DNA from: Amylostereum areolatum
Taxonomy: Eukaryota; Basidiomycota; Agaricomycetes; Russulales; Stereaceae
Reading direction: 5' to 3'
Assembly: GCA_012932865.1 (NCBI GenBank)
Contig: SAXG01000062.1
Coordinates: 124,001 to 188,000, forward strand
DNA: 64,000 bases
Shown here: in pieces, positions 1 to 64,000 of the stretch
Position numbering within the stretch: position 1 is the first letter of the stretch
Layout: each line of letters opens with the position of its first letter
The notes under the pieces: model-generated
Database searches by the model: none
Seen by the model: the letters and a program-made list of their open reading frames with translations, nothing else
Told to the model about the DNA's origin: nothing
Position numbers and translations under genes: made by a program

Positions 1-479
1 TAGAAAATAGGATGACGATACGGGAAATGAAGAAAATATTCCTCCGAACCTTCCTGCGGCTCCAGCTACACCTAAATCTCCCGTGTCGGCACCTTCCCAG
101 TCTACGTCTAAGCCTGCTTCAACAGCAGGTCTGGATGCCATTGCACGGGCGAAGGCTAATCTCAAAAAGGCTACACCGAAAAAACCTGCTGATCCTGTTG
201 AGGCCATGCTCGGTTTTGCGAAGTATATCTCTTGATTTGGTACCCCTATATTATCTAACTATATTCCATAGAGCACAAGTTGAGACTTTGAAGACATTCA
301 ACATCCATCGCCTGCGTATTGAGCACCGCAAAAGCTTCCAGGATGCACGCGCAGGGGTTGTACAGCTTATGAAGGATGGTTTACGTTCTCCGACAAGCAG
401 TCGGAAGGAGATTTCTCGTCTAGATGCAGAGGAAGCCGAGGTGATGAAAAATTTAGACTCTATGGCTTCTGAGTCCTGA
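1..479 (+). CDS. 3' part of a gene, probable accessory (DNA-binding/NAM-like) gene of a PIF/Harbinger element
   Basis: The window opens inside this gene, so the 5' end is missing. The frame starts with acidic residues (DDDTGNEEN), passes through a Pro/Ser/Ala-rich linker, and is interrupted by a 49-base intron (223-271, GTATAT...TAG). Removing it joins ...LGFAK to AQVETLKTF in frame. The last ~65 residues are charged and probably helical (LRIEHRKSFQDARAG, then EISRLDAEEAEVMKNL), ending at TGA 477-479. Its 3' end faces a DDE transposase on the other strand 144 bases away. PIF/Harbinger elements are known to carry a transposase plus a Myb- or NAM-like protein, so I infer that role. No DNA-binding domain is visible in the part present. 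An ordinary host gene remains possible. Confidence 0.5.
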   Translation, partial: ENRMTIREMKKIFLRTFLRLQLHLNLPCRHLPSLRLSLLQQQVWMPLHGRRLISKRLHRKNLLILLRPCSVLRSISLDLVPLYYLTIFHRAQVETLKTFNIHRLRIEHRKSFQDARAGVVQLMKDGLRSPTSSRKEISRLDAEEAEVMKNLDSMASES

Positions 480-623
480 AGTAGCTTCACAACACCTACT
501 CTTGACAACTAACACATTATTCACTCATTCATCTCTATACATCCTCTTTCTAGTTAACTTGGATACTTTATAATCTCCTCCTTTCCTTTCACATAAATTT
601 TTGACTATGCGGCACAATAACTA

Positions 624-1944
624 TCATTGATTCAATTGTATAAGCTCCTGAACAAGCTGTTGCCTCTTCCAATCTGCTTCCTCACCAACTCCCTGAAATA
701 TTGGCTCATGAGGCCCTCCACGATCCTCCTCCTCCTCCTGCTGCCCATGTGGCACCATGAGATGCTGTGTCTTCTCGAGACCCTCGACATCGATAATGAA
801 GTTATGAAGAATGATCGCCACCGTAATCCACCGACAAGCCTGGAAGTGTGCTTGGTTGGACCCAATATCCACACGAAGTCCTCGAAGACACTGGAATCGA
901 CCCTTCAAAGCCCCCATGCAATGTTCAGAGCGAACACGGAGAGATGAGACAGTACGATCAAAAAGACGGTTTTCGGGTCGGAAGGATGCAGGTTCCTTGT
1001 GCACAGGAATTGTACAGCTGTTGACGGCATATGCAGAGTCAGCCCATGCGAACTCCTCACCCTCAAAGAACCAGTCAGGGTATTTTGCAGCTGCAGTATG
1101 CTCAAAAGCACTCGCATCGTGAGCAGAACCAGTCATGCCATGACTGAAGTCGACGATACGAAGATTTGACGGTACGTTCCCAATCTAAGACCAAACCAAA
1201 GTTATTAGCAGCTGATTAGCAAGGGTAGGAAAGAGATCAAACTTGTGCATTCAGCCCGTAATTTCCTTTGCGCGTGTAGTATGCATCACCATTGAGATCG
1301 GGTCGGGCATACAGAACGACGATCGTCCCATCGTACATCACCCAGCCATCCCGCCAATGCCCCTCCGAAAATCCCAGATGGTCATCCATCCACTGCTTCT
1401 CCACCTCCTTCTCCTCCGGTGTCAGTTGCCGTACAAAGAGGTCATGCAGGCTTTCAATTGCTGTAAAACAACGCTCCGTATACTTGATCACAGTCCCCTC
1501 CGCAATCCCTGCCTGCCTTCCCACATCCATCACCGAAACTCTGTTCCCATACCGTCCCATACGAAGTAGGGTCACAGCGAGCTGCAACTCGACGGATTGC
1601 TGGCCGTTGTTGGAGTTGTTTGAGAATACAGGGTGATCTTCAATGAGAGCGACGAGGATGTCGAAGCATTGTGGAGACATGCGGAGCATCTCGACAAAGT
1701 GGTGGTGATTTTGATGGTCTCGAGCATACTCGAACGCAAGATCTATGTTGCCCTTCTTGAGAACCTTGTTGGTACGACCGCGGAGATAGCAAGTGTTGCG
1801 GATGCGATCGAGGATAGCGGTGTCAACGAGGAGATTCTGGCTGAGGGCTTCGAAGTCATCGATGTTGTCGAGATCACGGATGATTTTGAAGAGGAGGTAT
1901 GCCTGCATGAGGCTCGAGTGACTGTTTCCGGTAGCGGTGGGCAT
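624..1944 (-). CDS. PIF/Harbinger-type DDE transposase (DDE_Tnp_4 family)
   Basis: Two exons, 1243-1944 and 624-1184, with a 58-base intron, give 420 codons counting the stop. The start is the ATG at 1944 (MPTATGN); the open frame runs further upstream, but without transposase-like sequence. The N-terminal half is helical with a helix-turn-helix-like stretch (VSVMDVGRQAGIAEGTVIKY). The catalytic core has the Harbinger triad: Asp205 in MYDGT, Asp257 in GSAHDASAF, and Glu321 in VRSEHCMGALKGRF. The ADSAY block that precedes the last acidic residue in the family is at about 282. Because no stop or frameshift interrupts the triad, the enzyme looks intact. The C-terminus ends in an acidic, Gln-rich tail. 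The gene is convergent with the partial gene at 1-479, the arrangement expected of a two-gene Harbinger element. I did not find the terminal inverted repeats. Confidence 0.88.
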
Positions 1945-3544
1945 CGTAGATGGATGGAAGAGGGCTGGGATGCGTAACAAGAGCCAAGGACACCGTACGA
2001 GCCCCGGCGTGTCGACACGACTGGGGAAGATTATGTAAGTCACGCTGCTTGACAGGCGTGACAGGCGTGAGGAGATCCTGGGGTGCTCCCGCTCCTGTGC
2101 TCCCGGGAGCGCTCCTGCCTGCTCCCGCAACTTTGAACATAGCTAGTGTTGCCCTCGCCCCCGATCCTTGCCAATCCGCCGCCACGACCGGGACCCCCGG
2201 AAGACGGGCATGACCGTACTTAGAAACTTATCTGATCGAAGTGTCTGTGATCACTCATCATATTATCTATCTCTGTAACAAGCATCGCAACCTTGGAAAA
2301 CTCTTGAGAATTCCGCTCGGGGTGAGACAAAGGTGAGAGTTGAACGCTGAGCGCTGAACATTGATACTGTCGACACCAAGTCCAGCATCATTTCACTGCT
2401 CGATACTACGCGACGCCTCCGTCTGTAACACTCTATACGAGGGAGACGGAGGGACGGCCCCCCCTACACCCGAGATGCGACGCACTGCACCACGGCTTCC
2501 AGAGCGAATGACATCCACATCCCAATGATGCATCCACCCCCCTCTCCTTCCCGGCTGCCCCACCTACAACTGTGATCACCTCAGGACATCCAGTAGGGTC
2601 ATGCATACGCAACTGCGAGAGCGGAAACAAGACGAGAAAGCAACACAGTGGCGGCATCGCCGTCAGATGTGCCAAACGGAGGACCCAGCCGCGAGGTCAG
2701 ACAACGCTCCCATATCCTCGCTTACTCGGAGAGCAGAATGCGCTACCCTGGCTGAGGGTTCTCCTGGGTGATGCCCACGTTCTGAACATACTGGCTAAAC
2801 ACACGTACGATATATTCGACATCTACGAGTCGCGCCCCTTGGTATGGCCAAAGCTCCCTAACTCACGTGGAATCCCACATGTATAATACTTCATATGCCC
2901 GAAATGAGACTGAACAGCATGACCACCATGCACTGACCGAATGTCCTTTGGCATAGACCCACCGCCAACCCGTATTGACTGACTGGCTCCTCTTTATGCG
3001 GCGGGTAGAGAACTTTAAATGCAGTTAATTCGCCCAATGTTGTCGGAGGAGTCAGGGTGGCGCGACCGTGGCGGCGTCGTGATAACCACTCGAAACCTGG
3101 CAGTTCCTGAAGGGGACCCCCCCTTGTACTCTATCTATCTATCTATCTATCTGACAACGGTTCTGATGTGCGGCTGAGCCGTATATCATGGACGGCACTG
3201 CCATATAAGGTCACTACCTTAGCCTAAAGGGGACCCATCAGCAATCTAACACATTGAGTTAAGGCATGTTTTTGGCTAGTTGCCAAGTTGTACAATCTAT
3301 GAAACAGGCGAAACACCCAAACTTCGAAACTGGTCTGAAACCTACCATAGGTAAACTAGGGACCAAGTACTTACCAACACACCTTCAACCTACACCCTTG
3401 AATTTCTTATTTGCTTGTAGACCCACAATCACACAATATGATGATGATGAAACAAGTTATATTGTGCATGATATCATAACAAAAATAACAAAATGTATAC
3501 TATATAATAATGTCTGATAAGTGAAATAGGGCAACTGCAGCAGC
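1945..3544. other. gene-poor stretch between transposase and minisatellite
   Basis: No convincing gene. A short (TATC)n run lies at about 3131-3151. A short plus-strand open frame at 3266-3517 has no domain or splice support. The right end of the Harbinger element should lie in the first part, but no terminal repeat was recognised. Confidence 0.5.
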
Positions 3545-4310
3545 AGGGTAGGGTGACAACACGGCAGTGGTGACGAGACACAGGGGACAAGACGGCAGTG
3601 TGACAAGTGGTGGTGTGACGAGACAGCGGTGTGACGAGACGGGAGTGTGCCGAGACGGCGGTGTGACGAGACGGCGCGGGTGGCGAGACAGTGTGGGCGA
3701 GATGGCGGTGGTAGCGAGACGGCGGGGACGGCAAGAGGGCGCGGGTGGCGAGACGACGGGGGCAGCGAGAGGGCGCGGGTGGCGAGACGGTGCAGGCAAG
3801 ACAGCGGTGGTGGTGAGACAATGGGGACGGCGAGACAGTGGGGACAGCGAGACAGTGGGGACAGCGGGGACGGCGAGACAATGGGGACAGCGAGACGGTG
3901 CGGGGACAGCGAGACAATGGGGAAAGCGAGACGGCGCGGGTGGCAAGATGACGGGGGCGGTGAGACAGAGCGGGTGGCAAGACAGCGCAGGCGAGACGGC
4001 GGTGGTGGTGAGAGGGCAGTGGTAGTGAGAGGGCGGTGGTGGTGAGAGGGCGCGGGCGAGACGGCGGTGGTAGCGAGATGGTGGGGACAGCAAGACGGCG
4101 GGGACGGCGAGACGGCGGGGATGACAAGATGGCAGGGATGGCGAGACGGCGGGGACAGCGAGACGGCGTAGGTGGCCAGACGACGGGGGCAACGAGACGG
4201 CTCGGGTGGCGAGACAGCGCGGGCGAGACGGCGGTGGTGGCGAGACGGCTCGGGCGACAGAGTGAGGGGGGTGACGAGGTAGCGAGGCGACGAGGCCAAG
4301 GCAGTGGTGG
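3545..4310. repeat. GC-rich minisatellite, about 17-base units
   Basis: About 0.75 kb of tandem units such as GGGGACAGCGAGACAGT. The units near 3840-3870 are identical and elsewhere are diverged, with occasional insertions. The strand is strongly asymmetric, purine-rich on plus and pyrimidine-rich on minus. Since 17 is not a multiple of three, each unit passes through every frame, and the minus strand stays open in all three frames for ~285 codons. Those open frames (Pro/Ser/Arg/Leu repeats) are a by-product of composition, not evidence of a gene. Confidence 0.9.
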
Positions 4311-4313
4311 GAG

Positions 4314-4348
4314 TAAGGTAGGCGACACGAGGAACCAGCACCCCTTAT
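4314..4348 (+). repeat. left arm of inverted repeat beside the minisatellite
   Basis: About 35 bases (begins TAAGGTAGGCGACACGAGG) are near-complementary to 4832-4867 (ends GGTGTCGCCTACCTTA), with a few mismatches. The right arm overlaps a TATA-like TTATATAAGG at 4829-4838. The two arms may be diverged copies of one repeat end. Confidence 0.65.
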
Positions 4349-4831
4349 GTAATCAGGCACAGGTCACGTGGGCGGCAAATCTGGGAGGTATGGGTCCGAC
4401 CCGGGTTTTTTTTTGATGAATAAACTTGGGCCACAGTTCGGAATCCTCAAATGGCTTTACCCTGCGTTTCTTGATGCACCATTTAGCACGTATAATGCCG
4501 TTTTGAGCCTGGTTTCGTACCTACCTAGTACCTACGGCCAAATAAGGCAGGCAGTAGGCACGTGATGTGCTTAGTAAGCGGCAAAATCTGCGAGGTCGTT
4601 GTACATGAAAATTTTTAAATCAGGTTGGCTGAGCTGCTAAGTGCATTTTGAGGCGTTTTCCGACTTTTACTTAAAGATTGTAATAACTCTCCCGGAATTT
4701 ATTTTTTCAAAAAAGTAGCTGCAGAGACAATATCATACACCCCTCCTCTATGCATCTCAGGAGTCAGAATGAGCAAAGGATGGATGTTGTGGAACTTATT
4801 GAGGCAGCGAGACGGGGTCGGGGATGCTTAT

Positions 4832-4867
4832 ATAAGGGGGTGCTGGTTCCTGGTGTCGCCTACCTTA
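4832..4867 (-). repeat. right arm of inverted repeat beside the minisatellite
   Basis: Partner of 4314-4348 in opposite orientation, 483 bases apart. The sequence on each side of the two arms does not match further, so the shared segment is short. Confidence 0.65.
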
Positions 4868-5362
4868 GGGAGGGAGGGACGACGACGGTGGGAGTGGTGG
4901 TGGGAGTGATGAGAGAAGGTGTGCGCTGGCACGGTGAGTGAAGTAGCCGCGTGAGTGAGTCAGCTATCCCACGGTTAAATGGCTTTAGGGCAGGCTTGAT
5001 TTAGCCTTCAGGCAAATCCCGAGGCTCGCACGGCAAGGTGCGAGAAGTTGCCGAGTTTACCGGAGTTTCCTTAACCGGCCAAACCGCGGAAGAAGCTAAC
5101 TGTCTATCAATTGCCATCAAACTCTCTAACTCAATGTGTCAAGTTGCTGATGCCCCTGCATCCTGGAATAAGCTCTAGTCTCATACCAAGACCCAGCACG
5201 TGCACGTGGAGGGTCTTGCGACAAGGTCCCAGGTAACGAAGGATGTCGGGGGGTGGCCAATTTGAAGTCATTTGATAGAAAAATATTTGTAATGACCTTT
5301 AATCAAAATGTAACGAAAGTTCTAGTGCTCCGCGCCAGTTTCTCCCTTCGTCGACCTCCACC
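4868..5362. other. intergenic, no gene seen
   Basis: No open frame with protein-like composition was found. The last 100 bases before the ATG at 5363 are AT-rich and then pyrimidine-rich, and could be a promoter or leader of the following fragment. Confidence 0.4.
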
Positions 5363-5740
5363 ATGGCCAGTTCACAACAACGTCGGGTCAAGAACATCAA
5401 TGCCGTCCTTGACAAAATCCACGAGCATGGAGAGTGGTCTGTCAACGACTTCCTCCTCGCCTTCTACACCTCCAAGGACCCCGAGATCCGACAAAAGGCA
5501 GGACAATGCCTCGCCTACCGCACTCCGACCGCCGCAAGAAAATACTCCTTCGCCCCTGAACGCATCGTAGACGCCTGGCTCGAGCATGGCCCCACTAATG
5601 CTGACCCGCGAGGTGGCGGACATCTTTCTTTACGAGACCGGCCGAGCTTGTCAAGACTCCCGCTTACATGTATTCCGTTCTCAGTACTTGATCCTTCATT
5701 TTCCATCCGACTGAGCCAAAGCACAACGAGTTTGAATGGT
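5363..5740 (+). pseudogene. truncated, frameshifted gene fragment
   Basis: The ATG at 5363 opens a protein-like frame (VKNINAVLDKIHEHGEW, then VNDFLLAFYTSKDPEIRQKAG). It degrades after about residue 78, while a second frame nearby continues plausibly (LTREVADIFLYETGRACQD) to a stop at about 5738. One frameshift near 5598 would join the two. The N-terminal pattern reminds me of large Agaricomycete proteins that begin with a helical 'FLxAFY/TSxDPxIRxK' segment (DUF6589-type, often transposon-linked). That family assignment is from memory and tentative. The rest of such a protein is absent, so this is most likely a relic. Confidence 0.45.
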
Positions 5741-6146
5741 AGTATTCATGAGATCACTTGAAACTTTGAAAGTGTTATCGACTACTAGCCCCTAAATCTA
5801 TTCGGCCGATAGTCCCGGGACATGAAAAGCCTAATGATCACGTCACCCCGCGACATCATTCAAACCCTGGGACCTTGTCCCAAACCCCTCTCAGCTTCTA
5901 GAGGGGTTTGAGTCGAACCTAGAATAAGCTCCCGATATACGGTTTCGAGACAGACTACATAACCCGTAAATTGGCTCTGGCCTCAACCTGTTTTCCAGTG
6001 TTCTATTCAAAGCGCCGAAGTCACCGTGATGGACACCTCGTTTCTCGCCTGGAGTGACTTTGTACAAAAGACCACGATGATGTCGACTCTGTCCTGCATC
6101 TGTCCTTCAAACCGTCCCCTCCTACCTTCAACCACGCCGGGAATCG

Positions 6147-7025
6147 ATGCAATCTCCGCTCTTCATCACACCCCTCACTGGCTCTGGCTCTTGCCCCCCT
6201 CTCCTCCCTCCCTCTAATCCTCCGATCGCGCACACTCAGGGTGGGCCCACGGTTCCGCTCGTGGTGGTGACCCCGGACACGTCCGCTCAGCGCGGTGAAG
6301 GTCAACTCGTGTCTGAGTCTCAAGAACGTCGCGATGACTTGCTCGACGCGTACTATCCCATCGCCGCGCATTCCCCACAAGCTGCCGCCGAACATGTCCC
6401 CTACACTCTCCCTCCCCCAGGCATCGGCGCGGACGATCCCCCTTACCAGGCTCTTAGGGTGCGTTTCTTATTCTTTGCGTCCTATACCGTCGGCCAATCC
6501 CTTGAACAGACCGCTCAGCCCGCTGCGCCTGTCGAGTCCAGTGGATTCCCCATCGGACAATCCTACCCCTACCCCTACATATCCCAGGCGGCCCAGCAGC
6601 AGCCGGCGCCACCAACTCCTTATCCTTACGGCTATCCGCCCTACTACCCTCCCTCGTCCTACTCTTATGCTCCTGCTCCTTACCCGTACGCACACCCTCC
6701 CCCTCCCCCTCCGCCATCTCTCCCCTCCTACTCGGGAAACGCGCCCTCGTCCTCGAACGCGCCTTTCACCGGGCCCCTCGAGTTGAACCAAGGAGACTGG
6801 AACGTGGCCAGGGAGTCAAGCTCGTCGGGAGGCGGACGCATTCCCTCCGACGCCAAAGGGAAACGCGCTTCAACATCCAAGCCGTACTGTCGTCCCCGTC
6901 CAGGGCGGCCCTCGAACAAAGCTGACGACGTCGCCGTGATCCCCACGGCGGGCGGGTACATCATGGTGATTTATGTGCCCGTAGACGAAGTCGATTCTGT
7001 CGACTCGGAGGAGCAGCCCGTTTGA
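6147..7025 (+). CDS. uncharacterised Pro/Tyr-rich protein
   Basis: A long open frame of biased composition: after ~100 ordinary residues there is a segment of repeated Pro, Tyr, Ser and Ala (YPYGYPPYYPPSSYSYAPAP), then a basic stretch (PYCRPRPGRPSNK) and an acidic tail (VDEVDSVDSEEQPV). A 51-base insert at 6459-6509 begins GTGCGT and ends CAG. It keeps frame when removed (ALR|TAQPAAP) and is probably an intron. The true start is uncertain: ATG 6147 is used, but an upstream exon from about 6030 is possible. The low-complexity centre suggests a disordered, perhaps nuclear or RNA-associated protein. No domain is recognised. Confidence 0.5.
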   Translation: MQSPLFITPLTGSGSCPPLLPPSNPPIAHTQGGPTVPLVVVTPDTSAQRGEGQLVSESQERRDDLLDAYYPIAAHSPQAAAEHVPYTLPPPGIGADDPPYQALRVRFLFFASYTVGQSLEQTAQPAAPVESSGFPIGQSYPYPYISQAAQQQPAPPTPYPYGYPPYYPPSSYSYAPAPYPYAHPPPPPPPSLPSYSGNAPSSSNAPFTGPLELNQGDWNVARESSSSGGGRIPSDAKGKRASTSKPYCRPRPGRPSNKADDVAVIPTAGGYIMVIYVPVDEVDSVDSEEQPV

Positions 7026-7573
7026 GGATGCCTTTGGGAGTTGAAGGAAATTTTCGGAGGCGCGTCGTGTGAATCTGAGAGAGCCTGTAGCGCGCCCTAG
7101 GATCCACTCATGGTCTGTAACGGTCGTTTTTTTTTTCGTTTATCGCACGTATCCCTACCTCGTTCGTTCTTGCTTCTCTCGACCTCTCGATACTTGCTAT
7201 TTGCTGTGATGTACGCTGTGTTTTCCATCGTTTTGTACTGCTTTCTATGCTGGTCTTCGCTTTCGATCCGTCGCCCGCTGTAATATTTACCTTGGGTGCT
7301 GGTCGTCGAATCACATCCACACTGTCAATTTATTATACCCTACTTACCGTGCCAACGCGCCATTCGATATGTGTCAATCGTCCGCCGCATCCTGGGTTCA
7401 AGTTTATATCCACAGCAACGCGGTTACAGAGACAATGCAAGGGGGTTTATGGAGAGCGTACGGTATGAGCAGTAAGGAACCCGTATCATATATAGTAGCT
7501 ATCGCCAGCCTCTCAAACTCTCTTGACACCCCTGACGACGTGCGCCTAGCACACCCGCACGCTATCCGTCATC
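7026..7573. other. intergenic, 3' region of the Pro/Tyr-rich gene
   Basis: It contains a T-run (7128-7136) and pyrimidine-rich DNA. Open frames are short and unconvincing. Confidence 0.4.
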
Positions 7574-7822
7574 ATGGACGCGCACGACATCGCCCGCGCT
7601 TTATTGAGCAGTGATCCCCACAGAAGCCTTTCGGACTTCCAGCGCAGGGGGGGAGAGCTGACGGAGGCGGTGTTGCTCGCAGCACCGGCGCGGGCACGAC
7701 GAGTATGGTCGGCGTTCGACTCGTGGTCGAAGGAACTTGAGGACCTTGGCTCAGGCGCCACATCAACGAGTCGAACCGTGCCGTGTAGGCATTGCCTCCC
7801 AGTCGCTGCAAAGAGAGTATGA
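7574..7822 (+). CDS. hypothetical short gene, structure uncertain
   Basis: The ATG at 7574 opens an 82-codon frame with protein-like first 60 residues (MDAHDIARALLSSDPHRSLSD, then VWSAFDSWSKELEDLG). The last 20 residues look like intron read-through. A second frame (YEHDDIVKRRAEEAG, about 7818-7862) could be a following exon ending at 7988, but no clean splice pair was found. The locus is convergent with the minus-strand gene at 8030-8658. No family recognised. Confidence 0.35.
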   Translation: MDAHDIARALLSSDPHRSLSDFQRRGGELTEAVLLAAPARARRVWSAFDSWSKELEDLGSGATSTSRTVPCRHCLPVAAKRV

Positions 7823-8029
7823 GCACGATGACATAGTAAAGAGGCGGGCGGAAGAGGCGGGATGCACATCAGGTTGGCGAAGGCGTCTTGATCTCCTTGA
7901 CCGAAAAACGTCCAGCAAGATTCTTCGCGAGCGTGCGCGTCCGGAAGTCCCGCGCGTCAGCGAACCTGCCCTGCGCTACCCCGCCTGAATGAAGCGGAGC
8001 GACTCGTGGATGTCCGCCTGGCCGATCGA

Positions 8030-8658
8030 CTAGAAGTCGAGACGCCATTGAACCGGGTCTAAGCAGATGCAGGTCAGCCCGCGTCCGCTCAGCGAAAGAT
8101 GAGACAGGCACATACCCTGAAAATCATCATCAAGAAGTGGGTGCCACCGGCGGACCTCGCGCATCGCGCGGTGCTCATCCTGAACGAAGCGGAGGGGCGA
8201 CTTGGACTTGGGCATGATCTTGAAACCAAGCTCGATGTTGTCGGTGGCGCGCCGGGAGACCATGCCGAAACACCTTGAGCAAACTTCTCGTGGATGTCAA
8301 AATCGGTGATGTTGAAGACGTGGCCGGAGGGCACCGTCAATGGAAGCATTTGAACAGGGGCGCCCGGGAGTTGCAGAGTGGACGAGAGCAAGGGTGACCG
8401 CCTCTTGGTGGCATGGAGGAAGGCAGAAGGCGGGCTTGTTGAAGGCGGGCGAGAATGGGAGAGTAGAGACGCGGGTCTCTGCGGGAAAAGTAGTACAAGA
8501 GAGAAAGGGATGAAGATGGGCCTCAGGAAGTCGTAGTCGTGGAAGATGGCTGGGGTGGGGTGTTTGGAGCGGAAGCCAGGAGTAGGGACCGGCCCACCGC
8601 CTCGCGATGCGTCCTTGGCGACGCTCTTCGCGCCGTTGGATGTGCTGGTGGACGTCAC
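8030..8658 (-). CDS. hypothetical gene with an apparent frameshift
   Basis: The ATG at 8658 begins MTSTSTSNGAKSVAKDASRG. Near its middle the frame reads HVFNITDFDIHEKFAQG, then loses coherence. One base out of frame it continues convincingly (GMVSRRATDNIELGFKIM, then EHRAMREVRRWHPLLDDDFQ). Adding one base near 8274 restores the frame. A 57-base intron (roughly 8056-8112, GTATGT...TAG) then joins to DPVQWRLDF and the stop at 8030. The hydrophobic segment near residues 42-60 could be a membrane helix or an unspliced intron. The gene may be decayed, or the frameshift may be a consensus error. No family recognised. Confidence 0.4.
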
Positions 8659-9438
8659 GGTGTAAGTGGGTACGTCTATTGAGGAGAAACATCCTTTAAT
8701 ACAAAGAGAGACGCGGTGGAGCGCTGCGTCACGTCACGACACAAACCGCGAGACAAGTGAGCTTTCTGATTGGTTGTGGGACAACAGCCACGTCATCGTA
8801 ACGCGACGCGTGACAAGTCGCGTTGACAAATGCACGTGGCTGCTTGCGTCATCCTAGGCTTGCGCGTCGGCCGGGTCGCCGCGTCGCTCTTCGTCTTGAC
8901 CTCCACCACGTACTTGGCCACCGTCATACCTTCCCACTCTCTATGGCACCTCTACGCACCGCCGTTAGCGTCAAAGTAGCCTCCATGGCACAGCCCTACT
9001 TATACCTTTTACTTTGTATATCAGAAAACAAATTCAAATCAATTTTCCTCCAAAGCAATGTTTGTGCAGCAACATGGACGTGTTTTGTCGCTTCGGTCAC
9101 GATGACCGCGTCGCTCCCACCCCCCCTGATTGGATTTATTTATATATCTAGAGATTTTTCGGGAAATTTCCTCGGTGCTCGGATGAGGCGTGGTGGTCCC
9201 GAGCTCGAGTGATGTACGACACGACCCGACCCGACACGACACAGTACAGCACACCCTGTCATCTGCATCCAGTGCATCTCGGTGCGTTCATCTGGATCAT
9301 GTGCGCATTTTCTTTCTCTCTTGCGAGACGAACTGACATGTACTATTTGTGCAGAAGAATCTATGCGAGTTGGGGGTGACATTGGCTGGCCATTGGGACG
9401 GTGCACCGAGCAGGAACGCAGGTCCACTGATTCCGTCC
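8659..9438. other. intergenic with short CGACAC-type repeats
   Basis: No supported gene. A short run of CGACAC/CGACCC units lies at about 9215-9242. Long minus-strand open frames here are compositionally unlike proteins. Confidence 0.4.
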
Positions 9439-10012
9439 AAGATGCAGCCCCCAGAAACAGTGCCCATTCAACCTCCTCGCAAGCGAACGAGAACACGGCC
9501 GTCCAGGTATGACTGACCTTAACAAACTGATCAATGTCCTTGCTTACTATATTGTTGTCTACAGCTTTCCTCGGCTGACGCCATTGGCCACCGCCGGTCT
9601 TGAGTGCGAGCACAACGACATCCTCAGGATCCTGAAGGTCCGCAACAGCATTGTATTGTGTCGTCCACGTCCGAATCAACGACAGGTGACACGATAATGC
9701 AAGAACCCAACCAACCAGCAAGCCTCGAACGGAGCTTTCATAGATGGTACGTGCATACAGTATCAATCAATGTGATAGTAAAGGCTTTACTGATCCTTTT
9801 GTTATCCATATCACAGGTGATATGTCCTCATCGACATTGCATATTCGCAGGCCTACTCGGCCCTCGGCGACTTGCTTCCTACGCCCCCAAGGACTCCAGC
9901 TCTGAACCCTCAAGGAACAGAACAACCCACTCTGCTATCGAAATGGCAGATTGCCAAGAGAGCCCGACACGAGCGAGAGCATTTGGGACCGTCACAAACC
10001 CCTCTACTGTAG
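9439..10012 (+). CDS. hypothetical multi-exon gene, model incomplete
   Basis: Three pieces look coding on the plus strand. The first reads MQPPETVPIQPPRKRTRTRP and ends at a good donor at 9508. After a 58-base intron the second reads LTPLATAGLECEHNDILRIL. The last exon follows CAG at 9851 and reads AYSALGDLLPTPPRTPALNP, then LLSKWQIAKRARHEREHLG, with a stop at 10010-10012. I could not connect the second and last pieces with certainty. The Pro/Arg-rich ends suggest a nuclear or disordered protein, but no domain is recognised. Confidence 0.35.
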
Positions 10013-10075
10013 GCGGCTGTAGTTTGGCAACTCGCAACCGGTGTCACATGACCGTGGGAGCGGGTAGAGGAGGGC

Positions 10076-10122
10076 AACCCGGCCTCGGGGACGGGGGACA
10101 TCCACTTTAGGCAACGCAACCT
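10076..10122 (+). repeat. GC-rich repeat copy 1 (CCTCGGGGAC...TTAGGCAAC)
   Basis: The block CCTCGGGGACGGGGGACA followed by TTAGGCAACGCAACC recurs in the same orientation at about 10950-10992. A third partial, opposite-facing form lies at about 10998-11028. The two main copies bracket the MITE at 10281-10784. Confidence 0.55.
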
Positions 10123-10272
10123 CTTGTGAGTGAGCTCTCCCAAAGGGCCAAAGCTGTCCTATGTAGCGTCGAGTGATCATCCTCACGCTTTGGCCCATTA
10201 CACTGTACACGAATCTGTATATGAATACAAGGTTTTGTGCACACTGACCACCTTATTTGTCACTGAGTGCTG

Positions 10273-10792
10273 ATTAGCTCAGGACCCCTGAAATTCCCTA
10301 TAAATGATTCATCTCGGACCACCGAAAATTTGGGCCTTATGGGAACCTATGTATGGTACTCTCCACCGAAAATGGGCCCCGTAGGGCCGACATGTTGGAG
10401 CTAAGAACCACTGAAAAGGAACCCGCCCGTCCGAAGTCCCATCTTCACCACCGAAAATGGTAAGCATCTGAACACGCCGAGGATCTGTCAGTTCCAATCA
10501 CAAGTATTTTGCATATTTTGCTTCCCATGGGTCTATGGAAGCAAACTAGGCATGTTATAGCAAGCTTGTGCATAAAATGAGAGTTCTGCTCTGGAAACCT
10601 CGACGCCGAAGGCGTGGGAAATTAGACTATTTTTAGATATGTATAGTCTAAGAACCACTGAAAACGGCTGACTTGAAAAAATCTATCATGTAAATCACCG
10701 AAAATGGCCCAAATTCTGTCCCAGCGCACCACCGAAAACAGGTCACCCTGGGATGAATGCTCTATAGGGAATTTCAGGGGTCCTATTAGCTC
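10273..10792. mobile_element. hAT-like MITE with 8-base target duplication
   Basis: The element spans 10281-10784 (504 bases). Its ends are a perfect 22-base inverted repeat (10281-10302 and 10763-10784; outer bases AGGACCCCTGAA) that extends imperfectly to about 33 bases. It is flanked by identical 8-base direct repeats ATTAGCTC at 10273-10280 and 10785-10792. An 8-base duplication is typical of hAT (also P and Merlin) elements. There is no transposase frame, so it is non-autonomous. Inside are seven same-direction copies of a CCACCGAAAATGG-like motif at about 10317, 10363, 10406, 10445, 10652, 10696 and 10729. Confidence 0.88.
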
Positions 10793-10949
10793 ATGAGGCT
10801 GGCAGCGCTGCGGCGGTTTGTAGAAAACAAAATACAATATGAGCGAACCTCATGTCGATTTCGTACTTGGTGCCGCTGGTGACGTATTCTTGAGGGTTTT
10901 TGACCTTTTTTTTGCGAAAATTAAGCATGGGTAAGCGGAAAGCAACTCA

Positions 10950-11030
10950 GCCTCGGGGACAGGAGACAACCCGCAAATTAGGCAACCGCAACCGACCCCC
11001 GGGGACAGGGGACGTTGCCTAACGTCGGCC
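10950..11030 (+). repeat. GC-rich repeat copy 2 plus inverted partial copy
   Basis: Partner of 10076-10122. It includes CCTCGGGGACAGGAGACA and TTAGGCAACCGCAACC, then a partial reverse form ending GTTGCCTAACG. It may be the remains of an older element into which the MITE inserted. Confidence 0.5.
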
Positions 11031-12047
11031 GCGTACAGTAGGCATCCCGGCTACAGTTTCCCTACTATTGGACTGCGAGTTGAATCTTCTACACTTCATG
11101 CTTAGTACTTAGTTATGCTTATTTGTTGCTTATTTGAATACAATCACCACAGCCTTGCTACTTGAATGAGTGCAATGCACGGGTCTATGCTAGTGCAACA
11201 TACAAAGTGGAAGAGCTTGGCTTCGCGCGAAAGTCGCCTGGGGGGGTGGATGTTGCGATGACATATACTCGAGGAGAACCGAAGGGCTCCTGAAAACTTC
11301 CTTCAGAACGGAGATATAACGAATAAAAGAGCAGCACGCACCGGAATGATCGGGGATGCAGAACGATAGATGACGATAGACGTAAGTTACTGGAATCGTA
11401 AGGTACGAGTTTGGATCGCGAAAGGTTGAGGAAGGTGAGGAAGTCGAGGACTGGCGAGGGAGTTGAAGGTATCCGAGCACTTGGATGCCAAGAGTTCAAG
11501 GACGGGTTCTCTCCATCTCGCTCGCATACTTATGCCTATATCCATCGCATGTCAGACGACAACCCAAACCGCCGTGAAAAATCGATGAGACTCACCAGAC
11601 TGAAACAAAGCGCGCCATCCTCGGCCTACTTAGCATCGTGCGAGGGGCATTGTTTTCAAATCAAGACTGGCTTAGATTGAAAGCGAAGGCGAGAACGGTC
11701 TTGACATGAAAATCAGTGGCCTCCGAGGATGATTGACCTGCGACGCGAGTCGCGACTGCCTACGAGGATCAGAACCCGAGTGAAAATCGGGTACATGACG
11801 TCTGTTACAGTGAGCGGGAGATCGATCGAAGGCTGAAATGCGCGCTGGGGGTCTATGTAGGAGGGAGTGAAGTCGTCGTTGAACGCCAGTGATGATGACG
11901 ATACAGTGTACACTCGACCAGGGCAGGCCCGGCAAGACAATGGGGACCGTGGGAATAGTGTACGGCACGTGCTCCGCAGCCGACCGTCGTGCACGGTGCG
12001 CGGCTACTTACGTCACCGACATTGTGACGGGTTCCAGCTGTTCCGCC
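11031..12047. other. intergenic, possible decayed coding DNA on minus
   Basis: Short minus-strand frames near 11410-11500 include LELLASKCSDTFNSLAS, which resembles the start of an F-box or helical protein, but no gene model could be built. Nothing else is supported. Confidence 0.35.
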
Positions 12048-13111
12048 ATGGTGAGCGTCCTAGTTATCGGAGCTTCAGGTATACCGCATATCTATACTAC
12101 ATTTTTGGATGGAACTGATCGCTTGTAGGCAACGTCGGCTCCGCCGTGATGCGGTCATGCTTGGAGAGAAAGCACGACGTGACTGCGTTCTTGCGTTCGC
12201 CGTCAAAGCTCCCTGAAGATCTGAAGTCACACGTGAACCTGCGCGTCGTGGAGGGAGACGCTACATCGGTAGAGGCGCTTGTCAAGGCAATGTCAGGTGA
12301 GTGTAAAACAGAACGATTGTCTTCTGTTTTAAGTCTGGCTACGAGAGACTAGGTGAGTGAACTTCCTCGAGGTCCCGTACGATTGTGAGTCGTTGACCCC
12401 GATTCGTCCCTTCATACGCGTTTCAAACAGGCCAGGATGCCGTCGTGCAAGCCGCCGTCTACGGCTCGACAATGCCTTGGGGAACTTCCGACAGCGAAAA
12501 AGTCGTCAGGAGCGTTGTTTCCGCTGCGAAGCGGGTCCAGTCTTCCCGCTCTGCAGACGCGCGGACATTGCGGCTGTGGGCACTGTCGGGTCAGGTTCTT
12601 CTGGATATTCCCGAGGGAGGTGGGAAAATCGAGGGCGACATAATCCCTATCCATCCAGAACATTACGCAAACTACGCATACATCCTCCAGAACGCGAGTG
12701 AACTGGACTGGTCGCTGCTGTGTCCAGGCAAAATCGACTATGCGGAGGTGATTGCGCGCATCTCTGTCACAGTGGGCCTCGAGGTCTTCTAACACTCTCT
12801 ATAGCCCGTGGGCCCGGTTGTACGGACAATCGACTACGTCGGCCTATGGCATCGCCCTTCTCTCATTGGTCAAATTCCTTTCATCGGTAAGTCGTCGCTG
12901 CCGCCGTCTGTGGGTCGGTGAGACTTGTGGACCGTCTGGGCTTATGCTTCGCCGCACAGGCCCTGTTTTGAACGTCCTTTACAACTTTTGGTGTCAACGC
13001 CTCTCTTATAAGTCCGTCGGCGACTTCTTAGCGGACAATCTCGGGCCTGGAGGTGATATGCGCGGGAAACGCGTGGGTCTGCTCGAGGATCCGAGAATAA
13101 AAGTGCACTGA
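12048..13111 (+). CDS. NmrA/SDR-like NAD(P)-binding protein
   Basis: Five exons: 12048-12078, 12129-12296, 12431-12747, 12805-12886 and 12960-13111, all in phase, give 249 residues. The N-terminus is a Rossmann fold: VLVIGASGNVGSAVMRSCLE carries the glycine-rich nucleotide-binding loop, split by the first intron. Then come HDVTAFLRSPSKLPED and VRVVEGDAT-like NLRVVEGDATSVEALVKAM, the usual second and third strands of atypical SDRs (NAD_binding_10/NmrA). The later HPEHYANYAYILQNASELDW and SLLCPGKI match the family's substrate-side region. Such proteins bind NAD(P) and act as reductases, epimerases or redox sensors; the substrate cannot be told. The second intron (134 bases) is longer than the others. 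Confidence 0.82.
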
Positions 13112-13516
13112 GCCTTGCAGACCGTTCGAGGTGACTTGCACCGAAATGTATAAGTATCAATGGTTATTGCCTATAAGGGCGCATGTTCTCGCCTTGGGGG
13201 ATTGCGTCAGTGCTCGCGGGAAACACGCCTAGTCAACGTGCAGTCCCCGACGACGTCATGTACGACCTCGAGGCTGACTCGAGGTCGAGTGCACTTTAGA
13301 AGTCTGACACGACGCTTCGCCTGCCCCTAGGTCTGAACCTCTCAAATCGGGCGCACGGAATCCCACAATCACAATCAGCTCGGACAAGCACTGGCTAGAG
13401 TATTTGGAATACTGGTACCGCGATGGCCCTCTGCCCCACCTGCCCGCGATCCTACAAAAGCCCTCACGCTCTGACGTGTGCAAGCCAGTTTCTCTCACCC
13501 TCGTACCGACTTTCAG
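13112..13516. other. intergenic; possible 5' exon of the next gene
   Basis: An open stretch beginning at ATG 13423 (MALCPTCPRSYKSPHALTC) has a CxxC pair, but its link to the following gene is not shown. Nothing else was seen. Confidence 0.35.
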
Positions 13517-14328
13517 ATGTCCAACACTGTCACGATATCCACCCAGCGCAAAACGGTCTCTGCATCTCCGCCTTGCCAGCCATCCCCCAGTCTCCGCTAC
13601 GACGCCGACGACGAAGGCGTGTTCAAGCCTCCCCTCGGCGAGTCGTCCAACCACAATCGCGACATCCTCCCCGGCGACGTACGCGTATTCCTTGTGTCCA
13701 TTGCGCCGCACAATAACCTACCTAGCCCCTGTAGATTGTCCGTAAATCGGCTTCGGGAAATGCACACGTCATGGCCATGCACAAGACCAATTTCACGCAG
13801 CTCAAGGACCGGTTCCGGCCCCAGAATCTCGCCAACGCGAACGCGACATCCACCGCCACCGCCTCTTCCGATAAACCGAGGACCGTCATGTTGACCCCCT
13901 CCACGGCGCGCGTCACCGACGAAGCGCGCCGACTGCTCGAAACGCAGCTGGCGGAGGCGCGTGTCCAGCTCGAGCGCAACACGTCGTACATCCGTTCGCT
14001 CGAGGCGGGCAAGGCGAAGCTCGCGAAGGACCTTGAAGAGCTTTCGCGGGCGGCGCGGAAAGAGCGCGCCCAGGACGTAGAAAGTGAGAATAAAGAAAAG
14101 AAGGCGGCGGAGGCGGAGGCGAGGGCGCGAAGGGCGGAGGAGGCGCTGGAGAGGGAGAAGAGGAGGCGGGAAGTCGCGGAGATCGAGGCGAGGAAGGTGC
14201 GGGCGGAGATGAGGGACATGGGAAGGAAAGTCGAGGATTTGGAGGGGAAATTGGAGGCGGCGGTAAGGGAGAAGAGAGAGATGGAGGAATCGTTGGCGAA
14301 GCTGGCGAGTGGGGACGGGAATCTCTGA
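13517..14328 (+). CDS. coiled-coil protein, full-length member of a local gene family
   Basis: Two exons (13517-13678 and 13735-14328, 56-base intron) give 251 residues. The region around the junction (MAMHKTNFTQLKDRFRPQNL) is shared with the genes at 17114 and 22179 (MAMENPDYKKLKDRVKRQNA and MAMEKTDSKKLKERVKRQNA). Exon 1 has LRYDADDEGVFKPPL, echoed upstream of both relatives. From about residue 120 to the end the protein is one long coiled coil rich in Glu, Lys, Arg and Ala (ARRAEEALEREKRRREVAEI). No catalytic motif is seen. The gene is convergent with F-box copy A. A decayed copy of its 3' half lies beside F-box copy C at 31462-31800, so it took part in the duplications. Confidence 0.65.
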
Positions 14329-14449
14329 CTGGCCCCGAAAAACATCTATCTAATTTCAGATCATAACTTTTATTCACCTCCATGATCTGGTTACAGGCCC
14401 TGTCGTGTTGTGTGAGTAATGCACGTACACGGGGACACGGAGACACATA

Positions 14450-16171
14450 TTATATGCTAAACACATGGACTTTGCGCACTGCTTTCCCGTCCTCTGTCGT
14501 TGCACCTTCCTACGTTCCCCGCACCGCGTAAGTTTTTGCAGAACAGGTGAAAGGCAGTCGACGTACCGGGATTATGATAAGCGCGTCCTCTGCCAGCATC
14601 AAACGTGTCGCACTTTTCACCTCGAAAGGAGGCGCGTATTCGGCGGTCGTGCACTCCAAGAAGGTGTCGATAAACAGATTTTCCGGGTGGTCATCGGATA
14701 GCCATTCCTTCTCGATGCGCCCGGTCAGCGTTTCTGTCCGCGTCCCGGCTTTCGAGGCTCTGCGCACGCGCCAGGGATGGAAGTCGTAAATTTTCATTAG
14801 GTCGGGCTGAACGAGCGTCACGGCGCGACAGCCGCATCCCGTCTCGGCGAGTGAAGAGCCAGAGGGGATTCGTGGCCTGACGAGGATGTTTCCGGGGGCC
14901 CACTCATTCCACGGCACCCTGAGCGGCTCTGGGCCAGTGTCCTTGGAAGATGCACGGGAAGCCGAGATGTACTTCGTTACGACGGATGACAGAATGATAA
15001 ACTCGAGGTCCAGAAGAGCAGATTTGAACCAAAAAGAAAGCGTGCCATGGAGCAGACGAACCTCACTGTGTGAGGAGAAAAAATGGCCTTTGTGCGGATT
15101 TCCTCTCGTCCCTCCAGGAAGCGCACTAAGTGTGGATGTATAATACCTGATGCCATCCCGAAACGGAGGAAACAGAAGGCTGAGGATTTGGTCTTCGGGA
15201 GCGAGTTCCTCTTCTCCTTCAGTAGCCAGGCAATCATAGACCGCCAGGACGGCCCGGGCATCCCCCGTCAGGTCAAGATCCTCAAGCATGAGAACATATC
15301 CGTCCTCGAACAAGCATGGATGAATGCCCCATTCGGCCTCCTTAAAAATCGGATAGTTATGAGGTTCACCGTGTAGAATTATCATAAACCATCAACGCAC
15401 CATCGTGTTTCCCGTGTGCCAATTGTAAACAATAGCACTTGACCCACCCCCGGACGCGTCCGAAAACCCAGAGGTATATTTCCCAAGGACATCCGGGAAT
15501 GGCCCATAATCAAGATCAATGTCGAAGTCCTGTGGCTTCGGATGAGGCAGCCCAGAGGATGCAGAGCGCATTTCGATCCTGATAATATCGATTGGTCCCC
15601 AAGCCCGTCGAGTCATCAGAATCCTACGATCGGTGAAAGAACAGCAGACACGCACCTTTCAACACAGAACATAAGAAGAAGATCCTCAGACGGTTCTATT
15701 AAAACGCGGAACACCTCGTCGGATGGGAATGCCAATCGCAGCGGCCGTGCTTCGACTCCGCGCAACTGCGAAGGGATTTGCCAGATGTGCACAAAGTGCG
15801 GTTCGACGGCCACGAGAAACCCTCCGGACACGACCACGCGCTCGTCCGACCAAGTGAGGGTTCGCTAGGCCGAATGGTACGCGTCGAGATGCCGACCGCG
15901 CTCGACGAGCGAGAGCATGCTGTTTTGTCCGTCTTCCATCCCCGACGCCTCAAGCGCGAGGATGTATTTGAGCGATGTGGTGTTGTCGATCAAGATCTTA
16001 AGCCTCCGACGGGCCTGCAGAAAACAGAAGTCAGTGAGTGCGAAAGCAAAAAATACAGCATGTAAGACTCACCAGCATGCAGGCAACGAGCGTAAAGGCA
16101 TCCAGAAGCTCCAAAACACCAGCGAGGAGCTCAGTTCGAAGTGTCGTGAGTCGGTCGGGGGGTCTAGTCAT
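14450..16171 (-). pseudogene. F-box gene copy A, interrupted by one nonsense codon
   Basis: Five exons (16073-16171, 15656-16014, 15401-15578, 14567-15340, 14509-14450) keep phase over 490 codons. The only defect is a TAG at 15865-15867 (codon 83), where copy C has TGG in YHSAWRTLTW. There is also a 27-base in-frame deletion soon after. The N-terminus has an F-box-like motif (LRTELLAGVLELLDAFTLVACML), which in SCF ubiquitin ligases binds Skp1; the rest would recruit substrate. The third intron ends in AAG rather than CAG, as in copy C. The protein ends VRKVHVFSI, as in the sister copies. With a single lesion, this copy is recently dead, or the TAG is a sequence error or read through. Confidence 0.7.
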
Positions 16172-17113
16172 CTAACCCGCCCGTCAGAACCCTACGGATA
16201 TTTCTCAGATGACCAAAATAACACCCTACCAGGGCCCTACCTTTCGATCAGTATGGTGCATCCGCCGCTTGTGCCACTCAGCTCCGGAAATGCCACTGCC
16301 ACCAATGCTCGGGGTCAGCGAGAGCTGAACAAGTACTGTGTGCCGTAGCCTTTATATTGGATATCCATACCTACAAGTCAGCTGGACTTTATTCGTAGAG
16401 TTTTCGATTGATTGGCGGAATACGGCTGTTGAAGGTGATGTGGAGATGAACGAAGAGGAGGACGGCCCGGGCGGTCGTAGGTAGTCATGGCCATGTATGG
16501 TAACGTGCCCCCATTGTCTTTCGGATCGTAAGTACCTGGTACCGGAACTTACTACCCAGCGTACTACATCATTTCAGACGCGCAAGAAGCAGAAGCAGAA
16601 ATACATTCCGCTTGTCAGAGGTACGTGCGCCGGGATGTGTGACTCCTGCAGCGTCTTCCAAGTCAGAACTGTGCTTGACTGGAAGGGTGGAGTCTGACCG
16701 TTGGATGGACACTAGGTACGTAGATATGAACCGGTGTTCGAGAAGGACACGCCGAGTGAACGTGCCAGCCAGGCGCAGTCCTCGAAGACGTCATGCACGG
16801 TCCCAAGGACAGGTCCTAAGGGGTATTGGGTCCCCGAGGGGAACCTTCATAAACCCGCGTCCTCGGACATGTCCATCCTAACTTCCCTCTATCCGGGGGC
16901 TCGAGATAACTTACCAGCGGAACTCCATCTCTACGTCTCCCCCGTGCTCTCCATCTCTCGCTCGAGCCTGCTCCACGACGCGGATAGCAAGGACGCGGTC
17001 AGATTTCCCATTTGCAAGTCATTGAAACGTGCGCATACCTTTCGTGCCAGACCCGACCTATCACGACGTGCGTAGTCAGTGCGGGTTGCTTGTAAGCCGG
17101 ACGGGGACATATT
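16172..17113. other. arm of the inverted duplication; possible upstream exon
   Basis: This stretch matches 22575-23100 in opposite orientation, for example around 16680-16790 versus 22890-23000. An open frame at about 16863-17024 (SILTSLYPGARDNLPAELHL, then LLHDADSKDAVRFPI) resembles exon 1 of the gene at 13517 and may be an upstream exon of the gene at 17114. I found only a weak splice pair. Confidence 0.5.
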
Positions 17114-17398
17114 ATGGCGATGGAGAACCCCGATTACAAGAAGCTCAAAGACCGGGTGAAGCGGCAAAATGCCGATCCCGCGACCGTGCCCTCCTTCAGC
17201 TACACCAGCACCATCACTAGCACCAGCACCAGCAACACCAGCACCAGCAGTAGCGCGAATACGAGCACAAACACGAACACGACCACCTCTACTAGCACGG
17301 AGACACCCGCTACGACAGTCGAAGGATCGGGCGGAGAAGCCGCGGGAGGCTCTGAAGGTGAAGAAGAGGAGGAGGGAAGTAGCAGTGCGCTGAAGTAA
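17114..17398 (+). CDS. short Ser/Thr/Asn-rich protein of the local family
   Basis: The ATG at 17114 gives 94 residues: the shared N-terminus MAMENPDYKKLKDRVKRQNA, then ~50 residues of Ser, Thr and Asn repeats (STSNTSTSSSANTSTNTNTT), then an acidic tail (EGEEEEEGSSSALK). The in-frame TAA six codons upstream supports this start unless an exon is spliced in. Its mirror partner is the minus-strand gene at 22179-22574. The two lie on opposite sides of FIG4 as parts of an inverted duplication. No function is recognised, and the low-complexity tail is probably disordered. Confidence 0.6.
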   Translation: MAMENPDYKKLKDRVKRQNADPATVPSFSYTSTITSTSTSNTSTSSSANTSTNTNTTTSTSTETPATTVEGSGGEAAGGSEGEEEEEGSSSALK

Positions 17399-18582
17399 TA
17401 GGGCGACTGGTGAGGTCGGCGAACGGGGATGGGGATCTGGGAAGATCACCAAGTATGTGATCGGGTGGCAGGTGATTGTCCGCTCGTTTTCGATTTAGCG
17501 AGCGTTTGAGGGGCGGTCCCTTTCAATGGGGTTCATACTGTCTATTCGTCGATGAACTTAGATACGGTACATTCTACCTCGTACATATCTGCGTCGCGGG
17601 AAAACTTAGCCTGGTACATATATCAAGATTTTGTATGGGAAAACATACAACTTTACGAGAGCACACACACTAGGAGTACTCGCGTCGACGACACAGGGCG
17701 TACTCGGAGGGCACCGAGCGTGGAGGTGTAGGGGTGGGCCAAAGGACCTGTCTGGCCTCTCTGAAGTCGTCGTCCTCGCGTTCCTTGGCGGCCGCGCGAT
17801 GGCGGTCTTCAGACGATGCCCCTGAGCATTCTGCACAATATAAGATAGTCGGCGGACGAACCCTCGGAGTATGTGCTCGACTGAGAACTAGCAGGATGAT
17901 ACGGATGAGAGCACTGTGGGTAAGGGAGGGCCATGGGTGCGATGAGACGGTGGGCAGCTACTGAACAACTCCCACACCTGAGTTGGATCTTTTATACTCC
18001 CCCGGGCCCTCCATTTCGGGAGGCGTCCGAGTATAACAGGGAAAAACATAGCCTCAGCCAAAGATGATGATCATATGCCACGTACCGAACACAAAACTGG
18101 GGCTTCGAGTGCTTGGAGAGGAACAGTTCATCATATCCTAGCGACCATGAGTGCCCGATGGGTGCCTTCCCGACAGCAGTACTTACGCATAGCCCATCTT
18201 CACCAGTAGGTATGTTCTCCCCTCTCGGCGCCGAGGACGCGTGTACTGTTCAGAAGAGGAGACTAGGTTTACCACATCAGTTGCATGTCCTTTGCTTGGA
18301 ACTGTCAGGAAAGGGCCGGTGTTTGCGTATACCAATACTTACACTGCTTGGTAGCTGTGAGGCGGGTGTGGTTTTTTCCCTGTGCTCGAATTTGCTAGAG
18401 AGGTACGCCATGTTCTGAAAGACAGCGGAAGCATCGCAGATTCGCAGTATCGAACAGTGGGCAGAAGAGCGTGGCTGCGAGAACGGTGATCACGGTATGA
18501 AAGCGAAGAGGAATTCGAGCGCGCTGAGCGGCCGACGATATTCCAACTTGCTTCCCACCCTCATGGGCTCGCGCTCGTCGAC
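17399..18582. other. duplication arm end and intergenic DNA before FIG4
   Basis: The mirror-image similarity to the other arm ends near 17690 (CTAGGAGTACTCGCGTCGAC here; related reverse sequence at about 22020-22050). The rest has no supported gene and presumably holds the FIG4 promoter. Confidence 0.45.
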
Positions 18583-21500
18583 ATGGACGACAGCGCCTCC
18601 CCGCCGTCCACTTCCCAACAACCACAATCCAATGGTCTCGGTCTCCCATCACCCATGACGTCTCGCCCAACGTCGACCAATGCGTCCACGACTACCCTAG
18701 CTCCTCCTCCGCCCCTTCCTTTCGCCGCGGTCTCCCACTCCCAACGCACACGAGTGCTCTCCGGGGACGCCCTCGGCTTCAACAAGTTCATTCTATACGA
18801 GAACAAGTTACGTTTCTACATCGTCGCCTCCAACACGTCCGAATCCCACCACCGCATCGTCAAGATCGACCGCACCACCCTCGAGGAGCTCGATGTCGTC
18901 GAAGACGAGGCTATGTACACCGGGAGGCAGATGACGGACGTGCTCAAGATGATCGAGGAGGGAAATAGGGCCGCCGGTGGACTCAGCAAGCCGAGGGTGT
19001 TCTTCGGGCTTGTAGGTACGTCCCGTTCATCTTGTTTGGTTGGCAACGAAACCTGACCTGGTGAAGGGTTCGTCAGATTCACCGCGGGATGGTACATGAT
19101 CCTCATCACGAAACGCTCGCCCGTTGCGCTCCTCGGCGGCAATTACATCTACCACTGCGAAAACACCGAGGTCGTGGCCGTTCCCTCAACGCACAAGATC
19201 GAGCGACCAGCGGAAGAGCAGCGCCTCATGAACATTTTCAAACAGGTCGACATGTCCAAGAACTTCTACTTCAGGTGCGAGCGGCCCGCGAACTCATGTT
19301 CAACCGCAGGAACTGACCGCTCGAGAATAGTTACACCTACGACGTGACGTCGACGCTGCAGAACAACCTTACTCTAAGGAATCGGATGTCAGAGGGAAAG
19401 TGGCCTTTCAGCGACCGCTACGCGTGGAATTACCACATGTTCGCCGCGGCGTTCGAGGACCAGGAGAAAGTCACGGCGCGCGCGCATTGGGTGCTTCCTC
19501 TTATGCACGGACATGTTGACCAAGCCAGTGCGTCCCTTCCTCTTTTCACTGCCGCGAGTGTATATTGACTTCTTTCAGAACTGACGGTGCTAGGGCGCGT
19601 TATCTACGTTACGCTGATTGCACGCAGGTCGCGTCATTATGCCGGTGCGCGATATCTGAAGCGTGGCGTGAACGAGGAGGTGCATATATCCTTGTTTTTA
19701 CTTTCTATCCTGGTGCTGACGTTCTTTGCTTCGTAGGGTAACGTCGCCAACGAGGTCGAGACAGAACAGATCGTCTCGGAGGCGCTCACAACCCCGTTCT
19801 CCTACCCAGGACACACCGCCTCGGCAGAAAGACGTCCAAATCCGCGGTACACAAGTTATGTCCAGGTTCTTTTTCTCACTCACGCCACGCGGTACCCGTC
19901 ACTGATCAAGAAGTAAAGTACCGTGGCAGCATCCCGATCTACTGGACACAAGAGCTCAATTCTATGAGTCCTAAACCTCCCATCGAAAGTATGTCTTCCA
20001 CCGGTCGTTGACTTTCCCTGGTAACTCACCAGCATGTCCGGCCAGTCAGCGTCGTGGACCCTTTCTTCACCGCCGCGGCGCGCCACTTCGATGACCTTTT
20101 CGCGCGGTACGGTACCCCGATCACCATCCTGAACCTCATCAAGAAACGCGAACCGGTCCCGCGCGAGAGCAAGCTCTTGGACGAATACACGCACTGCGTG
20201 AGCTACCTCAACCAGTTCCTCCCTCCGGAACGGAAGATGGTCTACGTCGCCTGGGACATGTCGCGGGCGTACAAGGAGTAAGTCCACCCTCTCTTTACGA
20301 AGATCAACCCTGACTGGTCGATGGACAGGAAGACGCAAGACGTGATCAGCTATCTGGAGGACCTGGCCGAGGAATCCATCCAAATGACGGGGTTCTTTCA
20401 TTCCGGACCCGAGCCCTACGCGCACCACTTGCACGGGCGCGACAGGTACTCTTCCCGTCGCAAATCCTTGCTTGCTTTCTGAACGCTCACGCGAAGCACA
20501 GTCCCATATGGCGCAAGGATATGCTGCTCCAGAACGGCATCTGCCGCACCAACTGCGTCGACTGTCTCGACCGGACGAACGCCGCGCAGTTCGTGTTCGG
20601 GAAGCGCGCGCTGGGGCATCAGCTGTACGCCCTCGGCGTCGTGGACACGCCCGACCTCGCGTTCGACTCGGATGCCGTGAACATGCTGACGGAGATGTAC
20701 CACGATCACGGCGACAGTAAGTCCTTCTTTCTACAACATGCGAGCGTATGCTAACGAATCATCAGCGTTGGCGTTGCAGTACACGGGGAGCGCGCTGGTC
20801 AACCGGGTGGAGACCTATAGACGGATGCCGCACTGGAATAGCCACTCGCGGGACATCATCGAGAACTTCCGGCGGTTCTACACCAACTCTCTCCTAGGTT
20901 TGCGCCTCTCGCTCTTCCTTCTCAGCCCCCTTTCCTTCTAACTTCCCAATTCCAGATGCGGACAAGCAAACCGCGATCGACCTATTCCTCGGTATTCGAG
21001 CCGACCCAAGGGGCCACCCGCCAACGCGAGGCGGATACCGTGACTGGTACCGGAAGGACCACCTTGAATCGGCGTACGTCCTCGACGCGTGCCGTGAGGG
21101 CATCCAGTGCTTTGTCGAGAGCTCCGCTGGGTTCTGGTCGGAGTATTACCGTCCGCTGCTGTTCACGTCCCTCGGGAAGCACTTTGCGTACCTGATGAAC
21201 AGCACGCTCAAGCTGCCTGGGTGCGTTTCCTTCGCTGTCTTCCAAGGGGACGTGATGTTGACCGCGACGAGTAGGAAGACATTGAGGGACGTGAACCAGA
21301 GTCCGTTTCAGCCGCATAGGCTCGCTGGAAACCCAAGGTCTGTCCGCTTTCTTTTCCCAATCTGTGGGCGGACATGGGGTTGACAGGAGGATAGGATCAT
21401 CGACAACGTCCGACGGCTCATGGGCGCGGAGAGCAAGCGGTCCGCGCGTGAGGACCTCTTCAAGCCCGCGGTGCCGACCAAGGCGCGTTCGACGGAAGGC

Positions 21501-21883
21501 TCCGTGGGCACGGAGAGCACGTCGTGGCTCGAACCAGTCGTGCCCGAGGAAGAAGAAGAGGAGTACCAGCAGTACGTTTTCCGCCCTCCTACGCCTTCTT
21601 CCCTCCACGCTAACCTGTTCCGCGCAGGTACGTCGATCAATGCCTGGGGATATACGAAGATGAAGCGGGTCCGGCCCGGAAGGACGTCGAGAAGTACGAG
21701 TCGGCGGTGGCGTTGGGGCACGGCCAGCGCATGGAGGTGAGCCGTGCGGACGAGGACGAGGTCAACGAGGTCAGCATCGAGCTATTCTTCAAACGGGCGA
21801 TGCCGGATGTGCCCGTGGAAGAGGGTTGGCCGAATCCGTTCAATTATGAGAAATGGGTGAGGGGCGCACCGGGGAAGCAGTGA
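18583..21883 (+). CDS. FIG4: SAC-domain phosphoinositide phosphatase, FIG4 orthologue
   Basis: Thirteen in-phase exons (18583-19015, 19067-19274, 19331-19527, 19579-19679, 19737-19865, 19919-19988, 20046-20277, 20329-20445, 20502-20716, 20766-20897, 20956-21337, 21395-21571, 21628-21883) give 882 residues, close to yeast Fig4. After a Ser/Pro-rich leader the SAC domain starts at [19 protein letters not shown]. The catalytic motif [12 protein letters not shown] is intact, with nucleophile Cys514 and Arg520 of CX5R. Fig4-type blocks such as [15 protein letters not shown] and [18 protein letters not shown] are present. Fig4 removes the 5-phosphate of PI(3,5)P2 on vacuolar/endosomal membranes in complex with Fab1 and Vac14. 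No trans-membrane helix is seen, unlike Sac1. The gene occupies the spacer between two mirror-image duplicated arms. Confidence 0.95.
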
Positions 21884-22178
21884 CTGACTTTGCTGGAGGT
21901 TGTTAGGGAAGGAGGGAGGATTCGGCGTCATGGCGGGGTAGAGAGCTCACCCAGTTGGAGTTTCGTGACACAAGCGCTGGAAGCGCTAGTACCGGTACTT
22001 TATTCAACTTAGTATGCGCCCGCCGCCATGTCGTTGATGCTAATACTCCTAGCTTCAACCGTATAGCAGTATGTTTCCCACGTGTATGCTTCATATACCT
22101 GGCTAACCTTTCTCGCGATGCAGGTATGTACGATATAGAGTTTACCGTGCACCATCAAAGTCCATGATTGTATAGGCA

Positions 22179-22574
22179 TTATGCACCGAAAAGCGACTGC
22201 TCTTCAACAGACATTTTCTGACCCGGCCGAGCTTTCATTAAAAACCCATATCCCCGCCAGACTCCTTCCCCGCTCGCTGACCTGGCCAATAGCCCCTTTG
22301 CACTGCTCCCTCCTTCAACCTCTTCATCCTCAGAGACTCCTCCAATTTCTGCGCCTCCGCCGACGCCTGCTGGGGTAGGGGCTGGGTCACTGGTAGTAGA
22401 GGTAGAGGTGGTGGTGTTCGTGTTTGTGCTCGTGTTCGCACTGGTGCTCGTGCTGGTGTTGCTGGTGTTCGTGCTGGTGTTCGTGCTATTGTTGGTGGAG
22501 GGTACGGTCGGCTCGGCATTCTGACGTTTCACCCGCTCTTTGAGCTTCTTGGAATCGGTCTTCTCCATGGCCAT
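22179..22574 (-). CDS. Ser/Thr/Asn-rich protein, mirror copy of the gene at 17114
   Basis: The ATG at 22574 gives 131 residues. It has the shared N-terminus MAMEKTDSKKLKERVKRQNA, a central Ser/Thr/Asn repeat (NTSTNTSNTSTSTSANTSTN), then acidic and glycine-rich sequence and a further 40 residues (YGFLMKARPGQKMSVEEQ) that the partner at 17114 lacks. A preceding exon is suggested by the open stretch at about 22670-22725 (LAISRSSLSYGADRKNIVNY), similar to exon 1 of the gene at 13517. No domain recognised. Confidence 0.6.
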   Translation of the reverse strand: MAMEKTDSKKLKERVKRQNAEPTVPSTNNSTNTSTNTSNTSTSTSANTSTNTNTTTSTSTTSDPAPTPAGVGGGAEIGGVSEDEEVEGGSSAKGLLARSASGEGVWRGYGFLMKARPGQKMSVEEQSLFGA

Positions 22575-23470
22575 AATGCGTATTGCGATCTACGCACGTC
22601 ATGCGTGGTGGGGAAGATATAGCATGAGAGGTATGCGCATGTTTCGATAACTCACAAATGGGATAATTGACGATGTTTTTTCTGTCAGCGCCGTAGCTCA
22701 GGCTCGAACGAGAGATGGCTAGCACGGGAGAGGCGTAGGGACGGAGTTCTGTTTGTGGGTCACGGTGGTGGCAGACGCCTGAGCTTCGAGAACGAGGAAG
22801 TTGGGTTGTGCACGTTCAACGACATGGGTTTTTGAAGGGCCTCGAGGGCCCGGTACCACTTAGGACCTGTGCTTGGGACCGTGCATGACGTCGTGGGGAA
22901 CTGCACCCAGCGGGCACGTTCACTCGCTTCTCGAACAACGGTTCACATCTATCTATCCATCCATCCGACAGTCAGATTCCACCCTTCCAGTCAAGCACAG
23001 TTCTGACTTGGAAGACGTCAAATGAATTCTGCAATTCGCGGCGTGCCTACCGCTGTCTTTTTTCTACTTCTTGCGTTGTTCTTGTGTGTCTGAGGTATGT
23101 AGCAGGACACTAAATAGTACCGGTAGTGTACGACTCCGAGCCGAAAGACAAAGGGGGTCACGTGACCATGTACGGCCTTGGCCCTCCCCTTCGTTCACCT
23201 CCACATTGCCTTCAACAACCGTGCACCATCAGTCAATCAACAAGTCCACGCGTAACGTCGAAACACTCCCCAGGACATAGTATTCAACGTACCGTGTGCT
23301 GCGTTCTCAGTATTCGTTCAGTACTCCCTGACCCGAGTCCAACTTTGGTGACAGTGGCATTTGCCAGCGGCGTTGAGTGGCACAAGCGACGGAAGCTCCT
23401 CGCGAAAGGTGGGCGGGAAACCACATTTATCGTTTTCGAGAGATCTGAAAATTGCTAACACACGTTTTAG
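22575..23470. other. duplication-arm intergenic DNA
   Basis: It mirrors 16172-17113, for example the block around 22890-23010 with a short TCTATCTATCCATCCATCC run. It contains the likely promoter of F-box copy B and the possible upstream exon of the minus-strand gene. No other gene. Confidence 0.5.
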
Positions 23471-25247
23471 ATGGCTAGACCCCCCGATCAACTTACCACA
23501 CTTCCGACTGAGCTCCTCACCGGCGTTTTGGAGCTCCTGGATGCGTCTACACTCATTGCCTGCATGTTGGTGAGTCTTTCACACCGTTGTATGTGTATAT
23601 TAAGCTGGTGTCTTATATTCCTCGCAGATCTGTCGGCGGCTTAAGATCTTAATCGACAATACCGCGTCACTCAAATACATCCTCGCGCTCAATGCATCGG
23701 GGATGGAAGACGGGCGAAACAGCACGCTCTCGCTCATCGAGCGCGGTCGGCGTCTTGACGCATACCATTCGGCTTGGCGAACTCTTACTTGGTCGGACGA
23801 GCGTGTGCTTACCTTCCCGGGCCGTGCGGATCGTGTGTATGTCTGGAGGATTCCTCGTGGCCGTCGAAAGGCATTCTGTGCACATTTGGCAAATTCCTTC
23901 GCAGTTGCGCGGAGTCGAAGCACAGCGCTGCGTCGATTGGGCGTTTCCCTTCCAATAATGTGCTTGCGATTTCAATCGAACCGGAGGAGGACCTCCTTGT
24001 TATATTATGTCGCCTGAAAGGTACATGTTTTCTATTCTCTCGTTGACCGTAGGATTCCACTACGGGCTTCTCGACAACGTCGTCAGATTTGTACTTGCGC
24101 TCTGCATTCTCTGGGATGCCTCATCCAAAGGCACATATCTTCGACATTGACTTTGATACTATGCATCCAGATGTTCTGGGAAATCTCGTTGTGTGGTTTC
24201 TGCATCAGGCAAAGCTGGGCTGATGCCACCATCTACAACTGGTACACTGGACGAGAGTGGGTGGGTGCATTGATAGTATGTTATATTTGCCTTGAGAGTG
24301 TTGACGTTAAGTAAACCTGTCAGTTGTTGTTCTGGCCCTGGATCTATGCTTGCTAGATGGTGGATATATCCTCACATTCGAACATGACATAGATGGGGGC
24401 ATTGTCCTAGTGGTCTGGGAAAGCTCTGCATGGAACGCAGGCACCGACGTTCAGCCCGATGACCATGTCGTCGCTCTCCTTTTGCCCAAGTTCTGGGACA
24501 GTGTGGCTAGCTGCGACTTCTCCGTCGACGCATTTCCCGGAGGGACGCGAGGAACTCCGCAAAGCGGACACTTCTTCTCCACGCACGCTGTTCGTTTGCT
24601 CTCCGCCACGGTCGATTTCCACCCTTCCACCCCCACAGAAGAAGAAGAGAGGGAAGCACGGGCCCACGTTCCGAAACTCGAGTTCACCTTTCCGTCAACC
24701 GTGATAATGGATTACATCTCCACTGCCCGTGAATCTTCCGACGACACTGATTCAGACTCTGGCTATCATACCATCCCGTGGAACGAGTGGGCTCCCGGAA
24801 ACGTCCTTGTCACTCCTGTCTGGGAGTCCTCCTCCAGAGCATCCTTCTTCAAGACGGGATGCGACGGTCGCGCCCTGCAACTCATTCAACCCGACGTGGT
24901 CAAAATCTACGACTTCAACCGCCTGCGCGTGCGCAACGCCTCAAAATCAGGCACCCAAACAGAGACGATCACAGGACGTATCGATGTGGACTGGCTGGAG
25001 GATAGCTACGAGGACGTGTTCGTCGAGACGTTCTTAGAGTGCACGGCCGCCACCTACAAGCTTCCTTGCAAGGCCGATAATATGGATGTGAGACTGGCAG
25101 AGGACGCGCTTATCCTGATCCCGGTACGTCGTCCCCGCTCAGTGCTTGGTCTGTACTGAAGAGGCTGATATTTCGTGGTGTGTATAGAAAGATACGGAAA
25201 CCGAGGACGGGAAACGCGTGCGCAAAGTGCGTATTTTGAGCATATAG
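23471..25247 (+). pseudogene. F-box gene copy B, frameshifted in the middle
   Basis: Exon 1 (23471-23569) and the start of exon 2 (from 23628) are intact (TLPTELLTGVLELLDASTLI, then RRLKILIDNTASLKYILALN). Compared with copies A and C the frame shifts near 23830, again near 23950, and the segment around 24060-24300 is eroded, with a stop after HQAKLG. The 3' half (24350-25128) is a long clean frame containing PWNEWAPGNVLV and ETFLECTAATYKLP. A last intron joins KDTETEDGKRVRKVRILSI, the family's C-terminus. The intact 3' half could be expressed alone from ATG 24350, but a decayed full-length gene is the simpler reading. Confidence 0.7.
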
Positions 25248-25641
25248 GATGTAGGATCAAGTGCGTGTAGGGGTGAGATTGTGCGATTGCCGGGGGCACC
25301 ACCACTTAAGCTTTCAATATATGAATGTTCAAGAGGGCCTGGCTCAACCGTACCGCAACCGCGATATGCAGGCATCTGCAGGATGGGACTTTTTCGTTGG
25401 CGGAAGTTTCCAAGGCGTGCTCGATCTGCAGACGATTGTGGGTAAGTGAACAAGGGCCCTCGAGAGTCTCTGTTGCCAACAACGAGTACTACAAGTCAGA
25501 TACATGTACACGGAAGTCCAGTTGTCCACTGCGGATTTCGGGAATGAGGCACCAGTAAGTAACAGAAAATACATATTGGGAGGGAATACATGCGAACGGT
25601 CGTAAAGCGTCGTAAGTCGGTAGCGTGGAAATCGAATAGGT
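25248..25641. other. short convergent intergenic region
   Basis: It lies between F-box copy B and cupin 1, which face each other. Only short open frames, no supported gene. Confidence 0.5.
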
Positions 25642-26745
25642 TTACAGCTTGATCTGGGTCACCTCCGCACGCGCGGCGACGAACATGCCGTTCACACCGC
25701 GCTTCGCAGGAGCGGAAGGGTACGCTGCGTACGTCGACGTCGGCTTCGGCTTCGCGCTGGAGCTGTAGCCGGCGGTGTTGATGCTGGGAGGGTACGCGTT
25801 CCCGGAGTCGCGCGGCTGACGCTGCGCGGTGGGCTGGTTCCCGCGCTGAATTCCGCAACGCTGGAGACATTCATCAACACCCAGGGCGACATTATCAGGG
25901 ATCTGGCCGACACAAAGAAAACAAAAATTAAGTCAAGGGTTGAGCTCGATGAGAGAGGTGGGATCGGAACGGACCTTCGACTCGAGGTCGTAGATCTGCT
26001 GCACGCCGAGACCGCCGAGGGTGGCCCCGACGATGTCCGGGGGAAGGCCGAAGTCTGGGATAGATGGGATATGGCATAAGCACGGATATATGTGAGCAAA
26101 GTGGGGGGAAGGTTCGCGTACAGCGCTGCGCGACCTGACTGACGCCCGGGTCCTCGTTGTTGAAGCCCGCGACGAACATCGCGGACTCGCAACTCGGGTT
26201 CATCTCGAAGTGGATCGCGCCCTGGGGGAAGACCGTGGCCGACCCGGGCGCGATGTCGATCTCGATGAAGCGCGCGCCGTTCTCGACCAGGACGCCGCCG
26301 CGGAGGGTGGTGTTCAGCGAGAAGTTGATCTCGGTCGCGCGCGGGTGCGTGTGGGGGGTATTGATGCCGCAGGGACCCAGGAATCCGATCGCTGTGCAGG
26401 TACGGCCATTCGTGCGTCAACGATCCGTAGGATAAAGGAAGTGGGAAGGGGGAGGGGGGGGAGGTGCGTACTCATGGATACACCGTTCCCTACCACAGCG
26501 GGGAAGTTCTCGGACGTGGCGGCGACGGTGTGACCGCCTGCGCCGGTGGTGACGCCAACGGCAGAGGGCGGGTTGACGAAGTCGAAGAGGAATTGCTCAT
26601 CCGAGAGGAGACGGAGGCGGTCGACCTCGGTCGGCGCCAGACGCAGTTCGCCGACGAGCTCTGCAACAGATGACGCGGTACTGCTCTGCGCCTTGACCGT
26701 GGACGATGCGAGAAGTAGAACGCTAAGTGTGGCGAAGGAGAACAT
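25642..26745 (-). CDS. spherulin/germin-like secreted cupin, copy 1 (intact)
   Basis: Four exons (26472-26745, 26122-26391, 25975-26054, 25642-25902) in phase give 294 residues. MFSFATLSVLLLASSTVKAQ is a signal peptide. The cupin core has PHTHPRATE (His105, His107, Glu112) and FPQGAIHFEMN (His152), the usual metal ligands of Cupin_1 domains. The C-terminal third is Ser/Pro/Lys-rich. Members include slime-mould spherulin and plant germins; fungal ones are extracellular or wall-associated, sometimes Mn-dependent oxidases, with activity unknown here. A TATA box lies about 135 bases upstream (26881-26890). An inverted second copy is at 30164-31283. Confidence 0.88.
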
Positions 26746-26880
26746 GGCGACGAAATTGTGGAGCTGGCGTGAGACGAACAAGAAGGAATAAGAACTGAAG
26801 AGCCCGCGAAGTTCCCCGCGAAGTTCAAGAAGGAGAAGAAGGAACTCCGGTGGTGAAGAGTGGCGGACATGTTTCGAAGA

Positions 26881-26890
26881 GTTTATATAG
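26881..26890 (-). promoter_or_regulatory. TATA box of cupin copy 1
   Basis: CTATATAAAC on the minus strand, about 136 bases before the ATG. The copy 2 promoter also has a TATA box at a similar distance. Confidence 0.55.
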
Positions 26891-28282
26891 GTCTTTTGGG
26901 GGGAGTCCCGGGAAAAAAGTAATGCATCCCCTTCCGTGTAAGTTGTGGTTAGGCTGTACATCCGTCCGATCCCTGAGATGGAGGCCGTTTCGAACGCACG
27001 GCGCGCGTTCAAGGTTCAAAGACCCTTGAACGTCATGGACGCCGCTCGCATAACCAGAGCGCTACACCGCTTGCAGAATACGTCGAGAGATTTGAGCTGA
27101 AGATGCTGGGCTAGAAATGTGGTACAGACAGGGTCCTCGGACTTCATGACCAATGGAGGTTAACGGCGTTGCTGTGGAAGATGCTCGAGACGCCTAGACG
27201 GATAGTAGTGGTGGTTTATCCATCCAGAGAGGGTGTTCTGCGGCCGTGGTTATGTGGTGTTTCGCCTTGAAAGAAGAGGACGGAGACATATTCAGTTCAT
27301 ATGAATGCGGGGTGGATCTTGAAAAGCTTGCAAGACGTGTACTGAATACAGTGACCGCATGCTTACGCTCGTGGGCCCGTGGCCCCGTTCCGGACTAACC
27401 CATTGCATGGGCAAGCCACCTGGAGAGATTTCTTGAAGACTTTTGTACGCAATAGCAGTTGGCAGGTAAACGTCTTGAGGGGAGCGTGCAAGCGAGGGTT
27501 CGGAGCTGGGTGAAATCTGAGAAGAGGATGCCACCGCGTGAAGCAAATAGCAACGCTGGCAGAAATGCTCCGGTATTTGCCGAAAGCTCTTGTTCTCCCC
27601 CTCCGACCTCGAACCTGCCGTACTACGACAACGCAAAACAATATCCCCATTGCCAGTGCTCGAAGAGGACCCTTATTCCACACCGCATACGCCTTATATC
27701 TCACCACAATGCGTAGCCAGGACAACGACGCCGCCCAACTTTAACCACTAGGCGCAGGGAAGCCAGTTGCGGCCTGCACGGTCCTCGCACAGCTTGAGCC
27801 AAGTTCTTGAAGTCGGTCTCTGTTTGAAGGAAGCCGGGTGACTACCCAATGGACGACTCAAAACGTCCGGGGAGAGCCCTCTCCCAAGTAGAAACCCTCA
27901 GCTTTCGTGCTTTACCGTCACCATTTCCAGGAACGCACCTCCCAAGCTTCTCTCCGGCCCACGCTCACGAGCAACAATGAAGGTACGTATGTAGTTCTCC
28001 ACGGTACGATTTCGGATCGATACGAGTATCTCCTTCTCCGGTGCCGCGCTTTGACCGTACCACACCGCTCCTGCAGTAGGTTCGCCTCGCTTCATCACCC
28101 GCCCCACCGTGCCTCAAGCAGCCGGGAATGGTAGCAATTTCGACGAGTCGCCACCGGGATAGAGGCGGGGAGGCGGTAGCCTCCGCGTGGTATTGTTCCA
28201 ATGGAGAGAAAAGGGCGGTGGAGGGTACAAAAGGGTGAAGGTGTGTGCATCCCCTTTCGTACACCATCCCCCACTTACATCC
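26891..28282. other. intergenic; possible relic of a membrane protein
   Basis: A minus-strand frame at 27363-27725 contains YKAYAVWNKGPLRALAMGIL, which looks like one helix of the multi-pass membrane proteins common in Agaricomycetes, but the surroundings are not coding-like. No full gene. Confidence 0.35.
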
Positions 28283-28947
28283 ATGCCCGCGTCTCCTTCC
28301 ACAGGGCGCTCTTCGCGCAGCACCTCCGTTCCGCCCTCCCCACTCAACGCCACCTTTCCCGAACGTACAAAAGCCTCTACACATCGCACGACCTCTCATC
28401 CTTCTCATCCTAGTTCTGGGGGCCACGGGCCACGTCCAACCCCCCCTTCGACGGCCCGTCGTCGCGTCGTGCAAGGCGGCCATTCGCATTGCAATCACTC
28501 CCCAGCCGCCAGCGCGACAAACACCGCTGCGGCTCTAACCCCATACGATGCTCACCATGACGCTCGTTCATCGAACACCGGTCGCCACACGGATCACTCT
28601 GCGACTCACGGCAGCAGGCGTCAGTCATTGGTTCCGCAACAACAGGCTCTATGCGTCGACCCATCTCGCAGCCGTAGCACCCTTCCAAGCACGGTTCTGA
28701 GCACCCCTGATTCGACCGCGGCCGCGGGCTCCCTTGAGCGTTCCACTGCTGCAAACCTCGCGCGCGCGCGCGAAGAAGCCGACTTTAGAGACGCCACCAG
28801 ACTCCTTTCGAGCGAGAACTATCTACCGAAATCGCGGGCAACGCATTCGGTCTATGCTTTGTCTCGTCGACACCAACACGGAACGTGATTGTGTGCGTGG
28901 ACGAGTCGACGACTGGGGTCAAGCATCATAGGGTACGATCGACGTAG
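28283..28947 (+). CDS. hypothetical Ser/Thr/Pro/His-rich protein, model uncertain
   Basis: The ATG at 28283 follows an ATCC context and opens ~200 codons of Ser, Thr, Pro and His-rich sequence (MPASPSTGRSSRSTSVPPSP). The 3' end is better explained by a splice: after an acceptor at about 28790 another frame reads TPFERELSTEIAGNAFGL, then VCVDESTTGVKHH, to a stop at 28945-28947. The donor was not identified. It lies in the spacer between the two cupin copies. No domain. Confidence 0.35.
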
Positions 28948-29970
28948 GGACTCGAGCTGGGATCCAGGGGGTGTGATATATGATGGAATGGGGAGTATTA
29001 TAGGGCGGGCCTTATAGGCAGCTGCCATTTATCTTGCGCGGTGCGTCTCCGTTGCGCCTGTTATGCCGTTTTGTTTCTCCCTTCTCATGCGCTCGCAGAT
29101 TGCGCGCTGTACCCCCTCTATACATGCTACGTATGCTCATATAATTTCACTGGATAATTCTCATGCGTGTTTCGGATGTTTGACGCGCGAAGGTAAATGG
29201 GGCTGTGCCACGGCCATCATCGACATCGACGGCGGCAGCGTGCGAACGATTATCGCGGATATCGGGAACAAGTTCGATGCTCTCTCCCCCGCGGAAAGAG
29301 CTCAAGGCGGGACGACAGCCAGGCGCGGTGATCCTGTAAAGACGGCCGCAGGTCTCTGCCAGCCGTGCTGTGCTAACGTTTTGAGGGGGAGACGCTGTAG
29401 TTGTCAAGCGTCGGTGATGGGACGGGGTAACTTGGTGTATGATGTGGCGTTAACGATGGCTTTTCATTGGCGTACACCTGTGTTTTGGACACTCGTGTCG
29501 GGCTAGAACAGGGGGTATGTTCATTGTCTGAGTCCGCGCAGTTCTCACCAAGTAATTGGTCGAGCCTTCTCTGCTGTCCGCTGGCTAACCGCTGAACCTG
29601 GTTCGATTCCCTTGCATCTGTCGTCGCTCACCATGCAATCGTGAACGCAAAGGTACCTCCAAGGACTACGTGCTCTCTGCAGTCGGGAGTCCGATCCTCG
29701 CTACCACTCCGTTATTATTAGCGTCAAGTCCCACCATCAATCATCGAGTTCCCCCCTGCGTGCGTCCTTCGTCGAATCGCTGCTGTCCGCTATGATTCTA
29801 CCCTCGTCCTGATTGAAGTACCTAGATCAGCCACCGGAACAGCTCACATTGCGGTGAACTCACATCACTGTCGCCCCACGTCAATACCAATGTCCCCTGA
29901 TCATGATTGAAACTTCTAACGACCGCGCGACGACTATTAATAGCATGCGCGGGCGCGTGCGCGGCGGCGG
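28948..29970. other. intergenic before cupin copy 2
   Basis: The open frame at 29063-29506 has no protein-like features or splice support. Nothing else seen. Confidence 0.4.
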
Positions 29971-29982
29971 TATGTATATAAG
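29971..29982 (+). promoter_or_regulatory. TATA box of cupin copy 2
   Basis: TATGTATATAAG about 185 bases upstream of ATG 30164, followed by a pyrimidine-rich leader typical of strongly expressed fungal genes. Confidence 0.6.
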
Positions 29983-30163
29983 AGGTGGGAGCGACGTGAG
30001 TTGGACCCCATCAGCGACGTTCTCCTTTCTTTCTTCTTCTCTTCTCCCCTTTTTTTTCTTTCTTCGGGTTCCACCCTTTCTATTCTCCAACCGCGCCTCC
30101 TAATTTTTATCGTTATTTCTTTCACGACACCTTTCTACCCTTCTCACGATCTCTCCACACACC

Positions 30164-31283
30164 ATGTTCTCCCTCGCCACGTTCACCGCTCTCCTCCTCG
30201 CCGCGTCCTCCGTCAAGGCGCAGACCACGGCCTCGGCTTCGTCCGTCGCTGAACTCGTCGGACAGCTCCGCCAGGCGCCCACCGAGGTCGACCGCCTGCG
30301 TCTCCTCTCGGACGAGCAGCTCCTGTTCGACTTCATCAACCCGCCTTCCAGCGTCGGCTGTCACCACCGGTACCGGCGGTCACACCGTGGCTGCCTCGTC
30401 GGAGAACTTCCCCGCCGTCATCGGTAACGGTGTATCCATGAGTACGTCCTCTCCTTCCTCCCATCCCAAACCCTCCTCTCATCTCCCTCTCTCAACCCAC
30501 AGCCATCGGCTTCCTCGGCCCCTGCGGCATGAACTCGCCCCACACGCACCCCGCGCGCGACCGAGATCAACTTCTCGCTGAACACCACCCTCCGCGGCGG
30601 CGTCCTGGTCGAGAACGGCGCGCGCTTCGTCGAGGTGGACATCGCGCCCGGATCGGCCACGGTCTTCCCTCAGGGCGCGATCCACTTCGAGATGAACCCG
30701 AGTTGCGAGCCCGCGATGTTCGTCGCGGGCTTCAACAACGAGGACCCGGGTGTCAACCAGGTCGCTCAGCGCTGTACGCACGCCTTTCCCTTCCCTGTCT
30801 CGTGCTGTGTGCTTACGCGATCACTCATGCAGACTTCGGTCTCCCCCCGGACATCGTCGGCGCCACCCTCGGCGGTCTCGGCGTGCAACAGGTCTACGAC
30901 CTCGAGTCCGAAGGTCCGTTCTCATGCCCCCCGCTCCCACCACCCATATCCCCATCCTGAAATAAATCACCTTGCAGATCCCCGACAACGTCATTCCTTG
31001 GTGTCGATGAGTGCCTCCAGCGCTGCGGCATCACGCGCGGTGACCAGCCCACCTGCTCAGCGCCAGCCCCGCGTAGTCCGCCAACGCGTACCCGTCCAGC
31101 ATCGTGACCAGCGCCGCTCCCAGCGCGACTGCGACTGCCACCGCCACCGCCACCTCCACACCCTCCGCCTCCGCCTCCGCCACGGCATCGTCCAACGGCT
31201 CCTCTTCCTCCGAGGAGAAGCGCGCGCCGGAGCCGGTCGTCACGAAGAGGGCGGGTGCCGTCGAGTCGTTCCAGCTTAGGTAG
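30164..31283 (+). pseudogene. spherulin-like cupin copy 2, several single-base indels
   Basis: It starts like copy 1 (MFSLATFTALLLAASSVKAQ; LSDEQLLFDFINPPSSVG). The frame then breaks by one extra base near 30360 (GGCTGTC for GGCGTC), again near 30553 (CACCCC for CACCC, within HTHP), again near 30994, and at least twice more near 31050-31080. Between the breaks the cupin core (VENGARFVEVDIAPGSATVF, QGAIHFEMN) is well conserved. Introns near 30440-30502 and 30774-30830 match copy 1. The C-terminus reads KRAGAVESFQLR and stops at 31281-31283. Because indels recur across the gene, decay is more likely than a single consensus error. The promoter TATA is kept. Confidence 0.78.
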
Positions 31284-31461
31284 AGGGTGTTGAATGCTGG
31301 GGTGTTTTGTGGGATTTTTTCGGTTCGGGGTTCGTGAAAAGTTTGGCTTTTGTTATCTTACGTCGTTGTGTAATATGATCAGGGTTTCTGGTCGAACTTG
31401 AAAGTGGGAGGCGCGCATAACAGTAAGTTGATAGTCGTACGGTAGTACTACATACTCGGTC

Positions 31462-31800
31462 GCTGTCAGGGTCGGTTACGACAAGGCGACGCTCGTGGGA
31501 GGCCTTGAAGAGCTCTCATTGGGAGACCGCACCGAGGACGTAAGTTATGTAGAAAGCGAAACCAAAGAGAAGAAGGCAGCGAAGGTACGAACGATGGTGG
31601 AGGTGTTGAAGAGGAAGAGGATGCGAAATGGAGTCGAGATTGAGTCGAGAAAGGTTGAGGACCCTTTGGAGGGAAAATTGGAGGTGGCGGTGAGGGAGAA
31701 GAGAGGGGATGGAATAGTCGTTGGTGAAGCTGGCGACTCGGAGCGGGAACGGGAGCCTGACAGGATCAAAAAAACATCTACTCGACTTCAGATCATAACT
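31462..31800 (+). pseudogene. decayed 3' copy of the coiled-coil gene
   Basis: The sequence matches 14003-14345: LEELS, VESETKEKKAA, EGKLEVAVREKR correspond to LEELS, VESENKEKKAA, EGKLEAAVREKR. The shared downstream bases (AAAACATCTA, TTTCAGATCATAACT-like) show that the duplication included the 3' flank. The 5' half, with the conserved N-terminus, is missing. Confidence 0.75.
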
Positions 31801-31898
31801 GTTACTATTTACTCCACGACCTGGTATGATACGAACATTGTGATGCACGTACATACACCAGTAGGTACCTCTCTGGTACAAGGAGACAATACGCCTTA

Positions 31899-33730
31899 CT
31901 AAATGCTAAGAACATGGACTTTGCGCACTTCTTCCCCTCCTTCGATCTCTGCATCTCTCTGTGTACCGCCGCACCGCGTGAGATGTTGCGGAGCAGATGT
32001 GAAACTGAAGGGAAGACCGACGTACCGGGAATATGACGAGCGCGTCCTCCGCCAACATCAAATTCGCCACACTGTCCACCTCGAACGGAGGCGCGTACTC
32101 GGCGGTTGTGCACTCCAAAAACGTGTCAACGAACACCTCCCCCGAGCGGGCAGCGTCGGACCGCAGCCATTCCTTCTCGATGCGCCCCGTGAGCGTCTCC
32201 GTCCGCGCCCCGGCTTTCGCCGCTCTGCGCACACGCCAGGGATGGAAGTCGTAGATTTTGACGAGGTCGGGTCGAACGAGCTCCAGGGCGCGACAGCCGC
32301 ATCCCGACTTGGGAAGGAAAGGGCCGGAGGGGACCCATGGGGCAGGTCTGAGCAGGACGTTTCCGGGGGCCCACTCGTTCCACGGGACCTCGAACGGCTC
32401 TGGACCAGCGTCCTCAGAGAATGCCCGGCGCCGGCGGGAAGCCGCGATGTACTTCGCCACGACGGAGGACAGGATGAGAACCTGGAAGTCCGGCACAGTC
32501 TTGCGTTGGGCTGGCGCCGCCGGCCTCCCTCCTTCCTGGCAGAAGGTCGGGAGCACGGTGAAATCGGGGTAGAGCTCGATCGTGGACGCGAAGGAGGCGA
32601 ACGTCGCTCTGGGCGGAGAAGAAGTGGCCGCTGTGCGGGTTTCCTCTCGTGCCTCTGGGGGATGCGCCGAACGAGGAGTCGTGCGAGACGCCGTGCCGAA
32701 ACGCGGGGAGAAGAAGGGAGAGGATTTCGTCTCCGGGGGAGAGATTTTTTCCCTCGTCGATGGCCAGGCAGTCGTAGACCACCAGGGCGCCATCCCCCGT
32801 CGCGTTGACGTGCTCAAATACGAGAAGATATTCGTCTTCTAGCAAGCATAGATCGATGGCCCATATGACCTCCTTCGAACCTGGTTCAGTCATTCTCGAA
32901 ACCAGGGCAGAGCATAGGCAGACCGTCCACGCACCATCTTGTTTCCGGTGTGCCAATTGTAAACGGTGGCATAGCCTGAGGGCCCGCCCTCGTCCGAAAA
33001 TCCGCAGATAAATTTTCCCAGGACGTCGACTGGGACCGTAGGATCAAGCTCGACATCGAAGATCTGCGGCTTTGGATGCGGCAGCCCAGAGGAGGCAGAG
33101 CACAGTTCGATCCTGACGAGATAGGTTTGTCCCCAAGCATCAGAATACAGTACGGTGGGCGAGAGAGCAGCGAACACGCACCCTTCCTCACAGAACATGG
33201 CAAGGAGATCCTCCGACGGTTCGATCCAGACGCCGTGCACCTCGTCGGAAGGGAACTCCAATCGCAGCGGCGGCCGAGCATCGACTCCGCGCCACTTCGA
33301 GGGGATTTGCCAGATGTGCACAAAAGGCGGCTCGACGGCCACGAGAAATCCTCCGGACACAAACGCGACCGCGTCGCCCGGGAAGGTGACCACGCGCTCG
33401 TCCGACCACGTAAGGGTGCGCCAGGCCGAATGGTACGCGTCAAGACGGTGAGCGCGCTCGATGAGCGAGAGCGTGCTGTTGTGTCCGTCTTTCATCCCCG
33501 CCGCCTCGAGCGCGAGGATGTATTTGAGCGACGTGGTGTTGTCGATCAAGATCTTCAGCTTCCGACAGGCCTGCAGGACACAGAAGTCAGCGAGCGCGGA
33601 AGCGCAAACGACAGCCTCACGTGAGACGCACCAGCATACAGGCGACGAGCGTAAAAGCATCGAGAAGCTCTAAAACGCCTGCGAGGAGCTCAGTCGGAAG
33701 TTTGGTGAGGCGATCGGGGGGTCTAGTCAT
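31899..33730 (-). CDS. F-box protein, copy C (best preserved)
   Basis: Exons 33632-33730, 33182-33570, 32935-33112, 32588-32872, 32026-32535 and 31899-31958 keep phase and give 506 residues. The F-box is LPTELLAGVLELLDAFTLVACMLACRKL (first ~38 residues). Downstream, VSGGFLVAVEPPFVHIWQIP and FPSDEVHGVWIEPSEDLLAM look like beta-propeller-type strands, and the C-terminal half contains PWNEWAPGNVLLRP and TFLECTTAEYAP. The model needs one intron with a weak donor (32536-32587, GTCCAC...CAG). Otherwise this copy has a +1 frameshift there. F-box proteins bind Skp1 in SCF ubiquitin ligases; the target is unknown. It is convergent with the coiled-coil relic, as copy A is with the intact gene. Confidence 0.72.
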
Positions 33731-34300
33731 CTAACAGGTCCGTCAGCGTACTGCGAATCTTGCTCTCCGCTGCGTGTCATAGACTCACGGTGCCACTCAG
33801 TCCGTCAATGCCACTGCCACCAATGCGCCGGGTCAGTGAACACTGAACGAGTGCCGCAGCCTTAACGTCGGATGTTCTTACCTGAGAATTGGTTCTACGG
33901 TATGTTCAGGATTATCGATTGACTGGTGGAGGCCGGTTGTCGAAGGCAAGGTGACCGAAGGAGAGGACGGAGGATGGCGGTTGCAGTCAACGCGATAGAG
34001 TATATGGTCACGTGCCCACATCGTCTTTCGGATCGTACCGGTTGGTATCAAAGTATATTCTTCTCTGTTACAGCGATACATGGACGTTTGAGACTTTAGC
34101 GTGAGAGCGGACGAATGCAGGGTAAGAAGGGTCGTGTAGGAACTTGAGAGGGGGGGGGGATATGCGGTCGACGCGGCGACGGAGCAGGTAGGGGAGGGTG
34201 TGACGGGCAAGAACGATCCGTTATGGAATATATCGTATGCCAGTCGAAAGGAAAGCGACCCGTCGACGAAAGAAGGGAAGAAGAAGAGAGGCGAAGGAGC
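33731..34300. other. upstream region of F-box copy C
   Basis: Similarity to the region upstream of copy A continues to about 34050 (TCTTTCGGATCGTA is shared near 34030 and 16520). The rest is the SPT4 3' flank. No gene. Confidence 0.5.
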
Positions 34301-34919
34301 TCATTCCTGGTCGGTCTGGTCCCGCGGTCGGTATTTGATCCCTCTGTTCTCAAGCTCGGCCTCGACGTCGTCCGGGATGCGTCCTTTGACGCGTACGGCG
34401 TACATACCTCGGACGTATTTAGCTGCGAGAGCGCGACGAACGAAGGCGAAGGAAGGGCGGGAATGGACGGCGGTGACGAGGAGAGGGTGGTACGTGAAAA
34501 GACGACGGGGGTGAGCGCGGCAAAGAAGAGGAAATAGGAGATCGCAAACGCACACGTTCGCTGCCATCTCGCCACCCAGCTCGTCTCGGGGTCGATCACG
34601 CTGATGATGCCGTCGAAGTAGGTGGTCGTGCACGTTTGGATGCGGTCGGGCGAGCCTTTCATCTGCGGGTACGAGTGCGGGGGTGTCAATATACCATTTG
34701 TCGTCGTGAATGGCGAGTTTGGGTTCCAAATATGGGGGCGAGGGCGTGTAGGAGGCACGGAGGGGGGAGAAGAGAGAAGGGTGGACGGACTTGCATGAGC
34801 TCCTCGCAATTCGGACAGCCGCTCTTGCGGAAATCAACGGGGGTTTGGATGATGGAGCAGAGGAGGCAGGCGCGGAGTTGTTTGGCGCGGGAGGAGGCGG
34901 GGATGGCGGCGGAGGCCAT
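34301..34919 (-). CDS. SPT4: transcription elongation factor Spt4
   Basis: Three exons (34791-34919, 34554-34662, 34301-34422) give 119 residues, the usual Spt4 size. The N-terminal zinc finger is Cys18-Cys21 and Cys35-Cys38 (ACLLC ... GCPNC). The conserved FDGIISVIDPETSWVARWQR and KYVRGMYAVRVKG blocks follow, ending in GIKYRPRD. Spt4 pairs with Spt5 (DSIF) on RNA polymerase II and supports elongation. The second donor was chosen as GTGCGT after ...CGAACGT, because it restores RTSKYV. The gene is head to head with PIG-A, start codons 212 bases apart. Confidence 0.95.
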
Positions 34920-35131
34920 GGTCGCGGCGAGCGGGTGAGCAGATGACGATGGAGGACGGCGAAGAGGACGGTGAAGAGGATTATGGGGGATTACTTATGA
35001 CTTTGTTAAGGGTTAGTAGGTCGTGATGTGTCAGCGATAAGGGGTGTTCATCTGACACGTGCAGTCAATTCGCGAATAATTGTACTAACGAATTGTTGCG
35101 CGCGACCGCTGCGAGTGAACTCAGACATTGG
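34920..35131. promoter_or_regulatory. shared divergent promoter of SPT4 and PIG-A
   Basis: There are only 212 bases between two start codons on opposite strands. It contains a CACGTG E-box (about 35057) and no clear TATA box. Bidirectional control is inferred from spacing. Confidence 0.6.
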
Positions 35132-37176
35132 ATGGACGCGATGGCGGACGGCGAAGGGAAACTGACCATTGCGTGCGTATCTCACTCGCATTTAGTCTCT
35201 CCGTACTCCTCCCGCTCACCGCTCGTCGCGCGCAGGATGATCAGCGACTTTTTCCATCCGAACGTCGGCGGTGTGGAGAACCACATCTACATGCTTAGCG
35301 CGAACCTCATCCGGATGGGACACAAGGCAAGTCCCATCGTCTCGAACCGCGGACTCGTTCACTGTGTCTAAATAACGAGCATGGGCAGGTCATCGTGGTC
35401 ACGCACAGCCACCCCCCGGACCGCGTCGGCATCCGCTGGCTCCTGCCTTCGCTCAAAGTCTACCACATCCCCTTCCCCACCCTCGTCTCCTCCGCCACCC
35501 TCCCCAACTTCCTCACCTTTCTCCCTTACTTTCGCACCATCGTCCTCCGCGAACGCGTTCAGCTCGTGCACGCGCACGCCAGCCTCTCCTCCCTCGGCCA
35601 CGAGGGCATATTGCACGCCCACCATCTCGGCGTGAAGACCGTCTTTACCGACCACAGTCTGTTCGGGTTCGCGGACGCCGCGAGCATCCTTACCAACAAG
35701 CTCTTGGAGGCCATGCTCCGAAACGTCGACGCCGCCATCTGCGTCTCCCACACCGGGTGCGTGCCTCCTTTCCTTCGCATGTGGATCCCGCGTCCTGAAC
35801 GTGAAGTGACCCCGAACCGCGCGTTTAGACGCGAAAACACGGTCCTGCGCGCGAACATACCCCCAAGCGCCGTCTACGTCATCCCGAACGCGATCGTCGC
35901 CGACCAATTCAAGCCCGCCATTCACCCCCCGCCCTCCTCTACCAGTATTTATCTATCCCCATCTCTCCCGAAATCAGTCTGAAACTGAACGGTTCCCCCC
36001 GGTAATCCCGCAGTCACCATCGTCGTCATCTCCCGCCTCGCCTACAGGAAGGGCGTCGACCTCCTTGTCGCCTCTGCCCCCCGCATCTGCGCCGCCTTTC
36101 CCAACGTCAACTTCGTTGTCGGTGCGTCGCTCGACCCTTCCACGTACCTTGTCCCATATGGACTGAACTCCCCCCTCCCAACGACGAGCAGGCGGCGACG
36201 GTCCGAAGATGATCGACCTCCTCCAGATGCGCGAGAAGCACTTCCTTCAAGACCGCATCGAGATCCTCGGCCCCGTCCGCCATCGCGACGTGCGCGACGT
36301 GCGTCTCTTCTTCTTCTGCCCCCCTCCTTTTTGAACGCACAGAGAGCACTCACGGCCCATCCATCACCCCAGGTCCTCGTCCAAGGCTCCATTTTTCTGA
36401 ACACCTCCCTCACCGAAGCCTTCGGAATCGCCATCCTCGAAGCCGCATGCGCAGGCCTCTACGTCGTCTCCACCCGCGTCGGCGGTGTCCCCGAGATCCT
36501 CCCCGAAGACATGATCTCCTTCGCCAACCCGACCGAAGACGGTACGTTTCCCCGTCCCCCCTTCTTCCATCACGCCCCTTCCCGCCCGGATCTCCGCATC
36601 CAATTTACATCCCCCCCCGCTCCGAACATTTTTTTATTCGCGCTTCTAGACGTCTTCGACGCCATCTCGGAAGCCATCGACATCGTCTCGGCGGGCAAAC
36701 ACGATCCCCATCGCGCACACGCGCGCATCCGCGGGTTTTACGACTGGGCCCAGATCGCGCGCCGCACCGAAGTCGTCTATCGGAACGCGATGGCGGCGGA
36801 GGGATATACCCTTTGGGAACGCATGCACCGGTGAAGCCTTCTTCCCTTCCTCCCTCCCCCCCTCGCTACCCTACGTACATGCTGATCGGTGGAATAAAAT
36901 TAATCAACGCAGGACGATGGAGCTGGGACGGTTCGCGGGCCCGATCTTCACGATCATCCTCGTCGTCGATTGCTTGTTCTTTATTTTTTTGGAGTGGTGG
37001 ATGCCGAGGGCGGAGGTGGACTATGTGGAGAGCGCGTGGGACGACGGGCGGTTCGCGAAGGTGCGTGTGTGCGTGTGTGCGGGGGAGACCACGAGCGCTG
37101 AAGTCGCCCATCTGTGTAGATCGTGCAACCTGCAGGCGCGGCGTTGGCGTCAGCGCCGGGGGAAGAGCAGCAATAA
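35132..37176 (+). CDS. GPI3: PIG-A/GPI3, catalytic subunit of GPI-GlcNAc transferase
   Basis: Ten in-phase exons (35132-35172, 35236-35326, 35389-35756, 35829-35944, 36014-36121, 36192-36298, 36373-36541, 36650-36830, 36913-37060, 37120-37176) give 417 residues. The N-terminal PIG-A domain begins [18 protein letters not shown], then [14 protein letters not shown]. The GT-B donor half has [14 protein letters not shown] and the E-X7-E motif EAFGIAILE (Glu248/Glu256). One C-terminal membrane helix (about 360-380, [18 protein letters not shown]) anchors it in the ER. It transfers GlcNAc to phosphatidylinositol, the first step of GPI-anchor synthesis. Intron 2 (35327-35388) is GC-AG (AAG|GCAAGT...CAG). 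The alternative symbol is SPT14. Confidence 0.95.
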
Positions 37177-37570
37177 TCCAACATTACATATATCCATGCG
37201 AGTCGCCATCATTTTTCAGATGGATTTGTACGTACGTACGTACCCATTACTTATCCATGGCCTTCCCGGAAGTCCACGTCCCCTCCATCCATAAACATCC
37301 GACCTTTTTCATTCCAGGACACCGTCGTCGTCGCCCTTCCTTCCTGCCTTCCTTCCCCCTTCCAAGCCCTCATCTCCCACGGATACGTTGCAGCGCAACC
37401 AAAACCTGAACCACGAGCACGAGCACGAGCCCGCCCCAAAATGGAAGTTTCTGCTCTTCCCTTCAATGCTCCGGACGGCTCCCTGGTACATATAACCTGG
37501 CATCGCGGCGCTCGCGCGTGTCGTACCTCCCGGCCGAGCTACCGACCCGCCATCGGTACAGGCCTACCGC
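37177..37570. other. intergenic with a GTAC microsatellite
   Basis: A GTAC repeat (about 37227-37244) follows PIG-A. No gene seen; it should contain the promoter of the next gene. Confidence 0.5.
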
Positions 37571-39272
37571 ATGGCCCCCACCCCCACCCTCCTTTCCTTC
37601 GCATCCTCCCTTTCACCTTCCCAATCTCAATCTCCAACTCCAACCTCGACCTCGACCTCGACCTCGACCTCGACCTCGACCTCGACCTCGACCTCGACCT
37701 CGACCTCGACCTCGACCTCGACCTCGACCTCGACCTCGACCTCGACCTCGACTTTGACCTCGACTTCGACTTCGACCTCAACTCTAACTTCGACCTCAAC
37801 TTCGACCCCAACCTCGACCTCAACTTCGACCTCAACCTCGATCTCAACTTCCACCTCAACAACCCCGACCCCAACCCAACCTCAACCCGTCACAATCGGC
37901 GAAGACAAACACGCCGTCCTCGCCCAACTCCGCCCGCTCCTCCCGCTCCTCATCATCTCCATCGTATGCCTCTCCCTCCTCATCCTCCTCCACATCTACC
38001 TCTTCCACCTCCGCCGATCCATCCGCAAAGATGCCGCGCCCCCAAAGCCCCAGACGAAGACCCCGCCACGTCCCCTGCTCCTCCCCACGCTCGTCTCCCG
38101 CCACGGCATCCCCATCCGCGCCCCCGTCATCCCCGAGATCCCCACCCCTCCCTCCCTCCTCGCCTCCCTGCCCCTCTCCGTCTCCTCCTCCGCGGGCACG
38201 GGCCCGCGCCAGTCCATGGACTTCCTATGCCAGGGCATCGACCGTCGCACGATCTCCGCGCCCTTCCTCCTGCGCAGACCGAGCCTGAACAGCAGCCCGC
38301 GCCCTGCCCGCTCACGTGCTCTCCCCCGCATGAGCATGAGCATGGGCCTCACCAACCGCGGCACCCCCCAGAGCAGCCGCGACGCCAACGCGAACGCGAC
38401 CTGGTTTAGCACGGCCCCCCCGCGCGGCCCGCGGAATCGGCCCAAACCCACGCCAATCACGACCACGCCAACCACGACCACGCCCACCAAGCCGACCAGG
38501 TACCGCCTCTCCGAGGCCCTCTTCGGACGCGCGGGCTCCCATCGGAGTCGGCGCATCTCAGCGCTGGAAGGCGAGCTGGCGACGATCGAGGAGGGGAACG
38601 AAGGGCGATGGCACGTCGTCCGAGCGGCGGCGGACGCGCGGGGGGACGGGGACGGTGTCGGTGCTGTTCACGGATGAGATGGAGGATATCTTGGAGAGTT
38701 ACGAGGGCGCGGGGACCAGCGAGCGCGGGGTCGAGGACGGCGAGGAAGGTTCCGTTGCGAATGCGGGGACGGGGGCGGGGGCGGAGGCGGGGGCGAGATC
38801 GGAGGAGGAGGGGGTGGAGGACGGACGGCTGTTGCACGCGATCGAGCACGGGCTCACGACGCCCTTCATCACCTTCCCGCACCCGCCCTCGCCCGGCGGC
38901 ACCCCGACCCGCGACACCTTCCCCGCGCTCAACGCGCGTCTGTTCCCCCCCACGCGCTCGCCCAGCACCCTCTCCATCGCCACCAACTCCAGCGCGTCCA
39001 CCTCCTCGGGCTCGGGCCCGCGCGCACTCCCCGACGAGGACGACGAGGCGGACCAGGCGGACCAGGTGGTGATCATGCCCGAGGTGCCGGCGGAGACGCA
39101 CGAGCGGGCGCGGCCGACGACGCGGACGGTGATCGAGGAGCAGTTCATGCGCGCGCTGGTGATGGACGGGGAGCCGGGGAGCGGGCGGCGGTCGTTGGTC
39201 ACGATCTCGCATTCGTCGTACTCGCTCAACGGGTCGGAGTGGGTCGGGCTGCCGAACAGCAATGCGACGTGA
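37571..39272 (+). CDS. single-pass membrane protein with Thr/Ser repeat, apparent frameshift
   Basis: The ATG at 37571 opens MAPTPTLLSFASSLSPSQSQ, then a long Thr-Ser dipeptide tract encoded by the CTCGAC hexamer, then one strong membrane helix (PLLPLLIISIVCLSLLILLH, about residues 122-145) followed by basic residues. The layout fits an O-glycosylated outer segment and a cytoplasmic tail of ~400 residues rich in Ser, Pro and Arg. At about 38605-38650 the frame runs out (stop at 38677), while the next frame continues coherently (TVSVLFTDEMEDILESYEGA, then TVIEEQFMRALVMDGEPGSG) to 39272. A one-base difference would join them. It may be a wall-stress-sensor-like protein by layout only. Confidence 0.6.
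37645..37752. repeat. CTCGAC hexanucleotide repeat, 18 perfect copies
   Basis: 108 bases of uninterrupted CTCGAC, followed by ~100 bases of degenerate units. A hexamer adds two codons per unit, so length changes keep frame. All reading frames stay open here. Confidence 0.95.
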
Positions 39273-39920
39273 ACGGGTTGGTCGCTTTGGACTCCGCTGG
39301 CCGCTACTTACTGTGTATGTACTTGTCTTTTTTTTTGTCGGACTGTTGTAAGAGTTGGAGCTCGTGTCCGGTGGGCTGGGAGGTTGGTGGTGTTGTTCGT
39401 AACTTACGATTTTATGGGATGACGCGTCCCATCGCGGGCGCTCTAATTACTAGGTTGTCGGGGTGCCAGACTCTGCCAGTGGCGCAGCCGGCGTGTTGGC
39501 GTTGAACGTTGTTCCCATCCTTGGGCCTCACTCCCCATTTTATTACTGTGGCATTTCCTGAGACAGCTTGTCGTCGTCCCTGTTGCAGACGCCCCCTTCC
39601 ACTCTGAATTTCCAGGGCAAACGTTCGTAAAGTTCCAATCGGAATACCCCCTCCAGACTACTACTCGTCGCGACTTGGTCGTGACACGCCACAGACCGCC
39701 GGCATCTGCAAGTACCCTTGATACCTCTTCCGAGTCTTCATATTGAAGTTTACACGCGGCTGTGCATTTCCTCTTCGCTTTGCCTCCTTATTGTCCCTTG
39801 AACAGCTGAGTTTGAAGACACATACACAACGGCATTGTTCTCGACCGCCACGGACGCGCCGCCTCAAGGCCTCACAAGCTACAATGCTATGCAGATGTGC
39901 GGCCCATTGTCTCTCGGCAG
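39273..39920. other. intergenic, no gene seen
   Basis: A T-run at about 39331-39338 follows the membrane-protein gene. Open frames are short. Confidence 0.4.
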
Positions 39921-39930
39921 TATATAAGAT
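39921..39930 (+). promoter_or_regulatory. TATA box
   Basis: TATATAAGAT followed by a pyrimidine-rich leader, about 110 bases before ATG 40031. Confidence 0.5.
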
Positions 39931-40030
39931 CCTGCAAGCCCCCCCACTCCCTACCAATATTTCCCCACCTTCATCTCCCAGGCCATACCATTCGCTGCAA
40001 ATCCAACACGCTCCCGATTGACTTCTACTC

Positions 40031-40306
40031 ATGGGTCAGCCTTCTCTACCACCAGCTTTTTGCTTGAAGAAGGTGGGTAACTATGTCAAGGCGATTCCAA
40101 AGCCTAAGCCCAAGCAAGAACCCGTCAGAAGTTCCGGTGAGCATCCCGCGCGTTCGAGTCTCTGCCTTGGATTGAAAACAAGGAAATCTGACCGGAGTAT
40201 GTCATTGTCAGAACCGAAAGAGAAGAAAAGAACAGTGACCGCGAGTGGAATGAGGCGCCACGGTGTTAGTCTGACAGTAGGGGGAGCTGCAAGGTTGAGC
40301 ACATAG
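40031..40306 (+). CDS. hypothetical small basic protein
   Basis: The ATG at 40031, placed ~110 bases after a TATA box, opens 91 codons (MGQPSLPPAFCLKKVGNYVK, then PKPKPKQEPVRSS). A GTGAGC donor at about 40138 suggests that the real protein is spliced, so everything after residue ~36 may be intron. No domain or signal peptide. Weak candidate. Confidence 0.35.
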   Translation: MGQPSLPPAFCLKKVGNYVKAIPKPKPKQEPVRSSGEHPARSSLCLGLKTRKSDRSMSLSEPKEKKRTVTASGMRRHGVSLTVGGAARLST

Positions 40307-42128
40307 TTACTTATGTGGCGGTCGGAGACAGCGGCAGCACCGTACGCACCCCGCATCTTCGGCTTGTTCGCGTTGCACGTTTCACGGTCGCGACCTTATC
40401 ATCTTGGTCGTCCCCGAAACAAGTCGTATGTTTTCGTTTTTACGTAGAGGTTCAATGCCAATGTGGCGTTAGTCGACGATACACTCGCACGCTCACTCCC
40501 CACCGTGGTTGCTTACCGGCGCCCATGTCCAACTCGCCAGTGTCGCATTGAAGCAGCCGCTGGTCACGACGAACGGAAGTGGTCCTCGTATTCGTGTCCT
40601 CCTTCTAGCTACCTTGCCACGGCCCACGTCCCCCAACTCCATTCCTCTCCAGTCACATATTTGAGCCTCAACTTCCATCGACACCCCAGATACATCAGGG
40701 AAACCCTCACCTGCTAAAGCCAGGTTTTTTAACGCTCAGTTATATGAGACATGTGAATCGTGTTAAGCGGAGAAAACAAGAGCTAACTCACCTCGATGGA
40801 CGGTCGTGCCTCAGCTCGTCCTTTAGCGCAAACCAGCAGAGGCGACATCGGGCTTGCGCCAAGCGAGGGAGAGCCATGGGCTCTCCTCGAACACGAACTT
40901 AGAACAGGGTCGAGCCTCGAGCTGCCTCGAGGCGCCGTCGCCGTCGGAGCTCGAATCGACTTCGCATTGAACGCGATCGTCCCAGTGCCAGCTCACCTTA
41001 CTTCCTACCACTTCGACCTCCCGGTCCTCCCCTCCTTGACCGCCTGCAGTCAGCCATCAACCGCGCTCGACCATGCTCGCCCTGTTGTGCGCTCAACGCC
41101 TGCCACAAGCCATGTCGTCCTTCTTCCTATGTCTGTTGTCGCACATGGTCTGCTTTGGATGGTATGACTAGGCCCGTGGGTTAGGACCTCCAACGTGCGT
41201 AACCCACATCGTGCATCTCGTCCTCAACCCTGATGTACTCATTTTCTCAGCGAGTGAAGCTTGTCAAGAGTCTCTCCTTCTTGCTGGACCGGCGACACCC
41301 TCGGCACCATCACTAGATTCGCTACACCCTCAGCGTCATCACACCCACGCTCCCTTCCTTTTTTTCACCGCCATTAACCAACATATTAGAATCCATGTTA
41401 ATCAATGGGAGGACCAAGTCATCCTTTGCTCGTCAGTAAGTCGTATCTCCTCCGTTCTCGCGCGCTGACCCGCGTCGTAGCATCAGGCGCTGGCGAACAT
41501 GATATTGGTGTCCTATTCACACACATCCGAGTCACTGTAGCATTATCTCTTCTTTCTTCCCCCTGCCTTTTTCTATCCGAGTACCTGCATCCCTGTATCA
41601 CCCATTTCTCACATCCTGTACTGCGTCGACGTACCGTAGTAATAGATAGTAATGGAGTATTTCATGAATAATCTCGTACCAATTGTGTGAATAGCAAAAT
41701 TAGCAGCCGAAAGGGACTAGAAAGGATCGGGTACCGATCTTCTGGAGGAAGATCTGCCGCCGATGCCAAGTTTTAGCTTGGATGAGCTGCAAATGTTGCG
41801 CGAAATTATGGGGGGGGAACCGAATTTTGCTAATCTGCTAATTACCGTGAATTACGTCCGAGTTAATGCTAGTTAACAGATGAGGGTTTGCCTGATGTAG
41901 TTGTCTCGTTGGCATAGTATATAAACGTCGCGCCACATTCCGTCTCGACGACTCTCCCTCCGCCGTCGCGTGGGTTGTGCAACTACCGGTGGCTAAAAAC
42001 GATCATAGTAGTATCGATACAGAGATAAACATGCGTGTATTCTACAAAATGACTCTCCAAGAAACAAGACAATTCTATGGATACCAGCCCGAGAGTCTGT
42101 CCGCCCCGCCTGGCACTATGCCCTCGCT
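40307..42128. other. gene-poor 1.8 kb, no supported gene
   Basis: The open frame at 40796-41167 and others lack protein-like composition or splice sites. Short inverted words (TAGCAAAATT and its complement) lie near 41692 and 41832. No transposon end pair was convincing. Confidence 0.4.
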
Positions 42129-44771
42129 CTACAGAAGCTCCTCCAACACCCGATCGTACTGATGCGGCAAGTGCGCGCTGTCCCCCCGTCAGCTTCTCCG
42201 CCAGAGCAAGGCCAACGCGAAACGCACCTAAGCATGTCCCGCGCGAACACGATCTGCGAAAACACCTTCTCGACGTCGAGCACCTCGAACAGCCGCAGCG
42301 CGTCCTCGCTCTCCTCTTTCGCCCTCCCCTCGCCCGGGTCGTACGTGTACTTGCGCTCGCCCTGCGGCATCGGCGGGGCCACGGACGAATCGCCGCGACG
42401 GACGGCCCACAGCACGCGTCCGGGGGGGTAGAGATGCGTCATGTGCATGTTGGCTTCGAGCGTTTTGCGGATGGCGAGGAACTGAAGAGAGCGTGCGTGC
42501 GTCAAGTTGCACCCACCTCGTGAAATGACAAGCCCAAAAGACGCACCCAAACGGGATCCTCCGCCGTCCCGAACCCGGTGTTGAACTTGAGCGCACGCTT
42601 GGTGACGCCCGCGTATCCCTCCTGCCCTCGCTCGCGCTCGCCGTGCGCCTTGCAGAGCCACGCCGCGGCGCGATTCATGTCCCGGATGGACCCGAGCGAG
42701 AGGCGGGAGACGACGTCGTGGGAGTAGACGAAGGAGGTGACGAGGTTGGAGGCGAGGGCACCGAGGCGGGCGTCGGTGAGGCAGCTGTGGGTGGATGAGT
42801 CGAGGTGAAGAAAACGGGGAGGAAGGGACGACGCACGGCGGTCCGAAGCAGTAGACGGAGACGCGCCGCCCGACGGGGAGACCGCTGGAGCGCACGGTGA
42901 GGACAGGTCTTGGGGTCCGCCCACATCTGTGCGTCGATGAGTAAGCAGACGGGCGCAAGGAGGACGGACGCACCATCGCTAGGAGCACTGCCACGCCCGA
43001 CCCGAGACTGTGCCCGCACATCACCAGCTCTGGCGTTCAGAGTCAGCGTCGATGGGGCGGTCAAGGTAGACGCGCGGACGCACCGAAGCCCTTGTTCTTC
43101 TTCAACGCCTCGCGCACCGCGACGTGCACCGGCTTTCCCTTCCCGCCCATGACGTTCGCCATTCGCAACATGCCGCCGTGCACCTGATACCTCGGCGAGG
43201 GCGCGAACGTGGACAGGGACGCGAAGCTGGGCGTCCGCATCCGCGTCGTCCGCGTAGTCGAGCGCGTGCTGCCCATGGTCGGAAACGGCAGCGCGCCGGG
43301 CATCTGCGCCTGCTCCTCGTCCTCGTCCTCTAGCACGACGTCGGCTTCTTCGTCGTCCACGCTCGCAGGCTCGAACTCCTCGGGCTCGCAGGTGAGATCG
43401 ACCGCGAGCTCGTTGATGGACATGGTACCCCGAAAGACGAGCACGATCTCGCGCCGGGCGTGGTCGGTGAGCACCCAGAAGCGGGGCATGCGCGACTCGG
43501 CGCCCACCACGGCCGACACGGGCGCGTCCGCGTTCGCGTGCACGTTCGCGCTGCGGAGAAAGATGTCGCGGTCGTGGCGGCCCATGACGAGGTCCCACCA
43601 GGAATAGGCGGGGGTGGGAGGGGCGGAGGCGGGGCCCGCGGAGGACGCGGAGGCGGCCTGCGTTTCCGAGGCGTCGATGGCGGCCTCGAGCGTGGCTTTC
43701 TCCGCGGAGAGCGCGGCGGCGGCGGGGGCGGACGTCGGGTGCACACCGAAGAAGAGGAGGGAGGCGCCGCCGTAGCCGGCGAGGACCATCTTGGAGAGAC
43801 GGCGGAGGGTGCGCTTGAGTTCGCGGTTGGAGGCGCGGAGGGGTTTCATCGCGGGCGGTTTGGATTTGAATTTGGATTTGGAGCGGAAGGACGGGGGAGG
43901 GTCGAGATCGGTGATGTCGGCGGTGAGGAGCTGGCCGCGATTGTGGGCGAGGATGAGGTCCGAGGTGATGCTGACGCGGGACTCGGTGCGCGTGCGCTCG
44001 CCCGCGTCCGCGTCGTCGTGGAACGGGATCTCGCGCAGGTGTTCGGTCCACTTGCGCACCTGCCAGTCGTGCGTGACGCCCTGCAGCGCGCCCCAGGCCA
44101 CGAGCGCCTGCGCCACCTCCGTCACGCCGAAGCGTTCCTCCGGCAGCTCCTCGCCCTGCGCGGGGTTCGCCCATTCGCGGCGGACGAGGGTGATGAAGGA
44201 CGCGAGGGAAAAAGAGGCCTCGTCTGTGCCGGGGAAGAAGGCGGCGAAGGCGTTGATGGAGGACGAGGCGGCGACGAGGGAGGCGGAGGTGAGGCTTTCG
44301 CCGAGGAGGATGGGGAGGAGGGCGAGCTGTTCGATGTAGGTTATCGTACTCGATATGAAGGACTCGAAGGCTTGGCCAGTGCCCAGACGTCCGCCGAAGG
44401 GGATGTCGAGGGCATGGCCCGTGAGACCAGCGGCGGAGGACGCGATTCCGCGCGTTATTCCAAACTGTGGAAGGTTATGTGAGCACAAGAGAGGAGATGG
44501 GAATCGTTGCCAGCACGGCAGGCTTTTCGTAGGTTTAATGGTCCACTTCTTCCCGGTAGAGAACTTCTGGCCCGTTGTTCACGCCCATCGTCTCCCAGGG
44601 GATCTTTTATAGTAGACCATTTTGCCGCAAGGAATGTCTGCCGTGCTGGAAGTGAAGACGGACACGCACCCCGAGCCTTGTCCCAGCCTTCGCCGCCGCA
44701 AACCCAAAGGAAGTCCCCGCAGAAGCGACGTCGAGTGCGAGACGACCATACTTGTCCATGAAGGAGGTCAT
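42129..44771 (-). CDS. sn1-specific diacylglycerol lipase-like protein (Lipase_3), one apparent frameshift
   Basis: Seven exons: 44670-44771, 43084-44464, 42974-43029, 42837-42926, 42547-42784, 42228-42481, 42129-42177. The start MTSFMDKYGRLALDV leads into a long N-terminal region, then the alpha/beta-hydrolase core: VFRGT with the conserved lid-side segment, the nucleophile motif CGHSLGSG (Ser502), and YSHDVVSRLSLG carrying the likely catalytic Asp. A His-containing block (MHMTHLYPPGRVLW) is near the end, and the C-terminus is LPHQYDRVLEELL. Phases agree everywhere except exon 4, where one extra base in TGTCCTCACC (about 42899) separates MWADPKTC from LTVRSSGLPVGRRVSVYCF. The family releases fatty acid from diacylglycerol at membranes. 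Confidence 0.82.
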
Positions 44772-45291
44772 GGAGTGAAAGGGTCCGTGAGGTTGTGTGC
44801 GCGCATACGACGACTTCACGTTGGGGATGTCAGCCCTATGTGGATTTGAGCAACTTTCCGCTAAAGTTTCTTGATTATATGAAGTCGATGTCGAGGACGA
44901 CAGATGGGTGGATGGTGGATGGGAGGATGTCGACGTGCTGGAGCAACTGAGCAGAGCAAGGCCTCGACGAGTCGACGCGTTTTCACATGCATCATATCCA
45001 TCACGTGATGAATCATAATCTTCTTGCGATCTTCCGTCCGCTCTCCCCGACGACCATAACACTCCTCTCCAAGTCCTCGTCAACTCGTCCACCGAGAGGT
45101 ATTGCTACAGGTGCTTGTGCAAATACCCTTATCTGCGACTTCCGAAAACTTCCCCATCATCTTCGGCAACAACATGTATGATCAACGTGCGATTTTCTCG
45201 TCACTGCTGTTCCCCAGAAAACACAATGAATAACCGTACAGGGATCACATTCTTGAATCTCAGCTAGGTATATATACAGTGGCTCAAGCGC
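44772..45291. other. intergenic, promoter side of the lipase
   Basis: The lipase frame stays open upstream to 45092, but the composition is not protein-like, so ATG 44771 is kept. No other gene. Confidence 0.45.
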
Positions 45292-45807
45292 TCACTCCTC
45301 TCCCTCGGCGTCATATTCAGCTTGCCGCTTCCGCCATTCCTTCACCCATTCTTGGCCAAAGTCGACGCCCTTTGTCCTGCCCGAGCCCGAGTCCGAGCCC
45401 TTCAACGGCATCTGGTCGTCGGAGGCAGTTTTTTTCAAACTAAGTCCCGGATTCCTCACCGCTTGAGACGTCTCTCCAGCCTCCTCAGTGATATCCATCT
45501 CGTTGAAGTATTTTTCCAATGATGCGGCCGGTTCTTCAACGCCTACCTGACCGTTTGGCATCGAGAGCCTTGGGATGCCGTCAATACCGTTGCGCCCTGA
45601 TTGCGAATATGCGGGTATCCGTGAAGTATCGCAGGGTGGGTGCACATAGAGTGATTGCGATGATGAAAGTCCACCGGCGAGGTAAGCCTGCGGCTGGCCT
45701 TGAGGGTGCGAGCCTTGGCCGGCTTGCAGGGAATCAGGAAACATCGGAGTCGACATCGCGCTATCGACTGAGTGGGATACGGGTGTGACTGGGGGGTTGG
45801 GGGCCAC
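45292..45807 (-). CDS. uncharacterised 171-residue protein
   Basis: A single-exon frame from ATG 45807 (MAPNPPVTPVSHSVDSAMST). It is Pro/Ser/Gly-rich at the N-terminus and ends in a charged helical segment (FGQEWVKEWRKRQAEYDAEG). No domain, signal peptide or membrane helix. It is followed on the same strand by two other uncharacterised genes (46116-47249 and 48076-48447), none overlapping. Confidence 0.55.
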   Translation of the reverse strand: MAPNPPVTPVSHSVDSAMSTPMFPDSLQAGQGSHPQGQPQAYLAGGLSSSQSLYVHPPCDTSRIPAYSQSGRNGIDGIPRLSMPNGQVGVEEPAASLEKYFNEMDITEEAGETSQAVRNPGLSLKKTASDDQMPLKGSDSGSGRTKGVDFGQEWVKEWRKRQAEYDAEGEE

Positions 45808-46115
45808 TTGAAACTTGATAGCAACGGACAGGTAACTTCCCCGGCCTTATTTATACGAGTCCACCTGTTTGACACTGCGTGTGTCTGTTGAGGTACTAAA
45901 ACAGTACCTCAGTGACACTTCTCGTTTACAGGGCATCGTGAGCGTGCCACCCGGATAGCGTGCCATTATCGCTTGTGGCACGGTGAGATGAGAAGTTTGT
46001 GAGAAGTAGCGATATAGAACTAGAAACAGTCCTTGAACTCCTCCGTCGACATCTCTAGATCTTCCTCTCACTCGCTTCTCACTCGCATCAGGAGTGACCC
46101 ATTTGTCTATGTAAT

Positions 46116-47249
46116 TTACAGATCATTTTTTCCCTTCTTCCGTTCGATCCGATGGTCAACCTCCTTCTCGAAGGCATCCAGTTTCTCGTGCGTCTCTGTC
46201 AACTGCTTATTCAACAACCCACTCACCCACCGCATGTCTTCGCGCCATCCCATAGCAAGAGCATGGTCTCCTCCTCTCTCTGAAACCGACGTGTTGCTTC
46301 CTTGGACGGCTTCGGAACCCCATGTCGTCGACTTCCCACTATTATGCGACCCACCGTCGCCCGCCTCCGTCTCAGCAACACCACTCGCCGCCGCCCCATC
46401 GTTGGGCCACGGCGCCCTTTCATCGCCGCCGACTGGTACAGATTTCGCCCTTACCAGTGAATTGACCTCCCCTGCACCACGTCCGCTATAACGTGCCGCC
46501 TTCGCGTTTCCTTCGTCCGTCGGATTCAAGGCTCCATCGTGAGTCTGCAGATGGCGCGAAGGTTCCGACGAGTGGATCCGAGTCTCATCACCCACCGAAG
46601 GACGCAAAAATCCGGGCAGGTTCCCGGCCCCCTCCCTCCCGTGTAACAATCCCGTGTGCCGAAGGGTCCTCGTTTTGGTCGATGCACGAACGGGCGCCTC
46701 AGATTCAGCGACGGCTGCTCTTCCCTCTCTCAAACCCGCCCGCTCCTGAAGCTGTGGCGCGCCAGCATTTTCCGACATTTGCGGCGTGTTCGGCAGAGCC
46801 TTGTCCGTGTTTCGTTCGAGCTCATGCCTTCGTTCTTGTTCATACCCATGAGGCTTTGGCTGACGTTTGATCCAGGGGACCGGAGACAAAGCGTGGGGAA
46901 CACTATCTCCTTGTTGCTTTCTCAGATTGACGGACATCGCACCGGGGGTTGAATGGCCAGAGTCTGCAGAAGCGACGGCAGACGGATCTTCATGTTTACC
47001 GCGATGTAATGTGGCGCGAGTAGGACGAGGTTCTGGTGCATCAGACAGTGGCGAGGCTATCTTGTGTGGCGATGGAAGTGGAGATTCAAATGCGTGACTG
47101 GAGCTGGCGGAAGCAAGCGGAGTAGACGGGAGGTTCGAAGGTGAGGAGACCTCGCGCGAGCCGTCGTGCTCAACACCAGCAGCTTGTGATATTGACGAGT
47201 TGGATCCGTTGACGAGCAACCAGGAAGATGCGGTATCCGGCATACTCAT
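46116..47249 (-). CDS. uncharacterised disordered protein with C-terminal helix
   Basis: A single-exon frame. The ATG at 47249 (MSMPDTASSWLLVNGSNSSI) is preferred over the frame's first ATG at 47312, because the intervening residues look like leader. 377 residues, mostly low-complexity Ser/Pro/Glu/Arg sequence, ending in a probable amphipathic helix (LLNKQLTETHEKLDAFEKEV) and a basic tail (IERKKGKNDL). No recognised domain. Confidence 0.6.
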   Translation of the reverse strand: MSMPDTASSWLLVNGSNSSISQAAGVEHDGSREVSSPSNLPSTPLASASSSHAFESPLPSPHKIASPLSDAPEPRPTRATLHRGKHEDPSAVASADSGHSTPGAMSVNLRKQQGDSVPHALSPVPWIKRQPKPHGYEQERRHELERNTDKALPNTPQMSENAGAPQLQERAGLREGRAAVAESEAPVRASTKTRTLRHTGLLHGREGAGNLPGFLRPSVGDETRIHSSEPSRHLQTHDGALNPTDEGNAKAARYSGRGAGEVNSLVRAKSVPVGGDERAPWPNDGAAASGVAETEAGDGGSHNSGKSTTWGSEAVQGSNTSVSERGGDHALAMGWREDMRWVSGLLNKQLTETHEKLDAFEKEVDHRIERKKGKNDL

Positions 47250-48075
47250 TATGAAGAACACAGTCCAAGTGCAGTGAGCAGGAGGGAGGGATGGCAAGTC
47301 GATGCACCCCACTCATCCAGTTGGGATTTCATATTTATGTACGCGACTAGCCTGCGCGCCACATGTCAGGAGGTGCTACACTCAAACAAGGCAATAATAC
47401 ACAAGATGATCGAAGCAGGAACACAGCTATCTGAAGCTTGGACGGGTTGTTCTCTACCCGTACAACGCGAACAACCCGAAGGTCCAAACGCTCGCCGCCT
47501 CTCGTAGTTCAAAGCGAAGCCTCCAGATCCGACCATCGCGTACGTGTGAAACACTCCAAAGGCCTGCCATCGCTGTCTATATTTGTAGGAACCCGCCGTC
47601 AAGCCCTTCGCGTGCCATGTTGAAGACAAACCACCACGTTAGAAGAGACCGATCCGCCCAGATGGAAGACAAGGGTGGCACGGTAGTATGAGAGCCGGCG
47701 ACGAGAGTGACACACAGCACGGCGCATATGATGACAGTGCGGTCGAAGGTTCCAACAAAAAGAATCAGCGACATCGACCGTCGAGGATGGTGATCAAGAG
47801 ATCGGAAATGGCTGTACCTCGTGAGATCGAAATCTAGAGAAGTTAGAACTGCGTCAAAACGCGAAGAGATTATTTAAGAGAAACACCACCATCTCGAAGT
47901 CACTGGCGATATCGATCTCACTGCACCTTCGAAGATGGTGTCCTCTGTCGAGACATTGGGACTGTGTACGACACTCCACCAGACGATACGCCACCAGTAT
48001 CTCGCCGTCAAAGAAAAACATGTTTCAAATAATGCCGCCATTAACGACGTTTCTCAAATACATCAACCAGGATAA
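47250..48075. other. intergenic with repeat copy 1
   Basis: It contains the 47587-47682 copy of a 95-base direct repeat, ~340 bases upstream of the gene ending at 46116. No gene. Confidence 0.5.
47587..47682 (+). repeat. 95-base direct repeat, copy 1
   Basis: It matches 48587-48682 at an offset of exactly 1,000 bases. Over 47601-47680 there are six differences in 80 bases, all transitions. Confidence 0.88.
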
Positions 48076-48447
48076 TCAGGCCTGAGCATCCCCTTTCCCT
48101 TTCCCGCTGGCACCATCCATTAAGTTGGCAATAGCGCCTGAGCGCACGAGGGTGCGGTTAGAAGTGTCTAAAGGCAGGAAGTCGGCGTTAATACGACTGA
48201 CACACGTAGAAACGGCGCGTACTAGATGGTTTCGGGGTAGGTGATAGTAATTCGGTTGGTAGCCTATTGAGCTGGGAGGGCCCGGGTACTGTACAGAAGG
48301 AATGTAAAGACTTAGCCACCCTTCTTCATACAACAAGACGTTAGTACCGGCGGGCTTGCCCCCCTCGCCTTGCGGGGGAGTAGGAGTTCGGTCAGGATTT
48401 TCGACGGTAGTCGGCGTTGAGGTTGAGTTCGAGGCCATTTGCGTCAA
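48076..48447 (-). CDS. uncharacterised 123-residue protein
   Basis: A single-exon frame from ATG 48447 (MTQMASNSTSTPTTVENPDR); ATG 48438 is an alternative. A Thr/Pro-rich start is followed by an ordered-looking middle (VLLYEEGWLSLYIPSVQYPG, then NYYHLPRNHLVRAVSTCVSR) and a Gly/Lys-rich end. No domain. It lies between the two copies of the 95-base repeat, the second ~140 bases upstream of its start. Confidence 0.5.
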   Translation of the reverse strand: MTQMASNSTSTPTTVENPDRTPTPPQGEGGKPAGTNVLLYEEGWLSLYIPSVQYPGPPSSIGYQPNYYHLPRNHLVRAVSTCVSRINADFLPLDTSNRTLVRSGAIANLMDGASGKGKGDAQA

Positions 48448-49478
48448 TGTGATAGTCGAAAGTTGGTAGTGAGGAAGAAGGGGGAAAAATCCTGGGGGAT
48501 TTTATACATCTCCTCGAGATCGCTTTGACTCCGGCGGTGGCACAGATGCCGACTGGCACTGGCACCGACGGGATGTCCAACTTCCTGGAAACCCGCAGCG
48601 AAGCTCTTCGCGTGCCATGTTGGAGACAAACCGCCACGTTAGAAGAGACCGGTCCGCTCAGATGGAAGACAAGAGTGGCACGTTATCCTAGCGCCGTCAA
48701 AGCGTGTCGACGAAGAAGCCCCCAGATCCCCGGCGGTGGCACAGAGGTACAGAAGACGTATCGCCATCCAACGGTATATACTATAACCTACGCGTTTTAC
48801 CGCCCGTCGAACGGAACACACCTTCCCCGCTATCAGTTACTGCTAAATCGGAGGTGGTCAAGACGCACCTGGCGTGCCTTCGCACAGAATTCTCGAGTCC
48901 CGATCACATAGGTAGGTTCGTCGTGGACCATCATCGAGAAGCGATCCTCGAACGACGTCCTTCCTCGGATTTTCCCATTATTCCCCCGGACTTCCGTGCA
49001 TGGAACGGCGAGGATGGTGGCAGTCGTATACGTGAGTTGAATAAGCCGGGACTCTGTACACGGACTTGGAGAGGAAAGGGCATCAAAAGTCAAGCAGCAG
49101 CGGGCACTGGAAGTTGCCAGTGGGTGGTATCAATCAAGAGTGAAGGTGCCGAGCTGTGGCGCTGTCGCTTGAAAGGGGGCGTCCCAGTGTAAATTCCACG
49201 AACGTTTGAGCTGAAGCGCTGAAGAGCGGTTGAAGGCGGTGTGTGCGCCATGGACGACGACAACGAAAGGGAAACTTCAACGAGTTCGAGGGAAAGACCG
49301 CGATTGGCTGGAACGAGCACGTGGGCCGTAACGGGTGACCGGTGACCGTTGAACGTCACAGCGCGTGACGGCTGGGCGCGAGTGGTTTTTTGTGGACAGG
49401 CCGCCCGCCGGTCTCAGAAGCCGTCCCGTCATCGTTCCCCTCATCCTGCTCCCCTCCCCGCCCCCCCGACCCCGCCCC
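48448..49478. other. intergenic with repeat copy 2 and cyclin promoter
   Basis: It contains repeat copy 2 (48587-48682), a short GGCGGTGGCACAGA word twice (about 48531 and 48731), and a CACGTGGG E-box at 49318-49325, ~155 bases before the cyclin ATG. CACGTGGG is the high-affinity Pho4 site in yeast; relevance here is inference. Confidence 0.45.
48587..48682 (+). repeat. 95-base direct repeat, copy 2
   Basis: Partner of 47587-47682 in the same orientation. Confidence 0.88.
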
Positions 49479-51126
49479 ATGCTCGCCCTGCTCACCTCCC
49501 ACGACGCCATCCACCCACCCGCCCCCACACATCCCCCCATATCCCGCCGCACGTCCTCCTCCGCAAGACCCCCCGTCGTGGCGTCCCATCCCCATCCCCA
49601 TCCCCACCCCCACCCTCACCCTCATCGACCGCCAGCGCCCCACCCCCCCGTACCCTTCCCCTCCTCGTCCTCCACATTGCTCCCGGCGAGCGATGCACCC
49701 CCACCCGCGTCCTCCCCGACCCCGCCCGCCCCCAGCGCCAACGGCCCCGGCGCACCCCCCATCGCCAGCAGCAGTCGACCGGTGGACATACACTCGTACC
49801 CCGCCCCGGACCTCCTCCGCCTGCTCGCCTCCCTCCTCGACCAGATCGCCCGGGCCAACGACCGATTACCCTCCCCCGCCACCGCCGACAGCCACCCGCC
49901 CGCGCTCTCGCTCTCCGTGCTCTCCGCGCGGCCCATCTGGCACACCCTCACCACCGCCTCCCGCGTCTCGCTCGCGACGCCGTCCTCCCCGCTCACCTTC
50001 CACGCGCGCACGGTGCCCACGATCTCCCTCCACGCGTACCTCATGCGCATACACAAATACTGCCCCGCCCCGAACGATGTCTTCCTCTCCCTGCTCGTGT
50101 ACTTTGACCGCATGGCCAGGCTCAGCGCGGAGGCGACCGGGCGCGGGTTCGTCATCGACTCGTACAACGTCCATCGGCTGGTCATCGCCGGCGTCACCGT
50201 CGCGAGCAAGTTCTTCAGCGACGTCTTCTACACCAACTCTCGCTACGCGAAGGTACGTCGACTTCCCTCCCCGAACTCCGTCGTCCCCCCCCCCCCCCCC
50301 CAATTTTTTTTCCCCGTCCGCCTTTGGGCTCGCGGTTCTTCCCCTTCATCGACGCCTTCGTTCGCGCTTGTTTCGTTTCCTTTTTCTGCTTGCCCTCTGT
50401 TGGCGCGCACGGGCACGCGAGGACGGAGGTCGTCATATGCCCCCGCGCTTCTGCCTTCGTTCGGCCGTGACGTAACGCCTCGAGCCTCGAAAACGCCGTT
50501 CGAACCTCCCCGTCCTCGTCCTCGTTCTCGCCATGCACGCCGATGCCCAGAGCCCCGCACCACGTCATCCCCCCATTCAACCCATCCAATCCATCCAATT
50601 CCCCTAAAAGACGCAGCGCCCTAACCTAACCCTCCTTTCCCACCAGGTCGGCGGCCTGCCCCAATCCGAGCTCAACCAGCTCGAGCTGCAGTTCCTCCTC
50701 CTGAACGACTTCCGCCTGCGCATCTCCGACGCCGAGATGCAGCACTACGCCGAGCAGCTCGTCCTCTTCTCCCACACGAACGCCGTCCCGCCCTCCCCGT
50801 CCTCGCTCCCCGCCGCGCTCTCCGACCCGGACCCCCCGCCCGGCCCCCACCCGCACCCGCGCCTCGTGCACCACGCGTCCACCCAGTCCTTCGCGAGCGC
50901 CTCCGAGTCGTCCTACTCCGCCAGCGGCACCGAGACCGAGACCGAGGGCGGGAGCACGGACGAGGAGCCGACGGTGCGGCCCGCGTGGAGCACCGCGAGC
51001 GGGAGCGTCGCGGCGGATTCGGACGAGGAGGACGCGGAGGAGGGCGCGGAGGGGGCTGACGACGACGACGACGAGGACGACGTGCGGATGGCGAGTCCGA
51101 GTCCGCGCGCGCGCGCGCGGGCGTGA
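49479..51126 (+). CDS. PHO80/PCL-type cyclin
   Basis: Two exons (49479-50252 and 50647-51126) give 417 residues. The first ATG in frame is 49479. A Pro/His/Ser-rich N-terminus (HPHPHPHPHPHPHR) precedes the cyclin box at about residues 165-310. Its landmarks are ISLHAYLMRIHKYCPAPNDV, FLSLLVYFDRMARL, YNVHRLVIAGVTVASKFFSD, YTNSRYAKVGGL and LNQLELQFLLLNDFRL, the signature of Pho80/Pcl cyclins that partner Pho85-type kinases in phosphate and cell-cycle control. The C-terminus is acidic (DDDDDEDDVRMASP). The intron (394 bases) is several times longer than others here and falls between conserved residues YAK and VGGLP. Confidence 0.92.
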
Positions 51127-51940
51127 GGGAGAGGCGGGGGTGCCCGCCCTTTGCGTTTGGTCGGGTCTGTGCGCGTACAGGGAGGGCTCCCGTAGGCGAG
51201 CGGGGCGCGTCCGGCCGGGTCTTCCTGGGAGAACCCCGTTCGTGCGTCGGTGTGCGCTGTCGACGATATAGTCGCGCATACATCCTGCTCCACCCACTCT
51301 CTCCACACCTCCACACATCCTTTGCTCAATCCCTTCCGCCCGCCTCTCGTCCCTTCCATCGGTCCTACACACGCCCCTCTTGCTCACCCTCCATCGCCAT
51401 CGCCATCGCCATCGCCATCTCCACCCTGCACCATGCACCTCTCGCCATTCACGCTTTCATCCTCGCACACAATCGTCCCGCCGCCATCCATCCCCCCATC
51501 CATCTCTTTCCCGCCTCATCTCGTCTCGGTTTTTTTCTATATATACAATAGTATTGTACATACATATCTCAGATCCCTCCCCCACCCTCCCCCCTGCGCA
51601 TCGCATCAAGCATCGAGCATATTTTACAAGTACTGTATACAGTTTCGGTCCCCGTCTTTTTAGTTTGGAGCGGAATGGGATGGTTTATTCCTTCGATCGG
51701 TGTCGGGTTTTGGCCGACTGTGCTTGGACTATCCTTGCGACGGGATGCGGGTCAGGCTGACTAGCTCAACTGAGGGTCTGGAGCTCCAAGTCCAGCCTCA
51801 GGCCTCAATGCCTCAGGCTTCAGTCCACCACTCGCTTGAAATTCCACGGACAATTGATAATTTGAAATTGTGAATATTCAAGGGAAAAAGCAAGAAAAGA
51901 AAGACTCCAGAGTCCAACACAATTCCTGTGCAAGGACGAC
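51127..51940. other. intergenic with CATCGC repeat
   Basis: A short CATCGC microsatellite at about 51392-51419 and pyrimidine-rich DNA follow the cyclin. No gene. Confidence 0.5.
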
Positions 51941-52034
51941 CTCCCTGGCGGGGAGTCGAACCCCGCTCTCGCGCGGTCCAACAAACAATCTTGGGATGAC
52001 AGGCGCGTGTACTAATCCGATATACTACCAGGGA
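51941..52034 (-). tRNA. tRNA-Asp(GTC) with a 21-base intron
   Basis: On the minus strand TCCCTGG at the 5' end pairs with CCAGGGA at the 3' end, with G as discriminator. The T arm is GCGGGGTTCGACTCCCCGC. The anticodon stem CGCGC/GCGCG encloses CTGTCA...C, so the anticodon is GTC. The canonical intron sits one base 3' of the anticodon (TCCCAAGATTGTTTGTTGGAC), leaving 73 bases when removed. Confidence 0.93.
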
Positions 52035-52403
52035 TGCGTAATCTAGCTACTGGTTTGGGTATACACGCGTACAACATCTATCGTCCCCTCCGAACTTGAA
52101 CCACCTCACATTGCCGGCGCCCCGTTAGAAACCAATGACTCTCAGTCGCCTAACAATATCAACTCGGCGAACCCCTTTCCAAGTTATTGTTCGTCGTCGC
52201 CAACGTGCCAACGAGAGGAATCACGGTATCTATTCGTCCTTTGTCTCCGCTCGTACTCATCACCACCTCCAAGCTTCCTCGAAACAAAGGGACTCCGAGG
52301 CGCATAAATACACCCCCCTTCAACTGACCTTCGTTTCTTCCCCCGCTTTCACCCTTTCGTCGTCCTGTCCAGCCTTTGACCTCTCCGCCCCTTATCTCTA
52401 CCC
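52035..52403. other. intergenic, leader of the next gene
   Basis: Pyrimidine-rich toward its end. No gene or RNA seen. Confidence 0.45.
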
Positions 52404-52975
52404 ATGAACGCCTCGAACAATGATCCCGACGTCGTGATGGCGGACGATGCCGCCGCCACGCAGATGGATACGGACGTCGCGATGGACGACGACGCGCCGC
52501 TTAACGGTACCCCACCGCTCGCCACGCCTACTGCGACCAGGCCCAAGCCCAAGCCCAGCAAGGTGAGTTTTCGCGCCGACGTTTGGGCGATCTGCAGTCC
52601 TGTCCAGCTGTCTGCGAGGCAGAGCCGGGACAACGAAAGCTCACCGTAACGCGCCGCCGCCGGCGATCTACGTACGAACAGGATTCGAAAGGGAACAAAC
52701 CGCGGTCGCGCCCGAGAGCCCCCCGTCGCCAAAGCGCAGGGGCACCGTGGACCTTCCCGACGTGTGAGGTCTGTCGACAAGGATCTGTGTCAGTGTGCTT
52801 TGAGGAGCCTTGCAAGGGTTCCGCCGGGCGAGGGCGATGGTGCCGCCTTTTCTTCCCCAGTGTTTTGTTTCGATGGATTGCGCATGTACTACCAAACCCC
52901 ACCCTATGTACTCCCTTTCCCCCTAACGCCCGCACCCTCGACGACGAAAGGCTTTCGCCGTCCATCGCAATATAG
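52404..52975 (+). CDS. hypothetical small protein, splice form uncertain
   Basis: The ATG at 52404 opens an acidic first exon (MNASNNDPDVVMADDAAATQ, then MDTDVAMDDDAPLNG), ending at a strong donor AAG|GTGAGT (52563). With acceptor CAG at 52681 the frame continues DSKGNKPRSRPRAPRRQSAG to a stop at 52973-52975. A different acceptor would give FEREQTAVAPESPPSPKRRG and stop after VDLPDV, which looks more protein-like but has no phase-matched site that I could find. No domain recognised. Confidence 0.45.
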
Positions 52976-53469
52976 GCAACCCGTAAGTCTACCTTCTTAG
53001 TCATCTGGGCGCCTCCGCCCGCGCCGATCCCGCCAAATGAAAAAAATCGCTTTCGTCTCGATTCCTCATCCCATCTTTGCACGCTGCTTGCTGCACATCG
53101 TCCACGCGGCCCCCCCTTCCTCCTTAAGCGCGCCTTTGTCGCCCGCCCCCGGAACGAGCCTTTGGATACCTGTACAGCACTGACGTATGCGCTGACCCCC
53201 CCCGTGATTCACTTGCCCCCGACACGACGCGACGATCCGGCGAGCCATCCGCGAGCTGTGGCCCACCCCGTCCGCGCACGGCGGTGGCATGTCTTCATCT
53301 CGCCTTCATCTCCATGAGCACTGACAGCCCCATCATCGAACGCGCCCCCCATCTGCCTCGGCTGCCCCCAATCCCAAGCCCCCTTTGATCCCTTCGAGAT
53401 TCGGTTTCGGGTTTCGATTCGCGCGCACGTCGACGGGCTCTCTTCCCAGCTAAGCGCGTTCGGAGCGCG
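52976..53469. other. intergenic, no gene seen
   Basis: GC-rich DNA with short open frames only. The promoter of the next gene lies at its end. Confidence 0.45.
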
Positions 53470-53479
53470 TATATATACC
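53470..53479 (+). promoter_or_regulatory. TATA box
   Basis: TATATATACC about 180 bases before ATG 53653, in GC-rich surroundings. Confidence 0.6.
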
Positions 53480-53652
53480 GCGGAGGGACGGCCTGCGACA
53501 CGTCGCACCGCTCTCGCCCATCCCAGCAAACGAAACCGTCGCTCGTGCGGAGGGAGAAGAGAAGAGCCTTTCACTTTTGCTTTTTTCTTTCTTGCATCCA
53601 GACCTCGGAGCGCGCAACGCACGCAACGCACGCATCATACACATCACGATCG

Positions 53653-54473
53653 ATGAGCGCACACGGCCCCTCCGCCCAGTCGCCACCCCGCGCTTCCACC
53701 GGCCCCTCCCGCCCAAATTCCGCCTCCGCCCCATCCAACCAGCGCCCGCCCGGATCGACGCGCGCAGCGTCGGGCTCGCCGCCCCCAAGCCCGACCTCAA
53801 GCTCTGCCGACCTCCGCCACGGTAAGCCCCCTCCCCGCCACCAACCAACCAACGCCACTCCGACCCTCCCCCTCCCCACCCAGACGCCCCGCCCGCCCCG
53901 CCGTCCTTCTTCCGCGCGCTCCTCGCAGGATGGAAAGCCCAGCCCCTCAAGCCGCGCGCGCGCACCGCGTCCTCGCCCGCGCCGGCCGCGTCGCCCGGCG
54001 CGCGGCGCGAGCCGACGCACGCGTCCAGCTCCAGCCTGCCGCACCTGCGCCTGCCCGCGATCACGATCACGCCGCCGCCCTCGGAGGACACGACCGCGTC
54101 GGAGTCGCTCCGCTCCACCCCGTCCTCGTCCCACCCCGACCTGTCCTCGCTCGCGCCCGGCCCCGCGTCCGCGTCCAGCCTCTCCATCCCCGCGTGGACG
54201 CACCGCGCCGCCTCGGCCGCGCGCGGACGCCCCGATTTGAGGAGGCTGTTTGGGAGGGAGGGCGCGGGGGGTGCGCGGGGGTTTGGCGAGGAGAGGATGC
54301 GGGAGGGGGAGGACTGGGAGAGCAGCGGGCGGTGGAGGGAGGTGTATCGGGAGGACGAGGGTGGCGGGGAGGGCGGGAGACGGTACCGCGGGGAGAGGGC
54401 GTATTCTGCCGAGGACGACGGGTTTTCGGGCTCGAGGGTGTTCGAGGACGATTTTCGGGAGGACGATTGGTGA
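53653..54473 (+). CDS. uncharacterised Ser/Pro-rich protein
   Basis: Two exons (53653-53821 and 53884-54473, 62-base intron) give 252 residues. The N-terminus is Ser/Pro/Ala-rich and probably disordered (MSAHGPSAQSPPRASTGPSR). A short ordered motif DAPPAPPSFFRALLAGWKAQ begins exon 2. Then come LPHLRLPAITITPPPSEDTT, a phospho-site-like segment, and an acidic, Gly/Arg-rich tail ending FEDDFREDDW. A TATA box lies ~180 bases upstream. No family recognised. It is convergent with the gene ending at 54643. Confidence 0.68.
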
Positions 54474-54642
54474 GGCGATGACGGCGCGCTGTGGCCATGG
54501 CCTGTTTCTTGTCAGTTCAGCGTCAGTATTTATCGAGCTCGGGGTGGGGAGACACGTATAATTCAGTTTCGGCACGGTTCAGCATCGCATCGCATAGGCA
54601 TGGCATAATGATAATACTTTATCACACACCCGCTGTAAGTAC

Positions 54643-56081
54643 TTACAAGCGGAGTCGCCGCAGGACTCGGTACAGCAGGACCTTGCTGAGCACGAACTCG
54701 GCGACGTCCCCGGTCACGGGCCCCAGTCGCGACATCCAGCCGCGAGGACGCTGCATCCAACGCGCGCGCGCGCGCTTGCTCTGCTCGAGCGTCCGCGCAG
54801 TCCGTTCGCGGTGGGCCGCTGGACGAGCGTCGGCGGCGGTCGGACCAGTCGCAGGCTCAACCTGCTGCCCACCGCCGCCCTGCGCCTCCTCCTCCTCCTC
54901 CTCCTCCTCCTCCTCAGATGCAGCCGCAGTACCCGACGGACGACGCGCGGCATCGAGCAGCTCAGACCGCGTCGGCTTCACGTCCTCGCGCTCCCCGTCC
55001 GCACCGGGAGGACGGACGTCGCGCATGGGCACATCCTCGGACAGCGCGGCCGTCGCCGAGCCAGGCGGGCGCCGGGGATCGAGGAGCGAGATGTCCGGTT
55101 TGACGTCCTCGTCGACGGGGAGCGCGAGGGCGTCGTGCGTGCGACTGCGAGCGGCGGTGGGGGCCGCGTCCCTGTCGCTGTAGCCCTTCGGACAGCCGCA
55201 CCCGTCCAGCTGCCACACGCGCGCGACGGGACCCTGCCCAGAATGCTGCTGCAGCGCCTGAACCGACCTCGAGCACCCAGGATTGACGCGCGGCGTCCTG
55301 CGGGCTAAGACGTGGTACGAGAGACGCATTAGGACATCGGGTCAGTACCCGATGATATGGTAGAGAGGAAGTACTATAGAGCGTACTTTTTTGTGCAGAC
55401 GAGGCGTGGGGGCACCCGTCCAGGTGGCGTGGACGACCATGGGAGCCTGGGGACTCTCTAATGAGGGGAACACCGCGCGCAGGACGTGCAATATACGGAG
55501 GGACGCCAGAGCCCCGATCGGTGGTCGTGAGCAGGTCGAACCCCGCGCGAGGGACCGTCGCCTCGCGTCCTTCTTTCTTGACCTCGTCCGGTTTCGCAGC
55601 GGGTTCGGGTTCGGGTTCGGGCGGTATGCGCCCTGCACGCGAACCCTGCCCCCGATGGCTGCTTGACGTGCCGGCGTCCTTGCCAGTGCGCGCCGCGGCT
55701 TCCAGAGCCAGAGCCATGGCCCTCGGCATCGTAGGCGGGCTAGGAGCGGAGGAGGAGGAGGAGGACGGGCGGCGGGGGAGGCTGAGGTCGGGGATCCATC
55801 TCCTGTCGAAGTTCTCGCGCGTGAAGTGGATAACCACGACGCCTGGGACACGGGTCGGTCTTTGGCACGACCGTCGTAGGTGCGGGGTGGGACGTACCAG
55901 TGTCCTTCTTCGGCCTCCTTCTCCTCTTCGTGTTCGCCCATCCCCCTCCGCCTCCACGGCCCCCCCTCCAATTCCGTTCCCCGTCCCCGCGCTCTCCCGT
56001 CCAGTGACGGGATCCATAATCATAATCATCCCTTCCTCGCTTCCAAAACCCGTCCCCACGTTGCCCGCGCGTGTTCACCAT
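54643..56081 (-). CDS. uncharacterised nuclear-like protein with poly-Glu
   Basis: Three exons (55898-56081, 55387-55842, 54643-55304) in phase give 433 residues. Exon 1 is Arg/Gly/Asp-rich (WRGGRGGGGGWANTKRRRRP), resembling RGG-type RNA-binding tails and a nuclear signal. Exon 2 starts VVVIHFTRENFDRRWIPDLS. Exon 3 has TRRTPRVNPGCSRSVQALQQ and QLDGCGCPKGYSDRD, then an acidic run of ten Glu encoded by a CTC-type triplet repeat (about 54886-54916). The last intron's acceptor was set at TTAG|CC because it alone restores the exon 3 frame. No catalytic domain seen. Confidence 0.62.
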
Positions 56082-56588
56082 TTCCAGGAGAGGCAGAAAG
56101 GCTGTTGGTATGGTAGTATGTGAGGTGACGGGTCGACGAGGACGACGAGGCGCGAATTTATACCTCAGAAAGACGGGACCCTCTGACCTCGCCCGGGGCC
56201 TCGTCAGCCCGTGCTTGTTCATCGAGAACATCACCGGATTGTTTTTCGTCTTCTTCTTTCGACTGTGGGACAACCGTCGCGCACGCCAACCGCGGTTAGA
56301 GTTTCCTTCACGTTCGCCGTTCGGTCGTCGTGCCACGGGCGCCCGTTCAACGTTCGAACGCGCAGGGTCAGGGCTCGGGCGCGGCGGATGCGGCTTGTCC
56401 AGCAGTGTTGTCAAAGCGAGTCAGTGATCATAGCCAGTGGGGTCTGGCAGCCCCCGCGAGATTTCTGTTCAGACCACGTGACCTTAATCAGCGCGTTCGC
56501 GTCGTCCGCACTCGTCCACCACGAGTTCTTCGTTGATTCCCCCCGTCCCTCCCGCATTCTGGTCCACCTCTCCCCCTGTATCGACAAT
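56082..56588. other. intergenic, no gene seen
   Basis: It lies between the promoter side of the gene above and the 3' end of the next minus-strand gene. Confidence 0.45.
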
Positions 56589-56803
56589 CTATCTAGAGTT
56601 TAACAATATATCATCGTCCTCCTCGTCTAAAAGCAGTGCAAGCTCATCCACTTGTGAGAGAAGGCTTATCTCTTCCTCTCTGAGTGTGTTCCTGGCGGGT
56701 CCAGCATCGGCGGTGTCTGTCGAAGATCCAACTTGAGACACCGGCACCGTCTCCAATCCTTCAAAGCTGTATCCCTGAGGTAACAGGAAGACGTGAGTGT
56801 TGT
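56589..56803 (-). CDS. 3' exon of an uncharacterised gene
   Basis: Following an AAG acceptor at 56804-56806 the frame reads NTHVFLLPQGYSFEGLETVP, then NTLREEEISLLSQVDELALL and an acidic end (LDEEDDDILLNSR) to a stop at 56589-56591. The composition is clearly protein-like and may be a short coiled coil. The upstream exons could not be assigned; a frame at 56807-56977 (SSPRYTVSTPSEPCAGINGT) is a candidate. No domain. Confidence 0.45.
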
Positions 56804-57411
56804 CTTGTCAAAGGCATCAAGCTTTGGAGGTGTTTCGCGGGCTGTAGAAGGTGTGCCATTGATGCCGGCGCAAGGCTCTGAGGGTGTCGAAACTGTGTAA
56901 CGGGGTGAGCTCAGGCCCTTCAACGCGCGCGAAGTGGGTGGACGTTGGGGGGCCAACGCACTACGTATGTAGACCATGAGTTAGGGTGAAGGTTGTCGAA
57001 TGTCGGGACTCAGGAGCCTGACCGGAGCCTGACGGGAGAGCCGTCGGCAAGGCCCATTCACGTGACCTTGGGGTGAGAAGTGAGTCTCTTCCGTTCGTCG
57101 TTCGAGGATGAGTCGGAGGATCTCAGAATTTCACGCCACCGAACGGTTCATATGGCAGTAAGCTTGTTCAAAATTTACTATCTACATCATGCTAGACTCA
57201 TAGGCGATGGTACGCTGTCCCGAACGCGATCCTCAGCCTCATCTGTCCGATTCATCCTCGACTGGCAGTGACTCAGGGCATGCAGGACTCGACGCGTGCA
57301 CGGTATAGTAATCATAGGAACTCATACTGGCATAGATATCATAATATAGCATACTGTAGCATAATCGTCGCATAGGTCGGGGTATCTGTAAATTTGGAAC
57401 CACCCAAGACC
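56804..57411. other. intergenic, possibly upstream exons of the gene at 56589
   Basis: There is AT-rich DNA around 57310-57370. No independent gene. Confidence 0.4.
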
Positions 57412-57897
57412 TCATCTCCTTCGCCGGCGACTACTAGCCAGGAAGTCCTCGAGTTTGCGCGCAGATTTTTCGAGGCGCTTCCTCGCTTTGATGAAGTCCC
57501 GCAGCGCTACCTCGTGTGCGCCCAGGAGCCTCTCCTCAGCAGCAGAGAAATCGTCGCCCCGAAACTCAGCTGCGCGAGTATCGAGCAGCGAAGGAATCGG
57601 TTTGATGTCACGGCCCTCGTCGCAAGGAAGCACAAGAGGGTTCTCCTCGTCCTTGCACGCCTCTCCAGATTCAGGGAGTGAACGCGAGCGGGACTTGCTG
57701 TTGCGTTTCTTCTTGGGCCACTCGGAGAGATCGTCGACGGCGGCGGCGAAGAACTCGTCTACCTCGTCGGACATCACGTCGCGGACCACGTATCCTCCTT
57801 TCTTGATGTAGTGTGGTGGTCTTCGCGACCGTGCATCGTGCCCGATGATAGACGCGGTCGGAAAGCGAAGCAGAATTCTCGCAGTGGAGCCTGACAT
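57412..57897 (-). CDS. uncharacterised charged protein
   Basis: The ATG at 57897 (MSGSTARILLRFPTASIIGH) gives 161 residues; the frame also extends to 57927. After a basic start it is acidic and helical (RDVMSDEVDEFFAAAVDDLS), has a nuclear-signal-like KKKRNSKSRSRS, and ends in a probable coiled coil (LLGAHEVALRDFIKARKRLE, then KSARKLEDFL) with poly-Arg. No family recognised. Confidence 0.55.
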   Translation of the reverse strand: MSGSTARILLRFPTASIIGHDARSRRPPHYIKKGGYVVRDVMSDEVDEFFAAAVDDLSEWPKKKRNSKSRSRSLPESGEACKDEENPLVLPCDEGRDIKPIPSLLDTRAAEFRGDDFSAAEERLLGAHEVALRDFIKARKRLEKSARKLEDFLASSRRRRR

Positions 57898-59477
57898 CGC
57901 ACGTTCAGCAATCGGTCGTGCATGCAATCTTTGCTGCTATATTCACGTACCGCGCGGCGTACGTATGCTTCTCCCAGTGAGCCCCAGGTATCTGGACCGC
58001 CTAAATCGACGAAGAGAGGGACTGTTTTCCATGGTGAGAGGCCGGCTGAGCGAAGAAGGATAGACAGCTGAGGTCGTGAGGATTGGAGTAGCAATTTATA
58101 CCATACCTCGGATTCGGCAAGCCGCATCTATTCTAGTTCCCCCAAGGGAGACGTAGAGCTGCCCTTGTTTGTCGTGACAAGGAGGATGTTCTTTTAGACA
58201 AGCCGCAGGCCTCACCCTTGCTGTTCCACCGCGCTCCCTTTTCGTTCCTCGCATCGCGCGACCCGCCGCTGGGATAGCCCAGGTGCCACTATGTCAAAGC
58301 GAGAAGCTGAGTCTTCTATTCAGCGCGCTGTCGCCGTCGGCAGTGTTAGTGAGTCCAGTGGTCGTCGCCAGCAGCCTGGCTCGGACGTTTCGGAAGAATT
58401 CAGCGCGCAATGACCGAGATTGCTCCAAACTTCGTAAGTCACGGTGTTGTTCATCTGTTTGTGAGACGGTATTATATTTCAATGGAATCAACGTATTTCG
58501 GTGCGGCCCTTGTATTCTACCAACCCTCCGCGTGCGGCGGGAGGGAGCAATCCACACGCCATTGTGCTCTCTCATCAGACCCCCGGGAGTCATCCCAACT
58601 ACTACTGCCCGTTTCTTTCAAGTCCTACAGATCGTTTGTAGGATGTTGCTCCTTGCACGGTCTTGAGCCGTTCGTAGGAGAGCCGGAAGTTAAAGGCTGT
58701 GCGGTACCTGGGCTTTTCCGTCCAAGCGGGCTCGGTCCGTGCAGCACCATTGCACTCGGATTCTGTTCTTTCATTGATGGCAGTTGAATGGGCTATAGCT
58801 ACCTCGAAAAGTCGTTAAAATGGACGTTAACTTGGTGCACGGTGAGATTACCTGCTAGTGGTCGTCGATTGGAGGGTGAAGATGGAAGGCTTACGACGAC
58901 CCGAAATAGAGATCTTATACTCGAACAAATGTGGCGGTGGTTGCTTTGACACCATACCCACAGACCGTGTTTCCCAATGAAACTGTTTCCTATGGCCAGT
59001 CACAACTTGAATCCTGCGCCACCTGTGCTTCCCTTCAAAGCGAAGAGAATAATTGACCAGTTTAGGTAAATTGTGATCTGACATCGCAGATGTGCCACTG
59101 CAGAGAAAGACACACCGGCGATACTTGAGGGAGGTTCGAGGCGACCACGAAAGATGACTCGCACGACTCGATGAGACGACTGACATCTGAATCCCGCTAC
59201 ATCCGTGCCACTTTATGATATGAATGCCGGCGCGCGAGTGGTCCTCATACGATTTGGGCGGATGGAGCCTCAAGCTAAGCTGGCGATCCTACAGAGAAAA
59301 CATAAAGCTCTTGAGACACTCGACAGCGTACAATTAATCGATCAGCAATGCGCACGCACCCGTACACATTCATGGATGTCTGGCCAGATTTTTCGATTCA
59401 GGACTTGGCCAGTTACCGGTCGCCATTCCCCGAGGCGATTGATCGAGAGCAAAGCGTTTTATACACCGAGAAAGAGG
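57898..59477. other. 1.6 kb without a supported gene
   Basis: Several open frames under 130 codons occur, none with domains or a consistent splice model. Confidence 0.4.
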
Positions 59478-60342
59478 CTACATCGAAAACTCGCCGGAAT
59501 ACATCGCGCAACCCATGTCATGCCCAAAGAAAGTCCAGTCCCGCAGCGTGTTCTCCCAATCATCCAGTGGCATCGGGATCGGGCAAGCCCCCCTCACGAC
59601 GCCACCGCCGTCCCGCGGAGGCAGAGTCGTAAGGTAGAGCCTGTTCGCGCCAGAAACCGAGTCCCAGAAGCACGAGCAGTCCGCCGTCGCCTGAGAGGCC
59701 CTCATCCAGGGGTGTTTCTCCACAAAGGTCGTCTCGTCGTCGTCGAGCAGCCGCCACGGCTGCTCCGCGGTCGGCTCGTTGTGTTCTTTCGCGAGATGGT
59801 CTATCTGGATTAGGGGGGATCAGACCCGTGTGCCGGCCGTGCACCACTCGGAGACGCACCATTTCGCGCCAAGTCCTGTCTGGCCGAGGCCGCATGTTGC
59901 GCGCGCAGGTGTCGATGTCGCACTCCATGCAGACGTAGGCCCACCCCGCGTTATCCATCATCGCAGGCAGCACGGTTCGGGTATTATAATGAATGAGATT
60001 CAGCAGCTTATCCGCGACGCGCACATCGAAATCGCACCAAGCTTTTGATAACTTCGCCGCCAGCTCACAACGATAAACAACGACGACATGGAGGTTGTGA
60101 TCGTCACGGAGCGCTGCGAGGATACTGTGGACGACGGTCTCATAGGTATCGCCTGGAGTCTGCAGACCCGCTTCGGCGGGAAGAGCGTCGCTGTGAGCTT
60201 TTTGCGCCGCCTTCACGCTAGGGAGGGTGTGAGGATCAATATCGACCGCAGCGTGAATCAAACTTGGAGAGCTTAGCCCCTGAAGATATAGATGCCACGC
60301 CTTTGTCACGGGGCTGTTCGCGGGGTGGGGGATAGTCGTCAT
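59478..60342 (-). CDS. uncharacterised 269-residue protein
   Basis: Two exons (59860-60342 and 59478-59804, 55-base intron GTGCGT...CAG). Unspliced, the downstream frame becomes Arg-rich nonsense. Spliced, it continues IDHLAKEHNEPTAEQPWRLL. The protein looks globular and soluble: HVVVVYRCELAAKLSKAWCD, YVCMECDIDTCARNMRPRPD with three clustered Cys, and DDWENTLRDWTFFGHDMGCA near the C-terminus. No known motif was recognised. The start MTTIPHPANSP follows an AT-poor leader, and no upstream exon is needed. Confidence 0.72.
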
Positions 60343-61832
60343 AGTGGAATGGATTGAGGAGGTCGGGTGTGCGGCAGACGAACGGTGATAGGGATGATGA
60401 GCGAGACGGAGACAAAAAAGCGAAAGGGATGCTCAGAGGGGGGTATGAGTATAAATGCAACGAGAAAAGTGGTTCACCAGAGGTAAAGAGTACAATGCTC
60501 CCCATTGTCACGTCTTTAGGGCCGTCGACGAGAACCGGACAAACGGACACGAAAGGGCAAAGCGCGGCGGCACGCGGAGCGGGTACCGCAACCCGAGGTT
60601 TAGGTCGACAAAGGGTAACAATGGCATTGGATTTGAAGCGCTAGCAAGACCTGTGAAGATTGGGCGTTGGATGTGCCGACGATGGTAGAGGTTTTGACCT
60701 GGTTTGACAGTGTTTGACCGTTTGGTGGTGGGAAGAACGAACGCAGACGTGAAAGGGCGCGCCGACAAGTTGACGCTCGGTTTGTTTCTGACCTCCATCC
60801 ATCACCGCATCCACCTCCCAATCCCTTCGTCCCTTCTTTTTGAGGTATCGACGGCGCGGCGGTAATCCACACAGACTCTCTTAAACGGCGATTGGTCCTG
60901 GAAGGGCGGCGACTCCCAAATCTTTGGTCCTCCGAGGCGATATGTTGGAAAAGGAGAACCAAATCGCCGTGCGCGTCGTCCACAGATGACTGTCTGTTTT
61001 TGGGACCAAAGCGTTGGGAGGGGGTTCCAGTTAACTGGTGCGTGTTGGACGATTTATCAGTTTGCTTTTCCTGACGTATCTTACGGATGCTCTCTAGGTT
61101 GGGTGTAGGGCTGGTGCAGATGTCTCCGGTTTGAACTTCCATGACATCCTTACTCTCCTCAACTCTGCACCTCAAACAGCGCCAAACGCCAAACGCTTTC
61201 GCTTTAAACTGCAAATTGTAAATATCCACGCATCCCTGCCGCCCACATCTCCGACTGCGACTCGATGTCTGTCTGCAGAACAATGGCAAAGGTATCGTGC
61301 ACAACTCGGAGTTGTGTGATTCTCTCATCTGAGGTCCACTTCTGCTAATCAATACCCATTTCAATTGACGTGGAAGCATACGCCCTTGTCGGAACACGCG
61401 CGGAAGGACTCGATACCCCTTTGAACAGATTCCTGGGCTCGTTGACTTGTTGTTCCTCAGGAGTCAGTGGCGGAATAGAGAAACGGACTCGTAGACGAGC
61501 CGCCTTCCTCGCGTTCAAATCCGCGGTGATTGGGCCCGATGTGACTCGTCGACTCTTCGCCCCGTCTCTCAGTCTGGATGAGGCTATGCCGTTCTTTGTC
61601 GCACAAGTGTGTCGAGCTTGTTCTCCTATCATGCCATCGATTTGTACCATCGCAAGCTCTGACACTGTGCTTCAAAGCGTTGTGGCGCACCGAGTACACT
61701 TACCCGAGATGTCGCGTCCTCCCTGATCTAACAACGTTCCTGGAGTATAAAACCCTCCCCGCCTGTGTTTTCACCCCTCCGCCGATCCTTCCCTTTCTTC
61801 TCCCGCCACAACCACATCCGCAGGGCTATACG
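60343..61832. other. 1.5 kb without a supported gene
   Basis: Long open frames on both strands (for example 60600-61397 minus and 61370-61726 plus) lack motifs and splice signals; see the rejected list. Confidence 0.4.
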
Positions 61833-62294
61833 ATGCCTTTCACGCCAACTGCGAGCTCGGAGCCTGGAGGTGAATCCACTATCCACATGTCCGATCCCAC
61901 CACTGCCAGCGCCCCCGAGCAGGCCATTCATCAGGACCCCGTACGTGCATCGAGATCACAGAGCTCTTGACCATCCTTACCCGATTGCCAGGTCACCATC
62001 CCTGAGAAACTCCGGAAGTTTGCCTTGATCAACTCCCTCGGAGGAACGCAATCAATTGAGAGAGAGATTCGCCTTCATAAGCGTTTGAGCGCAGAGAATA
62101 ACAACTACAGGACCGCAACAGAGGGTAAACCCGTCGTCGCACTTAGCGAATCCGGGGCAAACGAAGACGACGGATTTTTCGCAGCCGTTATCGAACGCAT
62201 CTCCAGTGCTCCCTACAAGGCCTTGCCAAACCCGTCTTTCGGGCAATCCTCAAAGACAAGCACGGGAACTCAACACCCAGTTATACCTTCATAA
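61833..62294 (+). CDS. uncharacterised 136-residue protein
   Basis: Two exons (61833-61940 and 61992-62294, 51-base intron GTACGT...CAG) in phase. Exon 1 is Ser/Thr/Pro-rich (MPFTPTASSEPGGESTIHMS). Exon 2 begins VTIPEKLRKFALINSLGGTQ and continues with a charged helix (IEREIRLHKRLSAENNNYRT) and a Ser/Pro tail. No domain recognised. Confidence 0.62.
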
Positions 62295-63448
62295 GAGTCA
62301 CTTTTTATAGCTCAACGGCCATTGAACGATCCTTTGTATATATACGTACCATACGAGCCACTGGTTGAATGCGACTGGGTGGCCCGGGTTAGGGTGTTCC
62401 CTAACCTTCAGGTTGAAATCGGCCGGTTTGCTATTGTTCCCTCCGGCTTGGCCACCCCGTTCGCCGTTCCCTCCGGCCACTGTCCCTCCGTAAATCAGTC
62501 TCTCCACTTTATCTATTGTATTTCTCGCCTCATTTATCTCGGATGACATGTAGCAACGGGGAAGATAAGTGTCAGGTAAGTCGTATAAGTCCGGGAACAA
62601 CGAGGCAACAAGTCCCTCGCGCCCGACACGTCCCTCGCGCCCAAACTCCCTCGTCCTCACGCCCATTGCGCTCCCGTTTTCGCACCAATCCGCCCCTCCC
62701 TCCGCTGTCGACCCGCTCCAATGCGCACCCTTTCCTACCCTTGACGGATCCCTCATCGCGCCCTCGCCCACGATTCCCGTGCGATCTAATCTCCCGTCTT
62801 TGCCCTCGACCAGCCCAACGCCCGCTCACAGGCTCTCAACGTCCACTCCCTCACGTCCTTCCTCGCGTACCGCCCTCCCGTTCTTGCGCTGCCTTGTGTC
62901 CTCACAGCCGCCTATACCCACGTGCACCTCCCTTCGCCATCTCCGCTCCCAGCGCGCACGCCGGGTCATCACGTCCACGCTCTCGCCTCCGGCTGAGCAG
63001 CAGACGGTCGTAAAGTGGACCACCGCCGATCTTCTCCGAGCTGGTCAACCCTGCTCAGTCCCAGTCCAACCTCAAGCCGTCCCAGAACCACCACGGCTAC
63101 TAAAGAAGAAGCCCGCCGCAGTGGAAGTGCGCATCGAGAGCTCATTGGGCATCTCGTCAACGGCGCGGTGTCCCTCCAGGAGGCCGATTTCGCCCTGCGT
63201 TCGGGCGGCGAAGCTAGTATGATCCTGTCTTGACCAGTCTTGACCTTGCTCACACTTGAAATCCAATCCCAGACCGTGCGCGCGACGCTCGTCGGACAAC
63301 GGGTACCCCATGCCCACGATGCGCGTACATGGACACCGGTTGGAGAATGGGGGCGCACCATAGGAGCAAGTGGACTCGGACGTATGACAAGAAAGTTGTG
63401 TTTGAAGTATTTAGAGCACGTAGTATTCATATCAGGGTGCTCCATGTA
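62295..63448. other. possible decayed or spliced gene on plus, not resolved
   Basis: At about 63126-63230 the plus strand reads GSAHRELIGHLVNGAVSLQE and ADFALRSGGEASM, which looks coding. Upstream, 62569-63110 is Ser/Pro-rich. No coherent exon chain was found. Confidence 0.35.
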
Positions 63449-63922
63449 AGGTAGACCGCACTCAAAACCTGGGTGTTCACGTGCCGGCACGTGGACGGGC
63501 GCTTGTCACGCCCGCGTATCTTGAAGCCCATGATATTTGTTCGAACTTCGAACTACCGTCGAGAGCATTTCCACAGGCCACGGCTCACAGTTCGGTGGAT
63601 TCAATGTACAGTGTAAATGTATGCTACCACCAACTCGATTCCGTGGTGCAGGAAAGCAACAGAAATGCACTGAAGGGTTCAAAACCCTGGAAGTGTGAGG
63701 GTACCCGTGCTCGCTTCACTGAACAAGGCGGCGAGTGCTCGGGGACCACTGAAACATTGGTGATACTCTCATTTCAGGGTGTCTACATACACTCCCTTTC
63801 AGCCTAGCTAATCTCCGTGTGTTTGCGAAGCGTTCTCGTGGCTTGGGAAGGAGACATGTCACCGGATGTCACAAGCACGTGCCGGCACGTGAACACCCAG
63901 GTTTTGAGTGCGGTCTACCTTA
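63447..63922. mobile_element. Tc1/mariner-like MITE
   Basis: The ends 63449-63493 and 63876-63920 are perfect 45-base inverted repeats (outer bases AGGTAGACCGCACTC), flanked by TA on both sides (63447-63448 and 63921-63922), the hallmark of Tc1/mariner insertion. The element is 472 bases with no transposase frame. The inner end of each repeat is a 16-base perfect palindrome, CACGTGCCGGCACGTG. Confidence 0.93.
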
Positions 63923-64000
63923 GTCACCTGTGATCATGCTCAAGTAATCTCAACACTGTTTAGCACACTGCTCAGCTACTGCTCAGTCGTCCGGAGTCAT

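Follow-up and report, generated by a model that had tools for sequence, protein, structure and literature searches.

Two stretches of DNA mirror each other around a FIG4 gene in the genome of Amylostereum areolatum. They lie in a window of 64,000 nucleotides, which is the whole stretch of DNA analyzed here (positions 124001-188000 of contig C142). The pair very probably belongs to a local segmental duplication, old and partly decayed, of a lineage-restricted F-box block, one copy of which is inverted across FIG4. The block would comprise an F-box gene that evolves fast and is restricted to this lineage, a short Ser/Thr-rich orphan gene (the S gene) transcribed divergently from it, and neighbors on the outer side of the F-box gene. 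Three copies lie within approximately 20 kb, in alternating orientation. Table 1 collects the features.

Table 1. Features of the duplicated locus, in window coordinates.
Feature	Position	Strand	Basis and remarks
Unit X, outer side of copy A	13187..14328	+	tblastx, ORF list; 185-aa ORF at 13771-14328
Arm A of inverted duplication	14418..17689	.	BLASTN and alignment
F-box gene copy A	14453..16171	-	nonsense codon in exon 2; C-terminal exon open (291 aa)
Ser/Thr-rich orphan gene Sa (94 aa)	17114..17398	+	ends read from sequence; translation
FIG4 (phosphoinositide phosphatase), spacer gene	18583..21883	+	structure match of one piece; ends by eye
Arm B of inverted duplication	22033..25279	.	BLASTN and alignment
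Ser/Thr-rich orphan gene Sb (131 aa)	22179..22574	-	ORF list; translation
F-box gene copy B	23471..25247	+	exon 2 frame change in window allele; end by eye
Cupin gene D, outer neighbor of copy B	25648..26745	-	Pfam Cupin_1; ends from open frames
Cupin gene D', inverted copy of D	30164..31283	+	BLASTN, Pfam; ends from open frames
Degraded unit X remnant beside copy C	31447..31770	+	BLASTN, tblastx
F-box copy C and upstream DNA, direct repeat of A	31909..34037 (gene 31909-33730)	-	BLASTN, alignment

The mirror is seen when the window is compared with itself. BLASTN pairs 15478-17440 with 24184-22257 in inverted orientation (69.5% identity over 2058 columns) and 14559-15015 with 25131-24669 (70%), both with E values of 3e-51 or lower, and adds a shorter inverted match, 17530-17619 with 22187-22093. 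A restricted comparison extends these outward (14445-14497 with 25252-25200) and fills a gap between them (15050-15120 with 24601-24534). Together, the matches run collinearly from 14445-17619 against 25252-22093, with coordinate sums of 39651-39717. This places the center of the mirror between 19,826 and 19,859, at about 19.85 kb, inside FIG4. Three short matches with sums of about 36,144-37,891 fall off this center and were left out of the count (12456-12504 with 25434-25387, 13238-13264 with 22906-22880, and 13771-13812 with 22574-22533). Aligned locally, the arms score 946 with B flipped, 26 with B left as it stands, and 23-30 in all ten of ten block-shuffled controls.

Non-coding DNA is part of the mirror, which extends over 14.42-17.69 kb and 22.03-25.28 kb. 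Global alignment finds similarity from about 14418 to 17689, with identities of 48-88% in blocks of 100 columns. The intergenic blocks between the F-box and S genes are 56-88% identical, about equal to coding blocks, and the best of the non-coding DNA (16721-16820 against 22951-22859) is 88% identical. A first-pass annotation had described a large diverged inverted duplication with FIG4 in its spacer, and had held that intergenic DNA was mirrored along with the F-box coding parts. The self-comparison, the shared center and the flipped alignment bear out the first statement, and the intergenic identities the second. That annotation also placed the center correctly within FIG4. The register that it called perfect is good, the coordinate sum drifting by up to 66.

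The two-copy picture given there is real for A and B, and incomplete. Absent from it were a third copy of the F-box gene, at 31.6-34.0 kb, and a pair of cupin genes. Copy C matches copy A directly (73.9% over 850 columns, 74.9% over 1182 and 67.9% over 265) and copy B in inverted orientation (68.4% over 1769 columns); the three F-box copies thus alternate in orientation, A(-), B(+), C(-). Pieces of both cupin genes match Pfam Cupin_1 (25931-26416 of D, E 8e-15; 30533-31276 of D', E 2e-9), and the genes match each other in inverted orientation (25.78-26.75 with 30.16-31.10 kb, 78.8%). Here, then, is a second mirror, centered at about 28.45 kb for D and D' and at 28.57-28.60 kb for B and C.

The neighbors are shared patchily. 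The S gene is common to A and B; none was recognized beyond copy C. The cupin gene is common to B and C. Unit X is common to A and C, degraded in C. It is itself related to the S unit as a direct, diverged duplicate (four collinear tblastx pieces match 16711-17429, E 3e-13); as a query, it returned one unnamed protein, P0004 (41% identity over 72%). Neither Sa nor Sb has a Pfam family above the cut-off. The first of the off-center matches (49 bp, 80%, E 2e-5 in a restricted search) is a candidate remnant, beside B, of a gene at 12.45-12.80 kb, and is suggestive, at the level of sequence, of a trace of that gene shared by A and B. The 115-aa frame of that gene matches no Pfam family. A cupin copy was also sought outside A, down to 5 kb. 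The candidate found (tblastx at 5.8-6.7 kb, E down to 1e-7) lies in a 314-aa frame rich in Pro, Tyr and Ser, shows no cupin by eye, and was rejected. Rfam gave no matches at its gathering threshold within the window.

The order in which the copies arose can be approached through their differences. Of 851 three-way variable sites, 42% have the same base in A and C, 24% in A and B, and 23% in B and C. A tree of C-terminal protein sequences (eight rows) likewise joins A with C (95/99) and leaves B outside with the protein P0002 (87/86); it is rooted on one distant paralog with a branch of 2.24. If this root holds, copy A would be less closely related to its mirror partner B than to its direct repeat C.

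Three contigs of the assembly searched (57.1 Mb in 182 contigs) carry the locus, C142, C121 and C81, the other versions being about 97-98% identical to the window. This is the identity expected of separately assembled haplotypes. The 15,667-bp contig C81 differs from C121 by 98 gap openings at 98.6% identity, and probably represents the C121 haplotype less accurately. The three contigs that carry FIG4 at this locus are, therefore, probably only two independent haplotypes.

An N-terminal F-box scores above the Pfam cut-off (PF12937, 24.3 bits) in copy C, spliced and read through its frame change (25.7 bits), and in the C121 allele of copy B (30.6 bits). By these domain scores, both belong to the F-box proteins. 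They have related loci elsewhere in the genome (28-41% identity, on C99, C120, C139, C96, C104 and C177, for example, among 56 matches). What sets them apart is C-terminal parts that match no Pfam family and database relatives that, at E ≤ 0.001 among the candidates scored, are confined to three proteins of Amylostereum chailletii.

Lesions are seen in copy A, in the window allele of copy B, and in copy C. Exon 2 of copy A contains TAG on all three contigs, once on C142 and twice on both C121 and C81. The annotated A. chailletii protein P0003 is without the residues around the TAG of copy A, as if a gene finder had spliced around it. Exon 2 of copy B has a frame change in the window allele and is a single frame on C121; the C81 version of copy B is riddled with small gaps and stops, taken here as sequence errors. 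Relative to P0001, the fourth exon of copy C shifts frame once. The frame changes in B and C may also be sequencing errors. The C-terminal reading frames are open in both A (291 aa) and B (269 aa). A break of frame in the middle of A and B was considered as a further lesion and rejected; the annotated A. chailletii proteins have an intron there.

Substitution rates were estimated from five hand-chosen exon pieces; for B, the C121 sequence served for exons 2 and 3 and the window sequence for exon 4. Pooled dS is 0.61 for A-B, 0.54 for A-C and 0.69 for B-C, which implies that the copies are old. Pooled dN/dS is 0.46 for A-B (438 codons, exon 2a being counted with both B alleles), 0.36 for A-C (395 codons) and 0.45 for B-C (392 codons). 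Values of this size imply purifying selection during part of the history of these genes, so that "decaying" need not describe every copy.

The relatives in A. chailletii give a second view of the same family. Among the 7994 candidates sharing most words with copy C, which were those scored, only three proteins reached E ≤ 0.001, all from that species, at 94%, 53% and 53% identity. Each is on a contig of 38,666 bp, probably the same one. In the C-terminal tree, copy C and the 94% protein have branches of 0.015 and 0. P0001 differs very little from copy C, and P0002 joins an N-terminal part like that of copy B to a strongly divergent C-terminal part. Against the C121 allele of B, P0002 is 97.7% identical over residues 34-166, 90% over 164-232 and 76% over 222-492; another program gives 95%, 95% and 77% for the corresponding parts. 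In the last alignment block, identity falls to 27 of 51 residues. Its C-terminal part matched nothing but itself at E ≤ 0.001 among 436 candidates. P0002 could be a divergent allele; it could also have arisen by exchange with a copy not seen here, or be a chimera of the assembly.

Gene conversion among the copies could have kept parts of the arms alike, a form of concerted evolution. In its favor, dS is uneven along the gene in all pairs (0.14-0.50 in exon 2, 0.81-1.32 in exons 3 and 4a, 0.50-0.64 in 4b); for A-B, the values are 0.35-0.44 in exon 2, 1.19-1.20 in exons 3 and 4a, and 0.50 in 4b. The duplication therefore has no single age by this measure, and its copies may have exchanged sequence later. 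The 88% non-coding block points the same way, as does the fall in identity of P0002 toward its C-terminus. So do the two alleles of B, in the window and on C121, which differ at 19 aligned sites in 23700-23900 and at only 2 in 22000-23700; of those 19 sites, 11 have the base of copy A in the C121 allele and 4 have it in the window allele. However, constraint alone may account for exon 2 and the intergenic block. Further, the longest shared runs among the 851 variable sites are not longer than in 2000 shuffles (p = 0.38 for A-B, 0.35 for A-C, 0.86 for B-C), and no donor is seen for the C-terminal part of P0002; within this genome, that part matches copy B itself best, at 77%. With no long runs, conversion is improbable as the general explanation of the arms; the uneven dS and the cluster of differences between B alleles keep it as a minor rival.

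More doubtful still is the view that the F-box locus, with its orphan Ser/Thr gene as divergent partner, is diversifying rapidly, inverted and direct copies feeding new C-terminal halves into copy B. Were it true, the contrast between P0002 and P0001 is what a recognition locus under diversifying selection might show.

The first-pass annotation had also suggested that the arms could allow recombination to invert the FIG4 segment. A live switch of this kind, in which ectopic recombination flips FIG4 between strains or nuclei, is very unlikely. Its appeal is geometry alone, a spacer of about 4.3 kb between two inverted arms of about 3.2 kb, which is also what likens the locus to the long inverted repeats that recombine to give inversion isomers. 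Such repeats are nearly identical over hundreds of bases, whereas the arms here are strongly diverged, at about 70% identity, with a longest exact inverted stretch of 40 bp and a next longest of 28 bp. Arms this diverged would rarely recombine homologously. Nor does the spacer vary: FIG4 and both flanks have one orientation on all three contigs, window included, the matching stretches of C121 (to window 11761-28113) and C81 (to 12297-28113) being collinear with the window. The flipped orientation was seen on none of the three contigs, which probably represent about two independent haplotypes. Further, A and B form no special mirror around FIG4, copy A being nearer to the direct-repeat copy C than to B. 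FIG4 itself (a "Fig4 Sac homology model," PDB 7k1w_F, matches 20500-20718 with E 2.7e-24 in a comparison with solved structures; Pfam gives no family for that piece) had been called single-copy. This holds for the intact gene, and FIG4-like pieces, 86-90% identical, lie on C6, C15 and C108.

Least credible of all is the idea that the arms are two opposite insertions of one transposable element: the copies do differ in orientation, but the arms carry F-box genes with introns, and a genome search with arm A, which skips very common words, scores only the best candidates (13 of 13 here) and is not a full copy count, found no dispersed block, 14 of its 17 matches lying in the locus and its C142, C121 and C81 versions and the other three being 45-57 bp in a repetitive Ser/Thr stretch.

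Local segmental duplication of a gene-family block accounts best for the whole. Homology crosses several genes and the intervening non-coding DNA in register, the copies found by that non-exhaustive search are confined to one locus, three of them lie within about 20 kb, and they carry lesions. The locus departs from the usual case in the alternating orientation of its copies and in having a conserved gene, FIG4, in one spacer. Copies of alternating orientation around a conserved gene are not new in kind; on this particular locus, titles and the openings of abstracts gave nothing. FIG4 would owe its place between A and B to a copy that was set down in inverted orientation on its far side, and nothing would act on FIG4 today. 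The likeliest route to an inverted copy would be template switching or end joining during repair. On this reading of the sequences, A and C would have split after B, the parts now missing from individual copies would once have been present, and the copies would since have diverged, each keeping different parts.

What the locus offers is a view, in a basidiomycete, of a lineage-restricted F-box block that spreads and diverges as it is copied locally in alternating orientation. A caution comes with it. A clear mirror pair can be two of at least three paralogous copies, and a mirror whose center falls inside a housekeeping gene need not matter for that gene.

What are probably two haplotypes differ by the presence or absence of segments across window positions 4319-11762, where the window was compared with C121, one of two contigs (the other is C81) that carry further versions of the FIG4 phosphoinositide phosphatase locus. 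A smaller difference lies at 16471-16531, where the window holds 61 bp that are missing from both contigs. Because copy C, the third F-box copy, has similar sequence, extending to 34037, a deletion in the other haplotype is likelier here than an insertion in the window.

Both contigs end at exactly the same base, window position 28113. Beyond this point, no second allele was found in the parts of 28114 to ~42561 that were searched, and the other allele resumes from ~42561 on a different contig, C18. The stretch beginning at 28114 is probably either collapsed, locally identical sequence or the end of a phase block.

Features of the window
Feature	Position	Length
Segment with no in-place counterpart on C121	4319-4865	~0.5 kb
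Segment with no in-place counterpart on C121	5176-5917	~0.7 kb
Segment with no in-place counterpart on C121	8693-11193	~2.5 kb
Spt4 and PIGA genes	within 28114 to ~42561	
Repeated element	40693-41905	~1.2 kb
Direct repeats	3551-4295	
Direct repeats	37626-37887	

Comparison of the window with itself showed the direct repeats to be overlapping and tandem-like. For the repeated element, 20 additional matching stretches were listed (two of these, on C105, may be a single copy), with identities of 95-100% in 17 and 80% in three.

FIG4-like pieces, 86-90% identical, are also carried by contigs C6, C15 and C108 (loci L028-L030). These pieces, which have no equivalent of window 19684-20904 and of some smaller parts, are three near-identical versions, with L028 and L030 each 99.6-99.7% identical to L029.
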